Of a DNA stretch of 64,000 nucleotides, positions 1-64,000 are shown piece by piece. The DNA lies in contig JAKAFP010000004.1 of the NCBI GenBank assembly GCA_021825925.1, positions 1 to 64,000 of the forward strand. The letters run 5' to 3'. The DNA comes from Chloroflexota bacterium (lineage in GTDB: Bacteria > Chloroflexota > Anaerolineae > Anaerolineales > Anaerolineaceae). The notes below the pieces were generated by a model. It saw only the letters and a list, made by a program, of their open reading frames with translations. It did no database searches and was not told where the DNA came from. The position numbers and the translations under genes are program-made. Within the stretch, counting starts at the first letter, position 1. Every line of letters begins with the position of its first letter.

Positions 1-58
1 AGACTTGAACAATCACTATTCTAGCAATCTAGGTGATTTGTGGTTTAACCTTTCGTCA

Positions 59-87
59 CCACCCGCATAGCGGGTGGTTGTTTGTTT
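59..87 (+). terminator. Intrinsic terminator at left edge
   Basis: An 8-bp perfect stem (CCACCCGC at 59-66, GCGGGTGG at 70-77) with a 3-nt loop is followed by a T-rich tract on the plus strand. It probably ends a plus-strand gene lying left of the window. No gene is visible in 1-128. Confidence 0.6.
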
Positions 88-128
88 CGCTCGCTTCGCT
101 CTCTCAACAGGCTAAAGCCCATTAATAG

Positions 129-168
129 AATCAAGTAGGGGAGGTTCATGAACCTCCCCTACTTGATT
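129..168 (-). terminator. 40-bp perfect palindrome, probable terminator of SPFH gene
   Basis: Positions 129-168 form an uninterrupted inverted repeat (20-bp arms from AATCAAGTAGGGG inward, centre TTCATGAA). It lies 20 bp past the stop codon of the minus-strand SPFH gene. There is no long T run, so it could also act as a strong RNA hairpin that stabilises the 3' end. Confidence 0.5.
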
Positions 169-187
169 AATAATCAAGAGACCAATC

Positions 188-1225
188 TTAAGGTACTACA
201 GTGGTCGTGCTGCCGGTTCCGTTGGTCTGCGGGAAAGGCAGAATGAAGGGTGAACCGCTTGGTACCATCATCACACTTATGTTGTCTCCAAGTTTGGTGA
301 TGTACTGATAATTCAACAGGTTGGGATTATCCTTCAGCACTTCAGCGATCAACTGCATGGCTTTGGCTTCTGCTTCGGCCTGGATCAAGCGAGCCTGGGC
401 TTCACCTTCGGCTTTGGTCACAGCTGCATCAGCCAAACCCTTGGCGACTTCACGAGCCTGGTCAGCTTCTTGTTTCTTCTGCTCAACCACCAATTTTGCT
501 TGTTGAGCCTGTTGTTCGGCGATCTGTTTTTGTTCGATGGAAGCAGAGTACTCAGCTGAAAAAGCAATGTTACGCAGCACGAAATCATTCAAGATCAAAC
601 CGTTGGCTTCAACCTTATCGCGCATTTTGTCGGTGATTTTCTGTACCAGTTCTGCACGTTTGGTGCTGACCACTTCTTCAACCTTGTACTGTGAAACCAC
701 ATCACGGATGATACCGCGAGCCTGGGCACGGATCAGCTCCACGTAGCGATCCTGCCATTGGATGTGTACCTGCACTACATCAGCCGGATTGATCGCAAAA
801 ATGACCGAGGCGTCCACATAGATTTCCTGACCATCCATGGTTCTGGCGGCGATGGAATCGTCACCCTGTACCGCACCCTCGTTTGTCGCAATGGACATGG
901 TGTAGGTCTGCCTTGAGATGGGATAGAAAACCACATTCTCCGCGAAGGGGATGATCCAGCTCAAACCGGGCTGCAAGGCTTCGGCACGATAACCCTGCGG
1001 ACTGACTGCCGAGATGACCACACCGCGTTCATCCGGGTTGGTAAATACAAGGCCGGAACTGACGGTGGTCATCACGATGGCAATGACCAACACAATGACG
1101 ATCAATGATTTGCCGCTTTTCAAGGGTGTCTTGCGAGCAGCGCGAAAGATCACAAAAGCCAGGATGGCAACCCAGCCCACCCAAAGCAATCCTGCAAGTC
1201 CTTTTAACATACTGGCGATATCCAT
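188..1225 (-). CDS. SPFH/prohibitin-family membrane protein
   Basis: This 345-aa protein has two hydrophobic segments near the N terminus (about residues 8-28 and 40-60). An SPFH/band-7 domain follows (about 65-240), then an Ala/Glu/Gln/Lys-rich coiled coil (about 230-290) and a short Thr/Val tail. Proteins of this family assemble into large rings or cages at the membrane and often hold or regulate AAA proteases such as FtsH. No protease gene is adjacent, so the partner is unknown. The ATG start is preceded by GAGGAGAAG, and a TATAAT lies about 40 bp upstream. The family call is firm; the exact role is inference. Confidence 0.88.
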   Translation of the reverse strand: MDIASMLKGLAGLLWVGWVAILAFVIFRAARKTPLKSGKSLIVIVLVIAIVMTTVSSGLVFTNPDERGVVISAVSPQGYRAEALQPGLSWIIPFAENVVFYPISRQTYTMSIATNEGAVQGDDSIAARTMDGQEIYVDASVIFAINPADVVQVHIQWQDRYVELIRAQARGIIRDVVSQYKVEEVVSTKRAELVQKITDKMRDKVEANGLILNDFVLRNIAFSAEYSASIEQKQIAEQQAQQAKLVVEQKKQEADQAREVAKGLADAAVTKAEGEAQARLIQAEAEAKAMQLIAEVLKDNPNLLNYQYITKLGDNISVMMVPSGSPFILPFPQTNGTGSTTTVVP

Positions 1226-1321
1226 ACTCTTCTCCTCATTATTAAACGTGTGTAACTTTAATGATTATATAAGGCATTTATAAGTAATAGATTAGAGAAG
1301 ATCTGTGAATTGTGAATCGTG

Positions 1322-1363
1322 ATTACGAATTACGAATTACGAATTACGAATTACGAATTACGA
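1322..1363. repeat. Six tandem copies of a 7-bp unit (ATTACGA)
   Basis: Six perfect consecutive ATTACGA units fill 1322-1363, in the divergent gap between the SPFH gene and the PyrK-like gene. Degenerate copies (GTGAATTGTGAATCG) sit just upstream. This looks like a slippage-type microsatellite; it ends 21 bp before a TATAAT box, so copy number could affect promoter spacing. Confidence 0.85.
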
Positions 1364-1384
1364 AATGGTAAACTGTGATATCGG

Positions 1385-1390
1385 TATAAT
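1385..1390 (+). promoter_or_regulatory. -10 box immediately upstream of the PyrK-like start (possible leaderless mRNA)
   Basis: TATAAT at 1385-1390 is separated by 8 nt from the ATG at 1399. Transcription would then begin at or within a base or two of the start codon, and no Shine-Dalgarno sequence is visible. No good -35 hexamer is seen. Confidence 0.4.
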
Positions 1391-1398
1391 TGATATTA

Positions 1399-2103
1399 AT
1401 GAAAACACACTCGGTTACCATCACAGGGCTTGAGCAGATCAATGACGAGGTTTGCATCCAGATCAAGATGCAGCCTTTCCTGCAAACGACTGCAGGACAA
1501 TTCTTTCAGGCTTACGCTGCGGAATCAGATGATCTGCTGCCAACCCTGCTGTATCCGTGTCGGGCAACCACTAACGAACTCGTTTTATACGGTGACTTTC
1601 CTAAAAGTTGGATACCAGGGACTGAACTGCACCTGCGCGGACCACGCGGCAACGGCTTTCACCTGCCACCCCTGACCCGCCGGGTGGCGCTTACCACCCT
1701 GGACAACTTCAGCCTGAACCGTCTGACGGCGCTTGCCGACCTGGCGTTAGCCAACCGTGCTGAAGTAACACTCTTGACCAACCGGCATCTTTCGGACCTC
1801 GCGCCAGAAATCGAAGTGCTGCCCCTTGAAGAACTCAACCAGGTCAAAGAATGGGCGGATTACCTGGCGGTGGTGCTGACGCCGGGACAGGTCAATGACT
1901 TTCGCAATGGGCTGCAGCTCAACGCGGGCAGAAAGACACCCCTCACCGCCGAGGTTATGCTAGAAACCCAGATGCCCTGCGACGAATCCTCAGCCTGCGG
2001 CCTCTGCTCCGTATATACCAGCCATGGCTGGCGCCTGGCCTGCAAAGACGGCCCGGTTTTCGCGCTGGACGACCTGCTTGCCGAGGACGGCAGCCTTGGA
2101 TAA
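1399..2103 (+). CDS. PyrK-like iron-sulfur flavoprotein (dihydroorotate dehydrogenase electron-transfer subunit family)
   Basis: This 234-aa protein has a ferredoxin-reductase-like FAD/NAD-binding arrangement. A C-terminal Cys cluster (CDESSACGLC, then C in RLACKDGPVF) matches the 2Fe-2S site of PyrK; CKDGPVF is characteristic. PyrK passes electrons from dihydroorotate dehydrogenase B to NAD. The next gene is PyrD-like and overlaps it by 8 nt, so the two are translationally coupled and probably form a complex. I chose ATG 1399 over the upstream in-frame TTG at 1390 because that TTG overlaps the -10 box. The partner lacks canonical catalytic residues, so the substrate may not be dihydroorotate. 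Confidence 0.75.
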   Translation: MKTHSVTITGLEQINDEVCIQIKMQPFLQTTAGQFFQAYAAESDDLLPTLLYPCRATTNELVLYGDFPKSWIPGTELHLRGPRGNGFHLPPLTRRVALTTLDNFSLNRLTALADLALANRAEVTLLTNRHLSDLAPEIEVLPLEELNQVKEWADYLAVVLTPGQVNDFRNGLQLNAGRKTPLTAEVMLETQMPCDESSACGLCSVYTSHGWRLACKDGPVFALDDLLAEDGSLG

Positions 2104-2836
2104 CCACTACTTTGAACTTGGATTAAATTCACCGTGGATGAATGCGGCTGGCTTTGGCGGTTACATGCCACAGCACAATCCGGACGAATCCGTGCCGATG
2201 GGCGGTTTTGTCACCAACCCGGTCAGTCTCATGCCACGACCCCCCTCACAAACACGCACGATCCTCCCCTACCCGGGCGGATTCATGCTGCACACCGGTT
2301 CACCCAACCCGGGCATCAAGAACGTGCTCAAAACCTACGGTAAAAAATGGACCAACCTTCCGGTACCTCTTTGGGTCCATCTACTGGCCGCCACCCCTTA
2401 TGAAGTACAAACCATGGTCCGGCAGCTTGAAGAAACCCAATGCGTTTCGGCAGTGGAGTTGGGTCTGCCTTCAGACGCCGGCGGAAAAAATCTGCATGAA
2501 TTAATTGAAGCCGCCGCTGGGGAATTGCCGTTCTTTGTGTGCCTGCCGCTGGATCGAGCCGAACCGGCACTGATCGAGAAGGTCGCCAGCCTGGGTGCGG
2601 ATGGCGTGGTGATCTCCGCACCACGAGGGGTGATGCTTAAGGGTCGCAAGTGCAGAAACGGCCGTTTATACGGACCCGCCCTTCATCCGCAGATGATGGC
2701 GGCATTGCACCGCCTGCGCATGCTTAATCTGCCGCTGATCGCCGGCTGTGGAATTTTCTCAAAGGAACAGGGGCAGGCAGCGCTTGAGGCTGGCGCTGTT
2801 GCCGTGCAAATGGATGCCTGGATGTGGAAATTCTAG
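2096..2836 (+). CDS. PyrD-like (dihydroorotate dehydrogenase-family) TIM-barrel protein, divergent
   Basis: The probable start is TTG 2096, overlapping the PyrK-like stop (TTGGATAA). From there the 246-aa protein begins ELGLNSPWMNAAGFGG, as PyrD does (class I/II N termini read L..L.L.NPVMNAAG). GGFMLHTGSPNPGIKNV matches the conserved GG..N..GL.NPG block, and the C-terminal LIAGCGIFS resembles the phosphate-binding region for FMN. However, the motif normally holding the catalytic Cys (NxSCPN) reads VELGLPSD here, and the conserved Lys after the second strand is Asn (FVTNPVS). It is also shorter than the usual roughly 300 aa. An FMN-dependent fold is likely, but true dihydroorotate dehydrogenase activity is doubtful. 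Confidence 0.7.
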   Translation: MDNHYFELGLNSPWMNAAGFGGYMPQHNPDESVPMGGFVTNPVSLMPRPPSQTRTILPYPGGFMLHTGSPNPGIKNVLKTYGKKWTNLPVPLWVHLLAATPYEVQTMVRQLEETQCVSAVELGLPSDAGGKNLHELIEAAAGELPFFVCLPLDRAEPALIEKVASLGADGVVISAPRGVMLKGRKCRNGRLYGPALHPQMMAALHRLRMLNLPLIAGCGIFSKEQGQAALEAGAVAVQMDAWMWKF

Positions 2837-2839
2837 GAA

Positions 2840-3277
2840 TTACATCTCGAGTGAGATGGTGACAGGGCCGTCGTTTTGCAAATGCACATACATGTGTGCG
2901 CCAAATTCCCCGGTCTGCACGGGAACCCCCAACTTACGCAATTCATCCACAAAATAATCCACCAGCGGACTGGCCAGATCGGGCGGTGCAGCGTCTGTAA
3001 AAGACGGCCGGTTGCCCTTGCGCGTATCGGCATATAGCGTGAACTGCGAGACTACGATGGCGGAGCCCTTGATATCCAACAGTGAGAGGTTCATCTTTTC
3101 ATTTTCATCTTCAAAGATGCGCAGCTGGGCGATCTTTTTGACCATCTGGCTGGCCTTGGCCTGGTCATCCCCGTGGCCGATGCCCAACAGGATCACCATC
3201 CCGGTTTGAATATCCGCGACGGTCTTGCCGGCGATGGTCACCTGCCCAAAATTGACTCGTTGAATAATGGCGCGCAT
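2840..3277 (-). CDS. dtd: D-aminoacyl-tRNA deacylase
   Basis: This 145-aa protein is full length for DTD. The family signatures are visible: SQFTLYADTRKGNRPSF (about residues 77-93) and the C-terminal NDGPVTISLE, which contains the Gly-cis-Pro-type element. DTD hydrolyses D-amino acids (and mischarged glycine) from tRNA in the cytoplasm as a proofreading step. It lies downstream of trpS on the same strand, but two strong hairpins separate them, so it probably has its own promoter. Its 3' end is 3 bp from the PyrD-like stop on the other strand. Confidence 0.95.
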   Translation of the reverse strand: MRAIIQRVNFGQVTIAGKTVADIQTGMVILLGIGHGDDQAKASQMVKKIAQLRIFEDENEKMNLSLLDIKGSAIVVSQFTLYADTRKGNRPSFTDAAPPDLASPLVDYFVDELRKLGVPVQTGEFGAHMYVHLQNDGPVTISLEM

Positions 3278-3292
3278 GGTCTCTCTTATACA

Positions 3293-3322
3293 AAACCGGG
3301 GATTTTCAAAAATCCCCGGTTT
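3293..3322. terminator. Hairpin, bidirectional terminator-like
   Basis: Arms AAACCGGGGATTTT (3293-3306) and AAAATCCCCGGTTT (3309-3322) are perfectly complementary. Downstream on the plus strand there is a T-rich stretch (TATTTTTTAG). It lies just upstream of the dtd start. Confidence 0.6.
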
Positions 3323-3339
3323 CTGGGGTTTATTTTTTA

Positions 3340-3370
3340 GACCCCCGGGGACTTTAAGTCCCCGGGGGTC
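3340..3370 (-). terminator. Strong hairpin downstream of trpS
   Basis: A 14-bp perfect stem (GACCCCCGGGGACT / AGTCCCCGGGGGTC) with a 3-nt loop lies 11 bp after the trpS stop. It is followed on the minus strand by CTAAAAAATAAACCCC, which lacks a T run, so it may block or stabilise the transcript end rather than act as a classical terminator. Confidence 0.6.
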
Positions 3371-3380
3371 TGGATAGTCA

Positions 3381-4370
3381 CTATTTCGGCAAACCTACCG
3401 CCGCACGCACTTCAGCCATGGTGGCTTCGGCGATCACTTCGGCACGCTTGGCTCCATCGTAGAGCATATCCCAGGTGCCTGAATCATCTTTGACAAATTC
3501 TTCGCGTTTGGCGCGTAGGGGAGCAAAATACTCGTTCATATTCTTTGCCAGCAGCTTCTTGCAGTCCACGCAGCCAATACCGGCTTTGCGGCATTCCACG
3601 TTGATATTTTCCACTTCTTCTGGTGTGCTGAAGACCTTGTGCAGCGAGAACACGTTGCACACATCCGGGTTGCCGGGATCGGTGCGGCGCAGCCGCTGCG
3701 GATCGGTAACCATCTTCATGATAATAGCCGATGTTTCTTCTGCGGTTGCGGCCAACTCAATATCATTATTGAGACTTTTGCTCATCTTGTTGACACCGTC
3801 TGTACCCAAAATCTTGGGGAACTGCGTGATTTTGGCTTGCGGTTCAATCAAAACGTTGGTGTTGTAAAGGTAATTAAAAGACCGCACACATTCACGTGTA
3901 AATTCGATATGCGGCACCTGGTCAATTCCGACAGGGACAAAATTCGTCTTATAGAGCGTGATATCCGCGGCTTGAAGGACAGGATAACCCACCAGACCAT
4001 AATTCACATTATGAGGATGATCGCGCACCTTTTCTTTGAAGGTGGGAAGATCGGTCAATTTACCCAGGGGAGTGACCATGGAGAGAATCGTGTGCAATTC
4101 AGTGACCTGTTTCACCATCGACTGAACAAAGATGATTGATTTTTTTGGGTCCATGCCCGCGGCGAGCCAGTCCCAGGCCATTTCGAGCGTATTCTGGCGC
4201 AGATCCTTCGTGGTTTCAAGCGTGGTCAGGGCGTGTAGATCCACGATGCAATAAACGCAGTCGTAATCTTCCTGCATTGCCACATAATTCTTGATTGCGC
4301 CGAGATAATTGCCGATGTGCTGCCGTCCGGTGGGGCGGGCGCCTGAGAAAACTCTACCTTTTTTAGTCAT
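3381..4370 (-). CDS. trpS: Tryptophanyl-tRNA synthetase
   Basis: This 329-aa class I aminoacyl-tRNA synthetase has the usual bacterial TrpRS length. The HIGH-type motif appears as RQHIGNYLGA (about residues 16-25) after GARPTG, and the KMSKS loop is exact at residues 195-199 (NKMSKSLNND). It charges tRNA-Trp in the cytoplasm. On the minus strand a TATAAT lies about 50 bp upstream of the ATG and GAAAGG serves as ribosome-binding site. Nothing unusual. Confidence 0.97.
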   Translation of the reverse strand: MTKKGRVFSGARPTGRQHIGNYLGAIKNYVAMQEDYDCVYCIVDLHALTTLETTKDLRQNTLEMAWDWLAAGMDPKKSIIFVQSMVKQVTELHTILSMVTPLGKLTDLPTFKEKVRDHPHNVNYGLVGYPVLQAADITLYKTNFVPVGIDQVPHIEFTRECVRSFNYLYNTNVLIEPQAKITQFPKILGTDGVNKMSKSLNNDIELAATAEETSAIIMKMVTDPQRLRRTDPGNPDVCNVFSLHKVFSTPEEVENINVECRKAGIGCVDCKKLLAKNMNEYFAPLRAKREEFVKDDSGTWDMLYDGAKRAEVIAEATMAEVRAAVGLPK

Positions 4371-4481
4371 AAGTGCCTTTCACAGATCAATAAGATTTGT
4401 TTCTTTTCCTCGCTAAATTATATCTCAATCCAAATGGGACTGTCATAAAACGATTTTTTCACGATTTGGTAAAATGAAGGT

Positions 4482-5111
4482 ATGCAATCTCACGGAACAA
4501 ACCAAAAGACACCCCTCTCCAAACGGATCTTTGACCTGCTGGTCAGCCTGGTTGGACTGATCGTGCTCTCCCCTGTCATTTTGATCCTTTGCCTGTTGGT
4601 CTGGATCAACCTGGGCGGACCGGTGATCTTTGCCCAGGTGCGTCCAGGCTATCATGGCAAGCTCTTCAAATTGTATAAATTCCGCAGCATGCGCAATGCC
4701 TTTGATGAACAGGGTACGCCACTGCCCGATGAACAGCGTCTGACGAAATTCGGCAAGTTCCTGCGCGCCAGCAGCCTGGATGAGCTGCCCGAACTGATCA
4801 ATGTGCTGCTAGGTCAGATGAGCCTGGTCGGGCCGCGTCCGCTGCTGGTGGCTTACCTGGAGCGTTACTCACCTGAGCAGGCACGCCGTCACGACGTGCT
4901 GCCTGGCATCACCGGCTGGGCGCAGGTCAACGGACGCAACGCCATCTCATGGGAAGAGAAGTTCAAGTTGGATGTCTGGTACGTGGATCATCAATCCTTC
5001 TGGCTGGACATCAAGATCCTCTTCATGACGGTGATGAAGGTGTTCAAGCGCGAATCCATCAATGCGCCGGGCAGCGCCACTGCCCCCGAGTTTATGGGAA
5101 ACGATAAATAA
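4482..5111 (+). CDS. Polyprenyl-phosphate sugar-1-phosphate transferase (small PGT family)
   Basis: This 209-aa protein is a monotopic phosphoglycosyl transferase of the bacterial sugar transferase family (PglC/WcaJ C-terminal type). It has an N-terminal membrane helix (about residues 18-45) and KFRSMR. SSLDELPELINVLLGQMSLVGPRPLL follows in pieces: LDELPE carries the catalytic Asp-Glu, and MSLVGPRP the conserved loop. PGITGWAQVNGRN lies near the end. It moves a sugar phosphate to undecaprenyl phosphate and so starts a cell-surface glycan. It stands alone, but a polysaccharide cluster lies at 17-26 kb. TAAAAT 6 nt before the ATG suggests a very short or absent leader. Confidence 0.92.
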   Translation: MQSHGTNQKTPLSKRIFDLLVSLVGLIVLSPVILILCLLVWINLGGPVIFAQVRPGYHGKLFKLYKFRSMRNAFDEQGTPLPDEQRLTKFGKFLRASSLDELPELINVLLGQMSLVGPRPLLVAYLERYSPEQARRHDVLPGITGWAQVNGRNAISWEEKFKLDVWYVDHQSFWLDIKILFMTVMKVFKRESINAPGSATAPEFMGNDK

Positions 5112-5160
5112 GTACAAACCCCATGGGTTTAAAAACCCCTGAGGTCAATGTTTAGACCTA

Positions 5161-5193
5161 GAAACCGGGGATCTTGAAGACCCCCGGTTTTTC
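5161..5193. terminator. Bidirectional terminator between convergent genes
   Basis: AAACCGGGG and CCCCCGGTTTTT flank a short loop in the 86-bp gap between the sugar transferase and the convergent lipoprotein gene. The hairpin resembles the one at 3293-3322. Two weaker stem-loops (around 5116 and 5140) lie just before it. Confidence 0.6.
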
Positions 5194-5197
5194 CGTT

Positions 5198-6190
5198 TCA
5201 AGGAACACTTTGCGGATTGATCAGGTTGTCTACCAACGCCTGGGAGACTTCGTTGAAACGGGCTTGTTTGGCCTCTGTAACGATTTCAGGATTGTTGATC
5301 ATGATCAAGCCCACACGGGCGTTGTAAGTCTTGCCGCCGGTGCCGGCCAGCAGTTCGGGCAGCGCCGTCTGCAGCGTGGAAGTCAGGTCTCCACCAAGGA
5401 TGGCGGCATAACGCGTCAGGTTGGCTGAAGCTGAATTGCTGCTGTATAAGACCTTGTCGGTGAACACGTCCAACACTTCCGGGAAGTCCGCGGCAGTGTC
5501 AATGTAAACCGAATTGGCATAGGTATCAGCCCACATGGTCTGGGCCTGGCTGACCCACGAGGCAGCATCATTGGCGCCATCGGTGCTGTAAGTCACCGGA
5601 TAGTAAATTTGGGGGGCATACGCGGGGGTGCAGCGTCCGCAGAGGTACTCGCCGCCGTTGGTAAAGGCATCTGCAAGGCCGACACTCAACGGGTCGGAGA
5701 TCAATGCCCCTGCCCGCCAATCTTCAGAAGTCATGGCGGCCAGATAGCCGGCCATGAAGGCCAGGTGCAGCGGATTGACCGCCAGGGTGCTGATGTTGGA
5801 CGCGGCGGCAGTGTTGATGGCGGTGGTAATGAACTGCGTTTGCGGGTTGGAAGCCGCCACTTCGGCCAGATTATCCAGGCCGCTGAACACCACCATGATC
5901 CTGGTACCGGTCAAGTCTCCGGGTAACTCCGTCCAGGTTTCGAAGGCCAGGCTGTTGGCCGCGGCGAAATCGCTGATGGCTGTGGTCGTGACTGCACCAG
6001 CCTGGGCGGACGGATCAAACAAAACGATCCGCGCAGGCGCCTGGGTGGCAGTGGCCGTAAATTCAGGCGTGGGGGTGCTGGATGGTGTTTCTGGGGTTGG
6101 TGTGGTTCGATCCGCGCAGCCAGAAATGCCAAGCAGCAAAACAAAGATCACAAAGAGTGATGAAATGGTAATGATGTGTTGTTTTTTCAT
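5198..6190 (-). CDS. Secreted lipoprotein, BMP/PnrA-like substrate-binding family
   Basis: This 330-aa protein begins with a signal peptide and a lipobox (LLGISGC, Cys about residue 26). A Thr/Pro-rich tether follows (about 28-52), then a periplasmic-binding-protein-like domain. The pattern of alternating strands and segments such as LHLAFMAGYLAAMTSEDW and VGLADAFTNGGEY resembles the BMP family (Med/PnrA), where the protein senses the gap AGYLAA...VGLI. The family often binds nucleosides. No permease or ATPase gene is adjacent, so it may be an orphan receptor. A TATAAT lies about 37 bp upstream of the ATG. Confidence 0.65.
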   Translation of the reverse strand: MKKQHIITISSLFVIFVLLLGISGCADRTTPTPETPSSTPTPEFTATATQAPARIVLFDPSAQAGAVTTTAISDFAAANSLAFETWTELPGDLTGTRIMVVFSGLDNLAEVAASNPQTQFITTAINTAAASNISTLAVNPLHLAFMAGYLAAMTSEDWRAGALISDPLSVGLADAFTNGGEYLCGRCTPAYAPQIYYPVTYSTDGANDAASWVSQAQTMWADTYANSVYIDTAADFPEVLDVFTDKVLYSSNSASANLTRYAAILGGDLTSTLQTALPELLAGTGGKTYNARVGLIMINNPEIVTEAKQARFNEVSQALVDNLINPQSVP

Positions 6191-6360
6191 AAGATGCAGA
6201 GCCTAGCTTACTGTATTTGTTGGATGTATTATAATAGGTAGATGTTAGAGAAACGCATATTTTTTGTAATTACAAAATTGTCTGTTGATCGAATTGAACT
6301 CCCTGCCAAACCGATAAAATGGTGGGTTTTTAAACTAAAAGCTTAAACACCATAATCATA

Positions 6361-7548
6361 ATGGATCAAAACCCTGAAGATCAAGTTCCGCTGGAACCAT
6401 CCAGCCGCATTAATGAATCACGCCGCCGTAGAACGCGGCGTATTATCGTTCCTTCAGGTCGCACGGAACGCTCCATATATGTAAACGAAATCGCCAGCCG
6501 TTTGGTTCCCGCCATAGATTATTACCTTTTCTCGATGCTATGCGCTGTTGTACTGGGCGCCGCCATCCTGCTGGATCATCCCGCCATTTACATTCTGGCC
6601 GCCTTGCTGGCCCCCTTTATGGCGCCGCTGGTCGGGCTGGGATTATCCACAGCGGTGGGATCCTTCAAATTCTTCACCCAATCTCTGGGCGGGCTGGCCG
6701 TTGGATCGGTCTTCATTTTTATCGGCGGCCTTCTTAGCGGATGGATATCAAAACTCATCCCCAATTTTTATCCCAATCAGGCACTTTTTCATACCCGGTT
6801 TTCGATCCCCGACTTGATCCTGCTGGCTGTCGGCACTGTTCTGGCCATCTACCTGACGGTCCGTGTGCCCAAACAGCGTTCGCTTGTGGCCAGCGTTGCC
6901 CTGGCGTATGAGGTCTACATTCCCATCGGGGTGGCCGGATTCGGTCTTGCCAGTAAGATGCCCCAATTCTTCGCGCCCGCTTTGCGGACCGCAGGCATCA
7001 ACATTCTGCTGGTGATCCTGATCGGTACGATCGTCCTGGCTTTCTTGCGTCTGCGGCCTTTCACCTTTTTTGGTTATCTTCTGACTGCATTGCTGTTGGC
7101 AGGCACGGCTTATACTTTGATCATGTCCAGCGCGCTCAAAACGGAATTAACCGCTGACAATACCCCTGCCCTTTATTCCTCAACTCCCACCTTGATGAAT
7201 TCCAGGCCGCTGACCCTCACAGAAACCCCTCGGCCTGCCACTGCCACGGTTCCCATCCCGGCCAATGCCACTGCCACCAATACACTGGTGCCGACCCGCA
7301 CCCCCACCGTGACCAATACCCCCAAACCGCCGGAAACCTGGGCGACCATCAATATTGAGGGCGGCGTTTATGCCCGCCAGGCACCCTGCTACAACGACAC
7401 CCAATGCCCAAAGATCATCCCGGCCATCCCGAATAAGGCCCCGGTTCAGGTATTGGGAACCAACCCTGAAAAAACCTGGGTTCAAATTCTGATGGATGAC
7501 GGCAGCAAAGGCTGGGTCAATATCATATACATCAATTTTGCTCAATAG
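6361..7548 (+). CDS. DUF389-type membrane protein with C-terminal SH3-like domain
   Basis: This 395-aa protein starts with a basic cytoplasmic stretch (RRRRTRR). Six or so membrane helices follow; ALLAPFMAPLVGLGLS in the second pair is typical of DUF389. After the last helix (about residue 255) comes a Thr/Pro/Asn linker of about 65 residues, and then a bacterial SH3-like domain (about 325-395, ending KGWVNIIYINFAQ) that should face outside. SH3b domains commonly bind cell-wall peptides. The role of DUF389 is unknown. A -10-like TAAAAT lies about 40 bp upstream. Confidence 0.72.
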   Translation: MDQNPEDQVPLEPSSRINESRRRRTRRIIVPSGRTERSIYVNEIASRLVPAIDYYLFSMLCAVVLGAAILLDHPAIYILAALLAPFMAPLVGLGLSTAVGSFKFFTQSLGGLAVGSVFIFIGGLLSGWISKLIPNFYPNQALFHTRFSIPDLILLAVGTVLAIYLTVRVPKQRSLVASVALAYEVYIPIGVAGFGLASKMPQFFAPALRTAGINILLVILIGTIVLAFLRLRPFTFFGYLLTALLLAGTAYTLIMSSALKTELTADNTPALYSSTPTLMNSRPLTLTETPRPATATVPIPANATATNTLVPTRTPTVTNTPKPPETWATINIEGGVYARQAPCYNDTQCPKIIPAIPNKAPVQVLGTNPEKTWVQILMDDGSKGWVNIIYINFAQ

Positions 7549-7613
7549 TGCCATTTTCGAAACCTGATGAATGACGCAGGTTTCATTAATATTAAAAATT
7601 TTGGAGAAGATCA

Positions 7614-9074
7614 ATGACGATCCATTTTGGAACTGACGGTTGGCGGGCGGTAATTTCAGATACTTTCACCTTTCACAACCTGAGACAGCTTTCACAGGCC
7701 ATCGCGGATGCGGTTGCCTCCGACACCTGGACGAACGGTACGGTTTTGGAACACACTCCCGATCCACACAAGATGGTGGTCGGCTTTGACACCCGCTTTT
7801 TATCAGACCGCTATGCCGCCGAGGTAGCCCGTGTGCTGGCCGCCAACGGCTTTACTGTTTATCTGGCTCAATCTGACGCTCCCACCCCTGTGATCTCGCA
7901 CGCCGTTCGCAACCTCAACGCCATCGGCGGCGTTATGATCACCGCTTCACACAACGCTCCACGCTATAACGGCGTCAAGCTCAAATCTGCCTACGGCGGA
8001 TCAGCGCTGCCCGAACAATGCCGCCGCGTTGAAGTGTATTTGAATGATAACGAACAGCAGGGCCGCGGCCCCAACCTGATGGATTTTGATCAAGCCCGTG
8101 CCCAGAACTTGATCTATAAGTTCAACCCCATTCCTGCTTATTACGAACATCTGCGCACCCTGATCAATTTTGACGCCATCGCTGAAAACCCCCAGAACTT
8201 TGTGGTGGATTCCATGTTCGGCTCCGGCCGCGGGGTCATTAAAGGTATTTTGCAAGGTTCCGGCTGCGAAATTTCAGAGATTCGCGGCGATATGAACCCC
8301 GGTTTTGGCGGCGTTCACCCTGAACCCATTGCTGCCTACCTGCGTCCGCTGGCAGGCGCCATCGGCGCGGGCATGGGCTGCTTTGGTGTGGCCACCGATG
8401 GAGATGCCGATCGCATCGGCGCCATGGATGAACACGGCAACTTCGTGGATCCGCACAAGATCATGGCTTTGGCGCTGCGCCACCTGGTGGAAAAACGCGG
8501 CATGACCGGCACAGTGGTGCGCACAGTCTCAACTACACGCATGATTGACCGTCTGGCCAAGAAGTACAACCTGCCCCTCCGTGAAACCCCGGTCGGATTC
8601 AACCACATCTCGGATTACATGATGAAAGAAAGCGTATTGATTGGCGGTGAAGAATCCGGCGGCATATCCTTCCTGGGGCACATTCCCGAAGGTGACGGCA
8701 TCCTGATGGGCTTGCTGATCATTGAAATGGTCGCCATGGCCAAGACCTCCCTCTTCGAGATGGTCGAGGACCTGCAGAAGGAAGTTGGACCAGTCTACTA
8801 CGAGCGCACCGATCTGCGCCTCAAACACCCCGTTGAAAAGAAGGTCATGGTCGAAAAGCTTGAAAACGATCATCCTGCCGAAATCGGCGGTGAACGCATC
8901 GTCGAGATCTCAAAGATGGACGGCGTGAAATACATTTTTGCGGATGACTCGTGGCTGCTGATCAGACCCTCAGGCACCGAACCCGTGCTGCGTGTTTATG
9001 CTGAAGGACGCTCCGAAGCCATGGTCAAGGAACTGCTCAAGTACGGCGAAACTGTAGCCGCCAGCGTTTCGTAA
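7614..9074 (+). CDS. Phosphoglucomutase/phosphomannomutase family protein
   Basis: This 486-aa phosphohexomutase carries all four family signatures: FGTDGWR at the N terminus, the phosphoserine loop MITASHNAPRYNGVK (about residues 109-123), the metal loop TDGDADRIG (about 261-269), the sugar-binding loop GGEESGG, and the phosphate-binding RPSGTEPVLRVY near the C terminus. It interconverts hexose 6- and 1-phosphates in the cytoplasm and supplies sugar nucleotides for glycan synthesis. Which hexose cannot be read from the sequence. GGAGAAGATCA precedes the ATG. Confidence 0.92.
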   Translation: MTIHFGTDGWRAVISDTFTFHNLRQLSQAIADAVASDTWTNGTVLEHTPDPHKMVVGFDTRFLSDRYAAEVARVLAANGFTVYLAQSDAPTPVISHAVRNLNAIGGVMITASHNAPRYNGVKLKSAYGGSALPEQCRRVEVYLNDNEQQGRGPNLMDFDQARAQNLIYKFNPIPAYYEHLRTLINFDAIAENPQNFVVDSMFGSGRGVIKGILQGSGCEISEIRGDMNPGFGGVHPEPIAAYLRPLAGAIGAGMGCFGVATDGDADRIGAMDEHGNFVDPHKIMALALRHLVEKRGMTGTVVRTVSTTRMIDRLAKKYNLPLRETPVGFNHISDYMMKESVLIGGEESGGISFLGHIPEGDGILMGLLIIEMVAMAKTSLFEMVEDLQKEVGPVYYERTDLRLKHPVEKKVMVEKLENDHPAEIGGERIVEISKMDGVKYIFADDSWLLIRPSGTEPVLRVYAEGRSEAMVKELLKYGETVAASVS

Positions 9075-9098
9075 CTAAAACTTACTTCAAGTAGATTC

Positions 9099-9219
9099 AA
9101 TCCCCCGCCGATTTGAAATCTGCGGGGGATTTTCTTGCGACGGAGACCCGCTGGATTTTGAAAACCCCGCGGGTCTCATGAATTAAAACCCCCGAAATCA
9201 GCGAGATCGGGGGCTGCTT
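9099..9219. terminator. Three consecutive GC-rich hairpins between convergent genes
   Basis: There are three hairpins. The first is TCCCCCGC/GCGGGGGA with T tract (9101-9134). The second is GAGACCCGC/GCGGGTCTC (9143-9177). The third is CCCCCGA/TCGGGGG followed by CTGCTTTT (9189-9220). They separate the phosphohexomutase from the convergent LPXTG-like gene. The first and third have T tracts on the plus strand. Confidence 0.65.
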
Positions 9220-9241
9220 TTAGTCTAGCTAATTTGATTAA

Positions 9242-9838
9242 TTATCTGGTGTTCATTCTAAGTCTGCGGCTGAGGACGATGACGGCCACCAGGATGATCG
9301 CCAAACCGGCCATCATGGGTAGACCCACTTCATCCGCGAAACCGGTGGAAGGCAGCGCTGTCGAGGTGGCGCCAGGGGTTCCCACACCACGTCCGGCCAT
9401 CTGCGTTTGCAAGGCAGAAACTGTAGCCAGCTCGGAAGCTGAAAGTCCAGATCCACCCGCCCCCATGGGAGTATTCTGCTGGATCACCACAACCGGAGTT
9501 TTGGTCGGAGACGTTCCACCTGCCGCCGCTACAACTGTTTTTGTGGGGGTTTTGGTGGCTTGGGCCAACTGTGCCATCGAAGTGGCATACATGGCCGTGG
9601 CAGTATTGGCCGCATTGATCTGGGCAGCCTGTTCCTGCTGAGCCAGGCGCTGGTTCGCAAGCAGCTTGGGTGCCACGAGCAACAGCAAGATCAGGGCAAT
9701 CACGAAGATAATGCCGACGATGGCAATGGCAATCAGGAAGGTGCGATTCCCTCTTCGTTTGGGTGGCTCTGGCTCATAATCTCCGCCGCCAAAACTTTCC
9801 TGGTCAAATTGATCCTCATCAAAATTATTTAGTGCCAT
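9242..9838 (-). CDS. Bitopic membrane protein with LPXTG-like C terminus
   Basis: This 198-aa protein has an acidic cytoplasmic N terminus, a membrane helix (about residues 33-57) and an Ala/Thr-rich linker with TKTPTKT and SPTKTP. Its C terminus reads ALPSTG followed by a hydrophobic helix and RRLRMNTR, the classical arrangement of a sortase sorting signal (LPXTG, helix, positive tail). No sortase gene is in the window. It is the last gene of the minus-strand MutL-like operon, 21 bp after its neighbour. Whether it is truly cleaved, or simply a two-helix protein, is open. Confidence 0.6.
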   Translation of the reverse strand: MALNNFDEDQFDQESFGGGDYEPEPPKRRGNRTFLIAIAIVGIIFVIALILLLLVAPKLLANQRLAQQEQAAQINAANTATAMYATSMAQLAQATKTPTKTVVAAAGGTSPTKTPVVVIQQNTPMGAGGSGLSASELATVSALQTQMAGRGVGTPGATSTALPSTGFADEVGLPMMAGLAIILVAVIVLSRRLRMNTR

Positions 9839-9859
9839 GGTATATCCTCCTGAAACAAG

Positions 9860-10933
9860 TTATCCGGGGAATCGTTCTTCAACTTCAATAATATCTAAAT
9901 TCGAAAACGGTACGACCGTTTTTTCATTGTTCTGAAAAAGTACAGAAGCTGTTGCAGTTCTCAATCCGTTGGGGAGCGTGGTCTTGCCTGTATTGATGGC
10001 AGTTAAAACCCCTGTTTTCCCTGCATAAGACGAGCTGTGAACCCTGATCTTCTGGCCTGCGGCAAATTCGGCGCTGGCAGTTTCAGGGTCGCCTGCGGCT
10101 TGAAGTGCAATGCTGAGTTCAGGGCGTTTGCCGCTGTAATGATCCCATTTGACCGCGTTAAGGCTCATTTCTTTTTGGGCACTCGCGAGCAATATGTTCC
10201 TAGCATGACCATTGATGGCGATCTTGCCGAAGCCCTCCAGGAGCAAAATGGGATAATTTTGTTTGAGCGCACAGGGGATCAACCTTGGGCTCATGCTGCC
10301 TAGCACCAAACCGGCGATGGGCAGACTTGCCGCCAGATTAAGGCTTTCTTCCTGTTCACACCACGACGCCGCCAAAACGGTGCCGCGCGTATTGATGCTG
10401 AGAGACGCGGGGGTGAGTTCCTGGTCAATGGTCTGTGAATCCACAATAAATGGACCAAAACCGATCAGACCGTTGCCCCACACACCCTGGATCAAAGTTC
10501 CATTGGTTTCAACCACTGCGCCGCGGTCGCTTAAGATCTCAACCACCTGGCCGGCATATCCGGATTGAACCACCACTTTGCGGGATTCAACTTCCAGCAG
10601 TACCTGGCCATTTTTGATGGAAATGATCTTGCCGGGCATGGGTGCGCGGATGACACGCGAGAACAATCCGCCTGTTTCGGCGATGATGTCGTGTTTATCC
10701 ACCAAATCACCGACCTGGCGGTCAACCAGTTTTTCGACTTCATCTGCGTTCTTGAGTCCAAGTGCGTTCAAAACATCCACGATCACATGCCGGGTCGGGA
10801 TGAGTGTTTCCGCCAGCACTTCTCCGGGGGTCACTTTTTGTCCCACTCGAACCAATACCATACCAGCCACCGGCAGAACACGATTTCTGCGGATCTTGAC
10901 CAGAGGATTGATTTGAGTCACCGGATTTTGCAT
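9860..10933 (-). CDS. Unknown protein with barrel-sandwich (biotinyl/lipoyl-like) segments, next to MutL-like gene
   Basis: This 357-aa soluble-looking protein has no signal or membrane helix. The middle (about residues 95-150) has repeated beta-rich segments (RAPMPGKIISIKNGQVLLE, GYAGQVVEILSDRGAVVETNG) of the type found in biotinyl/lipoyl-like or hammerhead folds, but no modifiable Lys in an MKM-like motif is visible. The last third ends with a KOW/SH3-like piece (GQKIRVHSSSYAGKTGVLT). It sits 40 bp downstream of the MutL-like ATPase in the same operon, so a common complex is likely. I do not recognise the family. Confidence 0.5.
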   Translation of the reverse strand: MQNPVTQINPLVKIRRNRVLPVAGMVLVRVGQKVTPGEVLAETLIPTRHVIVDVLNALGLKNADEVEKLVDRQVGDLVDKHDIIAETGGLFSRVIRAPMPGKIISIKNGQVLLEVESRKVVVQSGYAGQVVEILSDRGAVVETNGTLIQGVWGNGLIGFGPFIVDSQTIDQELTPASLSINTRGTVLAASWCEQEESLNLAASLPIAGLVLGSMSPRLIPCALKQNYPILLLEGFGKIAINGHARNILLASAQKEMSLNAVKWDHYSGKRPELSIALQAAGDPETASAEFAAGQKIRVHSSSYAGKTGVLTAINTGKTTLPNGLRTATASVLFQNNEKTVVPFSNLDIIEVEERFPG

Positions 10934-10973
10934 AATGTCACCTGGCTCTTATGTTGCAATAAACATACCAGTT

Positions 10974-12698
10974 TTACTGATTGGCAGGTTTTGACCAACG
11001 ATCAAGCATGGCAAGGCGATGAATTTGATCTTGCGGCAGCACCAACGGGCGTCCACGGGTGTCAAAGACCAATCCACACACGCCTCCCCTCACCTTGATG
11101 GGGTCTTTACCGACTTCAATATCGGATATGTTTACTTTAGCCTCAGGTTTTAGGGTTAGAACACCAGACTCTCCAAAAGCCAGAGGAAGTGATGCCAGTT
11201 CGCCCTGCTTGATCACTATTTCGCGTGCCTTGCCTGATGCGGATTGCAGACGAGCTTTTAGGAGGACGGTCCCCGTTTTGGCCTTGCTTTCGACAGTGAT
11301 CACCGTTGCCAGGTTGATGAAAGCGGTGCTTTCAAGCACCTGCACAGGCAGCAGCGGATTTGACCTGGCCGCCGCCCCCAATAACGAGAGAATGCCGTGT
11401 TTATCAATCACCAAGGGGGTAATGCCGACCGGTTGAATGCCATCCAATAGTGTGGTCAACATCTGCCAGGGCGTGGCAGCATGGGTCAAAATGGATCCCC
11501 CTACCAAAACAGGTTCAAAGCTTCGGGTTGTGAGGTCAGCGTGAGTTTCGAGTTCCTGCATGGTCATAGACAAAAGATGACGAGCCAGTGCAAGTTCGAT
11601 CTGCAGATCTGTTTCACTGACCGGCAGACTGTTTGGGAACAAGGTTTTCTGCCACAGATAATCCATCACCTGGGATTCAGTTAAGACTTCAGGCAGCCAT
11701 TTTTCAAGATCCGCAAATCGGGTTTTCTCCAGGGCTTTTTCCAATCCAAAGCCAGTGCCAATGGGCAGCGTGATCTGCTGACTTTCGTGGTGATTGGCAT
11801 ACGCTGCAGTGACATGCGCGGAGCCAAGATCAATGCCCAGCACCTTGCGCAGCGGGTCATATTGTTTTCCCAGGAAACGGATCACACGGTGGAAGCCGAT
11901 GGCGGTCAGCTGTGGTTTTTCATTGGAGAACGCTGCAATACGTTCAAGGCCATTGATGGAATTCAATTTGGCATCAATGACCAACAGATTAAGGTCAAAT
12001 GAAGCTTGTGCCAGGTCTTCGTTCTCAATCTCCGGCCGGATGTTATTAGTGGAAGCGTAGGTCGTTTCTTTCTCAAGAATTTCCTTCACCCGGCGAGCCA
12101 TTGCCCGGTTGCCGCAAAACAGCACCCTGGGTCTTTCCTCTGCTTTAAACAGGTGAAGGGATGAGGCGATCTTGTTGGCGATACGTCCAACGGTTTTGGT
12201 GGCACCACGATCCGAACCACCTGCAAAGATCAAGATGCTCGGTTTGACCGCCAGAAGTGCGTCCATCTGAGCCTGTGTCGAACGCCGGTCATTGATGCTG
12301 AAACTGTCTGCCACATTAAGCGGCAGGGTTCTGGCGAGTCTGTTGGCGGTTTCGAGTGAAAGCTCATTCAACAGACCGTAGGTCACCACATCCAAGTCGG
12401 GACCCCACGAGAGGGTGATCAACAGCCGGTCAACCCCCTCCACCCCACCGTGGCTTGGAATGATCAATTTTTGATTCAAATCAAGGAAGAAACGGCCGGT
12501 GATCTCTTGCAGATCACGGATCGCTGCGATCACCCCAGGCATGGCGTCAAAAACTGGATCACCGCAGGTAGTTGGTGCGCTGCCTGAAGCAAGGAACTGG
12601 TAGGTTTCTTCAACCACATCAAAAAGCACGGCCCTGGTTTGCACTGAGCCGATCTCTATTCCTAAAACCGAATTTACTTCCGTCAACAACGTCGCCAT
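10974..12698 (-). CDS. MutL/GlmL-like actin-fold ATPase (glutamate mutase L family), mutase absent
   Basis: This 574-aa protein has two ribonuclease-H-like actin/hexokinase motifs: GIEIGSVQTRAVLFD near residue 14 and GIDLGSAHVTAAYAN near residue 292, with a glycine motif VGGSILTHA further on. This matches the MutL family named for a gene beside glutamate mutase, where it is thought to act on the B12 enzyme. No mutase, B12 or ornithine gene is here. Instead it lies in an operon with four membrane proteins, which suggests an ATPase serving a membrane complex. The family call is good; the function is inferred only from context. Confidence 0.75.
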   Translation of the reverse strand: MATLLTEVNSVLGIEIGSVQTRAVLFDVVEETYQFLASGSAPTTCGDPVFDAMPGVIAAIRDLQEITGRFFLDLNQKLIIPSHGGVEGVDRLLITLSWGPDLDVVTYGLLNELSLETANRLARTLPLNVADSFSINDRRSTQAQMDALLAVKPSILIFAGGSDRGATKTVGRIANKIASSLHLFKAEERPRVLFCGNRAMARRVKEILEKETTYASTNNIRPEIENEDLAQASFDLNLLVIDAKLNSINGLERIAAFSNEKPQLTAIGFHRVIRFLGKQYDPLRKVLGIDLGSAHVTAAYANHHESQQITLPIGTGFGLEKALEKTRFADLEKWLPEVLTESQVMDYLWQKTLFPNSLPVSETDLQIELALARHLLSMTMQELETHADLTTRSFEPVLVGGSILTHAATPWQMLTTLLDGIQPVGITPLVIDKHGILSLLGAAARSNPLLPVQVLESTAFINLATVITVESKAKTGTVLLKARLQSASGKAREIVIKQGELASLPLAFGESGVLTLKPEAKVNISDIEVGKDPIKVRGGVCGLVFDTRGRPLVLPQDQIHRLAMLDRWSKPANQ

Positions 12699-12708
12699 AA
12701 AAATCCTG

Positions 12709-13383
12709 TTAGTGCATCAAGGTATTGATGGATTGCAGGATAAAGTCAGAACGTTCCACCAATGCAGTGATGGCAGTGGTCAATACACCGGCAAAAACAG
12801 CCCCAAGCGTGATGGCAATGAAGAATTGGCCGATCCAGGCAAAAACGGCGCTGAGCCATCCGCGTTGAGCACCTTTGGGAGTGGAATTTCGAGCTCCAAA
12901 GTTGAAATAAACCAGCGTGGCGATGGTACCCACGAGCATGAAGGTCCCTTCAAGGATCAGAAAGACCGGAGAAGTACCAGTTGCATGCTGCAGCATATCA
13001 AAGGAAGTAAGTGTGCCTTTTATCTGTCCAAACAGCGTACCCAATATGGCGCCACCAATGGCCACAGCGGCTCCGGTACCCACCAGGTAAGCCATCGAGA
13101 TGTTGCCGAACCTGGCCAATTTCGGTGAAAGTTTCAAAAGAAGCAAGCCTGAAAGCAGCAGCGGGACAAGTGAAATGACCGAACCGTTGAGAATGGGTGC
13201 CACCAAACGCGGCAGCACGACCTGAAAGACCAGGATCACAAAGAAATAACCGGTGGTGGCACCAATGAACAATGCCGACACGAAACGGAAGAGAGCATTG
13301 TCACCAAACAAATAACTGAACACCATCAGTGTAAGAATAAAACTGACGAGCATCCAGAGGAGATCAGCAGAAAGGGTCAGCAT
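12709..13383 (-). CDS. Integral membrane protein of the MutL-like operon
   Basis: This 224-aa protein is hydrophobic, with about six predicted membrane helices (near residues 5-25, 32-55, 63-82, 93-118, 140-162 and 180-208). The loops are short. I see no catalytic motif and no family match. Spacing is 6 bp from the upstream 753-aa gene and 10 bp to the MutL-like gene, so all are in one transcript. Confidence 0.7.
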   Translation of the reverse strand: MLTLSADLLWMLVSFILTLMVFSYLFGDNALFRFVSALFIGATTGYFFVILVFQVVLPRLVAPILNGSVISLVPLLLSGLLLLKLSPKLARFGNISMAYLVGTGAAVAIGGAILGTLFGQIKGTLTSFDMLQHATGTSPVFLILEGTFMLVGTIATLVYFNFGARNSTPKGAQRGWLSAVFAWIGQFFIAITLGAVFAGVLTTAITALVERSDFILQSINTLMH

Positions 13384-13389
13384 CCCGGT

Positions 13390-15651
13390 TTATCCTTTTC
13401 GCTCTACGGCCGCAGGTCGGATCAAGGTGGCGATGCCGCCTATCAGGATCAACGCCGCTGCCAATAGCATGGCCGATTGAAATGCTCCCAGATGTGAGAG
13501 TGAACCGCTGGATTGCTGCAGCAGCTGTTCATAGGCGAGACTTCCATAAAAACCGGCTACATAGCCAGAAACCTGTCCGCTTTGGTAATAGGGCTGCAGC
13601 AACGGAGCCGCCTGCGCGCTGACCACAAACATCAACGGTGTCGTGCCCAATCCCGGCTGAATTTGCTCCACCCAGGTGCGGGAGCCTTCAGCCTTATCGC
13701 TCAATACGATCAAGGCTCCAAAATCGCCCAGTGATTTGACCGATTGAAGCATGTCAGAATTCCAGGCTGCGTCCAGGTTGTGTGTGTATGGCATGGCTGA
13801 GCGCGGATTTGCGGCCAACAGCTGCACACCAGTGGCGCCTCCAGGCAGATAACCAAGCGTGATAACGTTTTTCGAAAGGTCATACCCTTCCACGTTGTTG
13901 GCGGCGTTTTCAATTAATTGACTCATCAAGGTCGAACCGGATGGATTGGTTGAAAGGATCACCAGTTTCAGATTTCGGCGCATCAAATGTTCCAACAAAG
14001 ACTGGGAACTCCAGGATAATTCACCGGCTACGGCAGCTTCAAAATCACCGGTCAGCAGCACCGGTTTATCTGCAGGGATGGCATCCACCTGGTCGTATGC
14101 CGATACCACCTCAGGTGGAAATAGAGCGGGTTTGATCACATAAGGAGCAAACAGGCTTTGTGAAAGGAAGATGATCAAGAAAAATGCTGCTGCCAGCAAT
14201 AAACGCCAGATCATGCGCAGATTCCTGGTCTTTTTTGGAATGACAACATCATCCTGATCAAGGGTTTCATCCACCAGGTTGGCGAAAATATTGGCGCTTT
14301 GCTTTTGCCGTTCAGATACTTTTAAGGCTGATCCATACCCCACCGGTTTGCGAATGTCAACGCCAAAACTCGGCGTTTGCAAGGTTCCGGATATTCCTGC
14401 AAGCAAGCCCTCCTCACTGGAATCAGTCTGACTGATTCCGCTTGCACGCTCTGCGTCAGGGGTCGGGATGCGCGCCGCATGAAGCCAGGCAGGCAGGTTG
14501 GCTTTTTCAAGCTCACCTTCCAGAACACTGCCATCCAGTTCTTCGGAGACGGGTTCGCTGGTGCGTTTCTCGTGCTTTTCAAGTTTGGCCGTAGCCAACC
14601 AATCCGGCAGATCATCCGGCATAAATGGAGAGGAAGCGATATCTTGCGTGGAAGGTTCGGGTTGTTTATCAGAAAATATCAAGGAATCAAGGGATGTGGA
14701 TTCCTTTTTTTCGATCACGGGCAGATCGAAATCCTGCAAATCCTCATCTGAAAGATCTTCCTCTTCCGATTCCTCTTCAGGCTGTGATTTCTCGCTGAAA
14801 AAATCGGGGTTGGATTGCTGCACCGCGATCGTTTCACGCAGGGCGTTGATGTCAAAATTGGCAGGTGGCAGTTCTTCTTCGTGAGGTTTCAGATCTTCAA
14901 ACGAAAGTTGTTTCTCTTCTTGCGGTTCTGCTGCTTGCTCAGCTTCAAGTTCATCCGCGTTTAGTTTCTGCCATCCGCTGCCGCGGTTGGCTTCAAAGGG
15001 TCTAAATTCAGATGGATTTAATGCCGCCAGTGAATCCAGGTCGAATTGAGGTTTCGGCGCGCTTTCCATGGGGGGCAAGCTGATCTCAGGTTCAGAAGAA
15101 TCAGGTTCAACTACGCCGGCTTCTTCTTCCACAGGTTTCCAGGCAGCCAATTTACTTAACCACTCATCAGTATCATCGTCCTGCTCCTGGCTGGAAGCCG
15201 CAGGCGGCTTCGCAACCTCATTTGAAGAAGCAAAAGGAGATACAGGTTCCTCGGCAGGCGCTTCCTGTTCGGATTTTTTGCCGGAATATCCGGCTTTAAT
15301 TTCTTTGAGCCAATCTGGAAGTTCTTCCTTTTTCTCAGCCATTGGTGGTTCTGGTTGAGCAGATTCCTGGCTCCTGGCCAGTGCCTCGCGTTCCATCTGT
15401 TCACGGGTGCGAATACGCGCCAGCCAATCCGGTACTTCTTCGGGTTTTTCAGCATCCGAAACAGGTTCAGGTATACCCGTTGAATCCGGTTCAATGACCT
15501 GTTCGGATTCCTCCCGCAGTCCATTCAACCAGTCGGTACCGTTGACCGGTGTGGGTTGTTCAGTCGGTGTCAGCTCTGCCTGACAATACCAACAGCGTTC
15601 AGCACTGGCATCATTCGGTCTTTGACAAATGGGACAAATATTCTCGGCCAT
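13390..15651 (-). CDS. Zinc-ribbon membrane protein with repeated DWL motifs
   Basis: This 753-aa protein opens with a treble-clef zinc ribbon (CPICQRPNDASAERCWYC, residues 6-23). A long acidic Glu/Pro/Ser-rich disordered region follows (about 30-470). It holds six short motifs with a DWL/EWL/AWL core: GTDWLNGL, VPDWLARI, LPDWLKEI, TDEWLSKL, LPDWLATA and LPAWLHAA. Then come a membrane helix (about 485-505), an extracytoplasmic alpha/beta domain of about 210 residues, and a final helix. The repeated motif probably docks a partner, and the outer domain may sense or process a ligand. Length and order are seen; the docking role is inference. Confidence 0.65.
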   Translation of the reverse strand: MAENICPICQRPNDASAERCWYCQAELTPTEQPTPVNGTDWLNGLREESEQVIEPDSTGIPEPVSDAEKPEEVPDWLARIRTREQMEREALARSQESAQPEPPMAEKKEELPDWLKEIKAGYSGKKSEQEAPAEEPVSPFASSNEVAKPPAASSQEQDDDTDEWLSKLAAWKPVEEEAGVVEPDSSEPEISLPPMESAPKPQFDLDSLAALNPSEFRPFEANRGSGWQKLNADELEAEQAAEPQEEKQLSFEDLKPHEEELPPANFDINALRETIAVQQSNPDFFSEKSQPEEESEEEDLSDEDLQDFDLPVIEKKESTSLDSLIFSDKQPEPSTQDIASSPFMPDDLPDWLATAKLEKHEKRTSEPVSEELDGSVLEGELEKANLPAWLHAARIPTPDAERASGISQTDSSEEGLLAGISGTLQTPSFGVDIRKPVGYGSALKVSERQKQSANIFANLVDETLDQDDVVIPKKTRNLRMIWRLLLAAAFFLIIFLSQSLFAPYVIKPALFPPEVVSAYDQVDAIPADKPVLLTGDFEAAVAGELSWSSQSLLEHLMRRNLKLVILSTNPSGSTLMSQLIENAANNVEGYDLSKNVITLGYLPGGATGVQLLAANPRSAMPYTHNLDAAWNSDMLQSVKSLGDFGALIVLSDKAEGSRTWVEQIQPGLGTTPLMFVVSAQAAPLLQPYYQSGQVSGYVAGFYGSLAYEQLLQQSSGSLSHLGAFQSAMLLAAALILIGGIATLIRPAAVERKG

Positions 15652-15655
15652 GGGG

Positions 15656-16276
15656 TTATCCGCTGTAAGGTTTATCTGAACCGATTAGGATGCGCACACC
15701 TGTGGCCAGACTGCCTAGGGCAATACCCAATAATATACCCCGTGCTCCCGCTGCCGGAATCTGATGAAAGCCGGAAAGCAGATCCTGGAGCGCAGGAATA
15801 TCTGCGGAAAAAGCCAAAACCCCGCTGTTGATCACTAAAAAGAGGATCACACTAAGAAAGAACACAAGTCCCATCCAGTTGCGTTGGCGCTGCAGCATTT
15901 TCAAGCTTGAAAAAGTCAACGTGATGGCAAGCAAGGCCATCAGGCTGGTCTCAATTGGGGTTTGGATGGCGGTAACCACTTTTTGAAATCCCTGATTGGC
16001 GGGTCCGAGATAGAAGCCAGCCACAGAAACCACCAAAAAGGTGATCAACACCACGATGCTAAAAAACCGTTTCGAACCTGCTTCACGCAGCCGCTTAAGG
16101 TGTACCCCGAAAATCAGGTTGGAGATCGCCACCAGACCAGCTATACCAGCCAAAGTGACCGCCCAATCCAACATACGGGTACGCATAGCAACGATTGCTG
16201 GAAACGGGAAGAAATATCCTAACAGAACCAAAAGTCCACTAATGATGGCAACCAACACGGCTAACGGTGATTTCAT
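15656..16276 (-). CDS. Integral membrane protein of the MutL-like operon
   Basis: This 206-aa protein shows about six hydrophobic segments. It starts with ATG in a 4-nt ATGA overlap with the stop codon of the upstream gene, so translation is coupled. It ends 4 bp before the zinc-ribbon gene. No known domain is recognised. Confidence 0.7.
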   Translation of the reverse strand: MKSPLAVLVAIISGLLVLLGYFFPFPAIVAMRTRMLDWAVTLAGIAGLVAISNLIFGVHLKRLREAGSKRFFSIVVLITFLVVSVAGFYLGPANQGFQKVVTAIQTPIETSLMALLAITLTFSSLKMLQRQRNWMGLVFFLSVILFLVINSGVLAFSADIPALQDLLSGFHQIPAAGARGILLGIALGSLATGVRILIGSDKPYSG

Positions 16277-17028
16277 GCCAAACCTGCCAATTTAGAGAGC
16301 ACAACTCCCAATAATACGAGAATAACAATAAAGCGAAGAATATCTTGAACCCGCAGACTGGCCTGGTGGGCTGCCTGTACGCCAAGATATGCAGGTAATG
16401 CGTAAAGTTCTTCTCCGATCAACGCGTCATCAGCGAGTGCGAAGAAGATGGATTGGGCAATGATGGAATTACTACCCGCAAGTTTATAAGATCCTTGATT
16501 TTCAGCGCCATCACAGATCAACCCGGCTTCGGCCCCAAATTCGCCCATTAACACATTGGCATTGGTCCCCGAATCCTGCATGGATTCCACAGCTCCGATG
16601 GCATACGAGAAAGGTGTTACACCGGTCATTCTTGCCAAACCGGGATCCAACTGTCCCAGGGTGTGATTATCGGTGGCGTTTCCCCTTAAGACATCCTGGC
16701 TGAGGATCTGCAGGTCTCCACTTCCGCTGGTGCACATGGGCGGCAGGTCGCTGGTGGAAGCCATTTGTGAGATGCGATTTAAAGCACTCAGTCCTGCCAG
16801 CGCGGACGGGTTTGCCTGGTCCATCATGCTTCCGCTACCCAAGGAAATATGAAGGCGGGTGCCATCTTCAACCGCAAGACCAATAGCCCTGCGAAGTTTT
16901 ACGGCAGCCGTTAACTTGCGAAATACGGGAGGAAATTTGGTTCTGATTCGTTTGGAGGAGAAAAAAATGACGAGACCGGAAAAGGCCAAAAAAACGACGG
17001 CTCCGATCAGAGGCTCATATTGACTCAC
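16273..17028 (-). CDS. Membrane-anchored protein, DUF6754-like
   Basis: This 251-aa protein begins at GTG 17028, inside a GTGA overlap with the upstream stop. One N-terminal helix (about residues 7-24) and one C-terminal helix (about 228-248) flank a conserved-looking domain with SLGSGSMMDQANPSALAGLS, VTPFSYAIGAVESMQDSG and GEELYALPAYLG. I associate this pattern, with moderate certainty, with DUF6754, a Chloroflexota family without known function. Its place in the operon suggests a scaffold or stomatin-like role, but that is a guess. Confidence 0.6.
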   Translation of the reverse strand: MSQYEPLIGAVVFLAFSGLVIFFSSKRIRTKFPPVFRKLTAAVKLRRAIGLAVEDGTRLHISLGSGSMMDQANPSALAGLSALNRISQMASTSDLPPMCTSGSGDLQILSQDVLRGNATDNHTLGQLDPGLARMTGVTPFSYAIGAVESMQDSGTNANVLMGEFGAEAGLICDGAENQGSYKLAGSNSIIAQSIFFALADDALIGEELYALPAYLGVQAAHQASLRVQDILRFIVILVLLGVVLSKLAGLA

Positions 17029-17273
17029 GTATTTTTCTCCTCAAGCAGATAGGTCGTGAAAGACCGGCATTCTCCAGAATCTTCCAACATTTGAGCAAAA
17101 GACTGCCAGGAACCATCACGAGTTTGTCCAAATAACGGTAAAAAGCCCATCAATGCCTGTGATAAAAGAATTTTGAGCGGACCGGTTCCTTCCAACAAGG
17201 TCACAACCAGACCCGTCAGTTTCTTTTGTTGCAAGGTTTGCGCCCAATCAGCCCAATATTTTCGGTCCATCAT
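17025..17273 (-). CDS. Small protein, first gene of the MutL-like operon
   Basis: This 82-aa soluble protein starts MMDRKYWADWAQTL. I find no recognisable domain. It is the first gene of an eight-gene operon; its ATG lies 7 nt after a TATACT box, so the message is probably leaderless. The stop overlaps the next start by 4 nt (GTGA). The overlap and the operon position support it as a real gene. Confidence 0.65.
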   Translation of the reverse strand: MMDRKYWADWAQTLQQKKLTGLVVTLLEGTGPLKILLSQALMGFLPLFGQTRDGSWQSFAQMLEDSGECRSFTTYLLEEKNT

Positions 17274-17280
17274 CTTTTAG

Positions 17281-17286
17281 AGTATA
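17281..17286 (-). promoter_or_regulatory. -10 box of the MutL-like operon (extended, leaderless type)
   Basis: On the minus strand TGC-TATACT is followed by 7 nt and then the first ATG at 17273. TG one base before the hexamer makes an extended -10. No Shine-Dalgarno sequence can fit, so a leaderless transcript is expected. Confidence 0.45.
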
Positions 17287-17322
17287 GCATAAGAACCTGT
17301 TTAGGTTTATTGTGTGCCCTGG

Positions 17323-18138
17323 TTAGTCTATGCGCTTGATCAGCAGCTCAACTTGTTTAAAAGTTAATACCAACCAGTTGATCATGGGTTTTGTCAGCGA
17401 TAATCTGGCCAGTGGACCGAGAATCTTATGTCTTTGAATGGAAGGATTTTGTAGTGTTAAGAAGATCACTTTAAAACCTTGTTGGATAAATTGATCCCGA
17501 ACATTTTTGAAGGGACGGTAAAAGATATGATCTGTGCTGTAATCATAATAGACTTGCGTCTTGGCTTCAAAGTCAAGGTCTTCTACCTCGGGCCAATGGG
17601 GTTCCTTACCCATTTTGATACAACTGCGAATTAGCGATTTACGCAGTTTGCCTTCAGGAAGCCAATGGACAAATGGCATGAAGAGATGTCCTTCTTTGAA
17701 CTGACGCTGGGCCGGAAAAACATGATATCCGCCGCCATTCTTTGAAGTCAATCGGTCGATCTCAGTCATTACTCTGTTTAAATTGCTGACATGTTCGAAG
17801 ACGTTATCGGTCATAATGAAATCAAAATAACCGTCCTCATAAATTGTTCGACCTTCTACAGAAATTAGCGATAATGGTTTATTGTGATGTCCTTTTTTTT
17901 CAAACAAGGGCAAACCGTTGTTGATCGGTTCGGGGTCTATATCCACTCCATAGGCATCGAAACCCAATTCGCGAAGCCATAAGACAAAACGTCCGCGCCC
18001 ACAACCCCAATCCAATACTCTGACCTGGCCTGCTGTTTTTCCTTGTGAAGCTAAAAACAGATTCAGCTGCTGTATCGCCTTGATCGGGGCTTTATAAGCC
18101 GCAAATTCTTCTTCAGTTAACAAAATGTGTTTTGCCAA
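17323..18138 (-). CDS. Class I SAM-dependent methyltransferase
   Basis: This 271-aa protein has the Rossmann SAM-binding motif I VLDWGCGRGRFVLWL (about residues 40-54). Motif II lies in YGVDIDPE and a motif IV-like FIMTDNVFEHV around residue 110. This resembles methyltransferases of the 11/12 type found in polysaccharide gene clusters. The acceptor is unknown. It follows a PIG-L deacetylase gene by 15 bp, so they are co-transcribed, which suggests a sugar or lipid-linked glycan substrate. Confidence 0.85.
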   Translation of the reverse strand: MAKHILLTEEEFAAYKAPIKAIQQLNLFLASQGKTAGQVRVLDWGCGRGRFVLWLRELGFDAYGVDIDPEPINNGLPLFEKKGHHNKPLSLISVEGRTIYEDGYFDFIMTDNVFEHVSNLNRVMTEIDRLTSKNGGGYHVFPAQRQFKEGHLFMPFVHWLPEGKLRKSLIRSCIKMGKEPHWPEVEDLDFEAKTQVYYDYSTDHIFYRPFKNVRDQFIQQGFKVIFLTLQNPSIQRHKILGPLARLSLTKPMINWLVLTFKQVELLIKRID

Positions 18139-18153
18139 GAAGACTCCAATCTA

Positions 18154-18906
18154 CTAATTGATGGTATGCCACAAAGTGTGGCTGATGGGTAGTGCAGCAT
18201 ATGCTCGGACTTCTACTTCCATTGCATCCATTGATACCCAAAAGGAACTGATCTGTGATGGGTAGCAGGCTACCCCTTTGATCCATCCCGTAATCCCTGC
18301 TTCGCTGAATTCCTGCACTTCGGCTTCAGCATATTCAGGTAAAAAGTCATTCACTTTGTCTGGTTCCTTGGCTGCATACGGATAGTCCGCATAATACCAA
18401 AGCGATTTACCAAGTTCTTCGGCGGCCATGCGCGTGACGCGGTGGTCAATATGCCCGCCCATTCCCAATGGAGAAATGATATCTGCGTTTTTGGGTAAGC
18501 GCGCCTTTAAATCCTTGACCAGGTTGGCAAGCAGTTCTTTTTCTACCACGTAACCATCAGAAAAGAGATCTTCATCTTTCTTGATAATGGGTTCATGGGT
18601 TTGAAAATCACGGCGGTAAATACAATCAAGGTAATAGAGGTGCCGGCAGGTACCTCCCAACAACTCCAGCGCATGTTTGTCTTCTTCCCTGCGAATCCAG
18701 TAAGGGTTGGCAGTTTCCTTCCAACGGGCATGCAGCGACTGGGCAAACGCAGAGAGGTTACCCTCGGGGGGATCGGCTGTGAATATGGACCAAACTTCAA
18801 CAGAAATTCCGCGGTTGACCAACTCCTGTATGATTCCTCCGCATGAGTATACGGCGTCATCCAGATGGGGAGATAAAAAGATTTTTCGTGTATTTTGCAT
18901 GAACAT
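18154..18906 (-). CDS. PIG-L family (LmbE-like) deacetylase
   Basis: This 250-aa protein has the zinc-binding signature PHLDDAVYSCGG (His, Asp, Asp near residues 13-16) and the later GMGGHIDHRVTR, giving the second His pair. PIG-L enzymes remove N-acetyl groups from amino sugars or related compounds with a zinc ion. It is the first gene of a pair with the methyltransferase. The ATG at 18906 lies exactly 7 nt after TATAAT, so I chose it over the in-frame ATG two codons later; a leaderless message is likely. Confidence 0.87.
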   Translation of the reverse strand: MFMQNTRKIFLSPHLDDAVYSCGGIIQELVNRGISVEVWSIFTADPPEGNLSAFAQSLHARWKETANPYWIRREEDKHALELLGGTCRHLYYLDCIYRRDFQTHEPIIKKDEDLFSDGYVVEKELLANLVKDLKARLPKNADIISPLGMGGHIDHRVTRMAAEELGKSLWYYADYPYAAKEPDKVNDFLPEYAEAEVQEFSEAGITGWIKGVACYPSQISSFWVSMDAMEVEVRAYAALPISHTLWHTIN

Positions 18907-18913
18907 GGTTCAA

Positions 18914-18919
18914 ATTATA
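18914..18919 (-). promoter_or_regulatory. -10 box directly before the PIG-L gene
   Basis: TATAAT on the minus strand is separated by 7 nt from the ATG at 18906. No clear -35 hexamer and no ribosome-binding site are present, as expected for a leaderless mRNA. Confidence 0.45.
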
Positions 18920-18966
18920 GTATGATTAATGCAGTTTGTTCCCATTTACATTAGAGGAGTTGTTCC

Positions 18967-19275
18967 ATGGCCTTTTTTGATTTCCTATTCGGTCCAAAAC
19001 TTTACCCGGCTGAATTATCCAAGGAAGTTGAGTCACTGCTGAATGAATTGATCAATATCGGAATTAAGGAAGATTATTTATCAGAACATCCTGGCAACGG
19101 ATATAACGCGCAGTGCAGACACGTTAGAACCCGGGCAATTGGCAAACGTTTGGATGAGATCGGTGGGAACAAATTAATGCAATTGGCTTATGTCAGAGTG
19201 GCAAAAAAAGCGGGCAAAGTACCCGCTTCGCATCTCGAATATGCCTGGACGGATGTAGGCCACTGGCAGCCTTAA
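18967..19275 (+). CDS. Small conserved-looking cytoplasmic protein of unknown function
   Basis: This 102-aa protein begins MAFFDFLFGPKLYPAE and has no membrane helix. It is preceded by a good ribosome-binding site (GAGGAG, 7 nt before ATG). It contains a Gly/Arg segment (CRHVRTRAIGKRLDEIGG) in the middle and ends with an aromatic tail (YAWTDVGHWQP). No family is recognised. It is divergent from the PIG-L gene, with about 60 bp between starts, and is followed by a terminator. Confidence 0.7.
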   Translation: MAFFDFLFGPKLYPAELSKEVESLLNELINIGIKEDYLSEHPGNGYNAQCRHVRTRAIGKRLDEIGGNKLMQLAYVRVAKKAGKVPASHLEYAWTDVGHWQP

Positions 19276-19294
19276 TAACCCCTTTTCAGCTCAG

Positions 19295-19326
19295 ATTACC
19301 GGTGTTTTTGACCGGTGATTTTTTTA
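19295..19326 (+). terminator. Intrinsic terminator
   Basis: ATTACCGGT (19295-19303) pairs with ACCGGTGAT (19311-19319) with one G-U pair, followed by seven T residues. It ends the 102-aa gene and overlaps the last codons of the convergent glycosyltransferase gene. Confidence 0.65.
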
Positions 19327-20828
19327 TCCCAAAGAAATCCGCCGATAATGATCAGCATAATAATGCCGCCAAGGATCAGCATTAAGTAAGGAAAAAGAAT
19401 CTGCGGTCCCCAATTATAGTTGCGATAAAGGTACCAATCGAGAAAAACGAGCAGGAAAACAACTTCAATGGTGACAATCCGCCAAAACCAGTGGGGTTTG
19501 CCTTGACGCAACCGCATCCAGACCCAACCCACCAGCATCGCGATCCAAGGCAGAAAAGTGGTGCGGTAGCGCGGATTATCCCATTGGTCGCCACCGGCGC
19601 GCAGTGATGAGATCAAGATCCACGCAGCCAAAGCCAGACTGATGAAAATGAGGGTGGAACGCTTTTCTTCTTTCTTGGCATTGAAAACCGCCATGAATCC
19701 ATAGAGCAGAAAGGGAATAATGAAGAACCATCCCGCTGCTCGAAAAATGGCGATGCCCTTCCAGATCGGCAGCGAGGAATCCACCAATGCAGCAGGCAGC
19801 AACGGCTGGGTCAATCCATAGAAGGTGATCATGGGTAATTTAAATTGCTCGCCATATTGAGTCAGTAAAGCAGAAATCCAACCTGAACCAGACACTGCCA
19901 TTGTAAATTCGTAAGAGAGACTCTCTTTAAGCCAATACCAACCAGCAATCCCAACCAGGCAAAGAAAACCCGCAAATATGATGAGTGCAAGTCTACGCGT
20001 CTTTTTGTCGGATTGATCGCTCAGCCACTCAAAGAATACCGATCCAAAGACAACGGTTGCGGATGCTCCCACCGCCGGAATCGAAAAGAGACAGGTGACG
20101 GCGCTGATGATCAAGGCAAAAATCAGTGAACGGAATGGGTTGATTTTCCAATCCAACACGCTCCACAAGAGCAGACAGGTCAACCCGATCAAAAGAGGCT
20201 CGCGCATCTGTGAACTGCCCAACAGGATGCTGTCAGGATATAAGGCATAGATCCAGCCTGCTACCAGGGCTGTCTTGCCACCCCATTTACGGCTTGTCAC
20301 CGCAAACAAAAATGCCAGGCCTGCGGCCATGACGGCGGCGGAAAACATCACCATCAACAAAGGACGCTGCACATCAGATGAGAAAACGCCATAGATCAAG
20401 GCGCTGAGCGCCAGATATCCACCGTATTGATCCGCGGCAATGTTGGCCTTGATTTGGGGCATCCAGGCTTCGCCTGAAACTGCGATCTGATAGGCAGCCT
20501 GGTCGCGATCATGGGCATCAGAAAACACGTAACCGGCATTCTGAACCGGATTGTCGAAACCCAAAACCGGTAGCCCTTGATTCAGGAAAATGCCAAATCC
20601 GATGCGGATGATAAAAGTAACCAGCATCAGTACTGCCAGGGTCTGCCCTGCCCCCACCAGACGCCAGATGCGAACCATCCCCAACACCAGTAAGGCACCC
20701 AGTAACCCAGATTTCAAAGCGCCAATCCAGAAATTGCCGGAGCTCAATGCGCTTGTAACCGCCCCCAACACCAACCCCGAGAATAAAGCCCAAAGAATGT
20801 CATTGATCAGTGAACTGGATTTTTTCAT
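19296..20828 (-). CDS. Polytopic membrane glycosyltransferase-like protein (GT-C fold, GT39-like)
   Basis: This 510-aa protein has about 11-12 membrane helices. A large loop after the second or third helix carries DAHDRDQAAYQIAVSG, containing the acidic pair that GT-C enzymes use for catalysis and metal binding. Such enzymes transfer sugars from polyprenyl-phosphate donors on the outer face of the membrane. It overlaps the GT4 gene by 4 nt, so it belongs to the polysaccharide operon. The acceptor and donor are unknown; a Wzy-type polymerase would be an alternative reading. Confidence 0.6.
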   Translation of the reverse strand: MKKSSSLINDILWALFSGLVLGAVTSALSSGNFWIGALKSGLLGALLVLGMVRIWRLVGAGQTLAVLMLVTFIIRIGFGIFLNQGLPVLGFDNPVQNAGYVFSDAHDRDQAAYQIAVSGEAWMPQIKANIAADQYGGYLALSALIYGVFSSDVQRPLLMVMFSAAVMAAGLAFLFAVTSRKWGGKTALVAGWIYALYPDSILLGSSQMREPLLIGLTCLLLWSVLDWKINPFRSLIFALIISAVTCLFSIPAVGASATVVFGSVFFEWLSDQSDKKTRRLALIIFAGFLCLVGIAGWYWLKESLSYEFTMAVSGSGWISALLTQYGEQFKLPMITFYGLTQPLLPAALVDSSLPIWKGIAIFRAAGWFFIIPFLLYGFMAVFNAKKEEKRSTLIFISLALAAWILISSLRAGGDQWDNPRYRTTFLPWIAMLVGWVWMRLRQGKPHWFWRIVTIEVVFLLVFLDWYLYRNYNWGPQILFPYLMLILGGIIMLIIIGGFLWDKKITGQKHR

Positions 20829-21958
20829 GAGGCCTCGATAAAACGCTTGACAACCTTTTGCATGCGTTCCTGCCAGGTATATTGGGCAACATCTGTTCTA
20901 GCCTGACTGGCCAGTTTGTTCCGCAATTCAGCATCGCCCAGAAGAAGAGTGAATTTGGCTTTAAGATCTTCATAATCTTCAATGGCATAAAAAAGTGCAT
21001 TGTTCTCATTAAGCACTTCACGCAGCACAGGCAGGTCGCTGGTTAATATGGCGCGTCCGGCGGCCATGTATTCGAACATCTTGAGCGGACTGCATACCTC
21101 CGCTGTATCGCCGCCGCTGCTGCCAGAAACGGACTTGCCAAACGGCATCAGCAGGATCTCCCCCGCAGCCTGGTAGAGCGGCAGTTTTTCATTGGGGATG
21201 AATCCGGTGAGTTGAATATTATCGAGCTTGAGATTATCAATCACGGTTTTCCAGCCAGCCACTGCTTCGGGCTTGCCACCCACCCACAGGAATTGCACCT
21301 GAGGGAATTCTTTGGCCAGTTCCACCAGCAGTTCCAAACCACGGCCCTTGTAAAAGCCACCGGTATAGACAGCAGTTAAACCTTCTTTGAACCCCAACTG
21401 GGCTCTGGCTTGAGGGGGCTCCGGCAGGGATTGATATCGCGCATCATCCACGCCATCAGGCGCAATCACGATAGAATTTTCAGGGATGGATAACGCAAAC
21501 CGTTTTTCGATCACCCTGCCCAGGGCACGGGTGATCAGAACGGTCAACTTCTTGGAGCTGGAGGACAAATACCGTTGAAACAGGGGTTTTCCCAACCGCC
21601 CAGCCGGGACGTCGTGTAGTTCCAACATCACGGGCACGCGGCGAAGCTGGGCGATCACGGCAACCCATAACATGCGCGTGTAAACCGCATCCACCTTCAG
21701 GGCTTTGGTGGCGTCAAGTGCTCTAAGGATGAAATCAAAACGCCTGAGCACTTTAATTGAATCAATCCGTGTGATCGAGAAGCGGGTGGTAAGGCCATAT
21801 TGCTTTGTGAGTTCATCCCAATTCAATGCGCCGCTGCCCGGTAGTAGCAGGTGCGCTTCATGCCCCAGTTGGGTGAGCGCCTGACAGACCTTCATCACCT
21901 GGATGCTGTTGGCGGTGGAGGAAGGGATGCTGGAAGTGGCAATATAGGCTATTTTCAT
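20825..21958 (-). CDS. Glycosyltransferase family 4 protein
   Basis: This 377-aa GT-B enzyme starts MKIAYIATSSIPSSTANSI, a typical N-terminal Rossmann domain of GT4. The C-terminal donor-binding domain has AVYTGGFYKGRGLELLVELA, an E-x7-E-type region (around AAGEILLMPFGKS...EVCSPLKMFEYMAAGRAI) and a glycine-rich end. It adds a sugar from a nucleotide-sugar donor to a membrane-associated acceptor. It overlaps both neighbours by 4 nt, so it is part of the same operon. Confidence 0.9.
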   Translation of the reverse strand: MKIAYIATSSIPSSTANSIQVMKVCQALTQLGHEAHLLLPGSGALNWDELTKQYGLTTRFSITRIDSIKVLRRFDFILRALDATKALKVDAVYTRMLWVAVIAQLRRVPVMLELHDVPAGRLGKPLFQRYLSSSSKKLTVLITRALGRVIEKRFALSIPENSIVIAPDGVDDARYQSLPEPPQARAQLGFKEGLTAVYTGGFYKGRGLELLVELAKEFPQVQFLWVGGKPEAVAGWKTVIDNLKLDNIQLTGFIPNEKLPLYQAAGEILLMPFGKSVSGSSGGDTAEVCSPLKMFEYMAAGRAILTSDLPVLREVLNENNALFYAIEDYEDLKAKFTLLLGDAELRNKLASQARTDVAQYTWQERMQKVVKRFIEAS

Positions 21959-23319
21959 ACTGCCTCAGTAGTGCGATCCAACAATTCCGCAGAACGGATC
22001 ATGTTAATTCCTATCCAGATCAAAACCAATGTTGTAACGGTGAAATAACCTGAAAGCAAGGCGGCTTCACCGTTTGCACCGAACCTGGGAATCATAATAA
22101 AAGCCAGGGCGATTTTTACGGCAGCTCCGGCAGCCAGAATATAGAGGGGAATATTGGCTTTGCCAAAAGAAAGGAGCAAGGTGCGGTTCCAGAAGAATAT
22201 ATTTGTTACTGAATATCCCAGCAAGAGGAACAACATTGTCCCATAACTTTCGGGATAGTCTTTACCAAAGATCCACACCAGCCATTTACCCATTAAAACC
22301 ATAAAGAGTGCGGCGGGAACAGTCCAGGCAGCGGCAAGCAGGGTGATTTGTTTTAATAATCGTCGCAGTTCCTGCCATTGCTTGGTTACCACGCTTCTGG
22401 TGATATCCGGAAATGCCGTGGAGATCAACGGAGTGATGGGGATGGTTAGCAAATTCACCACAGACATGGCCACTTTAAAAATACCAACAGAACCGGTATC
22501 CAAAAAGACTCCCAGCCATAAAGGCCAGCTTTCGCTTGCGATCATCTTTATAGTGGCACTCAGGTTTGTGCTTATAGAAAAATGGAGGGTTTCTTTCAAC
22601 GATGTTCTTGAGTGCGATGTGGCAGAGAACCAATACTTTCCATAATCTTTGTTCATGGCCTGAATTGCCATGATGATCGGTCCGCTGCCGATGACGATCT
22701 TGCCCACAAAATAAGCAATCAAAACTTCTTGCAACCCCCAGCCAAAGAAAAACGCCAGGGTGATGATGGTGAAAGTGACGATTGCCTGGATCAATTGCAA
22801 CAAAGCCTGGATTTTGAACCGATTGGTAATCCGCAAGATACCGTTGGCAGTTTCAGTCACCAGGTTAAAAAGAATGGTCAACCCAAAAAAGTGAAGCAAT
22901 TGGATGGAAAGATCAATCGGATAACTTTTAATAAATGCTTTTGCCAGCAGTGGAGCCATAAAATAAAGGAATACAAATGCACAGATCGAGGTGATGCTTT
23001 CTATCACCGCTGAAGTTCTAATGACAGAGAAAATTTGATCCCTATTGTTTTCTGATTTTGCTTTCCCGTAAAACCGGATGACATACTCCCCCATACGGAA
23101 AGAAAACAATTGGTTAACCGTGGTGGTGATCGCCATGACCAGGGTGATCAAACCCAGGGATTCTTTGCCAAGCAGCCTGGCCGCCAGAACGGCCTGCACC
23201 GCCACCAGACCCACGCTGATGGTGCTGGATGAAAACATATAGCCGGAGTTTTTCAAAAACCGGCTAAATATGGGATTTTCACGCAGAAATCGTAATAACT
23301 TTTCTTTCAATTGACTCAT
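21955..23319 (-). CDS. Lipopolysaccharide/polysaccharide flippase (Wzx/MATE-like)
   Basis: This 454-aa protein has about 12-14 membrane helices typical of the MOP/polysaccharide transporter family, which moves undecaprenyl-linked repeat units to the outer face. The start at 23319 (MSQLKEKLLRFL) is chosen because it overlaps the upstream epimerase stop in an ATGA. It also shows the usual start of the family before the first helix (GYMFSSSTISVGLVAV). A longer in-frame extension starting at 23364 would run into the epimerase gene. Confidence 0.88.
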   Translation of the reverse strand: MSQLKEKLLRFLRENPIFSRFLKNSGYMFSSSTISVGLVAVQAVLAARLLGKESLGLITLVMAITTTVNQLFSFRMGEYVIRFYGKAKSENNRDQIFSVIRTSAVIESITSICAFVFLYFMAPLLAKAFIKSYPIDLSIQLLHFFGLTILFNLVTETANGILRITNRFKIQALLQLIQAIVTFTIITLAFFFGWGLQEVLIAYFVGKIVIGSGPIIMAIQAMNKDYGKYWFSATSHSRTSLKETLHFSISTNLSATIKMIASESWPLWLGVFLDTGSVGIFKVAMSVVNLLTIPITPLISTAFPDITRSVVTKQWQELRRLLKQITLLAAAWTVPAALFMVLMGKWLVWIFGKDYPESYGTMLFLLLGYSVTNIFFWNRTLLLSFGKANIPLYILAAGAAVKIALAFIMIPRFGANGEAALLSGYFTVTTLVLIWIGINMIRSAELLDRTTEAV

Positions 23320-24293
23320 GGAGTTAATACCTGGCTTGCCCAGGACCGTTGTTCCATATACCAATTGACCAGGCCGGTGATGCCTTCATCCAGACCCACC
23401 TTGGGCTGCCAGCCTAGCAGGGTTTTGGCTTTGGTCACGTCTGCCCAGTTGGCCTCAACATCAGCCGGGTGCCGGGGAATGTATTCGATCCTGGCTTTCT
23501 TGCCGATACGTTGTTCGATCTTTTCCAGTAATTCAGCAATAGTAATGGTTTCGTGCCCGCCCAGGTTGATGATCTCATATCCCAGTGGTTTTAAGGCCAG
23601 GATCACACCATCGGCGATATCTTCAAGATTGGTGAATCCGCGCATTTGAGAACCGTCACCGGTGACCTGCACAGGCTTGCCTTCAGCCACCCACTGCGCA
23701 AAGCGGAACATGACCATATCCGGCCGGCCTGCCGGGCCATAGACGGTAAAAAAGCGGACGATTGTGGCATCCAGACCGAACAGGTGGTGATAGGTGTGGG
23801 TCATGACTTCGGCAGCTTTCTTGCTGGCTGCATAAATCTGAAGCGGGTGACTTGAATCTGCATCTTCGGGAGTGGGTAGCGGCGGGTTCGCTCCATAAAT
23901 GGATGAGGTGGAAGCCATGACCATTTTCTTGATGCCTGTCTTGCGGCACCATTCCAGCACATTCAAAGTGCCGGCGGCGTTGGTTTGCAAATAGACATCA
24001 GGCATTTCCACCGCCTGACGTACACCTGCGCGTGCCGCCAAATGGATCACGGCCTCGCAGTCAGGGTGTTTTCGGTTAACATCGTCAAACATACCGGGGC
24101 GGCAAATATCGTCCTTGATAAAAGTGAAGGTTTTAATTGCAGAAAGCCGGTTCAATCTCCATTGCTTAAGGCGAACATCATAAGAGTCGTTAATGTTATC
24201 CACACCCACGACCTGATGACCTTCACTGGTGAGTTTTTCAATCACACGGCGAGCAATGAATCCGGCGGCTCCGGTAACCAGGTACTTTGTCAT
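23316..24293 (-). CDS. NAD-dependent sugar epimerase/dehydratase
   Basis: This 325-aa extended short-chain dehydrogenase has the NAD motif VTGAAGFIARRVIEKL at the N terminus. The catalytic Ser-Tyr-x3-Lys lies in STSSIYG and YAASKKAAE (about residues 124-160). The C-terminal ADVTKAKTLLGWQPKVGLDEGI is typical of UDP-glucuronate or UDP-N-acetylglucosamine 4-epimerase types. It probably supplies epimerised nucleotide sugars for the neighbouring glycosyltransferases. Its start at 24293 abuts the stop of the upstream dehydrogenase. The substrate is not decided. Confidence 0.88.
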   Translation of the reverse strand: MTKYLVTGAAGFIARRVIEKLTSEGHQVVGVDNINDSYDVRLKQWRLNRLSAIKTFTFIKDDICRPGMFDDVNRKHPDCEAVIHLAARAGVRQAVEMPDVYLQTNAAGTLNVLEWCRKTGIKKMVMASTSSIYGANPPLPTPEDADSSHPLQIYAASKKAAEVMTHTYHHLFGLDATIVRFFTVYGPAGRPDMVMFRFAQWVAEGKPVQVTGDGSQMRGFTNLEDIADGVILALKPLGYEIINLGGHETITIAELLEKIEQRIGKKARIEYIPRHPADVEANWADVTKAKTLLGWQPKVGLDEGITGLVNWYMEQRSWASQVLTP

Positions 24294-25609
24294 TAAAGCC
24301 TTACCACCTTATCGTTTTTAGCCCCAGCCTTACCCAGGGCGTTTCGAGTATCAATGATCAATTTGGATTCTTTCAGGATGGCAGCATAGTCATAGACCTT
24401 GTGATTGGTGATGATCACCACGCAATCTGCAGATTTGACAGCCTTCATCATGTCAGGAACAGATTCGATCTTGCCTTTATCCAGTTTGATGGATGGGATA
24501 TACGGGTCATGGTAGCTAACCTTGGCACCCTTTTCTTGCAGCAGCATGATCACATCAATCGCCGGGGATTCTCGCAGATCGTCTATGTCGGGTTTATAGG
24601 CAGCGCCCAACACCAAAACATTGCTGCCCTTTAATGATTTCTGGTGTTCATTGAGCCCGTCCTGCACCTTGGTGATCACGAAGCGCGGCATGCTGAGATT
24701 GATCTCAGAAGCCAGCTCGATGAAGCGGGCAGTATAGTTGAGTGAATGCAGCTTCCAAGAGAGGTAGAGCGGATCAATGGGAATGCAGTGTCCGCCTAAA
24801 CCGGGACCGGGTTGGAATTTCATGAAACCAAAGGGTTTGGTGGCGGCAGCGTCAATAACTTCCCACACATCCACACCCAGGCGGTCGCACATCAATGCGA
24901 GTTCGTTGACGAATCCGATGTTGATCATGCGGAAAGTGTTCTCGAGCAGCTTGGCCATCTCGGCCACTTCGGTGGAGGTCACCGGTACAACTTTATCCAG
25001 TGCCTGGGCGTACCAGGCAGCCGAAACCTCGGTGCATTTTTCGGTGATGCCGCCAATGACCTTGGGGGTATTTTTGGTGGTCCAATCTTCGCGGCCCGGA
25101 TCAACCCGTTCGGGTGAAAATGCGATGAAGACGTTCTCACCGGCAACAAGTCCGCTTTTTTCGGTTAAAGCAGGTAGCACCAATTCGCGTGTCGTGCCCG
25201 GGTATGTGCTGGATTCCAACACCACGACCATTCCGGCATGCACGTATGGCGCCAACCCTTCAGCTGCATTAATAATGAAAGAGAGGTCGGGGTCGCCGGT
25301 CTGGCGAAGCGGTGTAGGAACGCAAATGGCCACTGCATCAATATCCTTGAGCACGGCATAATCGCTGGTTCCCTTAAGTTTGCCAGCTTTGACCAGGCGA
25401 GCCACCTGTTCGGTGGGTACATCCATGATGTAGCTTTCACCCCGGTTGAGGCGGTCCATTTTCTCTTGGATGGGATCAATACCAATAACTTCGAACCCGG
25501 CTTCGGCAAATACGGTGGCGAAAGGCAACCCGACATATCCCATGCCCAATACCGCTACACGGGCAGTTTTCTTTTGTAATTTTTCAATGAGTTGACTCGA
25601 AAGATCCAT
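24293..25609 (-). CDS. UDP-sugar 6-dehydrogenase (WbpA/UDP-N-acetyl-hexosamine type)
   Basis: This 438-aa nucleotide sugar dehydrogenase has an N-terminal NAD site (VAVLGMGYVGLPFATVFAE, about residues 18-36). The central block GLGGHCIPIDPLYLSW is the signature of the WbpA/WecC-like branch (catalytic Cys in GHCIPID). The C-terminal VLVLGAAYKPDIDDLRESPA follows. It oxidises the C6 of a UDP-sugar to the uronic acid using two NAD. With the downstream epimerase it makes an activated uronic acid for surface polysaccharide. Ribosome-binding site AGGTGAAAA precedes the ATG. Confidence 0.92.
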   Translation of the reverse strand: MDLSSQLIEKLQKKTARVAVLGMGYVGLPFATVFAEAGFEVIGIDPIQEKMDRLNRGESYIMDVPTEQVARLVKAGKLKGTSDYAVLKDIDAVAICVPTPLRQTGDPDLSFIINAAEGLAPYVHAGMVVVLESSTYPGTTRELVLPALTEKSGLVAGENVFIAFSPERVDPGREDWTTKNTPKVIGGITEKCTEVSAAWYAQALDKVVPVTSTEVAEMAKLLENTFRMINIGFVNELALMCDRLGVDVWEVIDAAATKPFGFMKFQPGPGLGGHCIPIDPLYLSWKLHSLNYTARFIELASEINLSMPRFVITKVQDGLNEHQKSLKGSNVLVLGAAYKPDIDDLRESPAIDVIMLLQEKGAKVSYHDPYIPSIKLDKGKIESVPDMMKAVKSADCVVIITNHKVYDYAAILKESKLIIDTRNALGKAGAKNDKVVRL

Positions 25610-25628
25610 TTTTCACCTGGTGAGTTTA

Positions 25629-26279
25629 TTAGAATAGACTTAATTGTTCAGCTGCATCTGTTGGTGGAACCACAGGTTTTTCCATTTCAATAAGCTTTTG
25701 AGCCTGGGCTAATTTTTTCTTCCGTGCTTCTTCAATCGCCAGAGGCAATGCCTTGAAGTCGGCGATGATATCATTTTTCAAATTTGGCTGGTGCAATGCA
25801 GCAGCCGGATGAAACATGGGCACGATCAGGCGTTCTCCCACCCAGGCTGCTTTACCATGGATGGCACTGATGCGGGCCATCGGGAAGAATTTGGCCATCG
25901 AGAATCTGCCAAGTGTTACGATTATATCCGGATTAATGGTGGCTATCTGTTGATCGAGGTAAACCGCACAGGCAGTCAATTCATCTGGCAGTGGATCGCG
26001 ATTTTCAGGAGGACGGCATTTTACCACATTGGTGATAAAAACCTCCTGGCGTTTATACCCAGCATGTCCGATCAATTCATCCAAAAACTTGCCAGCCTGA
26101 CCTACAAAGGGGCGTCCCATTTCATTTTCGTTAAAACCAGGACCTTCGCCAATGAAAAGTATATGCGCGTTTAGCGGGCCTTCGCCTGGAACGGACCGTT
26201 TGCGGGTCAAATGCAAACTGCACTTCTCGCAAACAGAAACCTGTTTTGCTATCTCCTGCATGATGTCAATGGCTTCCAC
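25629..26279 (-). CDS. Type 4 uracil-DNA glycosylase (4Fe-4S)
   Basis: This 216-aa protein has the family 4 signatures. C17 and C20 in VCEKCSLH with two later Cys (KCRPPENRDP and LTACAVYL) give the 4Fe-4S cluster. Motif A is GEGPGFNENEMGRPFVG and motif B is FHPAAAL. It removes uracil from DNA made by cytosine deamination or misincorporation. The start is GTG 26279 with GGAGGA upstream. It is not part of the polysaccharide set, though it lies just 20 bp upstream of it. Confidence 0.92.
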   Translation of the reverse strand: MEAIDIMQEIAKQVSVCEKCSLHLTRKRSVPGEGPLNAHILFIGEGPGFNENEMGRPFVGQAGKFLDELIGHAGYKRQEVFITNVVKCRPPENRDPLPDELTACAVYLDQQIATINPDIIVTLGRFSMAKFFPMARISAIHGKAAWVGERLIVPMFHPAAALHQPNLKNDIIADFKALPLAIEEARKKKLAQAQKLIEMEKPVVPPTDAAEQLSLF

Positions 26280-26326
26280 GGAATGTCCTCCGGAATAAAA
26301 CCCTTTCGGAATAGGTCAATTTTACC

Positions 26327-26812
26327 TTACCGCAAGGATTCCAACATAACAATATCAGGCTTATCAAGGTTCATCATCACGGCATTCTCACCGTTATCCT
26401 GGTAGTACTTCTTGCGAATACCGATAGCTTCAAAACCGAATTTTTCGTAGAGACGGCGCGCCGGCAGATTGCCTTCGCGCACTTCAAGAAACCCTTTTTC
26501 ACCGCCTGACTGCAGACCATCCAACAAGGTATGGGCTAACAGCCTTTGGGCAATGCCCTGCCTGCGGTAAGCAGGGTCCACGGCAAAAGTGGCGATATGG
26601 ATCTCATCCACGATCAACCATGCAACCATGATGCCAACTATCTTTTGATCGAGAAGCGCAACCCAACAACGGGAGCACTCATTTTGCTCAATTTCAAATC
26701 GGAAGGAACTTTCAGGCCATGGCAACGTAAAGGAGGCATGATCAAGCCTGATCACTTCCTCCAGATCATCCATGGTCATGCGCCTGATCTCGAGCTCTGA
26801 GATTGTGGTCAA
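26327..26812 (-). CDS. rimI: Ribosomal-protein-alanine N-acetyltransferase (RimI-like)
   Basis: The 161-aa GNAT protein begins at TTG 26812, where ELEIRRMTMDDLEEVIRLDH matches RimI. A longer open frame upstream is the shadow of tsaB. The acetyl-CoA site is FAVDPAYRRQGIAQRLLAHTL (Q/RxxGxG/A). C-terminal LPARRLYEKFGFEAIGIRKKYY is also typical. RimI acetylates the N terminus of ribosomal protein S18 and is often linked to tsaB as here (5 bp after its stop). The TTG start is inferred from similarity and position. Confidence 0.85.
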   Translation of the reverse strand: MTTISELEIRRMTMDDLEEVIRLDHASFTLPWPESSFRFEIEQNECSRCWVALLDQKIVGIMVAWLIVDEIHIATFAVDPAYRRQGIAQRLLAHTLLDGLQSGGEKGFLEVREGNLPARRLYEKFGFEAIGIRKKYYQDNGENAVMMNLDKPDIVMLESLR

Positions 26813-26816
26813 AGGA

Positions 26817-27488
26817 TCACTCAGGGAGTCCGCCGCCTGCAATGTGCAGGTAGATCGGAGCCAACAACACGGGATCGTCGCGTTGCCCAGCCTGCCAGCG
26901 CTGCCATCCGATCTCGGCCAGCATTGAAGGATGTCTTGCCGCCTGGGCAGGAGACGTGAGCTGGGCATTCTTCCATTTGCGGCTCAGGGTCTGTCTTTCT
27001 GTGGCAGTCAGTTCGCCGCATAGAATGGTCGGCCCAGCAATTTTATCTGATAGTTCTTCGGGAGTCATCACCTCAGGCTTTGAAGTGGATTGCCAGCGGG
27101 AATCTTTGGCTTCAAACCAGCCCACGGTCAGTCGTTTACGTCCGGCAGGCAGAATGATCGCCATGGGAGAATCGGATAAAGGCTGCGCGGCAGCCATGTA
27201 ATCAAAGGTTGGAACACCCAGCATGGGCAGATGAAGCGAAAAGGCCAGCCCTTTGGCAAAAGCCAACCCAATACGCAGCCCGGTAAATGTACCAGGCCCA
27301 AGCGCAACCACCAGCAATGTCAGATCTGCCGGTTTCACTCCGCAGCGCTTCATTAATAAGTCCACTGCCGTGGTCAACTCCACGGTGTGATGGTTGGCCG
27401 AGGTCCACTGCATTTCACCCACGACCACCGGGTCTTCATACAAAGCGATGCCCATGACTTGTGTTGAGGTATCAATGGCTAACAACAT
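26817..27488 (-). CDS. tsaB: tRNA N6-threonylcarbamoyladenosine biosynthesis protein TsaB
   Basis: This 223-aa protein starts MLLAIDTSTQVMGIAL, the usual TsaB start, placed 1 nt after the tsaE stop. ALGPGTFTGLRIGLAFAKGLA matches the nucleotide-fold signature of the family. TsaB is a non-catalytic partner that, with TsaD and TsaE, makes t6A37 in tRNAs reading ANN codons. The order tsaE-tsaB-rimI is common. A longer upstream reading frame is an overlap with tsaE and is not used. Confidence 0.93.
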   Translation of the reverse strand: MLLAIDTSTQVMGIALYEDPVVVGEMQWTSANHHTVELTTAVDLLMKRCGVKPADLTLLVVALGPGTFTGLRIGLAFAKGLAFSLHLPMLGVPTFDYMAAAQPLSDSPMAIILPAGRKRLTVGWFEAKDSRWQSTSKPEVMTPEELSDKIAGPTILCGELTATERQTLSRKWKNAQLTSPAQAARHPSMLAEIGWQRWQAGQRDDPVLLAPIYLHIAGGGLPE

Positions 27489-27489
27489 G

Positions 27490-27984
27490 TCAACCTCCAA
27501 AGGTCTGGCGTTTGAATTCTGCAAGAAGCTGCTGGTTGCGGCTGCCAACCGGATTGAACACCATGCTGCGGTGTTCGTCCGCGATCCACTTCATATTGAT
27601 CCACAAGATCTCCTTCGGCAGTGCATCGGTGATGCGTTCCGCCCACTCAACGATCAAGGCGCCGGTGGATATCATGGCATCCAGGTCGAGATCTTCAGCC
27701 TCCAGCGCGGATTCCACGCGGTAGGCATCCATGTGATGGAGCAGACCGCCATCAGGTCTACGGTAAACGTTGACCAACACGAAGGTTGGGCTTGAGACGG
27801 AATCGGTTGAACCCCAGCCCTGGGCAATCCCCTGCACGAGGGTGGTTTTACCTGCACCAAGATCTCCGCTGAGGGCAAGCACATCGCCAGGTTGGAGTAA
27901 AGCACCCAAACGCATCCCGAGACGGCGGGTTTGTTCAGCACTACGGCTGATGAAATCCATGGAATTTGCGGTCATGATTGGCAT
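27490..27984 (-). CDS. tsaE: tRNA threonylcarbamoyladenosine biosynthesis ATPase TsaE
   Basis: This 164-aa P-loop protein has Walker [17 protein letters not shown] (about residues 40-55), the Walker B/Asp region YHMDAYR (here HHMDAYRVE), and the usual short length. TsaE ATPase activity drives turnover of the t6A complex. The start could be 27984 or the ATG eight codons later ([11 protein letters not shown]). TATAAT lies 9 nt before 27984, so a nearly leaderless message from the first ATG is favoured. Confidence 0.92.
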
Positions 27985-27993
27985 AATGCAGAA

Positions 27994-27999
27994 ATTATA
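27994..27999 (-). promoter_or_regulatory. -10 box of the tsaE-tsaB-rimI operon
   Basis: TATAAT on the minus strand is 9 nt upstream of the ATG at 27984. The transcript would begin within about two bases of the start codon. No good -35 is seen. Confidence 0.4.
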
Positions 28000-28050
28000 A
28001 GGCAGACTGAGATTCCAAACAAGCAGAATTGGGTGAAAAGAATTATTAAC

Positions 28051-28079
28051 TTGACGGGGGTTCGGGCTGGTGGTATTAT
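28051..28079 (+). promoter_or_regulatory. Promoter of tRNA-fMet
   Basis: TTGACG (28051-28056), a 17-bp spacer and TATTAT (28074-28079) lie 12 bp before the mature 5' end of the tRNA. This is a canonical sigma-A-type promoter. Confidence 0.75.
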
Positions 28080-28091
28080 TGGAACTCGTGA

Positions 28092-28163
28092 TGCGGGGTA
28101 GAGCAGTGGCAGCTCGTCGGGCTCATAACCCGGAGGTCAGTGGTTCGAATCCACTCCCCGCTA
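28092..28163 (+). tRNA. tRNA-fMet (initiator, anticodon CAT)
   Basis: The cloverleaf is complete: acceptor GCGGGG (28093-28098) with CCCCGC (28156-28161), D arm GAGC/GCTC, and anticodon stem TCGGG/CCCGG around loop CTCATAA. T arm AGTGG/CCACT surrounds TTCGAAT. The first base pair is mismatched (T1-T72), and three consecutive G-C pairs in the anticodon stem mark it as an initiator. CCA is not encoded (ACTA follows). It carries the left attachment site of element 1, and its 3' half may have been supplied by the element. Confidence 0.93.
28122..28138 (+). repeat. Left attachment core (att) in tRNA-fMet anticodon arm
   Basis: The 17-bp sequence CTCATAACCCGGAGGTC spans the anticodon loop and stem and is repeated exactly at 57784-57800. 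After it the two copies diverge and become similar again in the T loop and acceptor. It is the likely crossover region for the adjacent tyrosine recombinase. Confidence 0.8.
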
Positions 28164-28171
28164 CTAACATG

Positions 28172-28200
28172 AACCGTAGTCCCTGGGGCTACGGTTTTTT
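28172..28200 (+). terminator. Terminator-like hairpin after tRNA-fMet
   Basis: AACCGTAG (28172-28179) and CTACGGTT (28189-28196) form a stem followed by T residues. It ends the tRNA transcript. The left arm repeats the sequence at the start of the integrase gene (ATGAACCGTA at 28169 and 28254). Confidence 0.7.
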
Positions 28201-28203
28201 GAT

Positions 28204-28213
28204 AGGCCTGAGG
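28204..28213 (-). promoter_or_regulatory. Candidate integrase arm site, copy 1 (GGCCTGAGGG)
   Basis: This is the reverse complement of CCCTCAGGCC, which recurs exactly at 28266-28275 and 57723-57732. All three copies lie within about 150 bp of an element-1 end, as expected of arm-type recombinase binding sites. It can also pair with the 28266 copy in the integrase mRNA, enclosing the ribosome-binding site and start codon. Confidence 0.4.
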
Positions 28214-28253
28214 GTCGATGGTTACGAAAAATCACTTTTAGGAGGATTTTTCG

Positions 28254-29267
28254 ATGAACCGTAATCCCTCAGGCCTGTTATTTTCTCTTTGTATTGACGG
28301 TTTCGTCAAATACAAAACCGCCGAAGGCTTAAGCCAGCGGACGGTCGATTCGTATGAGTGGGTGCTGCAAAAGTGGCTGGAAAAGATCGGCGATCGACCG
28401 GTTGGCAAGATCACTTCTGCCGATGTGCTCGATTACATGACCTATCTGCGTACCGAGTATGTCCCCCACACTTTCGCCAAACCGAACCCTGCACATGAAG
28501 CTTCGCCCCGTAAACTCTCCCCCAAAACCCTGCGAAACCACTGGGTTACTTTCAAAGCTTTCTTTGGTTGGGCGGTTGCCGAGTTTAAAATCAAGAATGT
28601 TATGGAAGGTATCCCTGGTCCACGCTACAAAGAAGCACCTGTGGCTGCTTTCACGCAGGATGATCTGGCTGCTTTGCTCAAAGCTTGTATCTACTCTCGT
28701 GAATACAATCCAATCAACAGGCATAGCTTCGTCACTCGTCGGCCCTCTGCTAAGCGCGACGAGGCGATGATCCTCTTCCTGTTGGATACTGGTCTCCGGG
28801 CATCCGAAATCTGCAGCCTGAAAATCGGTGAAACGGATTTGCGAAACGGTAAAATCGTGATCAAGCACGGCGATGAAGGCGGTGCAAAGGGTGGCAAAGG
28901 GCGCACAGTATTCATTGGAAAGAGCACCCGTCGGGCGGTATGGCGCTACCTGGCTGAGCGCGAAGACCGCGATGATCCAGATGCGCCAGTATTTATCAAC
29001 CGCGGCAATCACTCGTTTAATTCCAACAGCTTGCGCCATTTGATCGTTCGTCTGGCTGACAAAGCGGGTGTAAAAGGGGCTCATCCACATAAGTTTCGAC
29101 ATACCTTTGCGATTACTTATCTCCGTTCGGGTGGTGATGTGTTTACCCTGCAAGCCCTGTTAGGCCACAGCTCGCTGGATATGGTGCGGCACTATGCTCA
29201 GATCGCCGAGATGGATATCGAGCGGGTGCATCGCAAGGCTAGCCCTGTGGATAATTTGAGGTTCTAA
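28254..29267 (+). CDS. Tyrosine recombinase/integrase of element 1
   Basis: This 337-aa protein has an N-terminal SAM-like core-binding domain (about residues 10-115) and a catalytic domain. Catalytic residues are visible: Arg in LLDTGLRASEIC (about 184), Lys in KHGDEGGAKGGKGR, HKFRHTFAI (H-x-x-R), His in LLGHSSLDMV and the nucleophile Tyr in RHYAQI. It should catalyse integration and excision at tRNA-fMet, 90 bp away. AGGAGGA precedes the ATG. It is clearly homologous to the integrase at 57918-58913. Confidence 0.95.
   Translation: MNRNPSGLLFSLCIDGFVKYKTAEGLSQRTVDSYEWVLQKWLEKIGDRPVGKITSADVLDYMTYLRTEYVPHTFAKPNPAHEASPRKLSPKTLRNHWVTFKAFFGWAVAEFKIKNVMEGIPGPRYKEAPVAAFTQDDLAALLKACIYSREYNPINRHSFVTRRPSAKRDEAMILFLLDTGLRASEICSLKIGETDLRNGKIVIKHGDEGGAKGGKGRTVFIGKSTRRAVWRYLAEREDRDDPDAPVFINRGNHSFNSNSLRHLIVRLADKAGVKGAHPHKFRHTFAITYLRSGGDVFTLQALLGHSSLDMVRHYAQIAEMDIERVHRKASPVDNLRF
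28266..28275 (+). promoter_or_regulatory. Candidate integrase arm site, copy 2 (CCCTCAGGCC)
   Basis: This second copy of the 10-bp motif lies inside the first codons of the integrase gene, in inverted orientation to 28204-28213. It may be a coincidence of coding sequence, but the third exact copy near the other end of the element argues for a binding site. Confidence 0.35.
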
Positions 29268-29291
29268 GACGATCATTTTTCTCTATCATAA

Positions 29292-29326
29292 GCAGGAGGA
29301 TGGTTTTTTTGATTCCATCCCCCTGC
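29292..29326. terminator. Bidirectional terminator between integrase and AbrB-like gene
   Basis: GCAGGAGGATGG (29292-29303) pairs with CCATCCCCCTGC (29315-29326) with one mismatch. The loop contains a run of seven T residues. It separates the convergent integrase and AbrB-like genes. Confidence 0.6.
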
Positions 29327-29338
29327 CCACTCAGAAGA

Positions 29339-29545
29339 TTAACACTTTTGGGTAAGCCGGACAATCTTGCAGGTTGGGCGAAGCTCACGAGATTCGCAAC
29401 AATCCTTGCGAGCTAGAATGATTGAACCGTTGACCATGACTTCATAATCCAGGCAATCGCCGGGTTGCAGATCCAGCAGCGTACGAACCTTTTTGGGGAT
29501 CGTGATCGCATTGGTCGCCGTAATAATGATGGGCCGTTTTTTCAA
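29339..29545 (-). CDS. AbrB/SpoVT-like DNA-binding protein
   Basis: This 68-aa protein has the swapped-hairpin AbrB pattern (PIIITATNAITIPKKVRTLL, then LQPGDCLDYEVM). The start is TTG at 29545 with a strong AAAGGAGGTGATTC site; it overlaps the stop of the truncated recombinase gene by 4 nt. Such proteins act as regulators or as antitoxins. No toxin is obvious here, so a role in element regulation is more likely. Three or four Cys in the C-terminal part are unusual and could bind a metal. Confidence 0.75.
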   Translation of the reverse strand: MKKRPIIITATNAITIPKKVRTLLDLQPGDCLDYEVMVNGSIILARKDCCESRELRPTCKIVRLTQKC

Positions 29546-29898
29546 AGAATCACCTCCTTTCTGTTAGGTATTGTTTTCAAATTCATGATCCAGCTCAGTA
29601 GTATCTCCTGAAACTCAACTGGAAACATGGTTTTTGCCCATAAAAAGTAGCGCTGGCTTGCCACAAGGATGCTTTCCACATCGTCATGATAGATTCCTTT
29701 TCCAGCTTCCTGGTAAAGATAATCGGATAGCGCGGGAACAAAGTTGGATGCTGATCCAAGAGGCTGTGATCCAGCCCAATGTAGAAGATACTTTAAATAG
29801 TTAAAATCAATAGACACTTGTGCCAATGAACGTCCTTGAACCTCATGAGAGAATCTCAAGAACAACTTAATTTTGAGGTAATTCTGCCGTGCCAGCAT
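29542..29898 (-). pseudogene. Truncated second tyrosine recombinase (N-terminal part only)
   Basis: This 118-aa open frame (from ATG 29898) aligns with the N-terminal third of the 372-aa recombinase at 58914-60032. Shared features include NYL at the start, LL-x-WA in the middle, FLWAK/FYRWAK, and SWI-x-NLK/SWITSLK followed by IPNRKE/IRNGER. The whole catalytic domain is missing and the AbrB-like gene follows at once. It overlaps the HTH gene at its 5' end by 32 nt, the same arrangement as in element 2. It could still work as a DNA-binding accessory protein. Confidence 0.7.
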
Positions 29899-30301
29899 TC
29901 CACACACCACGATTGACGACCCCTCCACACTTCGGGCATTTTCCCCTGAGATGACAGAGCTTGCCTTTGACAGGATGGATCTCTGCATTTTGGATTTTGA
30001 CGATTTCATTGCAGCGCAAACAAAACCCTTCCCCATCCTTAAGTTTCTGGGACGATTTGTATCTGGCTTTGCGGTGGCTGCCCACCCAGGCAGCAAATTG
30101 CTCACCGTTGATCCAGATGTGGTTCCATTCATCCCGGCTGTGTGGTGCGCCATGAGTAAGCCAATCACGCAAGGTGGTTTCGGGAATATCCAGGTCTTCG
30201 GCGATTTCACGCGGTGTATAAAACATGGGAAGCAAGCCAGGTGCTTTGATAATGACATTCCTAGAAATTCGACATTTTGAAGTTGTTTGGGTTTTTGACA
30301 T
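29867..30301 (-). CDS. HTH plus zinc-ribbon protein (excisionase/DNA-binding type), element 1
   Basis: This 144-aa protein has a MerR/excisionase-like helix-turn-helix (MFYTPREIAEDLDIPETTLRDWL, seen in pieces at about residues 26-48). A KOW-free basic centre follows, then a zinc ribbon made of CLRC and CPKC pairs (FCLRCNEIV, GKCPKCGG). A homologue with the same layout lies at 60025-60411 in element 2, each time directly upstream of the second recombinase gene. A recombination directionality or targeting role is therefore likely. AAAGGAG precedes the ATG. Confidence 0.75.
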   Translation of the reverse strand: MSKTQTTSKCRISRNVIIKAPGLLPMFYTPREIAEDLDIPETTLRDWLTHGAPHSRDEWNHIWINGEQFAAWVGSHRKARYKSSQKLKDGEGFCLRCNEIVKIQNAEIHPVKGKLCHLRGKCPKCGGVVNRGVWNAGTAELPQN

Positions 30302-30363
30302 TTAACTCCTTTCAAATTAGTTATTACACGTTGGAAACAACACACGCCAGCCATGCCAACCCC

Positions 30364-31824
30364 TTAAGGGTATGGCGTGGCTGGCGTATCCTTTTCCCAT
30401 TGATAAGTGTTGAAAGAACCATTTTTTGTTACCCTAATTCGGGGGTCATTATTGAGCTTTGCAAAAGCCCGATCAATCGTCCTGGCACTGCTGCCAATTT
30501 GTAATACTGAGATGAGATCATTTTTCTTGAATTCCTGGTCAGGCTCTGCTTGCAGGTACTCAAGAAGGTCAGCATAAATAAGTTCCAGCTGACAAGGCCC
30601 CCGCCTTGATTCTGAAAGATTCGTTTCAGAGAATCGGAGTGCGATGCTCTCTTCTGTGGATTCAATCTGAAACTGCAACTGCGACGGCGGCAGAGATTCA
30701 CGCACCTTTTGCGGAATGATCATTCGCATCGAATTCGCTGAATTTTGGTTATCATGCGAAATCACAATCGCTGTATCTACAGACCCCAGAATATCAGAGG
30801 AACCCCTCACCCGATACGAAAGATCAGTATTTCCCCCTTTGTTGAGGTGGTGAATGAGAATGAAGGTTGTACCAGTCTGGTTAGCGATTTCCCGAAGGGA
30901 GTTCATCATCGGTGAAATCTCAGCAACAGAATTTTCATCAGCGCCAGGGATAAATTTGGCCATGACATCAAAAATGACTACCGAGGCGTCCAGACGTTTA
31001 ATTCGCTGTCGCAGCGCCAACACTTCAGAGGTTACCTTAAGATTGAGTGGGGAAAAATCAAAGACCAGGTCCGGGGGCGGTTGAATACCCCGTGCATGAC
31101 ACAGTTTGATCACTCGCGAGCGCATGCCCCTATAGCTGCCATCCAGAAAGTGATATAGCACTTTCCCTTGTGTCACCGTGCGGTTGTCCCATGCCAAGCC
31201 CGAAGAAGCAATTCCAATCGCCAGATCCAGTGCCAAAAAACTTTTTCCAGCTGCCGGCATCCCTGCGATAAGATTGATCCCACCGGCCATGATCCAGTCC
31301 TTAAGCACCCAGGTTAGCTCACCCACATCCGACAAACATAACTTCTCAGCTGTCATAACCATTCGCTCCGTAACTCCGGACAAGGCGGATGTACTTACAA
31401 AGAATTCCTCCATCTGCTGCAATGCTTCAGAAAGAGGTTTATCTTGAATTGCATTACGAGCAAGATTGCTGGAGACTTCCAATGCTTTCCGCTTGAACGC
31501 TTTTTCACGCACGATCTTTGCGTAAGATTCGGCGTGCATAGAGGTGGGGGTAACGGAAAGCAACCCTATCAGGTAAGCAGGACCACCAATTTCCTTTAGT
31601 TGTCCACTGGTATTCAAAGCATTACACATGGTGACAAAATCAATCTGAAGTTCCGCTTCAGTGAGACGGATCATCGCTTCCCAAATCCAACGATGATGGA
31701 TCAAGTAGAAGTGTTCCGCTTTCACACAAGTAGCCAGATCCACAAATCGATCAGGCGCTATCATGATGGAACCGAGCAGAGCGCGTTCGGCATCAACATC
31801 ACTGGGTGGAATGGGATCTGGCAT
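30364..31824 (-). CDS. DnaB-N/RepA-like RecA-fold ATPase (plasmid-type replication helicase)
   Basis: This 486-aa protein starts at ATG 31824 with GGAG 6 nt before; a longer upstream frame lacks a site. The N-terminal domain (about residues 8-150) matches the DnaB helicase N-terminal domain (AERALLGSIMIAPD, then HYHRWIWEAM-like). The ATPase core has Walker A GMPAAGKSFLALDLA (about 190-205) and Walker B VVIFDVMAKF, plus LIHHLNKGG as in RepA/AAA_25 proteins. A C-terminal winged-helix-like part follows. It probably loads or drives replication of the excised element. A recombination-mediator role is an alternative. Confidence 0.72.
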   Translation of the reverse strand: MPDPIPPSDVDAERALLGSIMIAPDRFVDLATCVKAEHFYLIHHRWIWEAMIRLTEAELQIDFVTMCNALNTSGQLKEIGGPAYLIGLLSVTPTSMHAESYAKIVREKAFKRKALEVSSNLARNAIQDKPLSEALQQMEEFFVSTSALSGVTERMVMTAEKLCLSDVGELTWVLKDWIMAGGINLIAGMPAAGKSFLALDLAIGIASSGLAWDNRTVTQGKVLYHFLDGSYRGMRSRVIKLCHARGIQPPPDLVFDFSPLNLKVTSEVLALRQRIKRLDASVVIFDVMAKFIPGADENSVAEISPMMNSLREIANQTGTTFILIHHLNKGGNTDLSYRVRGSSDILGSVDTAIVISHDNQNSANSMRMIIPQKVRESLPPSQLQFQIESTEESIALRFSETNLSESRRGPCQLELIYADLLEYLQAEPDQEFKKNDLISVLQIGSSARTIDRAFAKLNNDPRIRVTKNGSFNTYQWEKDTPATPYP

Positions 31825-31877
31825 AGAATGCTCCAAAAAGGTATAGAAATGACGCTCTTTCAACTAATTAACGAAAA

Positions 31878-31916
31878 AGCGACCTGCATAACAAAATAAT
31901 CTGTTATGCGGTCGCT
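31878..31916 (-). promoter_or_regulatory. Hairpin upstream of the RepA-like gene
   Basis: AGCGACCTGCATAAC (31878-31892) and GTTATGCGGTCGCT (31903-31916) pair with one bulged base. It lies in the 5' region of the RepA-like gene on the minus strand. It may be an attenuator or an origin-type stem-loop. Further right (31950-32040) a smaller hairpin TCCGGGTGGAATCCCGG is seen. No gene is found between 31825 and 32040. Confidence 0.45.
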
Positions 31917-32040
31917 CCAACGATTTAGAAAAAGGCCAAGGAGTTCAGCGACCAAACACTGAATGCATACTTTTCTCCGGGTGGAATCCCGGTACCTTTT
32001 TATTCTACAAATAAATCAAGCCTGATCCTAGGGGGTAAAA

Positions 32041-32508
32041 TCATTTTACTTGCTCAGCAATTTGGACAGGCTGGAATTTACATCCATATACTGACGGCTT
32101 TCCTAGCATGGTCCAGGACAATCGCTCAACAGTTTGCCACCAGATATCCGGGATTTCGTACCACTCTGCACCGGCAGCGATCTTAGGAATATCCGAATCT
32201 GGAGCAGTGACTTTCGCCAGGCTGCCTTCTGGATTGATGCCGACCGATGTGTATACGACGGAATAAATCGGTCCGATTGCTGCCAGCGAAAGCATCATCC
32301 CCCAACCACAGCGAGAAGGCTGCACACTTTTGGCGGCATCCAGGCGATCCGCCATAAACTGCCAATACGTCATGCCTTCAGGAGCCTGAGGAACACTCAT
32401 TGGCTGGCTGCCGCGGTAAGCGATAAAAAAGACGGCTGCCATAATGGTCAGTAGAAGAGCGCTTTTCATGACTTTGAAAATCAAGTGAAATATATTAACC
32501 AGAATCAT
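32041..32508 (-). CDS. Single-pass membrane or secreted protein of unknown function
   Basis: This 155-aa protein has an N-terminal hydrophobic helix (about residues 8-32). Its extracytoplasmic part contains aromatic residues and two Cys (RCGWGMMLSLAAIG and YGCKFQPV) that could form a disulfide. GGAGG precedes the ATG. It sits between the RepA-like gene and the ParM gene pair, all on the minus strand. I do not recognise the family; a mobilisation accessory or surface-exclusion protein is possible but unsupported. Confidence 0.6.
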   Translation of the reverse strand: MILVNIFHLIFKVMKSALLLTIMAAVFFIAYRGSQPMSVPQAPEGMTYWQFMADRLDAAKSVQPSRCGWGMMLSLAAIGPIYSVVYTSVGINPEGSLAKVTAPDSDIPKIAAGAEWYEIPDIWWQTVERLSWTMLGKPSVYGCKFQPVQIAEQVK

Positions 32509-32529
32509 ATTTTCCTCCGTGTGGATTAT

Positions 32530-32769
32530 TTATCCGAAAACCAATCCCTGAATTGTCAGGTCAAGATCATCACTGTCTGGTATAAATCCATTGTTGAGTG
32601 ATACTCCACCCGTACGCAGAGCGGTTTTCAAAGCTCCGGCTCGCCGCCGTTCGGGAATATCCGCAAAGAATAAGAGCAGATCGTCATCTTCGCCCTCCCT
32701 TAAGCTGAGGGTGAAACGAATTTGCCGAACATGGCAGGTCAGTCTGGGTCGTCCACGCTTCACGTTCAT
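32530..32769 (-). CDS. Small basic/acidic protein paired with ParM-like gene
   Basis: This 79-aa protein (MNVKRGRPRLTCHVRQIRF then acidic) starts at ATG 32769, 2 nt after the ParM stop, with GGAAAGGG as ribosome-binding site. The basic N terminus GRPRL resembles small StbB/ParR-like adaptors that bind centromere DNA and the actin-like filament. The size and position fit a partition partner. A longer reading frame that runs back into the ParM gene is rejected. Confidence 0.6.
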   Translation of the reverse strand: MNVKRGRPRLTCHVRQIRFTLSLREGEDDDLLLFFADIPERRRAGALKTALRTGGVSLNNGFIPDSDDLDLTIQGLVFG

Positions 32770-32771
32770 GC

Positions 32772-33764
32772 TTACCCTTTCCGATTGTGGTTTTGAAACA
32801 GAGAAAGTTTCCATAAACCCCTCGCAATCGATTGAATGGGATCTTCTGCCAGGATGCCTTTGCCATTGAAAAAATAAGGCAATGAGTTTTTGAGCAGAAT
32901 TGCTCCACCCCCAACCAGGATCACAGCCGTGAAACGCCGCCAGGCTTTGCCCCAACGTTTCTCGATTTCGCCAGTGACCTCACGCTCCCAAATGGGCAAC
33001 GCCTGAGAAATATCCAGTTTATTGGCACGAAGTAGGGTATCCAGTTCGCCCAGAGAGTAGAGCTGCTGGCCGTTGACCAGCTCCAGCAGACGGCGCACTC
33101 CAGTGGTCGAACCACCTGTGAAGCGCTGAACCGGGACTTTTTCGCGCACCACGAGCAGTTCGGTGGTATTCATGCCGATGGATACAACCCCGACCTCCTG
33201 GGTGTATGCGCTGCGCCGTTCAGGAACGATCTTGCCTTCGCCGTCGAGCACATAATCGAACAAAGCCCCGGCCGGTTGGGATGTAGCGCGAACTTCAACC
33301 ACATTCAGGTGGTATTCCTGATCGTTGGCTTTCCAGGAGTGCTCAGCTTTCATCCAACGCTGGATGCCTTCAACCGTTGTACGGGCATCATCTCCGGATA
33401 GGGTTTCAAGAGGCAGTCCGCAGGTGATGCTGACCGGCTGAGAAATATCACCCGCCCGCTGGATCAAGCGGGTGAATGCACCATAGAAAAGCGCCAACAT
33501 TTCAGGTGACCCGGCGAAGCGGTCCATGCTCAGGTTTTCGACCGGCCGGCCGCTGTCATGAGCGCCGCTATCAACAAAAAAGGTGCTTCCCGATGGGAGC
33601 ATAATGCGCAACGGCAATCGAGAACTGCCCAACCCCAGCATGCGTCCTACCAGCGGACCATTGTTGACCGCGACCTGCGAGATAAGCTGAATACTGTATT
33701 GATTCCAGTGCAGTTTGAGCGCACCCATCCCCAAATCAAGTCCAAAATTCATCGTTTCTGTCAT
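32772..33764 (-). CDS. ParM/StbA-like actin-family plasmid segregation ATPase
   Basis: This 330-aa protein has actin-fold features: an N-terminal phosphate 1 loop (FGLDLGMGALKLHW), a second phosphate motif (VVSIGMNTTELLVV, about residues 195-208) and an adenosine motif (AVILVGGGAILLKNSL, about 290-305). ParM-type proteins polymerise to push plasmid copies apart. Its presence in an integrated element suggests that the element can exist as a low-copy circle. Start ATG 33764 has AAAGGAG; the upstream operator-like repeats may bind its regulator. Confidence 0.78.
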   Translation of the reverse strand: MTETMNFGLDLGMGALKLHWNQYSIQLISQVAVNNGPLVGRMLGLGSSRLPLRIMLPSGSTFFVDSGAHDSGRPVENLSMDRFAGSPEMLALFYGAFTRLIQRAGDISQPVSITCGLPLETLSGDDARTTVEGIQRWMKAEHSWKANDQEYHLNVVEVRATSQPAGALFDYVLDGEGKIVPERRSAYTQEVGVVSIGMNTTELLVVREKVPVQRFTGGSTTGVRRLLELVNGQQLYSLGELDTLLRANKLDISQALPIWEREVTGEIEKRWGKAWRRFTAVILVGGGAILLKNSLPYFFNGKGILAEDPIQSIARGLWKLSLFQNHNRKG

Positions 33765-33781
33765 GCAATCTCCTTTTGTTA

Positions 33782-33878
33782 CAAGTTTAGTATTAACATG
33801 GAGCAATATTAGTTAAAAAAATCAACCTCTTCGGTTGAATTTATTGTAGCATATTACTCCAAGTTAATCAATAACTTG
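33782..33878 (-). promoter_or_regulatory. Operator/centromere-like repeats upstream of parM
   Basis: Copies of CAAGTT(A/T) occur at 33782-33788 and in a palindrome CAAGTTA-N5-TAACTTG at 33860-33878. Another copy lies at 34365-34371 upstream of the HTH gene (TACAAGTTAATAATAC). The region also contains AATCAACC-TCTTCG-GGTTGAATT at 33829-33842. Such iterons upstream of a segregation operon commonly serve as both operator and centromere (parC-like). Confidence 0.45.
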
Positions 33879-33897
33879 TATTATATAATTGGGAGAA

Positions 33898-34338
33898 TTA
33901 TCTTTTATAGGGACGGCCGGCATCATCAAATGCCCACTTACCCTGACCGCTATTTTGCCGATACACCCCGGCGCAGTAAGCCACATCCGCTTCGTCCAGG
34001 AGCGTCTTACGGCCATCCTTGCCCAACTGGCGGATCAAGCCTCGCTGCATCCAGCGGGTGAGCGTGGAGGTGTTGAGCTTGTATTTTCGTCCCGCTTCAT
34101 TGATGCTGATTGGCACGCCTTGCAACCCTGCATTTACCTGGTACTCAGGCAGGGCTTCTTTTGGCAGCACTTCATTGACACTCAATTGGCTGATTCCAAC
34201 GCCTCCATCTGTCATCACTGCCGCGCGCAGCTTACCTTCATCGGCCAGTTGATAGATGGAATCCAAATCCACCCCGAGCTGACGGGCTGCCTGCTCAGGG
34301 GTGACGAAAAGTTCGAGACGGGATTTGTCGAGTTTCAA
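33898..34338 (-). CDS. Double helix-turn-helix (MerR/excisionase-like) protein
   Basis: This 146-aa protein has two HTH segments: residues about 13-40 (TPEQAARQLGVDLDSIYQLA) and 78-105 (INEAGRKYKLNTSTLTRWMQ). The first resembles excisionase-type DNA-binding domains. It lies at the start of the minus-strand maintenance genes and may regulate them; repeats related to the parM operator flank its start at 34365. The function is inferred from fold and position. Confidence 0.7.
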   Translation of the reverse strand: MKLDKSRLELFVTPEQAARQLGVDLDSIYQLADEGKLRAAVMTDGGVGISQLSVNEVLPKEALPEYQVNAGLQGVPISINEAGRKYKLNTSTLTRWMQRGLIRQLGKDGRKTLLDEADVAYCAGVYRQNSGQGKWAFDDAGRPYKR

Positions 34339-34383
34339 ATGTTTCTCTCAAAATACGATTACTACAAGTTAATAATACAGTGA

Positions 34384-34670
34384 AAGTGAATGATCGTCCA
34401 GCCATTATCCTATTGATCCAGCTTTGAAAGAGATCATTCGATTTAGCTCTTCTTATTATCACTTCAAGCAAAATATGATAATAACGAATAGCTTATTATC
34501 ATTTTTATGATCATGACGAGCGAATGAACAGCGGGAAAAGTGGAAAAACTATAACTAGCCTTTTACACCTTACATTCCGTTGCCAGATTGAACCGTCGCG
34601 TGTAAGATTAATGGGTAGAACGTTTATTCACTCCGCTTGTAATCCGAAAGAGTAGAAACAAGGATTTTTT
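34384..34670. other. Intergenic region with TTATTATC repeats
   Basis: No gene is seen. Several copies of TTATTATC and its complement GATAATAA occur between about 34451 and 34500, forming overlapping palindromes. They lie between the divergent HTH gene and the type III methylase gene, so they may be an operator. The Mod gene has no strong ribosome-binding site (AAGGATTTTTT). Confidence 0.4.
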
Positions 34671-36188
34671 ATGCCCACTTTACACTGGCTCAATGATGAT
34701 GAAGCCCGCCGCGCCACCCGGGCGGTGCCCTACCGCCTGCTGGAAGAAGACCCTGCTCTTTCTTACGGCGACCCTCAGACCCAGAACATACTGATTCAGG
34801 GCGACAACCTGGCTGCGCTCAAATCCCTGCTGCCTTACTATGCCGGGCAGGTGAAGTGCATCTACATCGACCCGCCCTACAACACGGGCAGCGCTTTTGA
34901 TAATTATGATGATAATCTTGAGCACTCTATATGGCTCACTACCATCTATCCTCGTATTGAACTTCTTCGAGAATTACTATCAGAAGAAGGGTCAATTTGG
35001 ATTTCAATTGACGACAACGAAGCGCCATATCTCAGAGTAGTGCTTGACGAGGTATTCGGTCGTAAAAACTTTGTTGCCAGCGTAGTATGGCAAAAACGAA
35101 CTTCCCCAGATGCAAGAATTCACCTCGGTCCAGCCCATGATTACATCCTTGTTTATGCAAAGGATTCTCAACAAGTAATTTTTAATCGAATGCCTCTTTC
35201 GGAAGATCAGATAAAACAATATAAGAATCCCGACAAAGACCCTCGTGGGCCTTGGGTTTCAACAGATTTTTCCGCTCAAGGATGGCGGCCAAACCAAATG
35301 TATAAACTTCAAACCCCTTGCGGAGTCGAATATGAACCACCGCCTGGAAGGTGTTGGGTAAACCTAGAGACAGAATATAACAGGTTGTGTAGCGAAGGTA
35401 GATTGTGGTTTGGTAATGATGGAAAAGGGCGTCCCCGAGTTAAAACATATATCGGTGAAAATACTGGCGTAAGTTCGTGGACTTGGTGGCCCAATATTGA
35501 AGTAGGTCACAATCAAGAAGCAAAAAAAGAGATAAATGAATTGTTCGGTGCAAATAACGCGTTTGAAACCCCAAAACCTGAACGATTAATTTTTCGTATA
35601 CTAACAATCGCCACCAACTCAGGTGACCTCGTCCTCGATTCCTTTCTTGGTTCTGGCACAACAGCGGCTGTAGCGCAAAAGATGGGTCGGCGCTATATCG
35701 GTATCGAGATGGGCGAGCATGCCGTCACCCACTGCGTGCCTCGCCTCAAAAAGGTGGTGGATGGCGAACAGGGCGGCATCTCCAAAGCGCTCAACTGGCA
35801 GGGTGGAGGGGGGTTCCGTTTCTACCGCCTGGGAGAGCCAGTTTTCGATGAGAACAACCACATCAATCCCCACGTTACCTACCCGGCTCTGGCCGCGCAT
35901 TGTTGGTTCAGTGAAACCAAAACCCCGTTGCCCATCAAGCAAGACGTCGAAAAGACACCGTTATTGAGCGTGCACAACGGAACGGCTTACTACTTGCTTT
36001 TTAACGGCATCCTGGGTGACCAAAACCCGGAGGGCGGTAACGTCCTCACTCAAAAACTACTGCGCATCCTGCCGTCTTTTGCCGGGTCAAAAGTCATTTA
36101 CGGTGAAGTCAGCCTGTTGGATGAAGCCCGTCTGCGTGCGGAAGGCATTACCTTCAAGAAAATCCCATACGAACTTTCGGTGAGGTGA
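34671..36188 (+). CDS. mod: Type III restriction-modification DNA methyltransferase (Mod)
   Basis: This 505-aa beta-class adenine methyltransferase has motif IV DPPYNTGSAFDNYDDN (about residues 68-83) before motif I DSFLGSGTTAAVAQKMG (about 322-338), the order seen in Mod. It modifies DNA and supplies specificity to the Res subunit encoded 3 bp downstream. The middle part (about 34895-35690, the target recognition region) is visibly AT-richer than both flanks, which suggests that the specificity domain was swapped by recombination. The stop lies at 36186-36188. Confidence 0.9.
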   Translation: MPTLHWLNDDEARRATRAVPYRLLEEDPALSYGDPQTQNILIQGDNLAALKSLLPYYAGQVKCIYIDPPYNTGSAFDNYDDNLEHSIWLTTIYPRIELLRELLSEEGSIWISIDDNEAPYLRVVLDEVFGRKNFVASVVWQKRTSPDARIHLGPAHDYILVYAKDSQQVIFNRMPLSEDQIKQYKNPDKDPRGPWVSTDFSAQGWRPNQMYKLQTPCGVEYEPPPGRCWVNLETEYNRLCSEGRLWFGNDGKGRPRVKTYIGENTGVSSWTWWPNIEVGHNQEAKKEINELFGANNAFETPKPERLIFRILTIATNSGDLVLDSFLGSGTTAAVAQKMGRRYIGIEMGEHAVTHCVPRLKKVVDGEQGGISKALNWQGGGGFRFYRLGEPVFDENNHINPHVTYPALAAHCWFSETKTPLPIKQDVEKTPLLSVHNGTAYYLLFNGILGDQNPEGGNVLTQKLLRILPSFAGSKVIYGEVSLLDEARLRAEGITFKKIPYELSVR

Positions 36189-36190
36189 GC

Positions 36191-38785
36191 ATGTTCGAAC
36201 CCAAAAATTACCAACGCGAAACGCTCGAATGGCTGCGCCGCTATCTGGAAGAAACCCGCTTTGCTGGTCCCCAGGCTGCCTTCGATACCCTGCGTCAGCA
36301 GAACCCGCAGACGGAGCGCACCCCTTACCGACCATTAGCCGGGCTGGAAGAAGTGCCTTATATTTGTCTGCGCCTGCCCACCGGCGGCGGCAAGACCTAT
36401 CTGGCAGCCCGCAGCATCGCCGTGGCTGCTCAAGCTTACCTCGAACAGGATTTTCCCCTTGTACTTTGGATGGTTCCAACCAATACGATTCGCGCCCAAA
36501 CACTTGCCACTCTCAAGAAGCCGGGTCACCCTAACCGCCTGGCGCTAGAAGCTGTCTTTGGCGGTCAGTTACTGGTCATCGACATCGCCGATTTCACCCA
36601 GCTCCGACCGCAAGATCTGCAGGATAAAGTCGTTATCGTGGTCGGTACACTGCAAACCTTGCGCGTCAACAGCACGGAAGGACGCAAAGTCTATGCCCAC
36701 CATGAAGATCTGGAAGCCCACTTTGTCAGCGTCCCACCCAACACCCCGGGTTTGGAACGATTTGAGAACGGCGCGATTAAATTCAGTTTTCGTAACTTGC
36801 TCACGCTGCACCGTCCGCTGGTCATCATTGACGAAGCCCACAATAATACTTCTGAGCTAAGCGTGGAAGTATTACAGCGCGTCCAACCAGCCTGTATTAT
36901 TGAATTTACAGCCACCCCCGCCGCCAACAGCAACATCCTGCATGCCGTTTCTGCGCTCGAACTCAAAGCCGAAGAAATGATCAAGCTGCCCATCGTCCTC
37001 ACCCAGCACGAAACCTGGCAGGAAGCGGTGCGAGACAGCATCCTAACCCGCCAGAAGCTGCACGATCTCGCCAAACTGGATCGCGATTATATTCATCCCA
37101 TCGTCCTAATCCAGGCTGAAGAGCATGGTCACGAAGTAACATTCGATGTCATCCGTCAATTTCTGATCGACCAGGAGAATATCGCGCCGGAGCGCATTGC
37201 CGTTGCCACCGGCGCCCAGCGAGAGCTGGACGGGGTTAACTTGCTTGACCACAGGAACCCGATTGAATTTGTCATCACCATCGAAGCGCTCAAAGAAGGC
37301 TGGGACTGTCCGTTTGCTTACGTTTTCTGCTCGGTTGCCACGGTACATTCCAAGAAAGATGTTGAACAATTATTAGGTCGGGTGTTACGCATGCCCTATG
37401 CCCGAAAACGTCAGCAGGAAGAACTGAACCGCGCTTATGCCCACGTTTCCGCCAGCAGTTGGCCGCACGCCGTCAGCCAATTGGAAGACCGCCTGGTGAG
37501 CATGGGCTTTGAGGAACAAGAAGCAGAAGAAGCCATCCGCCCGCAATCCAACCTCTTCCCCGGAGATGGTGATCAGGCAAATTCTGGCAACCGTACGCCT
37601 GCAATCAGCCTGGTATTGAGTACGACTCCGGATTTGGTTTATTTGAACGCCGAAGAACTGGCTCGGGTCGCCGTACGGCAGATCAGCGAAGGCCGGGTGG
37701 CATTCGAGGTCAAAGGTGAGGTGGATCAAGCCTTTGAATTAAAACTGGTTGAAGCTGTAGCCCCTGTTGACCGGGATGCCATGCAAAAGACGCTTTCTGT
37801 CTACCGGCGCCAACAACCGAATACCCCTGCCCAACGCGGAGAGCGTTTTGCCGTACCGCAGCTTTGCTTGTGGGCTGACGGCGCGCTTGAGCTGGCGGAA
37901 AAAGATTGGTTCCTTGACCCAGGTGGTTGGAACTTGCTCGACTTCCCGGCAGAGATGAATTCTGGGGAATTTAATATCCAGGAACGCGCTGAAAGTTTTT
38001 TAATTGATATAAACGGTCGGCAATTAACCACTCGATATCTGGGAACACAGATGCCGCTTGACCTTGAAGATGTAGATAGTGGATGGAACGATCTGCAACT
38101 GTCACGTTGGTTGGATGGCAAGTTATACCAGCCCGATATTCGTCAGGAAGTGTTGCTTGAATGGCTGCGTCGCTGTCTGAAATATTTGATCGATCAGCGC
38201 GGTTTCACCCTCACAGGCTTAGCCCGGGGACGTTTTTTGCTCGAAAAAGCATTACGAGAGAAAATCAAAGCCTGCCGGCAGGCTGCCTATGAACGCGGTT
38301 ACCAACATACTTTGTTTGAAGCCGGTGCTCGAGTGGAGACCAGCCCTAATTATGCTTTCACCTTTGATCCCAACAACTACCCGGCTCACTGGCCTTACAC
38401 CGGGCGCTATCAATTTGCCAAGCACTATTACTCGATTGTTGGTGAATTAGAGTCCAGCGGCGAAGAATTTGAGTGTGCCCAAGCTATCGACCGTTGCCAC
38501 CAGGTGAAGTATTGGGTACGCAACCTTGCCCAACAGCCTCAATTTTCCTTCCGTTTACCATTGGCTAATGGCTATTTCTATCCAGATTTTGTGTGTGAGT
38601 TTATGGATGGGCGCATTCTTGTTGTGGAATACAAGGGCGCGCATTTGGAAGAATACGAAAGAGAAAAACGCAATGTTGGTGAATTGTGGGCTGAAAAAAG
38701 CCAGGGCAAAGCCTTGTTCCTCTGGGCTGTGAAGGAAGACAACCAAAACCGGGATGTGTACCAGCAATTGAATGCGATACTATAA
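36191..38785 (+). CDS. res: Type III restriction enzyme helicase/nuclease subunit (Res)
   Basis: The 864-residue protein (from ATG 36191; GTG 36185 is an alternative) has superfamily 2 helicase motifs. Walker A is LPTGGGKTYLAA (about 59-70), the DEAH box is IIDEAHNN (about 213) and EFTATPAA follows. Helicase C-terminal elements (EALKEGWDCPFAYVF, QLLGRVLRMPYARK) come next. Near the end, YPDFVCEF and VVEYKGAH form a PD-(D/E)XK nuclease site. The Mod and Res genes form one operon and together cleave unmodified DNA. Confidence 0.92.
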   Translation: MFEPKNYQRETLEWLRRYLEETRFAGPQAAFDTLRQQNPQTERTPYRPLAGLEEVPYICLRLPTGGGKTYLAARSIAVAAQAYLEQDFPLVLWMVPTNTIRAQTLATLKKPGHPNRLALEAVFGGQLLVIDIADFTQLRPQDLQDKVVIVVGTLQTLRVNSTEGRKVYAHHEDLEAHFVSVPPNTPGLERFENGAIKFSFRNLLTLHRPLVIIDEAHNNTSELSVEVLQRVQPACIIEFTATPAANSNILHAVSALELKAEEMIKLPIVLTQHETWQEAVRDSILTRQKLHDLAKLDRDYIHPIVLIQAEEHGHEVTFDVIRQFLIDQENIAPERIAVATGAQRELDGVNLLDHRNPIEFVITIEALKEGWDCPFAYVFCSVATVHSKKDVEQLLGRVLRMPYARKRQQEELNRAYAHVSASSWPHAVSQLEDRLVSMGFEEQEAEEAIRPQSNLFPGDGDQANSGNRTPAISLVLSTTPDLVYLNAEELARVAVRQISEGRVAFEVKGEVDQAFELKLVEAVAPVDRDAMQKTLSVYRRQQPNTPAQRGERFAVPQLCLWADGALELAEKDWFLDPGGWNLLDFPAEMNSGEFNIQERAESFLIDINGRQLTTRYLGTQMPLDLEDVDSGWNDLQLSRWLDGKLYQPDIRQEVLLEWLRRCLKYLIDQRGFTLTGLARGRFLLEKALREKIKACRQAAYERGYQHTLFEAGARVETSPNYAFTFDPNNYPAHWPYTGRYQFAKHYYSIVGELESSGEEFECAQAIDRCHQVKYWVRNLAQQPQFSFRLPLANGYFYPDFVCEFMDGRILVVEYKGAHLEEYEREKRNVGELWAEKSQGKALFLWAVKEDNQNRDVYQQLNAIL

Positions 38786-38835
38786 GTTATTTAGAGAATA
38801 CTTTAGGGGCAGAATGTAGGAAAAGGGGATTTACT

Positions 38836-39993
38836 ATGGCACAAGACAGTGATAATTTCTTTCAGGAACAAAAAGATTGGTCCAAACGCAAATTGTCAAT
38901 AATTCAGCTATATCTTGCTGGTTTTACGAAGATTTTAGGAAGCAGCACCTCGCAATCTTGTGTTTATTATGTAGATGGGTTTGCTGGTAAAGGCGTTTAT
39001 GATGATGGTTCAAAAGGATCGCCAGTCTTAGCAGCTGAAATGTCCCAAACGTACCGCAATCAACAAAAAAAGTACCAACTTAATTGCATAAATATTGAAG
39101 CTGATAACGTAAATTTCCAAAACCTAGAAAACTCTACAACACAATACCGAAGTGTCGTTGAGAATCTGAATGGCACATTTTCCTCACACATACCCTCAAT
39201 TTTGAAAAGTATTGGAAAATGTCCTGCATTTTTCTTCATTGATCCTTTTGGCGTAACTGGAACTGATTGGATCGACATGACAAAAATAATTCACCGTGCA
39301 GCCCCGACAGATTTGTGGTTGCGATTTGATCATAAAACAGTTCGACGATTGAGTGGATTCTTTGAATCGGGGTCTCGAGGTGCAGATAGTAAAGTTCAAA
39401 GATTACTAAAACTATATGGAGTGCAACGAGCTGACCACTTATTTCAAAAATTAGATGGAAATACACGCGAGGAAAGAATCGAAAATGCTGTAAATTATTA
39501 CCTTGAGCGTCTAGAATCTGAATTACAAAGCTTTAAGAAATTCGGCTATTCTGCTGGAATTCCAATAATTTCATTAGCAGGACAAAATAAGTATCATCTA
39601 GTTTTTGCTGCTTCTCATCCCAAAGCTGTAATCCTTGCAAGCGAAACCGTGTATTCTGTTGAGAGAAACCGACCACAAGAAATGCAAGAATATCAGCAAA
39701 AGAAAACAGGACAGTTATTTCTTTTTTCTTCAGAACCAAGTGATGAAGAAATATCAAAATTTAAGGCAGAAGAGCTTATTCAAGATATTTGGCGGTTATG
39801 CTCTGGCAAACAATTGGATCGTTTAGAAATTTACATGAAGTTGTTGAATAGTGATAAGAAAAAATGGTTTGGTCGTTTTTCTGGCGCTCATTTAAATCTA
39901 GCATTGTCAATTATGGAATCAGAAACGAACCCAAGGATTGTACAACGCACAGGAGCTAAAAGCCAGGATAAAACGACATTCAAATTCAAATAA
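38836..39993 (+). CDS. tcmP: Three-Cys-motif partner protein (TcmP)
   Basis: This 385-aa protein has the TcmP-type start (KDWSKRKLSIIQLYLAGF) and CVYYVDGFAGKGVYDDG. FFFIDPFGVTGTDW resembles a methyltransferase-like motif. The family name comes from its frequent adjacency to the gene encoding the three-Cys protein, which follows here at 40048. The biological role is unknown; the pair is often seen in defence islands, and here it lies between a restriction system and a TIR gene. Base composition is clearly AT-richer than Res. Confidence 0.8.
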   Translation: MAQDSDNFFQEQKDWSKRKLSIIQLYLAGFTKILGSSTSQSCVYYVDGFAGKGVYDDGSKGSPVLAAEMSQTYRNQQKKYQLNCINIEADNVNFQNLENSTTQYRSVVENLNGTFSSHIPSILKSIGKCPAFFFIDPFGVTGTDWIDMTKIIHRAAPTDLWLRFDHKTVRRLSGFFESGSRGADSKVQRLLKLYGVQRADHLFQKLDGNTREERIENAVNYYLERLESELQSFKKFGYSAGIPIISLAGQNKYHLVFAASHPKAVILASETVYSVERNRPQEMQEYQQKKTGQLFLFSSEPSDEEISKFKAEELIQDIWRLCSGKQLDRLEIYMKLLNSDKKKWFGRFSGAHLNLALSIMESETNPRIVQRTGAKSQDKTTFKFK

Positions 39994-40047
39994 ATATTCG
40001 CACAATTGTTCTATTTGCTGTATAATAATTGTACAAAAGGATTGATA

Positions 40048-40779
40048 ATGGTAAATTCTAAATCCAAAATTGAATGGACTGAATCCACATGGAACCCCAT
40101 CACTGGCTGTACTAAAGTCAGCTCAGGATGTATGTTTTGTTATGCCGAAAGAATGGCTAAACGCTTACAAGCCATGGGGAAACCCACCTACCTTAATGGT
40201 TTTCAAGTTACAGTACATGAAGAGACATTTGAATATCCACTTCTAATAAAAAAACCAAAGGTAATTTTTGTTAATTCTATGAGCGATCTATTTCACGAAA
40301 CTATTGCAGATGAAGTGATTTTACGGTTGTTCGACGTCATGCGGAAAGCTTCGTGGCATACTTTCCAAATTTTGACAAAAAGAGCCGAGCGGCTAAGTCA
40401 AATGAATTCATTTATTGAATGGCCAGATAATATTTGGGCTGGCGTGAGTGTTGAAACCAGTGATTATTTTTCTCGAATTGATCATTTGCGGACCACAAAT
40501 GCGAAAATCAAATTCCTGTCAGTTGAGCCCCTCCTAGGGCCACTTCCAGATTTGGATCTCACAAATATCGATTGGGTTATTGTTGGTGGAGAATCCGGTC
40601 CAAAATCGCGAAAAATGGAAGAAGATTGGGTTATTCAAATCAGGGATGCTTGTATCACGCAAAATGTTCCATTCTTCTTTAAACAATGGGGTGGAACTAA
40701 CAAAAAGAAGAATGGAAGATTGTTAGAAGGCCGAACGTGGGATGAAATGCCGACAATATTATCAAATCAAACTTCATAA
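40048..40779 (+). CDS. Three-Cys-motif protein (DUF5131, phage Gp37/Gp68 family)
   Basis: This 243-aa protein has the Cys triad in GCTKVSSGCMFCYAERM (residues about 19-35), like a radical SAM CxxxCxxC-type cluster but with different spacing. SVEPLLGP and VIVGGESGPKSRKME follow in the second half. It is the usual partner of TcmP, 54 bp upstream. The ATG at 40048 is used because AAAAGG precedes it; the longer frame has no site. Its reaction is unknown; RNA- or DNA-modification is a hypothesis. Confidence 0.8.
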   Translation: MVNSKSKIEWTESTWNPITGCTKVSSGCMFCYAERMAKRLQAMGKPTYLNGFQVTVHEETFEYPLLIKKPKVIFVNSMSDLFHETIADEVILRLFDVMRKASWHTFQILTKRAERLSQMNSFIEWPDNIWAGVSVETSDYFSRIDHLRTTNAKIKFLSVEPLLGPLPDLDLTNIDWVIVGGESGPKSRKMEEDWVIQIRDACITQNVPFFFKQWGGTNKKKNGRLLEGRTWDEMPTILSNQTS

Positions 40780-40809
40780 TCCCACTTTCTTACCCAAAGG
40801 AAAAAGACT

Positions 40810-41595
40810 ATGAATTTTCAAAAATATGATCTTGGTAATCTCTCTGCTGGTGAAATAGTTGAAATTACACTTGTCCAAAACGCAGCAAATGTTCGCTTAA
40901 TGGACAGTTCAAATTTTTCAAATTATAGATCTGGACGAAGGCATCAGTACATTGGCGGTTACATGACAAAATCACCTGTAAGACTACAAATTCCACGCTC
41001 AGATCATTGGTATGTTGCTATTGATCTTGGTGGTAATAGCGGCACTGTCCGGTCAGCAGTACGTGTTTTGCCTGGAAGATTGCCAACAATAATTGATGCT
41101 CCCCTATCCTCAATTCCTTCTCTTGTAAGTGATCCAGTTAGCGAGCAAAATAATCCCGATTCAACCATAAAAGAGTATGATGTTTTTATTTCCCATGCCT
41201 CGGAAGACAAGGATGCAATTGTTCGTTCGCTAGCGGATGCGCTCGTTAAAGGTGGCCTCAAGGTATGGTATGACGAATTTGAACTGAAAATCGGTGATAG
41301 CCTAAGAAGAAAAATTGATAAAGGATTAGCGCATAGTCGGTTTGGTATAGTGGTGCTTTCACAGTCTTTTTTCAAAAAGGGGTGGACAAATTACGAGCTA
41401 GACGGATTGGTAACCCGGTCGGTTTCCGGCGAGCAAATTTTGCTTCCAATTTGGCATAATATCTCAAAAAGTGAAGTCATTGAATATAGTCCATCATTAG
41501 CAGATAAAGTTGCCAGGAGTACATCAAATTATACCGTTGAAGAAATTGCCAACGAAATTATCGAGGTCATACACAACCATATATCCCTATCCTAA
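40810..41595 (+). CDS. DUF1883 plus TIR domain protein (candidate immune effector)
   Basis: This 261-aa protein has an N-terminal DUF1883-like domain (about residues 1-90; FQKYDLGNLSAGEIVEITL, GRRHQYIGGYMTKSPVRL). A TIR domain follows (about 124-261): YDVFISHASEDKDAIV (box 1), GLKVWYDEFELKIGDSLRR (box 2) and FGIVVLSQSFFKKGWTNYEL, with the catalytic Glu in the last segment. Bacterial TIR domains commonly cleave NAD when triggered. It follows the TcmP pair by 30 bp, so the three may form one defence system. Confidence 0.85.
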   Translation: MNFQKYDLGNLSAGEIVEITLVQNAANVRLMDSSNFSNYRSGRRHQYIGGYMTKSPVRLQIPRSDHWYVAIDLGGNSGTVRSAVRVLPGRLPTIIDAPLSSIPSLVSDPVSEQNNPDSTIKEYDVFISHASEDKDAIVRSLADALVKGGLKVWYDEFELKIGDSLRRKIDKGLAHSRFGIVVLSQSFFKKGWTNYELDGLVTRSVSGEQILLPIWHNISKSEVIEYSPSLADKVARSTSNYTVEEIANEIIEVIHNHISLS

Positions 41596-41626
41596 CAAAG
41601 TAGATAAATTTAATTTTTATAACAAC

Positions 41627-41685
41627 TTGTTCCCCTCAGAAAACCGTTCTCCCTTAATACACTAGGGGAACAACCGGGAGAGAAC
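41627..41685. repeat. Nested inverted repeats before the phosphoesterase gene
   Basis: TTGTTCCCCT (41627-41636) is the exact inverse of AGGGGAACAA (41664-41673). Inside and beyond it, GTTCTCCC (41646-41653) pairs with GGGAGAGAAC (41676-41685). A related, degenerate 40-bp copy is found at 42326-42365 on the other side of the phosphoesterase gene. Confidence 0.6.
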
Positions 41686-41767
41686 AGCCGGCTAGGTCGT
41701 TCCCCTTACCGCCCGCATTAGGTTAAAATAATCGTTCGATAAATTTTTTGTTCAAAGGAAGGTTCCC

Positions 41768-42301
41768 GACAACACACTTACCATCACCCTCAACACCTGG
41801 ATTATTTCCGACACGCACTTCTTCCATGAGAACATCGGAAGATACTGCAACCGCCCTGAAAACTGGCAAGAACTAATCATCAATAATTGGAATAATTTAA
41901 TCTCACCAGAGGACACGGTCCTTCACCTGGGCGATTTTGCATTGGGAAAGAAAAACAATTTCGAGCTACTAACAGGTACGTTGAATGGTGGGTTGTTTTT
42001 GATTCAGGGTAACCATGATCGCCTGAGTCAAACTTATTGCGAAACCCATGGCGTTACCCTGATCAAGGATTCAATACAAATTGAACTGGAAGATCGAGTG
42101 AAGCTGATCTTTTCACACCGTCCGATTGTTCCGTTGGAAGACGGATGGATTAATCTTCACGGCCATATTCATAATGTTCCGCCACCTCCAGAGGGCTCCA
42201 CTCTCGGACCCAACCACATCAATATGAGCATCGAAGTTCGAGAATATCGGCCCTGGCGGTTGGGTGAAATTATAAATTTGAGTAAAATCTCTCTTGCATA
42301 G
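41768..42301 (+). CDS. Metallophosphoesterase; start codon unclear
   Basis: The reading frame encodes a calcineurin-like phosphoesterase. Motifs in order are WIISDTHFFHENI (D-x-H), LHLGDFALG (GD), LIQGNHDRLS (GNH), FSHRPI and NLHGHIHN (GHxH). AAAGGAGG ends at 41762, but no ATG, GTG or TTG follows at the expected distance; codons there read GAC AAC ACA CTT. The first in-frame TTG (41942) would lose the first two motifs. Either the start codon was mutated or an unusual start is used. It is a relative of small phosphatases of cold or phage origin; the substrate is unknown. Confidence 0.6.
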   Translation, partial: DNTLTITLNTWIISDTHFFHENIGRYCNRPENWQELIINNWNNLISPEDTVLHLGDFALGKKNNFELLTGTLNGGLFLIQGNHDRLSQTYCETHGVTLIKDSIQIELEDRVKLIFSHRPIVPLEDGWINLHGHIHNVPPPPEGSTLGPNHINMSIEVREYRPWRLGEIINLSKISLA

Positions 42302-42325
42302 AACGATGTTTCACCCCGTTGCACT

Positions 42326-42365
42326 GTTCCCCCTTAGGACTCTAGGGGATCGAAGTGGTAAGAAC
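42326..42365 (+). repeat. Imperfect direct copy of the 41646-41685 motif
   Basis: GTTCCCCCTTAGGACTCTAG then GGGATCGAAGTGGTAAGAAC resembles GTTCTCCCTTAATACACTAG then GGGAACAACCGGGAGAGAAC upstream of the phosphoesterase gene; most positions agree. A further CCGTTCCCCC occurs at 42387. The pair could mark a small mobile cassette or a regulator site. Confidence 0.45.
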
Positions 42366-42833
42366 AATGTGCCACACCGTTCCCCCAAGTTTGGATAATT
42401 TTTCCTGCACAAAAAAAGCGGGCGATTTGTTTGTGCCAAAAATAGAAGCTAAAAAGCACTTATTGAATGGTAATTTTTATCTCAAGACAGCACAGGGATC
42501 CAAGTAATAAAACCATTTTCAAGGCTATTGGCCGGACTTTTAACTCTAAAGGATATTTTCTACCTCTCCATCAAAAGAATGCTCCAGAAACCATCCTGTT
42601 GAATCAACGTCCGCGGCAAGGTCTGCGTCAAGGTCTACGGCATGTCAGCAGGACGTCTGCGTCACGTCAGCTTGGACGCTGACGCTGTATTTTGCCGATA
42701 AACAATAAAGTCAATTTTCCAGGATCCGAGAAAAGATTGATTCAAGTCTTGTTGGTAATTGGATACCAAATTTACTTGAACTGGAACCATGTGGTTTAGA
42801 ATAAGAGAATCATTTTTAAAAGGTGGCTTATTC
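42366..42833. other. Intergenic region without a supported gene
   Basis: The stretch between the phosphoesterase and the TSUP gene holds only a short frame rich in Arg/Gly codons with no site and no likeness to a protein. A local run of related sequences (GGTCTGCGTCAAGGTCTACGG and GTCTGCGTCACGTCAG, each in short pieces) near 42610-42680 looks like degenerate repeats. I find no fluoride aptamer upstream of the TSUP gene. Confidence 0.4.
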
Positions 42834-43550
42834 ATGCTTCAATTTATCGTTCTATTTATTGGCGCATTTCTTGCCGCTGCGATTTCAGGTGCGGCTGGTT
42901 TCGGTGGGGCGCTCTTGCTGCTGCCGCTGCTCGTTGCTTATGTCGGAGCAGAACAAGCCGTACCTTTGCTGACAGTGGCCCAATTAATAGGTAATCTATC
43001 CAGGGCTGGCTTTGGATTCTCAAAGATTCAATGGAAACCGGTTGCCTTGTTTTTGGTGGGAGCCATACCCCTGGCAATTTTAGGAGCTCTTTCATTCTTG
43101 CAACTACCGAAAGAACTGGTAACAAGATGCATCGGATTGGCAATTATTGTTTTTGTTGTGCTCAAGGTTACCGGAGTTCTCAAGCTAAAACCTGGTAAAT
43201 TATTACTCATAATAGGGGGAGGCGTCGTGGGGTTCTTGTCGGGGTTGGTTGGCAGCGCTGGTCCTATTGGAGCAGTGATCTTTCTAACTCTTGGTTTACC
43301 ACCTGTTGCGTATGTTGCCAGTGAAGCTACTACTGCTCTCGTTATGCATGGTGTGAAGTTAATCATTTACCAACAATTTATTTCATTGGATCAACAGTTT
43401 TGGTTTCTTGCAATTCTTTTAGGAATCGCTATGATTCTTGGCACATGGACGGCAAAAAGATTTATTGAGAAAATCACGCCTGAGAATTTCCAGAAGTATA
43501 TATCGATCTTGTTGATCGCAATCGGATTATATATGCTAATCCATGGTTAG
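42834..43550 (+). CDS. TSUP-family (TauE/SafE) membrane permease
   Basis: This 238-aa protein has about eight membrane helices in the two-repeat layout of the TSUP family (SGAAGFGGALLLLPLL in repeat 1; GFLSGLVGSAGPIGAVIFL in repeat 2). Members export sulfite or other small anions. AAAGGTGG precedes ATG 42834; the longer frame from 42789 lacks support. It lies at the left end of the fluoride region but has no riboswitch, so a link to fluoride is only positional. Confidence 0.8.
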   Translation: MLQFIVLFIGAFLAAAISGAAGFGGALLLLPLLVAYVGAEQAVPLLTVAQLIGNLSRAGFGFSKIQWKPVALFLVGAIPLAILGALSFLQLPKELVTRCIGLAIIVFVVLKVTGVLKLKPGKLLLIIGGGVVGFLSGLVGSAGPIGAVIFLTLGLPPVAYVASEATTALVMHGVKLIIYQQFISLDQQFWFLAILLGIAMILGTWTAKRFIEKITPENFQKYISILLIAIGLYMLIHG

Positions 43551-43578
43551 GTGTGTTGATCGACATTCAACAATTCGA

Positions 43579-44850
43579 TCAACCTTTGCCGTCGAACACG
43601 GCTATTGCTTCGAGCATCATTTGCCGATCTACCAGACCCAATGGTTTACCTTTGTCATCTACAACTACTAACCATTTCCAAGTTTTTTCTAACATCATTT
43701 TTATTGCATCTACAACCGGTAAATCAGGAGCGCCGGTCAATGGACCTGGGGACATCAAATCAAAAGCTGTTTCTTTGCCAGCAGGCGGTTTGCCGATCTG
43801 TCTGAATGCATCCAGTATGCTACGCCGTTTGGCTGGTTGTACACGGGCTACCACATCCGAATCGCTGACCAAACCGATTGCTTTGCCTTCTGAGTCAACC
43901 ACGATCAACCGATGTGAGTCGGTTTTTGCGAATTTATCAATGATTGCAGATAAATCGTCATCCTGGTTTACCATAGGGATGTTCGTACTCATCACATCCT
44001 CAACAGTCTTTATTGCTCCTTTATGAAGAGAAGCAGACGGAACTACTGATTGAGAATTCGCCACCTGCCGTAAAATATCCAACCTGGACAAAATCCCTAT
44101 GAGTTTCCCTTCATTATCTACGACAGGTAATCGTTTCAAACCTGACTTTACCATTCGAGTGGTTGCCATACCTAATGGTTCATCGGCTAAAACCGTAACT
44201 ACTGGTTGGGTCATGACATCAGAAACTTTAAGTGGTGAATCCTCGAGCGTATGAAGTTCCTGCTTAATTTCTGAAGAATCCATGCGAATGGCTACCGAAA
44301 GACGTTGTTGTATGCCAGCCCGCTCCAGTAAATCTTCGTCAGTCAAAATCCCCACCACTTTACCGGCTTGATCAATCACAGGTGTTGCTTTAACTTGCTT
44401 GTCAAGCATTTGTTTCCAGGCTAGATGGATAGGCATATCAGCAAACAACGTTGTAACATCCTTCGTCATTACTTCCGAAACGAGACGATCAGCTGGAAGT
44501 GGGTTTAGAAAACGGTGTGTGTATTTAACGATTTCCACATCTTCGATTGTGATTAACCCCTCACGTACCATCGGATAAATTTCACTAAGGATATTTTCTA
44601 TCTTCTCGGGAGAATCGATTGATTCAATTACAATGGGCAAATCCATTGAAAAAATCTCTTGCCTTGTTGTGTGAATCAGCGAATGGGCACCAAAGCCTTG
44701 AATTCCCCGGTACTCGGTTGCCCCAGCTATCCCATTTTCACGCAAAACCATTATTATCGCTGTATCTAATGAATTACCTCTCCAATGGTCTTTTTCACTG
44801 ATGTATATTCGTAATCGTTTTGCTTTCTTTTGTAGGGATAAGTCTGGCAT
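43579..44850 (-). CDS. DUF190-CBS domain protein, cotranscribed with crcB
   Basis: This 423-aa protein begins (ATG 44850, GGAGATAACC) with a DUF190 domain (about residues 1-105: LRIYISEKDHWRG, IAGATEYRGIQGFGAH). Four CBS repeats follow (VMTKDVTTLFADMPIHLAWK; VMTQPVVTVLADEPLGMATT; VMSTNIPMVNQDDDLSAIID; MSPGPLTGAPDLPVVDAIKM), and it ends with VDDKGKPLGLVDRQ. CBS pairs bind adenine nucleotides. It follows crcB by 28 bp under the same riboswitch. DUF190 genes are known neighbours of crcB, so it may sense energy state or regulate the fluoride channel. Confidence 0.85.
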   Translation of the reverse strand: MPDLSLQKKAKRLRIYISEKDHWRGNSLDTAIIMVLRENGIAGATEYRGIQGFGAHSLIHTTRQEIFSMDLPIVIESIDSPEKIENILSEIYPMVREGLITIEDVEIVKYTHRFLNPLPADRLVSEVMTKDVTTLFADMPIHLAWKQMLDKQVKATPVIDQAGKVVGILTDEDLLERAGIQQRLSVAIRMDSSEIKQELHTLEDSPLKVSDVMTQPVVTVLADEPLGMATTRMVKSGLKRLPVVDNEGKLIGILSRLDILRQVANSQSVVPSASLHKGAIKTVEDVMSTNIPMVNQDDDLSAIIDKFAKTDSHRLIVVDSEGKAIGLVSDSDVVARVQPAKRRSILDAFRQIGKPPAGKETAFDLMSPGPLTGAPDLPVVDAIKMMLEKTWKWLVVVDDKGKPLGLVDRQMMLEAIAVFDGKG

Positions 44851-44878
44851 GGTTATCTCCTTGGTATCTATTTTAAAA

Positions 44879-45253
44879 TTATATTGCTTTTCCAAGATAA
44901 ACTCCTAATCCAACTGCAAGAACTCCTAAAATCGTACTGCCAAAAAGGTTAATCAACCCAGGCAACCATTGTCCTTTACCTAACAAGTTGAAACTCTCAA
45001 ATGCAAAAGTCGAAAATGTTGTATATGCCCCCAAGAAACCAACTGCGATCAGTAATCGCCAACGCGGATCGATCATCAATCTCTCGGTAGCCAAGGTTAA
45101 AAAGAAACCAAGGAGTAGGCTGCCGGAGAAATTAACAATGAATGTTCCATAAGGAAAACTAGCGCCAAATTTCTGGGCAGCCCAATCACCTATCCAATAG
45201 CGGGCATTTGCACCAAGTACTGCACCGGCAGATATAAGAAGAAATTTTTCCAT
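44879..45253 (-). CDS. crcB: Fluoride ion channel/exporter CrcB (FluC)
   Basis: This 124-aa protein has four membrane helices and the family signatures GANARYWIGDW, NFSGSLLLG (with the conserved Asn for ion coordination) and GFLGAYTTFSTFAFE (the Phe box). FluC is a dimeric channel letting fluoride leave the cell down its gradient. A fluoride riboswitch precedes it on the minus strand (45303-45380), with promoter TTGACG-N17-TACAAT. The DUF190-CBS gene follows. Confidence 0.95.
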   Translation of the reverse strand: MEKFLLISAGAVLGANARYWIGDWAAQKFGASFPYGTFIVNFSGSLLLGFFLTLATERLMIDPRWRLLIAVGFLGAYTTFSTFAFESFNLLGKGQWLPGLINLFGSTILGVLAVGLGVYLGKAI

Positions 45254-45302
45254 AGTAGACTATTTTTGACCTTAATTCCCATATAAAAAATCAATAAGAA
45301 AA

Positions 45303-45380
45303 CCTCTGCCAATGATAAAAATCATCGGCAGAGGCTATCAGCACAAAGGCGGTTGGGGTAAAGCGAGCCTCATCGCTCGG
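45303..45380 (-). ncRNA. Fluoride riboswitch 1 with terminator, upstream of crcB
   Basis: On the minus strand the aptamer reads GCGATGAGGCTCGC (45376-45363), then AACCGCC and TGCTGATAGCCTCTGCC. Loop GAGGCT can pair with AGCCTC as the pseudoknot of crcB-motif RNAs. The 3' strand is also part of a terminator, CCTCTGCCGATGA with TCATTGGCAGAGG (45334-45303), then TTTTCTT. Pseudoknot and terminator compete, so fluoride should switch transcription on. Confidence 0.93.
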
Positions 45381-45385
45381 GGATT

Positions 45386-45414
45386 ATTGTAAGGTCTAAG
45401 TCAATCCACGTCAA
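45386..45414 (-). promoter_or_regulatory. Promoter of the crcB operon
   Basis: On the minus strand TTGACG (45414-45409), a 17-bp spacer and TACAAT (45391-45386) lie just upstream of the aptamer; transcription should start near 45379, only 2 bp before the aptamer stem. Confidence 0.75.
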
Positions 45415-45442
45415 GAAATGAAACGACCCGATTGATCTGCGG

Positions 45443-45546
45443 TATAATAAAAAATAATTCAAATAAAAGTGGCGATGAGGCTCGCCGTAACTGTCGTCAG
45501 ACTGATAGCCTCTACTAGAGCGAATGCTTAGTAGAGGCTATTTTTG
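45443..45546 (+). ncRNA. Fluoride riboswitch 2 with terminator, upstream of the MutS-like pair
   Basis: TATAAT (45443-45448) precedes the aptamer GGCGATGAGGCTCGCC (45471-45486), then AACTGTC, CTGATAGCCTCTACT. GAGGCT pairs with AGCCTC as in switch 1. The terminator uses TAGCCTCTACT (45506-45516) and AGTAGAGGCTA (45530-45540) with five T residues after it. It is divergent from switch 1, with about 90 bp between the two aptamers. Confidence 0.92.
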
Positions 45547-45644
45547 TTAATCTAACAATAATGATGGAATTATTAAAAGTGTTCTGCTCCACTGGTTGTC
45601 AGCCTTCTACTGGTTAACCTTTATCTGCACAAAAGAGGAACAAT

Positions 45645-47180
45645 ATGGTCTTCCAAAGCGTTCTTTATAATCATATCGATGATCACGTGAAACAAGAAAA
45701 TATAAATCCCCCTGATTTTTTTGTTGATTTAAATCTGGACCAGGTAATAGACGCCATCACAGGACGAAAACAAGACTATAACCTAAAGCCATTCTTCTAT
45801 TCCCCCTTACGTGAAATTGAAACTGTCAAATACAGACAAGAAGTTTTTAGAGACCTGGAAAATGAACGCGTTTTAAATAGCGTCAAGGTATTTGCAGATA
45901 AGATGGTCCTGGTTCGCAGATACTTGAGCATGATTGAAAAACTGTATTACAAATACCATCAGGAAGGTTGGTTCCTGGAAGCTGCAGATGTTTATTGTGA
46001 TGCTATCTGCAACCTAACAAACGACCTTAATGGGATGGTTATAAAGTCAAAAGCTTTGTTGGATTTCCTGGCTTATTTGAATGAGTATGTATCTTCTCTA
46101 AAATTCTTATCCCTTCTCTCAGAAACACATGACCGCAAGGCTGATTTATCTGGCATTCAATACAGCGTAATCATCAAAGGAAACACGGTCAGGGTTCGAA
46201 AATACGACTCGGAAATTGATTACAGCACAGAGGTCGAACGTACTTTTGAGAAATTCAAACAGGGTGAAGTAAAGAGCTACCGGATTGATCTTGTCGTTGC
46301 CTCAGGGATGAACCATGTTACAGCGCAGATATTGGATTGTGTGGCAAAACTTTTCCCAGATATTTTTAATACGCTGGATACATATTTCCAGAGGCACAAT
46401 GGTTTCGCGGATGAAACTATCCTTCTCTTTGATCGCCAGATTCAATTCTTTGTTTCTTATCTGGAATTTATTGAGAATTTAAAAACTAAAGAACTTGAAT
46501 TTTGTTATCCCAAGGTATCAACAAAAGAAAAAAACGTTCATGCTCAACAAACTTTTGACATCGCATTAGCAAATAAACGCTTATTTGATTCATCCCTAGT
46601 GATTTGTAATGATTTTTACCTGGAGGGGAAAGAAAGGGTTATTGTGGTTTCAGGGCCGAATCAGGGTGGAAAAACAACCTTCGCGAGAATGTTCGGACAA
46701 CTTCACTACTTGGCCAGTCTTGGGTGTCCTGTTCCGGGAAAGGACGTAAAACTATTTCTTTATGATCGGATCTTCACGCATTTTGAAAAAGAGGAAGATA
46801 TCCGCAATTTACGCGGTAAGCTGCAAGATGACCTGGTACGAATTCACTCTGTTCTGGAAGAGGCAACTTCAAACAGCGTAATCATTATGAATGAAATATT
46901 TACGTCCACAACACTTAAGGATGCTATCTTTCTAAGTAAAGAAATAATGGAAAAAATCATTAAGCTGGATGCATTGTGTGTCTGTGTTTCATTCATTGAT
47001 GAACTATCAACGTTGAGCGAACAAACGGTGAGTATGGTCAGCACTGTTATGCCAGAGAATCCAACTCAAAGGACCTTCAAGATCATCCGTATGCCTGCGG
47101 ATGGACTTGCTTATGCAATTTGTATTGCTGAAAAGCATCATCTTACTTACAGCATGATCAAGGAGCGGATAACCCAATGA
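45645..47180 (+). CDS. MutS-like ATPase A (fluoride-regulated)
   Basis: This 511-aa protein has only the core and ATPase parts of MutS-type proteins. About residues 60-290 resemble the lever/core and about 310-511 the ATPase with GPNQGGKTTFARMFG (Walker A, about 337-351) and VIIMNEIFTSTT (Walker B). The DNA-mismatch-recognition domain is missing. It overlaps the second MutS-like gene by 4 nt (ATGA). The pair follows fluoride riboswitch 2; MutS-like genes are a recorded but unexplained class downstream of crcB-motif RNAs. Confidence 0.85.
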   Translation: MVFQSVLYNHIDDHVKQENINPPDFFVDLNLDQVIDAITGRKQDYNLKPFFYSPLREIETVKYRQEVFRDLENERVLNSVKVFADKMVLVRRYLSMIEKLYYKYHQEGWFLEAADVYCDAICNLTNDLNGMVIKSKALLDFLAYLNEYVSSLKFLSLLSETHDRKADLSGIQYSVIIKGNTVRVRKYDSEIDYSTEVERTFEKFKQGEVKSYRIDLVVASGMNHVTAQILDCVAKLFPDIFNTLDTYFQRHNGFADETILLFDRQIQFFVSYLEFIENLKTKELEFCYPKVSTKEKNVHAQQTFDIALANKRLFDSSLVICNDFYLEGKERVIVVSGPNQGGKTTFARMFGQLHYLASLGCPVPGKDVKLFLYDRIFTHFEKEEDIRNLRGKLQDDLVRIHSVLEEATSNSVIIMNEIFTSTTLKDAIFLSKEIMEKIIKLDALCVCVSFIDELSTLSEQTVSMVSTVMPENPTQRTFKIIRMPADGLAYAICIAEKHHLTYSMIKERITQ

Positions 47181-48709
47181 AAGCATTCTTGATGTTTCGC
47201 GATCATGATTTCAATCCTCAAGAACCACTTCCTGTCAACGCTTCTGACCTAGTTCATGATCTTGAAATAAATACATTGCTTAACGCGATGTCGCTCAGTG
47301 ATGGATTTTTGTTCGATATCGTAAAAGAAGCGATCTTAACAAGTATCGATGATATGGATTCAATTCTGTATCGACAAGAGATAATGAAGGATTGTTTGAA
47401 TAATCCTGCTGTGATTCGAGAAATCTATCAGATCCCAATAAAATCTAAAGATAGAGAACATCGGCGCTGGTTGGGTATTTTTACTCATTCACCAAGTGGA
47501 GTCTTGAGCAGTTCAGTGAGTTTAATGGAAATGTTTATTGTTTTACTTAAGGATCTAAAGAAAATTGCTGATGATCATTCGAACGAATTCAAGTCAGAAG
47601 GATTCGTCCGGTTCTTCTCGATGATAAAAAGTGAACTTGATGACGAATATTTCGCCTCTGTTGAATACCATCTCAAACAGTTGAAGTTTCGTGAGGGAGT
47701 TTTAATCAGTGCCGAATTGGGTAAGGGGAATGAGGGAGCAAATTATGCTTTACGACTTCCCAATGGCAAGAATAAAAATTGGTTCAAAGAAGTTTTTAGT
47801 AAAAGATCACCGGTATACTCGTTCACGATCAGTGAAAGAGATGACGCCGGCGCACGGGCATTAGGTGATCTGAAAGACATTGGAGAAAACGCGGCAGCCA
47901 ATGCATTAGCGCAAGCTACTGAACATATCGAAAATTTCTTGAATATGCTCCGAAATGAGCTTGCTTTCTACATTGGTTGTATTAACCTCAAAGAACAATT
48001 AGGGCAAACAGGAAATCCGATTGCTTTTCCGATTCCAGTTAGCATGAATGAACGACAGCATTCATTTCAAGGCATGTATGATGTGAGTCTTGCATTGACC
48101 ATGAAACAGGAAATTGTCGGTAACGAATTCAATGCTGATAATAAAAACCTTGTAATCATTACCGGTGCTAACCAGGGTGGAAAATCCACATTCCTTAGGA
48201 GTATTGGGCTTGCCCAGCTCATGATGCAGGCCGGGATGTTTGTGCCAGCCAGGGAATTTTCTGCCAATTTGTGTCAGGAAGTATTTACGCATTACAGGCG
48301 AAAAGAGGATGCGTCGATGAAAAGCGGCAAACTGGATGAAGAATTAAGCCGGATGAGCATCATTGTGGATCAGATCAAACCAGATTCTTTGATGTTGTTT
48401 AACGAATCATTTGCCGCAACGAATGAACGCGAGGGATCTGAGATCGCTCGGCAAATTACGAGTGCTTTGCTTGAGCGAAATGTCAAAGTGTTTTTTGTAA
48501 CGCATATGTATGAGTTTGCTCGGATTTTTTATGAAAAACGGATGAAGGATGCCATTTTTCTGCGAGCAGAAAGAAAGGCGGGAGGAAAACGTACTTTTAA
48601 ACTATTGGAAGGAGATCCATTACCAACAAGTTATGGTGAAGATGTATTCAAAACCGTATTTGGAAAAAATAACGAAGTTTTTTCCAAAAGTGAGGACAGT
48701 AAAAGGTAG
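47177..48709 (+). CDS. MutS-like ATPase B (fluoride-regulated)
   Basis: This 510-aa paralogue of the upstream gene has the ATPase motifs GANQGGKSTFLRSIG (about residues 329-343) and LMLFNESFAATNEREGSE (Walker B and D-loop, about 407-424). It is like the first in size but divergent in sequence, so the two may form a heterodimer. As there is no mismatch-binding domain, the role is not normal mismatch repair. Known fluoride stress effects do not explain it. Confidence 0.85.
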   Translation: MKAFLMFRDHDFNPQEPLPVNASDLVHDLEINTLLNAMSLSDGFLFDIVKEAILTSIDDMDSILYRQEIMKDCLNNPAVIREIYQIPIKSKDREHRRWLGIFTHSPSGVLSSSVSLMEMFIVLLKDLKKIADDHSNEFKSEGFVRFFSMIKSELDDEYFASVEYHLKQLKFREGVLISAELGKGNEGANYALRLPNGKNKNWFKEVFSKRSPVYSFTISERDDAGARALGDLKDIGENAAANALAQATEHIENFLNMLRNELAFYIGCINLKEQLGQTGNPIAFPIPVSMNERQHSFQGMYDVSLALTMKQEIVGNEFNADNKNLVIITGANQGGKSTFLRSIGLAQLMMQAGMFVPAREFSANLCQEVFTHYRRKEDASMKSGKLDEELSRMSIIVDQIKPDSLMLFNESFAATNEREGSEIARQITSALLERNVKVFFVTHMYEFARIFYEKRMKDAIFLRAERKAGGKRTFKLLEGDPLPTSYGEDVFKTVFGKNNEVFSKSEDSKR

Positions 48710-48728
48710 ACGTTTTCAATCTGTCCGG

Positions 48729-49343
48729 TCAGTTTTCAAGATGACAAGTGTCGTTCAATGAACAAAGTATAAAATCATGATCTTCAATTTCAATAACATT
48801 GATCGCACACGGCTCCTGACGTAAACACCAAAAACGTTCAAGTCCCAATCCAAGAATATTTAATAGAATTATCCGATTAACAACTGTGTGGCTGACCACA
48901 ACAATAGTCTGACCTTGATGCTTCCTGGTGATGGAGTAAATTACCCCCATTGACCGATCCTGGACTGATTTTAATGACTCACCTTCTGGTATTTCACACT
49001 TCTCTGGGTGTTCATACCAATTGTTGATTTGATCACTCCATTTTTCTTTGGCTTCAACTGGAGATAATCCTTGCCATTTTCCATAGTTGATATCGATTAA
49101 TCCCACGTTTGTTTCTACAAGAACACTACATTTCAAGGCAATTGAATCTGCCGTGGTTCTTGCGCGACTTAATGGGCTTGAATAAACAATTTCAGGCTTC
49201 CAATTATTTGCAATTCTTTTAGCAGCTCTACTGGCTTGTTCCAACCCGGTCGTATTTAATTCGACATCATACCGGCCGCGAAATCTCTCGATTCGGTTCC
49301 ATTCTGTCTGTCCATGACGGACTAGGAGAATTGTTGTAGTCAT
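48729..49343 (-). CDS. Histidine phosphatase (phosphoglycerate mutase-like)
   Basis: This 204-aa protein has the RHG motif (LLVRHGQTEWN, about residues 7-17), SSPLSRARTTADSIA, and a C-terminal SHTVVNRIIL. It is a branch of cofactor-dependent phosphoglycerate mutases and phosphatases. It is shorter than GpmA and lacks GpmA-type insertions, so phosphatase activity is more likely. It lies downstream of eno on the minus strand, but a terminator (49364-49388) lies between, so it is only partly dependent on eno transcription. ATG 49343 has GGAG at 8 nt. Confidence 0.82.
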   Translation of the reverse strand: MTTTILLVRHGQTEWNRIERFRGRYDVELNTTGLEQASRAAKRIANNWKPEIVYSSPLSRARTTADSIALKCSVLVETNVGLIDINYGKWQGLSPVEAKEKWSDQINNWYEHPEKCEIPEGESLKSVQDRSMGVIYSITRKHQGQTIVVVSHTVVNRIILLNILGLGLERFWCLRQEPCAINVIEIEDHDFILCSLNDTCHLEN

Positions 49344-49363
49344 CAATTAGCTCCAAGAAAAAA

Positions 49364-49388
49364 AGGGCTGGGAATTTCACCCAGCCCT
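49364..49388 (-). terminator. Intrinsic terminator after eno
   Basis: AGGGCTGGG and CCCAGCCCT (9-bp perfect stem) are followed on the minus strand by seven T residues. It lies directly after the enolase stop and before the histidine phosphatase gene. Confidence 0.8.
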
Positions 49389-49406
49389 AAGTTTAAAACC
49401 GAATTG

Positions 49407-50938
<1,532 letters not shown>

Positions 50939-50959
50939 TTTTTATACGGAGAATTCCAT

Positions 50960-51395
50960 ATGGCTTCAACTACGACTTCAAGTAATTTATTGACACGACC
51001 ATATTCATTAGAATTTATCGACCAATTACCAGAAGCTTTATTGGATTTGGCAAATATTTACTTATCTGACGACCAAAACATTGAAGGAATTTTCGTCATA
51101 CGCCAGAATCATATTCCCGTGAACTTCGTTTTCAACAAAATCCTCAGCAGGCATTACTTTTTACTCAACAAGGTGTATTACACCTTATTGAACCTGAAAA
51201 AAGAGAATTACAAGGAAAAGGAATTTGGATTAATTTTAAAGATATATTCAAACTCAAATTGTGGGCGGTTTTGTTATATCACTCGCTGCTTTTGAAAAAC
51301 GGGTATGCATTGCACAGGGTTGTTCGATCGAACCTCATCTTGCTATCCCTAAAAATTCCCCTGATAATGCATTAGGAATGCCGTTCCGTTCCTAA
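50960..51395 (+). pseudogene. Frameshifted gene downstream of fluoride riboswitch 4
   Basis: The first frame (ATG 50960) gives about 47 sensible residues (LEFIDQLPEALLDLANIYL, IEGIFVI). A second frame then continues at about 51100 with TPESYSRELRFQQNPQQALL, FTQQGVLHLIEPEKRELQG and KDIFKL. A third frame from about 51265 gives GGFVISLAAFEKRVCIAQG and EPHLAIPKNSPDNALGMPF, ending at 51393-51395. The three pieces read like one protein of about 140 aa, so at least two indels have broken it. Intact relatives are of unknown function. Sequencing error cannot be excluded. Confidence 0.6.
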
Positions 51396-53726
51396 AATAC
51401 CCGTTACTCTGTAATACCTGATTTTTAGGGCATCTAAAATTAACATGGCAATGAGCGTGATGATCAATAATGTGATAATTAATTGGAAGGAAACTGCGGT
51501 CATCACCAAGCCAAAGGCAGCCATGAGTGTAGCAACAATAATATTGATAACCACCATGCCAATAACCCATTGACTCGGTGCGAATGACCAGAATGGATCG
51601 CGGGTCCGCGTCATCAGGATAGTTTCCATTGCCGAATAGATTAAATACAGGAACATTAAGGAGCTAATTTGGTCAGCATTCAAATTTTGAACTTTAAGAT
51701 AGAACACGAGAAGCCCCATGCCAAGGGCCAACCAACCGATGGTAAAAATAGCGGAGATCATCGCCAGTTGTGGCATATTCCATTTTTCGGGAACGGTGGT
51801 TGGCCAGGCCTGGTCGGTTCCTAATGTTAAGGTGACCATATCATTCATCACTACGATGAACACGATCAAACTTAATGAAACCGGGAAGAAACCGGTGAAG
51901 ATAAATCCAAAAGTCAGAAGCGCCGCCAATTCGGCGGTACGGGCTAATTTAGTAATCGTCCACGTCATCATTCGCCTATAAACACGGTGACCGGCATCAA
52001 TCACTTTGGTGATGTCAGATAATTTGGCCTCGGTTAAAACGACCCTGGCAGCCGATTTTGCCACATCTGTGGCAGTGCTGACCGCAATGCCTACATCTGC
52101 CTGTTTCAGCGCCGGCGCATCGTTAATGCCATCTCCGGTCATTCCAACTACCATTCCTATATCCTGTAGAGCCTTAACAATCTTGTACTTATCTTCGGGG
52201 TAAACATTAGCAAATCCATCAAAATCTAACGGGTTGGAAAGTGCATCTTTCAATGTCCCAATACGATTACCAATTCCCACCTGCTCAGCAATCGCCTTGG
52301 CGGTGCCGGCCGTATCACCTGTTAGCATGATGATACGGATACCGAAGGACTGGATTTTTACCACCGATTCCTTGGCGTCATCTCGTGGTGAATCCGCGAA
52401 TGCAATCAGCCCTTGACAAACTAATTTCTCGTTCTCTCCGGATGCCACTGCTAGAACCCGGGAACCTTTCGAGCTCAGCGAATTAACTTGATCCAGAAAA
52501 TTGCCCGGTACTTCTGCCATCTCAGCAATGACGACGGGAGAACCCAGTACCACATTTAGATGACTCCCATTTTGGTTGATCTGAGCCTTGGATACTTTTT
52601 GAACAGGATCGAAGGCTGTAAAAGATGTTCTTTCAGGCATCGGTAATTTTCGTTCTTTAAAAGCCCTAAGGATGGCGGTGCTGATAGTGTCATTGGATGT
52701 ATTGTCACTGGCAGCAGCCGCTAATTTCAGTAATTCGGTATCTTCCAGTTGTCCAAACGGAAGCAGTTCGGCAATTTCAGGGCGATTATTTGTTAAAGTT
52801 CCCGTTTTATCGATAAGCAAGACATTCATGCTTGCGGCTTCCTGAATCCCGGTCAACCCGGTGACGAGCACGTGTTCTTTCGCCAAGTTTTTCGCTTCCA
52901 GCGAATTAGCTACAAGGAAACTGGAAGGCATTGAGATTGGAATCGTCGCAATAAACAATATTACAAGAAACGGCAATAGCTCTTGCCAAGGAGTTCCCTT
53001 AATAAAGGCAGTGATCACCAGGATAACAGCGAGGAGAACATCTAAGTACGCCAAATAGCGGACGATGTTGAACAGTAATGTTTGCAACCGGCCCGGAGCT
53101 TCAGCGGTACGGACCAACTCTGCAGTTTTCCCATATGAACTCTTGTTTCCAATTGCAGATACGCGGGCAATAACTTCCCCATGGCTAATCGTTGAAGCGG
53201 AAAAAACTGTTTCACCTTCTCCTTTTGTGACATCAATTGATTCACCAGTTAGTGCAGACTCATTAACGCTAACATTTCCATGGATAATTACGATATCCGC
53301 CGGCACAATATCCCCCACTCTAGCGTGCATAATATCGCTGGGGACAAGCTCACGAGCGGGGATTGTCTGCCACGTTCCATTCCTCAAAGTTCGGACACTG
53401 ATTTGTAACTGCTGATGCAGGTAGCCAATCGCTTTCTTGGCCCGACTCTCTTGAATTTGTCCGATCACCGCAGAAAAAACAAGCAATAGGAAAACAACAG
53501 CAGCCTGGACACCCTTTCCCAAAAACAATTCAAAGAGCATAGCCGCTTCAAGTAACCAGGGAATTGGACCCCACATGCGTTTTAGCGTTCCTTTAAATGG
53601 CCCTACTTTCTTTTCCGGAATTTCGTTATAACCATAATCTATTCGTTTGGCTTGGATATCTGCGTTACTTAAACCAGCCTCCTGGTATGAATTTTCGATA
53701 CTAGCGGTGTCCTTAGCTTGAGCCAT
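51372..53726 (-). CDS. P-type proton-efflux ATPase (P3A, plasma-membrane type)
   Basis: This 784-aa P-type ATPase has the A-domain motif TGES (LTGESIDVT, about residue 173), the phosphorylation motif DKTGTLTNN (Asp 306) and the hinge TGDGINDAPALKQADVGIAV. About ten membrane helices are predicted, and the short N terminus is like that of fungal and archaeal proton pumps. It should export protons using ATP. A fluoride riboswitch lies upstream, so it is induced when fluoride enters, which brings protons as HF. Metal specificity motifs (CPC) are absent. Confidence 0.9.
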   Translation of the reverse strand: MAQAKDTASIENSYQEAGLSNADIQAKRIDYGYNEIPEKKVGPFKGTLKRMWGPIPWLLEAAMLFELFLGKGVQAAVVFLLLVFSAVIGQIQESRAKKAIGYLHQQLQISVRTLRNGTWQTIPARELVPSDIMHARVGDIVPADIVIIHGNVSVNESALTGESIDVTKGEGETVFSASTISHGEVIARVSAIGNKSSYGKTAELVRTAEAPGRLQTLLFNIVRYLAYLDVLLAVILVITAFIKGTPWQELLPFLVILFIATIPISMPSSFLVANSLEAKNLAKEHVLVTGLTGIQEAASMNVLLIDKTGTLTNNRPEIAELLPFGQLEDTELLKLAAAASDNTSNDTISTAILRAFKERKLPMPERTSFTAFDPVQKVSKAQINQNGSHLNVVLGSPVVIAEMAEVPGNFLDQVNSLSSKGSRVLAVASGENEKLVCQGLIAFADSPRDDAKESVVKIQSFGIRIIMLTGDTAGTAKAIAEQVGIGNRIGTLKDALSNPLDFDGFANVYPEDKYKIVKALQDIGMVVGMTGDGINDAPALKQADVGIAVSTATDVAKSAARVVLTEAKLSDITKVIDAGHRVYRRMMTWTITKLARTAELAALLTFGFIFTGFFPVSLSLIVFIVVMNDMVTLTLGTDQAWPTTVPEKWNMPQLAMISAIFTIGWLALGMGLLVFYLKVQNLNADQISSLMFLYLIYSAMETILMTRTRDPFWSFAPSQWVIGMVVINIIVATLMAAFGLVMTAVSFQLIITLLIITLIAMLILDALKIRYYRVTGILGTERHS

Positions 53727-53796
53727 CAGAATTCCTCCACGGTTTCATCATTTTTGGCAAGCACAATTGGCTTACCTTGTGTAATATCGTTAAAAA

Positions 53797-53892
53797 ACAA
53801 GAAGCCTCTATCCATACGTCACTTACGTAACAGATAGAAGCTATCAGCCCAGAAAGGCGGTTTGTTTAAGACTAAGCGAGCTTCATCGCTGA
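53797..53892 (-). ncRNA. Fluoride riboswitch 5 with terminator, upstream of the proton ATPase
   Basis: On the minus strand GCGATGAAGCTCGC (53889-53876), AACCGCC, CTGATAGCTTCTATC forms the aptamer (GAAGCT with AGCTTC). The terminator uses AGCTTCTATC and GATAGAGGCT around an inner stem (TACGT-AAGTG-ACGTA), followed by TCTTGTTTTTT. Confidence 0.92.
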
Positions 53893-53896
53893 TTCA

Positions 53897-53925
53897 TTTA
53901 TATGCCCGATTAACTTCAGAGTCAA
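53897..53925 (-). promoter_or_regulatory. Promoter of the proton ATPase gene
   Basis: TTGACT (53925-53920), a 17-bp spacer and TATAAA (53902-53897) on the minus strand; transcription should begin near 53890, directly at the aptamer. Confidence 0.75.
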
Positions 53926-53948
53926 GAAGAAGATTTCAGTGTGATTAT

Positions 53949-54065
53949 TTATCGGAAAAGATCGTATTGCTTGCCCCGGATCAGTTCCTGACTCATTACT
54001 TCCCATAGTTGAGAGAATTTACCGCGGACGTGGATGACTGGTGTTCCTTTGGCAAAATATCCCAT
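53949..54065 (-). CDS. Possible small protein or gene remnant (38 aa)
   Basis: The frame reads MGYFAKGTPVIHVRGKFS, then QLWEVMSQELIRGKQYDLF, and stops. It has normal protein-like composition, unlike random DNA, and is in the gap between the ATPase promoter and the PAP2 gene. It may be the tail of a decayed gene. A TATAAC lies 7 nt before the ATG. No family is recognised and nothing else is seen in the gap from 53926 to 54115. Confidence 0.3.
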   Translation of the reverse strand: MGYFAKGTPVIHVRGKFSQLWEVMSQELIRGKQYDLFR

Positions 54066-54115
54066 AACCGAGGTTATAGCGAGAGGTGTTTCAATTATTT
54101 AGAGTCAATGGATCC

Positions 54116-54877
54116 TCACGCTTTTGGCTGTCCGTCTTTTTTAACAAAGAATTTGGGTTTTCCCCATCGGTAGATCCAGATCATGGCCCATAAAACCAAA
54201 CTGCCTAGAAAATAGGCTCCCAAAACATCACTAGCCCAATGTTCCCCCAAATAAACGCGAGATGGGCCAACCAGTAAAATCGGGATGCTAAAGAACAGAA
54301 GCAGTAGGTTGCGAAGCAGGGATTTTTTCAACAAAGTATAGATCAAGAAGAGCATAAAACCAAAAAAGGTGGTATAGAGCATGACATGACCACTGGGAAA
54401 GCTAAAATCATTAAGCTGTTGGAACACGTTGACAAGGTCTGCCGCTGGACGGGGGCGATGAATGAATATTTTGATGGTGGTATCCACCAGAAGTGTCAGG
54501 GTGGCGCTGATTATGCCCACCACCGCTTCCCAACGGAACCTGAGGAGATAAATAGCCAGACTCAACAAACCAATAATAATTATCGCTTCGAGTGTATTTC
54601 CGATTTGGGTGATAAAAACCATTAACGAGATAAACCAGGAGGGATGATAGCGTTGAATAAATTGCGTGATCGCCAGATCAAAAGACGAGTAAGAGGTGGC
54701 TTTAGCAAGAATTGTCAGAATTAGAAATGCTGCAGTGGCAAAGATTAAATATCCCTGGAATAAAACAATTCGGAAGCGTCGGACTGGTGGGGGAACTGTC
54801 TTAAGTTTCCCACCGTTCTCTGGTAGATTTTTTTCTCTAATGGGATTCATATGATCAGTCTTGTGTCGCAGAGGCAT
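54116..54877 (-). CDS. PAP2-family membrane phosphatase
   Basis: This 253-aa protein has six membrane helices and the three PAP2 catalytic blocks. [13 protein letters not shown] is the K-x6-RP block, [16 protein letters not shown] is PSGH, and [20 protein letters not shown] is the SR-x5-H-x3-D block. Such enzymes remove phosphate from lipid phosphates or pyrophosphates such as undecaprenyl pyrophosphate. It overlaps the gpmA end by 23 nt and is the last gene of the riboswitch-6 operon. Its fluoride link is by position only. ATG 54877 has GAGGG. Confidence 0.88.
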
Positions 54878-55607
54878 TATCGCCCTCTGGTGATAAGTAA
54901 TGATGGTCGACGGGTTTCAATTCATGATCCAACTGAAATACCTGTGGGATTCCAGTTGGGATATGCAAATCCACCAATTTCTGGTCAGACAGATTATTCA
55001 GGTATTTGACCAAAGCCCTCAAACTGTTTCCATGAGCGACGACCAACACCCTTTTCCCTGATCGAATAGTCGGAGCAATTGTACCGAACCAGTAGGGCAG
55101 CAACCGGTCAAGAGCATCTTTCAGGCTCTCAGTAAGCGGTAATTCTTTCGTATCCACATCTCGATAACGAGGGTCATAGCCCGGAAACCTTGAATCTGAT
55201 CTATCTAATGCTGGCGGACGCACTGTGTAGCTGTGTCGCCATTGAGAAACCAGGTCTTCGCCGTATTCGTGAGCTGTTTCAGTTTTGTTTAAACCCTGCA
55301 GAGCGCCATAATGACGTTCATTGAGCCGCCAGCTCTTCTCGATGGGCAGCCACATACGGTCCATCTGTTCGAGAATAATCCACACAGTTCGGATGCATCG
55401 CTTGAGAACTGAGGTAAAAACGATGTCAAAATCATATTTGTCGCGTAATAACATGAGAGCAGCGTTGTGGCCTTCTTCAATTCCCTTTTCCGCAAGATCC
55501 ACATCCGTCCAACCAGTAAAGCGATTGGCTTTGTTCCAAACGCTTTCTCCATGACGAAGAAGAATAAGCGGGTATAAATCTCGCCTCATATTTTCATTAT
55601 TACACAT
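54855..55607 (-). CDS. gpmA: 2,3-bisphosphoglycerate-dependent phosphoglycerate mutase
   Basis: This 250-aa GpmA has [32 protein letters not shown], the active-site [12 protein letters not shown] and [12 protein letters not shown], all full-length features. It interconverts 3- and 2-phosphoglycerate, the step before enolase. It is the third gene of the MFS operon under fluoride riboswitch 6. Together with eno this supports a view that lower glycolysis is reinforced under fluoride stress. Confidence 0.93.
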
Positions 55608-55667
55608 AAAAACCCTCGTTATTTAAGCAGGTTTTCTAATTCTGTCGTTCAAAAGCCTAGTATTTAA

Positions 55668-56114
55668 TTATTCTGTTGTGTCGCTTGATAGTTTAGATGT
55701 CGATAAGTTGCTCAATTGTAGAGCTATTCTGGCAAAATGATCAATAGCCGGGTCAATTATTTCTATTGCCTGTGGACTGAGTTCTCCGTAACCTCGCATA
55801 CGCTTCGAGCGACTTTCTTCCAAACTCTCCCAACTAATACTCATCTCACCCATGATGGTACTTTCAAGGCTTTCTTCAATAGGTCTCAATCCAAGTTTTT
55901 CTGTAAAATCTTCCAACTCTACAAGCGTAATCGCTATCTTTTTTTGAACCCGTTCGCGTGATTGGTTATCCAGATTCGATTTACGAAAATACAAAATCCC
56001 AATTTCGTCCCGATCTGCAAGCAATCGATCAACCATCCGAAGAGCCTTCTCAAATAAAAGTAGAGAAGCATGTAAAGATCTTTCCTGTGATGGAGTCAAC
56101 AAGGTTTCTTTCAT
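55668..56114 (-). CDS. Unknown 148-aa protein in fluoride operon
   Basis: This soluble, helix-rich protein starts MKETLLTPSQERSLHASLLL and is Glu/Leu/Ser-rich with no membrane helix or Cys. It overlaps the MFS gene by one nucleotide and precedes gpmA by 60 bp, so it is under riboswitch 6. I recognise no family. A role as accessory to the transporter or to glycolysis is possible. Confidence 0.6.
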   Translation of the reverse strand: MKETLLTPSQERSLHASLLLFEKALRMVDRLLADRDEIGILYFRKSNLDNQSRERVQKKIAITLVELEDFTEKLGLRPIEESLESTIMGEMSISWESLEESRSKRMRGYGELSPQAIEIIDPAIDHFARIALQLSNLSTSKLSSDTTE

Positions 56115-57349
56115 TAATTAGTACTCGTTTTTTTCACTGGTAAGAACCACAAAGCTGCAAATGCAATGAATGCCATGATCGCACCGAAAGCAAAGGGGGC
56201 AGCAGGTGATACACGGTTCCACAATATTCCAGCGAGTAAACTTGCCGGCAGAGCCATCACCCCTACAGACGCATTGTAAAGACCAAAGGCCGCACCACGG
56301 TTTTCTTCAGGCACCAATTCGGCTACCATCGCCTTGGCTGAACCTTCCGTGAAGGCATAATATAATCCGTAAAATCCATACAAACCCCAAATCATCCATC
56401 CTTGTTGCGCTACTGCAAAACCAAGATATGCCAGAGCGTAGACAGCCCACCCAATTGTGATGGCTTTACGACGGCCAATTTTGTCTGAAATCCTACCTGC
56501 TGGAATTGCAGCCAGGGCGGATACCAGGTTAAAGAATGCAATTACCAATGGGATTGTAGTCGAGGAAACGCCTACATCATTTGCCCGTAAGATCAGAAAC
56601 GCATCCGATGAATTTCCCAGCGTGAAGAGCAACATAATTACCAAAAAGCCTGCAAAAGAACCGCGCAAGGCCTTTAAGGAGATTTTTTGTTTATTAACCT
56701 GTTGTTTTCGTTCTCTTACAAAAAAACCAATAATTAAAAGAGGGATTGCCGCAACCAAACCAGCAACAAAAAAGATTTCGTTGTATTTATGAGCATGAGA
56801 TTCCCATAATCGCAGCAACCCATAGGCAATCAATGGTCCGGCGACTGAACCAAGAGTATCCAGCGTCCGCTGAACGCCAAATGCAAAACCGAGTTTCCGG
56901 TTTCCAGCAGAGCCAGCCACTAATGCATCTCTAGGGGCATCCTTTAGACCTTTGCCAATGCCATCCGTCAGACGCAAGCCAAACACAGCGGCGCCACTAG
57001 CCGCGAAACCCAGACCAAATCGAGCTATGGCGGATAGAGCATACCCAATGAAGACCAATATCTTTCTGACACCCAATAGATCAGAAAGATAGCCTGCCCC
57101 AATCTTCATCAAGCTTGCCACGGTGGTCAGCGCACCCTCGATCAAGCCAATAAATTCTTTGTTGAGGCCAAGTACCGAAGTATAAAAAACGGGCAGGATA
57201 GGCTGAATCATATCCTGAGCCATACCGCCAAAGAAAGCCACCCAGCCTAGAGAAACAACATTTCTTCCAAGACCTTTTTCATCATTTATGATAGGCGAAG
57301 ACCCTGAAGAGCCGTCACGATCGTTTTTATCTGTTAGGATGTCTGACAT
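56114..57349 (-). CDS. MFS transporter, first gene of fluoride operon 6
   Basis: This 411-aa major facilitator protein has twelve helices. The loop motif GYLSDLLGVRKILVF (between helices 2 and 3) and the GRISDKIGRRKAITIGW repeat in the second half are the usual MFS signatures. It is directly after fluoride riboswitch 6 and could export fluoride or another product; the substrate is unknown. A proton-coupled mechanism is typical of the family. The start ATG lies 24 bp beyond the terminator. Confidence 0.85.
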   Translation of the reverse strand: MSDILTDKNDRDGSSGSSPIINDEKGLGRNVVSLGWVAFFGGMAQDMIQPILPVFYTSVLGLNKEFIGLIEGALTTVASLMKIGAGYLSDLLGVRKILVFIGYALSAIARFGLGFAASGAAVFGLRLTDGIGKGLKDAPRDALVAGSAGNRKLGFAFGVQRTLDTLGSVAGPLIAYGLLRLWESHAHKYNEIFFVAGLVAAIPLLIIGFFVRERKQQVNKQKISLKALRGSFAGFLVIMLLFTLGNSSDAFLILRANDVGVSSTTIPLVIAFFNLVSALAAIPAGRISDKIGRRKAITIGWAVYALAYLGFAVAQQGWMIWGLYGFYGLYYAFTEGSAKAMVAELVPEENRGAAFGLYNASVGVMALPASLLAGILWNRVSPAAPFAFGAIMAFIAFAALWFLPVKKTSTN

Positions 57350-57371
57350 ACCTTTTTTCCCTTGGATGAAA

Positions 57372-57462
57372 CAAAAAAGCTTCTACATAATGGATTTCCA
57401 CATGCAGAAGCTATTAGCCAATTCTGGCGGTTTGATTATTCTCTAGCGAGCTTCATCGCTTA
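57372..57462 (-). ncRNA. Fluoride riboswitch 6 with terminator, upstream of the MFS operon
   Basis: On the minus strand GCGATGAAGCTCGC (57459-57446), AACCGCC, GCTAATAGCTTCTGC forms the aptamer (CTAATAG replaces the usual CTGATAG). Terminator AGCTTCTGCATGTGG pairs with CCATTATGTAGAAGCT and is followed by TTTTTTG (57413-57372). This is a long, mostly perfect stem. Confidence 0.9.
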
Positions 57463-57467
57463 TCCTA

Positions 57468-57495
57468 ATTCTATATCGTTTCACCTTCGAGTCAA
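57468..57495 (-). promoter_or_regulatory. Promoter of the MFS operon
   Basis: TTGACT (57495-57490), a 16-bp spacer and TAGAAT (57473-57468) on the minus strand; transcription should begin near 57461 at the aptamer. Confidence 0.65.
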
Positions 57496-57643
57496 GGAAT
57501 AAACCAACTCCCTCTTTTGATTAGAACTTCCCGATTAATCTTAAAGAATCGCATATGAACGATAGAACGAAAAGGTCATGGTTATTTGACGTTCGTTCTT
57601 TAATTGTTAACCATCGTCCTCCGGGTCGCGAAAAAACTACTAC

Positions 57644-57672
57644 TTGACGATGGTGTTAAATGTCGCTATCAT
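57644..57672 (+). promoter_or_regulatory. Plus-strand promoter near the right end of element 1
   Basis: TTGACG (57644-57649), 17 bp, TATCAT (57667-57672). It reads rightward into the attachment site and the integrase of element 2. The region 57500-57783 holds no gene; the promoter may drive the second integrase or a small RNA. Confidence 0.5.
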
Positions 57673-57722
57673 ACGACACATAACTCGTAACCAAAGATCC
57701 TCCGGCCTCGTCAGAAGAGCAT

Positions 57723-57732
57723 CCCTCAGGCC
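57723..57732 (+). promoter_or_regulatory. Candidate integrase arm site, copy 3 (CCCTCAGGCC)
   Basis: This is an exact copy of the 10-bp motif near the left end (28204 inverted, 28266 direct). It lies 51 bp before the right attachment core, a typical arm-site distance. Confidence 0.4.
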
Positions 57733-57783
57733 CGGCTAAATTGAGTAGCCTGAGTGAAAAACGATCCGAAATCAGGAAAATCA

Positions 57784-57825
57784 CTCATAACCCGGAGGTC
57801 GTGCGTTCGAATCGCACCCCCGCTA
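57784..57825 (+). repeat. Right attachment site: partial tRNA-fMet 3' half
   Basis: CTCATAACCCGGAGGTC (57784-57800) is identical to 28122-28138. After it comes a complete T arm (GTGCG-TTCGAAT-CGCAC) and acceptor strand CCCCGCTA. The 5' half of the tRNA is absent. T-stem bases differ from the intact gene (AGTGG/CCACT) but stay complementary. This is the border between element 1 and element 2. Confidence 0.85.
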
Positions 57826-57842
57826 CTAAAAGCCAATCTTAG

Positions 57843-57882
57843 ACCGCCAGGTTCCTTAAAAAAGGATAGCCCGGCGGTTTTT
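57843..57882 (+). terminator. Terminator-like hairpin before integrase 2
   Basis: ACCGCC (57843-57848) pairs with GGCGGT (57873-57878); the inner TTCCTT pairs with AAGGA; TTTTT follows. TAGACCGCCAG at 57840-57850 is repeated at 57926-57936 in the first codons of integrase 2. Confidence 0.6.
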
Positions 57883-57917
57883 GGTTCTAAGGATCCCCCT
57901 AAAAAAGGAGATTTCTA

Positions 57918-58913
57918 ATGAACCGTAGACCGCCAGTCCTTGTAATTTCAAAAGCAGTAGTTGGCTTCCTTCAGTACAAGCAAGCCGAAGGGTTAAGTCC
58001 TCGAACGATCGATTCTTATTCGAGTGATCTTAAATTGTGGTTGGAATTTCAGGAAGATGTTGAGGTTAATAAAGTCAGTGCACAAAACATCCGACAATAT
58101 ATCACATTTCTTTTAAACGACTATGTCCCCCGACGAATAACTGGAAACAACCATATCAAGTTATCACCAAAAACTGTACATAATGTTTGGATAACTCTAA
58201 GCGCATTTTTTCATTGGGTAAGTGATGAGTTTGAAATCCCCAATGTAATGAAAAGTGTTCCTGGCCCAAAATACCAGGAACCGCCAGTTGAACCATTTTC
58301 AAAAGAAGAAGTGGAAGCGTTGCTTAAGGCTTGCGATTATTGCCGAGAAGCACAAACAGAGAGGCGTCACAAATTCACTATGCGAAGACCAACTGGTTAT
58401 CGTGATCGAGCTTTGATACTCATGCTTCTGGATACTGGACTCCGAGCGTCGGAATTGTGTTCTCTTTTGATCGAAGATTTGGACATGAATACAGGTAAGG
58501 TGACAGTCAAACATGGAGTCGCTGGTGGCGCAAAGGGGAAAAAGGGTCGGATTGTTTATATGGGGAAGGTTACAAGAAAGTCGATTTGGAGATACCTTGC
58601 CAATAGAGAAGATGGGGAAGATCCCAAAGCTCCACTTTTTATTGGAAAATACAACCACACCCTTAATCGCGATACGTTGAGACAGATTATTAACTCTCTT
58701 GGAGAAAAGGCACAAGTAAAGAAGTGCTATCCACATCGATTTCGTCATACAATGGCAATTCGGTATCTGAGAGCTGGCGGCGACCTTTTTACACTCCAAG
58801 CGCTGCTTGGACACAGTTCTCTTGAGGTTGTTCAAATATATGCGAAAATATCGGGGATGGATATTGAACAAATGCATTCTAAAGCCTCGCCTGCAGATAA
58901 TTGGCATCTCTGA
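57918..58913 (+). CDS. Tyrosine recombinase/integrase of element 2
   Basis: This 331-aa protein is a homologue of integrase 1 across its length, from MNRRPPVL to the end DNWHL. Catalytic residues are present: Arg in LLDTGLRASELC, Lys in VKHGVAGGAKGKKGR, HRFRHTMAI, HSSLEVV and Tyr in IYAKIS. It probably acts on the tRNA att site 92 bp upstream. Codon usage is clearly more AT-rich than in integrase 1, so the elements have different histories. AAAGGAG precedes the ATG. Confidence 0.95.
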   Translation: MNRRPPVLVISKAVVGFLQYKQAEGLSPRTIDSYSSDLKLWLEFQEDVEVNKVSAQNIRQYITFLLNDYVPRRITGNNHIKLSPKTVHNVWITLSAFFHWVSDEFEIPNVMKSVPGPKYQEPPVEPFSKEEVEALLKACDYCREAQTERRHKFTMRRPTGYRDRALILMLLDTGLRASELCSLLIEDLDMNTGKVTVKHGVAGGAKGKKGRIVYMGKVTRKSIWRYLANREDGEDPKAPLFIGKYNHTLNRDTLRQIINSLGEKAQVKKCYPHRFRHTMAIRYLRAGGDLFTLQALLGHSSLEVVQIYAKISGMDIEQMHSKASPADNWHL

Positions 58914-60032
58914 TCAATTAGCCATTAGGTCGGCTGATAATCGGATAACCCGTAGAAGATCATTATGTGAAAGTGGTTTTAATATACTGAGGAGTGCGTC
59001 ATCGGGTTGACAAACAGGAGAACTATGCAGGTTTGAAATGATACGTTTTCGGTCGTTAAGTTCCAAACCTGCATAAATCTTTTCGGTGATAACTGAACTA
59101 TCGTGGATAAGGTTTTGTGAAACAGCATGAAATTCGGCTGGTGTGCGAGCGTGCAATAATCCATACACTGCATGTCCATGTCGAAACGCATGTGGGTTTT
59201 TATAATCCAGTTCAAGGTTCAAAAAAAGCTTATTGAACCGTTTGATTAAATTTGCTCCCCTGTTTTTTGCCTCGGTTGGTTGAAGAACAATTGTTTTTTC
59301 ACCCCATTTATTATTAAATGGTGCACACCATGGATAGGTATCCCACTCTTCCTCAGGAATGACTGATCTAATATAGGAGTCCCAGTCGCGAACAACTTCG
59401 ATCAAACCTGGTATTTGATACAAAAAAGTGGTCGCCTTTTTGAGGTTCTTTGTTTTTACTCCATATACATCGGGCCATTGATAAATTTCATTCTTAGTTA
59501 AATCGATGGCATTAATTGGTGTGGTAACATAAGCCCCTGCCCTTTGCCCAGAAAGGTAAAGGTAAACCGCAGAAGTAAAATCTCGCTTAAAAACGATGTC
59601 ATCAACCATACTTGACTGTTGGAACTTTTCCACCAATGTAAATATTTCTTGCTCAGAAACTGTACGCGCTTCTGTCGCCATACTTCGTTCACCATTTCTA
59701 ATAGGTTTCAGCGAAGTTATCCAGCTTGTTTTTATTGACTGAAAATCTCTGGGATTGGTATCTTTAGCCCATCGATAAAAATCGCGTGAGTAATCGAGAG
59801 TTTTCTTTTTAGACTCCACACTAAGCAAGCCATTTTGTGTTTTCACATTCAACAGATAAGTCTGAAAAGAATCCCCTTTCATAATTTCGAGTTTGCCCAA
59901 AAAAAGGTCGTCTGCCCATAATAAAAGATGACGTAGAAAAAACCAAATTCTTGTTAGGGATCGATCAGAGACCGACCCTTTTTTCCAACCCAGGTATTCT
60001 TTTACTAATAAGTAATTTTCCCGATTAACCAT
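58914..60032 (-). CDS. Second tyrosine recombinase-like protein of element 2
   Basis: This 372-aa protein starts inside the HTH gene stop (ATGGTTAA). The N-terminal half is a core-binding-like domain; the C-terminal half has Arg in SGQRAGAYVTTP, Lys in VKTKNLKKATT, HAFRHGHAVYG and the Tyr in EKIYAGLEL. This is a full catalytic set. Element 1 keeps only its N-terminal 118 residues. With the HTH gene it may be a separate recombination module. Confidence 0.8.
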   Translation of the reverse strand: MVNRENYLLVKEYLGWKKGSVSDRSLTRIWFFLRHLLLWADDLFLGKLEIMKGDSFQTYLLNVKTQNGLLSVESKKKTLDYSRDFYRWAKDTNPRDFQSIKTSWITSLKPIRNGERSMATEARTVSEQEIFTLVEKFQQSSMVDDIVFKRDFTSAVYLYLSGQRAGAYVTTPINAIDLTKNEIYQWPDVYGVKTKNLKKATTFLYQIPGLIEVVRDWDSYIRSVIPEEEWDTYPWCAPFNNKWGEKTIVLQPTEAKNRGANLIKRFNKLFLNLELDYKNPHAFRHGHAVYGLLHARTPAEFHAVSQNLIHDSSVITEKIYAGLELNDRKRIISNLHSSPVCQPDDALLSILKPLSHNDLLRVIRLSADLMAN

Positions 60033-60411
60033 TCTTTTTCACTCCGCGGTTTACAGACGTCCCACAAAACGAACAAACTCCATGAATGCGAATCGGTTGC
60101 CCACTTATTGCAATGACCTGCGGATTCAATATTTCTACAGGCTTTTTGCACCTTAGGCACCACCCATCGTTTTCTTTCATGTCTCTTGAAGTTTTCTTTT
60201 TCCGGCATTCAAGCACCCATTTATGGAAATCAGTTCCGTTGACCCAAACATGTTTTCGAGAATCGGTTTCATAAGGTGCACCTCCTGATAGCCAATCACG
60301 CAATGTGCGTTCATGAATATTGAGTTCTTCTGAAAGCTCGGATACTTTATACAACATAGGCAATAATCCGGGCGATTTGACTATCACTGAATGGGGTAGT
60401 TTTATTTTCAT
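60025..60411 (-). CDS. HTH plus zinc-ribbon protein, element 2
   Basis: This 128-aa protein is a homologue of the gene at 29867-30301: VIVKSPGLLPMLYKVSELSE, then LNIHERTLRDWL, then WCLRCKKPV and VCSFCGTS. Start ATG 60411 is chosen because AAGGAG lies 7 nt before it; a longer start at 60432 is possible. Its stop overlaps the start of the recombinase gene, so the pair is co-translated. Confidence 0.78.
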   Translation of the reverse strand: MKIKLPHSVIVKSPGLLPMLYKVSELSEELNIHERTLRDWLSGGAPYETDSRKHVWVNGTDFHKWVLECRKKKTSRDMKENDGWCLRCKKPVEILNPQVIAISGQPIRIHGVCSFCGTSVNRGVKKNG

Positions 60412-60695
60412 ATTTGAACTCCTTCGTTTCATTTGTTTTCTCCATTCTGACAGAATTTACACCCAAAAACAGTGGATTTTTGACACCACTCGTGACAATT
60501 TATGTGACAGCAACTAATACTTAGAAATTTAATAAACTGGACGATTTCCGTAGACTGAAACAAAACCAAATAAACAAATAAATCCTTACACAAAAACCCG
60601 TTGTCACGAAAATTGTCACCAATAATGTCAAATCTAAGCTGAAAAACGGATATTCATGGAGGAAAATGGCAGTAAATGAGACAGGAGTAGACAAG

Positions 60696-60965
60696 ATGAT
60701 AAACAACAAATATTTGACCACAACCGAAACCTGCCAATACCTTGGTATTTCCCGCGCAAATTTTTATTTGAATTATCACAAAAAATTAGAAGCAGACGAT
60801 AGATCCAGACAAAGGAATTGCCAACCACTCTACGACATCGAATCCCTCCAAGAGTTTGTAACAATACTTGACAAAAAAGCTGCAGAGCAGCGGTCAAAAC
60901 GCATGAAAAAGGTACGCGCAAAAAAAGTTCGTCAATTAAGACTATTGGGGGAAAAAGATGAGTAA
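60696..60965 (+). CDS. Excisionase-like helix-turn-helix protein
   Basis: This 89-aa protein (from ATG 60696, GGAG at 8 nt; an in-frame ATG 60666 is an alternative) has the HTH pattern YLTTTETCQYLGISRANFYL followed by a basic tail (RSKRMKKVRAKKVRQLRLL). It overlaps the next gene by 8 nt and so heads the operon of recombinase-like genes. The gap 60412-60695 holds the divergent promoters and no gene. Confidence 0.7.
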   Translation: MINNKYLTTTETCQYLGISRANFYLNYHKKLEADDRSRQRNCQPLYDIESLQEFVTILDKKAAEQRSKRMKKVRAKKVRQLRLLGEKDE

Positions 60966-63231
60966 TTCGTTTTATGATGCTTCCATTGTCGCTATGAAGA
61001 AAGCAGGGCTTGAATCCGTTTTTCGCTCAATGATTTATGAATTAAATCTCCAACATGAATTTATCGGGATTTGTTCAAAAACCAATAAAGGCGAGAATTT
61101 GTTCCTGGTACTGGCAAAAACATATATTGCCGAAAATCATATCAAGTCGCAATCGGAAAAAATGTTAAGCGTGGTTTCTGAAATTTGTACTCAATTTCAA
61201 TCCTCACCTTTCACTGACATTCCAAATAAAGATGATTCACCTGTCCTAGCCTTTCAACTAGCTTGGGTAAATTCTCATATATTCCCATATCGATTCATAC
61301 AAGGCCAACGCAATTTAGGGATTATTTTTTCACTACTTGGAAAAACAACCCAAAAAATAAATCGTAAAGACCTAACTCCATTAGTGAGTGCATTGAGTCG
61401 ATATCTATTCAGGTTGGATAAAACTGAAGCCTCTTTTTTTAAAAATATTTCCGATGACAATACACTACGCCAATATATTTCAGCCCTCGTTGATGTTTGT
61501 TATATGGCTGGAGATCATATACTCTTGCCTGATACTATTCAAACCCACAAAAGCGATATCTTCAGATTGCTTAGTATGCAATCACCCACTCCCATTAAAG
61601 AACGATCTAGTGACAGAACAAGAAGCGGGGAAATCAAACATTGTTTTGATTTTTATGGTGATGATCAGGATATTGAACAACAAATTGAACCCGATGAAGA
61701 AGAATTGGAGATAAATGAGACAATCTCACAATATTCTGAGGAGTTTCACCGAAGGGAAGAAATTTCCAAAAAAATTAGAACAGGTCAACAAAAGGATCCA
61801 TATTTCTTAGCAACAAAACGGCAGTTTTGTTCAACCACACCTGGTGTATTATCAAAAATCGAATTAGCCATCCTAGCATCAACGATCCATAAAATTGAAA
61901 AACAAAATATTAATTTTGGTCGAATTAGTCGGATTAGTACTTTAGGAGCTTTATGTTATGGGTGGAATAGAGAAAAAATCTATTCAATAATTACAAATCC
62001 TGAAAAACATTTTCTCGTTCAAAAAGATCAACTTTTCTATAATATGTGCGCCATGATACCTGTTGGCTGGCCAAAGGATTTAATTCGTGATTGTCACAAA
62101 AACCCAAATTCGCCATTTATGCGGATTTATTATGAACCTAATTTTGAGAAACCATCATCCGAGTATTTATTGCCACTTCATCCAATTCTTGGAGATCCAA
62201 TAAATCAACTGATGACTGCAAAAAATAGAATTAGCCAATCGGAAATCGACGAAGCAATCCAAGAATATGGATCGATTTCACAAAGCTCCTTTTTTCGAAT
62301 CAACCCAACCTTTGCAAAATTAAACCTAACATTTCAAGGTTGGGGAGCATCGTTAGGATTAGACATTCCAATTCGATACGTAATAAGTGGAAAAATTTTT
62401 ACGCAACAAGTCATGCCGATCAATTACACAAGAATTTCTGTGAAAGATTCGATCTATCGACACCATCAATTTCTCAATAACAGTATTCTCAATATTGCTG
62501 AACAGTTTAAATTTGACAATCGAATTGTTTCTGTTCCATGGTTGATACCAAGCAATTTACCTGATCTAAGTAAAACCCCTGATAGTTATGCTGGAACCTG
62601 GTCGATACCCAAAACCGAAACTAGAAAAATAATAGTTGAATACTTACTAAAGCAAGCCCATAACCAGAGCATCAATCCCAACCTACTTCATAATTACAAA
62701 TTGTTGTTTATCTCCATTGCCTTAATGATGCTCGCTTTAATGCGTCCATTTGAATTTGAAAATATGCAACCTTGTGATGGATATGACCAAAAAGGCGGGA
62801 GCATACTTCAGAAGACAAAACGTAAAAGAGGGGACGACACGTATTCCTTACAGTTCATACCTGAATTTCTACAGCCTCTCTTTTGGGAATGCTATGAGAA
62901 TTGCATGAGAGATTATTCCAGTGGAGCGATCTGGTGTATCAGGGATGTTATTGGGAATCGAGATGAATTTAATATCCAAAAACAAGTTAATGAATGCCTA
63001 AAAGAGTTGGGGGTTCTAAATACCATTATCCGAGTTTATGGATTCCGACATTTAGGTAGAACTGAACATCGTGATGCTAATTTTCCTGAATATTTCTTGA
63101 ATTATAAAATGTCTCATGATTTTGCTGGAGGAGAAAAATATAATCCAAGTCAATTAGGTTATTCAGGATTTTTAGAACTAAATCAGCAAGTAATGGTAAC
63201 CATTGCCAGAAAGATGGGAATCGTATGGTAA
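60958..63231 (+). CDS. Large recombinase-like protein (757 aa), element 2
   Basis: Most of the protein is unrecognised. The C-terminal part (about residues 590-757) resembles tyrosine recombinases: Arg in LALMRPFEFENM, Lys in LQKTKRKRGDD, FRHLGRTEHRD (H-x-x-R), then MSHDFAGGEKYNPSQLGYSG, which may hold the nucleophile Tyr. An acidic stretch (EPDEEELEINE, about 245) lies in the middle. It overlaps both neighbours (8 and 7 nt). Operons of several recombinase-like proteins are known in transposon families such as Tn554 and RIT; this is similar in style, not proven. Confidence 0.5.
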   Translation: MSNSFYDASIVAMKKAGLESVFRSMIYELNLQHEFIGICSKTNKGENLFLVLAKTYIAENHIKSQSEKMLSVVSEICTQFQSSPFTDIPNKDDSPVLAFQLAWVNSHIFPYRFIQGQRNLGIIFSLLGKTTQKINRKDLTPLVSALSRYLFRLDKTEASFFKNISDDNTLRQYISALVDVCYMAGDHILLPDTIQTHKSDIFRLLSMQSPTPIKERSSDRTRSGEIKHCFDFYGDDQDIEQQIEPDEEELEINETISQYSEEFHRREEISKKIRTGQQKDPYFLATKRQFCSTTPGVLSKIELAILASTIHKIEKQNINFGRISRISTLGALCYGWNREKIYSIITNPEKHFLVQKDQLFYNMCAMIPVGWPKDLIRDCHKNPNSPFMRIYYEPNFEKPSSEYLLPLHPILGDPINQLMTAKNRISQSEIDEAIQEYGSISQSSFFRINPTFAKLNLTFQGWGASLGLDIPIRYVISGKIFTQQVMPINYTRISVKDSIYRHHQFLNNSILNIAEQFKFDNRIVSVPWLIPSNLPDLSKTPDSYAGTWSIPKTETRKIIVEYLLKQAHNQSINPNLLHNYKLLFISIALMMLALMRPFEFENMQPCDGYDQKGGSILQKTKRKRGDDTYSLQFIPEFLQPLFWECYENCMRDYSSGAIWCIRDVIGNRDEFNIQKQVNECLKELGVLNTIIRVYGFRHLGRTEHRDANFPEYFLNYKMSHDFAGGEKYNPSQLGYSGFLELNQQVMVTIARKMGIVW

Positions 63232-63941
63232 GAAAAAAAGAGTATTTTGATGAATCAGTTTTTCTTCGGCTTAGTGAACAATCGTATTGGGACATTGCGA
63301 ATTTTGTTATTGATGACGTTTTTGAGATAAAACCCTGCGATTCCTTTTATTTTACTCAACATGAACGCCGATTTGTGCAATTAACCCTTTTACTTACAAA
63401 TGTAATGGGGGGAGTGTTATGGAATGGTGCGATTAAGAGCGTTTGTAACATTACCTTCAATGACATCAAAGATATCGTTGAGAATAAAACTCCAGAAAAC
63501 AATCAAGGTTTTTGGATGACCATAAATAAAAATGAAAATCATTTTGATTTATTTTTGCCTAACATTATCAAATTAAGTTTATATTCGGTGGTTAGTTTTT
63601 GCTTGCTTAAAAACCCCCAAAAAAACAATTCATTCCGCTGGCCTGGAAATGATTGCCTTATTATCCCAACTCGCAACGAAAAGAACAGTACCGTGGGTCA
63701 CAATCATGAAGCTTCCTTAACAACAAAAGTCCAAAAGTATTTGAACTTTATTGCAAATCATTTAAAGCAACCCAAGATTACTCTATCTGATTACCTAACA
63801 GCAGGAAGGTGTTTATCTTTACGAATATATGATCTTGACGTTGCCTATACTAATCTCGGAATTTTTGAGAGAAGAGCTTGTTTACGACGTGAATATCAAA
63901 ATCCAAAGCTTTTATCCATCTTAAGAAATATTTGGGAGTGA
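63225..63941 (+). CDS. Unknown protein (238 aa) of the recombinase-like operon
   Basis: This protein starts MVRKKEYFDESVFLRLSE inside the end of the upstream gene. It has a mixed alpha/beta composition, no membrane helix and no motif I recognise. The C-terminal SLRIYDLDVAYTNLGIFE might be a weak recombinase-like fragment. It probably works with the large protein. Confidence 0.5.
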   Translation: MVRKKEYFDESVFLRLSEQSYWDIANFVIDDVFEIKPCDSFYFTQHERRFVQLTLLLTNVMGGVLWNGAIKSVCNITFNDIKDIVENKTPENNQGFWMTINKNENHFDLFLPNIIKLSLYSVVSFCLLKNPQKNNSFRWPGNDCLIIPTRNEKNSTVGHNHEASLTTKVQKYLNFIANHLKQPKITLSDYLTAGRCLSLRIYDLDVAYTNLGIFERRACLRREYQNPKLLSILRNIWE

Positions 63942-63943
63942 CT

Positions 63944-64000
63944 ATGCTTGGAATTGAATTCTTAACCTCAATACAAAAACAATCAGGAAAGTATTACTTC
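63944..64000 (+). CDS. Partial gene at right edge
   Basis: ATG 63944 with GGGAG 6 nt before opens a frame of 19 codons (MLGIEFLTSIQKQSGKYYF) that continues beyond the window. It is 2 nt after the stop of the upstream gene, so it belongs to the same operon. Confidence 0.5.
   Translation, partial: MLGIEFLTSIQKQSGKYYF

Follow-up and report, generated by a model that had tools for sequence, protein, structure and literature searches.

The stretch of DNA analysed, here called the window, comprises 64,000 nucleotides of a Chloroflexota bacterium and contains eight reading frames, g1 to g8, all of which are present on the minus strand between positions 9242 and 17273. They form a closely spaced eight-gene cluster, as the preliminary description held, with spacing from a 4-bp overlap up to a 40-bp gap (-4, -4, 4, 6, 10, 40 and 21 bp in order from g1 to g8). 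The features are as follows; Pfam matches over the cut-off were obtained for three of the eight proteins (g2, g6 and g7).

g1, 17025..17273, minus strand: 82-aa protein, no predicted membrane helix, no known family
g2, 16273..17028, minus strand: DUF6754 protein, 251 aa (PF20539 match, AlphaFold2 model, charge bias)
g3, 15656..16276, minus strand: polytopic membrane protein, 206 aa, 5-6 helices
g4, 13390..15651, minus strand: 753 aa, Cys4 and D/E/A-W-L repeat tail, then TM helix, Rossmann-like domain, TM helix
g4 C-terminal part (residues 470-753), 13393..14244, minus strand: portion common to other phyla (alignment, model)
g5, 12709..13383, minus strand: polytopic membrane protein, 224 aa, about 6 helices
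g6, 10974..12698, minus strand: MutL-like (PF13941) ASKHA/actin-fold protein, 574 aa, with an additional C-terminal domain ending D-x-RGRP
g7, 9860..10933, minus strand: barrel-sandwich-hybrid protein, 357 aa, with a C-terminal KOW-like region
g8, 9242..9838, minus strand: two-TM protein, 198 aa, C-terminal LPSTG, TM helix, RRLR

Surroundings and terminal genes of the cluster

Regarding transcription, a single promoter for all eight genes, as first proposed, found no support: the end of a methyltransferase gene running in the same direction lies 49 bp upstream of g1, and promoter-like sites are not enriched (9, compared with a mean of 9.3 in shuffles). The window has a surface-glycan cluster upstream of the operon and a phosphoglucomutase/phosphomannomutase gene, which has no B12 connection, downstream. 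A scan of 20 flanking genes, a selection from the window's larger ORFs, detected no B12-binding or B12-mutase domain at E <= 1e-5, in agreement with the earlier statement that no B12 gene is nearby. PADLOC returned no families at E <= 0.01 across the eight operon proteins, which gives no support to a known anti-phage defence system.

The g8 protein was initially called LPXTG-like and has the features of an LPXTG sortase substrate, namely LPSTG, a TM helix, the basic tail RRLR and a sortase in the genome, in which four sortases score over the cut-off. The match to TIGR01167 supports this (17.8 bits, cut-off 15.9), while that to Pfam Gram_pos_anchor remains below the cut-off (13.2 bits, cut-off 20). 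Homologs of g8 were matched in 18 loci, with a strict LPxTG in 5 of the 18, and g8 is a lineage-specific add-on.

The g7 protein matches Pfam Biotin_lipoyl (26.8 bits, cut-off 22.1) and has a KOW-like region at its C-terminus, KOW itself being detected in the family profile. Its match to TIGR01945, subunit C of the Rnf complex, fails the cut-off (18.5 of 245.95 bits). In two other genomes g7 is fused to a g6 paralogue in a single frame. The position of g1 varies, this gene preceding g2 in Chloroflexota and Armatimonadota loci and g6 in other phyla.

Gene order and co-occurrence across bacteria

Gene neighbourhoods were compared in genomes of the window's phylum, labelled Chloroflexota from their nearest named relatives, and in a cross-phylum set gathered by one peptide pattern, the RGRP motif, which is invariant in this set because the set was selected by it. 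The cross-phylum set comprises the best 80 of at least 574 confirmed relatives, 13 with Chloroflexota-type titles and 67 with other titles, several of them titled only 'bacterium'. The genes g3, g4 and g5 follow g2, in this order, in 70 of the 78 DUF6754 copies in the loci read, and six more copies are cut by contig ends. A first g4 profile also matched cytoplasmic zinc-ribbon proteins beside g6 in Chloroflexota having only g6-g7, most of them shown without predicted membrane helices; the g4 counts of this survey rely on a model restricted to the membrane part and exclude these proteins. Gene order is conserved to a degree far above that expected by chance, and the neighbourhood check proposed at the outset thereby speaks against a chance arrangement in one genome.

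The suggestion that the system is special to Chloroflexota was not borne out, since the same genes, differently ordered, are present in loci titled Planctomycetota, Armatimonadota/Zipacnadia, Sumerlaeota, Eisenbacteria and Ozemobacteraceae, which rules out a Chloroflexota-only distribution. In Chloroflexota the four genes g2-g5 (module B) are followed by g6-g7; loci titled Planctomycetota, Zipacnadia and Sumerlaeota have g1-g6-g7 followed by module B, and the Ozemobacteraceae locus L187 has module B followed by g1-g6-g7. Tandem pairs of module B with a single g6-g7 are present in three loci, and some genomes have several module B copies alongside one g6.

Function could not be read from flanking genes, and this approach was rejected, as unlinked membrane modules have ordinary neighbours that vary with the lineage, including shikimate kinase, dehydroquinate synthase, M24/M29 peptidases, SAH hydrolase, an S1-domain protein and a dicarboxylate symporter. 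Clustering of neighbours gave lineage-level clusters, mainly of Poribacteria, or generic-looking mixed clusters, and a small protein before g1 in eight loci. Neighbours of the type seen in the window cluster only with those of near relatives, the exception being a Wzz-type gene next to the operon in L187; no function is read from the surface-glycan flank.

Among the 47 of the 67 other-title loci used for the genome co-occurrence test, all picked by g6, DUF6754 was detected in 43 genomes and g7 in 46. In 149 genomes of the phylum of a Planctomycetota member, 35 have both DUF6754 and the MutL-like family, 5 DUF6754 only, 7 MutL only and 102 neither, counts in which PF20539 understates g2, having missed a Chloroflexota g2 (in G176) found by a g2 family profile. 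Modules that are unlinked thus still co-occur, strongly so in Fisher tests treating genomes without regard to relatedness, and where the modules are joined, their relative order differs between phyla; both observations, as well as the g6-g7 fusion and the tandem module B pairs with a single g6-g7, argue for a single system of two modules.

Alternatively, g6-g7 could be a housekeeping pair independent of module B, having only regulation and history in common with it. Of the Chloroflexota genomes that carry g6 unlinked to membrane genes, 18 were tested: g2 was absent genome-wide from all 18 and g4 was absent or, in one genome, marginal (E 4e-4), with g7 beside g6 in 16 of the 18, so g6-g7 can be retained where module B is missing. 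In the 67 loci outside Chloroflexota, g6 adjoins g2 in 10 and lies apart in 57, partly because contigs are short. These findings favour independence and count against a two-module system. Also counting against the latter are, in the 149-genome sample, the 5 of 40 DUF6754 genomes without PF13941 and the 6 of 7 PF13941-only genomes also without g4. Independence is nevertheless unlikely in view of the joining of modules in several phyla in differing orders and of their co-occurrence when unlinked.

The MutL-like protein g6

Residues 12-457 of g6 align to positions 2-448 of the 450 in the PF13941 profile with 164.5 bits (cut-off 27), while the GlmL models of NCBIfam are below cut-off (NF040745, 65.4 of 475 bits; TIGR01319, 57.9 of 204.05 bits). 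Membership of the same Pfam family would agree with g6 reactivating a B12 mutase in the way that GlmL serves glutamate mutase, but the failed equivalog cut-off and the genome distribution contradict this identity and make it highly improbable. PF06368, the mutase epsilon subunit and the one family used in the mutase search beyond the flanks, has no match in the window genome (84% complete), and among 201 genomes of the phylum it is over the cut-off in 4, compared with 83 for PF13941. Most PF13941 proteins of the window's phylum are accordingly unlikely to be mutase helpers, and a label given to them by the Pfam name would be misleading. The initial description of a MutL-like ATPase-family gene without a mutase in a conserved gene set, and not consistently tied to one, is upheld by these counts. 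The positive control, G176, has a true GlmL about 150 bp from a mutase subunit and, elsewhere in its genome, the present operon. In the tree, three of four GlmL sequences form their own group and one long-branch row is placed among other sequences.

Across the 68 rows of other phyla, conservation of the ASKHA motif cores of g6 is 100%. In Chloroflexota the nucleotide motifs are decayed, including in the window copy, in which Glu15 replaces the phosphate-1 Asp; among 56 Chloroflexota rows, 81% have D at this position and 19% have E. The proposal of an 'ATP-driven' complex therefore agrees with the invariant motifs of other phyla and is uncertain for this organism because of the decay, which also weighs against the two-module system.

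Alternatively, g6 could serve as a static scaffold that binds nucleotide, similar to PilM or the cytoplasmic domain of GspL, in an export or surface-assembly platform receiving energy from elsewhere. Among solved-structure sequences PilM was the best match of the g6 profile (E 0.0022, over about 70 profile positions), the window motifs are those of a decayed site, and two polytopic proteins together with domains on both membrane faces look platform-like; further points are the surface-protein-like g8, which has sub-threshold NCBIfam matches to GspG (E 0.004) and GspM (E 0.035), and the four sortases. Such a platform is a rather unlikely reading, given that no pilin, PilB/GspE or secretin family was over the cut-off in the 8 operon and 20 flanking genes and that a pure scaffold would not need the motif cores fully retained in other phyla.

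The membrane module, a possible mechanism and known systems

The g2 protein belongs to PF20539 (DUF6754; 81 bits, cut-off 27), a family with no assigned function, for which the literature search found no naming paper. Its AlphaFold2 model (pLDDT 92.7) has a Rossmann-like domain (about residues 36-218) between two TM helices, and this domain is predicted from the model and from charge bias to be cytoplasmic. The model of the C-terminal part of g4 (pLDDT 91.8) likewise has a Rossmann-like domain between two TM helices, here probably extracytoplasmic. The N-terminal region of g4 (about residues 1-470) is found in Chloroflexota loci only; of its earlier designation as a zinc-ribbon DWL protein, the Cys4 pattern is present, while the zinc ribbon is sub-threshold in the window. 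Despite a similar helix/strand order, homology of g2 and g4 is unsupported by sequence (hhalign probability 4%). The g3 protein has a conserved C-terminal stretch, RGILxGVALG...LRxxLGxxRPY. Clustering of conserved residues at the C-ends of strands is seen in g4 (p 0.001) and not clearly in g2 (p 0.10), and for this reason no pocket is claimed.

The closest fold match of the g2 domain is Sir2 (Z 11.8); other matches include KtrA RCK (Z 10.3, rmsd 2.7, 114 residues), GmhA (Z 10.3), MthK RCK (Z 9.7) and alcohol dehydrogenase (Z 9.7). Foldseek gave no match for g2 at E <= 0.001 and two for g4, one of them MthK RCK; searches of solved-structure sequences with g2 and g4 gave chance-level matches only. 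The fold searches settle no relative of either protein, and either may belong to a family absent from these matches. The RCK matches of g2 and g4 would suit a solute or ion transporter or channel in which g3 and g5 form the pathway, g2 is a gate for a cytoplasmic ligand and g6-g7 drives or resets it, and several module B copies with one g6 per genome would fit several substrates with a common ATPase. Sir2 is closer to g2, however, many generic Rossmann folds score alike, Foldseek did not retrieve a g2 match at the threshold used, and g3 and g5 match no transporter family over the cut-off; we regard this reading as quite improbable. The same holds for a transporter or gated export conduit powered by the ASKHA ATPase, in which one g6-g7 unit would serve several paralogous g2-g5 conduits of one cell, each with a Rossmann domain on either side of the membrane; we know of no ASKHA ATPase that energises transport directly.

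A membrane complex, as suggested at first, is the natural reading of the gene set. The explanation we tentatively prefer, at slightly less than an even chance, is one two-module system in which an actin-fold ATPase and a barrel-sandwich protein act on a four-protein membrane complex, and it draws directly on the conserved linkage, the co-occurrence, the g2 and g4 folds, the intact motifs in other phyla and the g6-g7 fusion. From these we infer a physical complex. Module A would be cytoplasmic, with the ASKHA ATPase g6, g7 and the small protein g1, and module B would be the membrane complex of g2, g3, g4 and g5, in which the Rossmann-like domains of g2 and g4 would face the cytoplasm and the outside, respectively. 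On the cytoplasmic face of module B, g6 and g7 might dock by contacting the domain of g2 and the loops of g3, with the tail of g4 as a further contact in Chloroflexota. Energy would be used in the direction from nucleotide-driven opening and closing of g6, relayed via g7, to the membrane complex, with its assembly, resetting or opening as the presumed outcome of remodelling. Other ASKHA partners, the GlmL-, BadF- and diol-dehydratase-reactivase-type proteins, act similarly on enzymes. In the window lineage g6 may be chiefly a nucleotide-binding scaffold because its ATPase motifs are weakened.

The databases and literature searched contain no description of the function of the eight-gene system, and a conserved multi-gene membrane system in many uncultured or rarely studied phyla represents a substantial gap in what is known of the bacterial cell. 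The question is testable, as there are seven defined proteins, a natural fusion that predicts a contact, and genomes in which several membrane modules accompany a single ATPase.

Regarding known systems, the PilM/GspL platforms of type IV pili and type II secretion are alike in having a cytoplasmic ASKHA-fold protein encoded with membrane proteins, the profile match of g6 to PilM being weak, but they differ in the pilin, assembly ATPase and secretin for which no match over the cut-off was found in the operon and 20 flanking genes. The g7 protein resembles the barrel-sandwich N-domain of RnfC/NqrA (RnfC_N, 23.2 bits, under the Pfam cut-off of 25.6), but bears a C-terminal KOW-like region instead. 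RCK/KTN gating domains (KtrA, MthK) are like g2 in placing a Rossmann-like fold close to the cytoplasmic face of the membrane, whereas g2 has an anchoring helix at both ends, a channel protein was not recognised and the fold match is generic. The GlmL/MutL family (PF13941, methylaspartate mutase accessory protein) shares the ASKHA core with g6, which differs in its failed equivalog cut-offs, its added C-terminal domain with D-x-RGRP and its partner genes, these being g1-g5 and g7 in place of a mutase, among them g2 as a member of DUF6754.

Composition and surroundings of the operon

Two neighbouring features of the window are:

17273 to 9242, minus strand: eight successive genes, g1 to g8
17323-25609, same direction as g1 and just upstream of it: surface-glycan cluster

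The intergenic gaps from g1 through g8 are -4, -4, 4, 6, 10, 40 and 21 bp. Regarding families, g2 belongs to DUF6754 (PF20539; 81 bits, Pfam cut-off 27), g6 is a MutL-like protein (PF13941; 164.5 bits, Pfam cut-off 27), and the barrel-sandwich region of g7 matches Biotin_lipoyl above the Pfam cut-off (26.8 bits, cut-off 22.1) and RnfC_N below it (23.2 bits, cut-off 25.6). Nothing over cut-off was found in Pfam or NCBIfam for the small protein g1, the polytopic membrane proteins g3 and g5, or g4. The preliminary description had the operon running from one promoter; a promoter scan gave nothing above chance, and the same-strand gene before g1, for a methyltransferase, ends 49 bp short of it, so that the transcript may start further upstream than g1.

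The glycan cluster contains genes for the methyltransferase, a PIG-L deacetylase, a membrane protein, a glycosyltransferase, a flippase-type protein, an epimerase and a UDP-glucose dehydrogenase. Further away, window positions 28092-38785 hold a tRNA-Met and, after it, genes for a tyrosine integrase, for a DnaB-like helicase and for a DNA methylase paired with a ResIII-type helicase; the stretch looks like an integrated element with restriction-modification genes.

Gene order and co-occurrence of the two modules

Among 54 Chloroflexota loci read around g6, some of which end at a contig boundary, the order g1-g2-g3-g4-g5-g6-g7 was present in 22, the same order minus g7 in six and minus g1 in two, g4-g5-g6-g7 in four, g5-g6 in one, g6-g7 alone in 16 and g6 alone in three. 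Of the best 80 loci of a larger set from a g6-alignment scan of GTDB species genomes, 13 bore Chloroflexota-type titles; the titles of the remaining 67 were Armatimonadetes, Poribacteria, Eisenbacteria, Planctomycetota including Brocadia, WOR-3, Sumerlaeota, Zipacnadia, Cloacimonadota, Calditrichaeota, Deltaproteobacteria, Ozemobacteraceae or plain 'bacterium'. The genes are not special to Chloroflexota, contrary to a tentative suggestion in the preliminary description. Ten of these 67 loci have g6 linked to g2: L187 reads g2-g3-g4-g5-g1-g6-g7, and the others show g1-g6-g7-g2-g3-g4-g5, complete, truncated or with duplications. In the other 57 g2-g5 lie outside the stretch read, except for one g3 (L125). 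Nine further linked loci came from genomes chosen for DUF6754.

Over all loci, g3, g4 and g5 follow on the same strand in 70 of 78 g2 copies, six end at a contig edge and two do not show this order (L229, L242), a neighbourhood kept across phyla and not by chance in one genome. Given this conserved order and the varied joints, g2-g5 form one module and g6-g7 another; g1 accompanies either, and the modules are joined in different ways. Two tandem g2-g5 modules follow one g6-g7 in L181, L235 and L239, and, of 14 genomes counted, 8 combine a single PF13941 match over cut-off with two to five matches to DUF6754, some of these being contig-end fragments. Outside Chloroflexota g4 consists of the membrane part alone (about 280 aa); only in Chloroflexota loci was a tail with zinc ribbon and W-L repeats seen. 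Eight loci (L115, L120, L121, L126, L140, L168, L169 and L181) share a small protein encoded upstream of g1-g6 (cluster median about 150 aa), with two predicted membrane helices in both loci inspected (L121, L140), possibly a further component of the system.

Regarding unlinked modules, DUF6754 is present anywhere in the genome in 43, and g7 in 46, of 47 genomes outside Chloroflexota, which represent 47 of the 67 loci and were chosen because g6 is present. In 149 genomes of a Planctomycetota member's phylum DUF6754 and PF13941 occur together in 35, DUF6754 only in five, PF13941 only in seven and neither in 102, g4 being found in all five DUF6754-only and one of the seven PF13941-only genomes; the corresponding counts in the Chloroflexota sample are 43, 1, 40 and 117, both sets of counts ignoring relatedness of genomes. 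The 40 PF13941-only genomes include three with matches of the type of GlmL (methylaspartate mutase accessory protein) and G176, in which g2 escapes the Pfam model. Profile searches of 18 g6-carrying genomes drawn from these 40 detected g2 in none and g4 in none except for a marginal match in G157 (E 4e-4), with g7 beside g6 in 16; in some Chloroflexota lineages g6 therefore persists without the membrane module. Genome G184, tested alongside, has a g4 match (E 4e-55) but a larger, different PF13941 protein.

Predicted folds, nucleotide motifs and proposed mechanism

AlphaFold2 models of g2 (pLDDT 92.7, pTM 0.85) and the g4 C-terminal part (pLDDT 91.8, pTM 0.86), built from 57-row alignments, are confident and share one layout, a six-stranded alternating alpha/beta domain between two helices. 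Structure comparison gave Sir2 (Z 11.8, rmsd 3.3, 138 aligned) and KtrA RCK (Z 10.3, 2.7, 114) for g2 and a best Z of 8.9 (3.4, 139) for g4, all generic Rossmann matches; at E <= 0.001 Foldseek returned eIF2B and MthK RCK for g4 and zero matches for g2. The g2 domain is predicted to lie in the cytoplasm because positive charge follows its first helix (mean net charge +2.81 in the following 15 residues vs -0.05 before), and the g4 domain outside with its C-terminus inside because positive charge follows the second helix (+2.26 vs -0.49), the first being undecided (0.74 before, 0.28 after). An FHA domain inserted mid-g3 (L236:4594-5856, Planctomycetota member's phylum; 35.7 bits, cut-off 20.7), in a locus with about 100 extra g4 residues, hints at cytoplasmic phospho-regulation. 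Extra front regions of g2 were seen in L234:2-3328 (at least 850 residues in a frame reaching the contig end, no Pfam match over cut-off) and, shorter and Ig/FN3-like by eye, in L184 (no Pfam match).

In 68 g6 rows from other phyla the cores of the phosphate-1 (D-C-G-S-T-T-T-K), phosphate-2 (D-I-G-G-A-T-T) and adenosine (G-S-G-G) stretches, which correspond to the nucleotide motifs of ASKHA proteins, are invariant; these rows are the top scorers of a larger set, a choice biased towards conserved sequences. Among 56 Chloroflexota rows the motifs are looser: at the phosphate-1 Asp position 81% have D and 19% have E, and the window's g6 reads E-I-G-S-V-Q-T-R and D-L-G-S-A-H-V-T. Since the cores are kept in other phyla, the proposed ATP drive was probably ancestral, whereas activity of g6 in the window's lineage is uncertain.

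A g6 paralogue and g7 form a single uninterrupted frame in L246 (847 aa; an Eisenbacteria genome, going by the title of its other locus) and L247 (902 aa; titled only 'bacterium'), in which the RGRP domain is missing from the g6 part and the KOW-like end from the g7 part. In L251 one frame covers g6 plus the initial portion of g7, the remainder of g7 lying in an overlapping frame; such fusions argue for direct contact of g6 and g7. L248 and L249 (genomes G258 and G286) carry an extra g6-g7 pair whose ATPase motifs look intact and whose g7 match is partial; better-scoring copies are present elsewhere in these genomes.

We propose that g6-g7 would dock on the cytoplasmic face of a putative g2-g5 complex, which the g6 nucleotide cycle would assemble, reset or open. 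The observations behind this proposal are the linkage and co-occurrence of the genes, the folds of g2 and g4, the conserved motifs outside Chloroflexota and the g6-g7 fusion. The Chloroflexota g4 tail has repeated D/E/A-W-L motifs (six in the window) and L076, a Chloroflexota locus without g7, has two DWL in the g6 tail; we speculate that DWL-type motifs could be docking sites for a shared partner.

Relation to known MutL proteins

DUF6754, PF20539 and PF13941 were not named in the open-access literature searched, and no such system was described in the titles and abstract openings listed for MutL or glutamate mutase in connection with a membrane complex or with Chloroflexi, Poribacteria or Armatimonadetes. 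A role of g6 as mutase helper was rejected: g6 reaches 65.4 of the 475 bits of the NCBIfam GlmL equivalog cut-off and 57.9 of the 204 bits of the subfamily cut-off, and of 201 genomes in the window's phylum 83 have PF13941 over cut-off vs four for the mutase subunit PF06368. No PF06368 match was found in the genome that holds the window (84% complete), in keeping with the description of a MutL-like gene without mutase. In G184, L099:4233-8027 is a 1264-aa frame in which a weak N-terminal B12-binding match (23.9 bits, cut-off 32.1) precedes a complete PF13941 MutL domain (270 bits). Its gene setting is unlike that of the operon, and it may be a B12-enzyme-linked MutL fusion. A natural control is provided by G176, of the window's family, in which GlmL adjoins its mutase and this operon lies about half a megabase away, so that two separate PF13941 lines are present in one cell.
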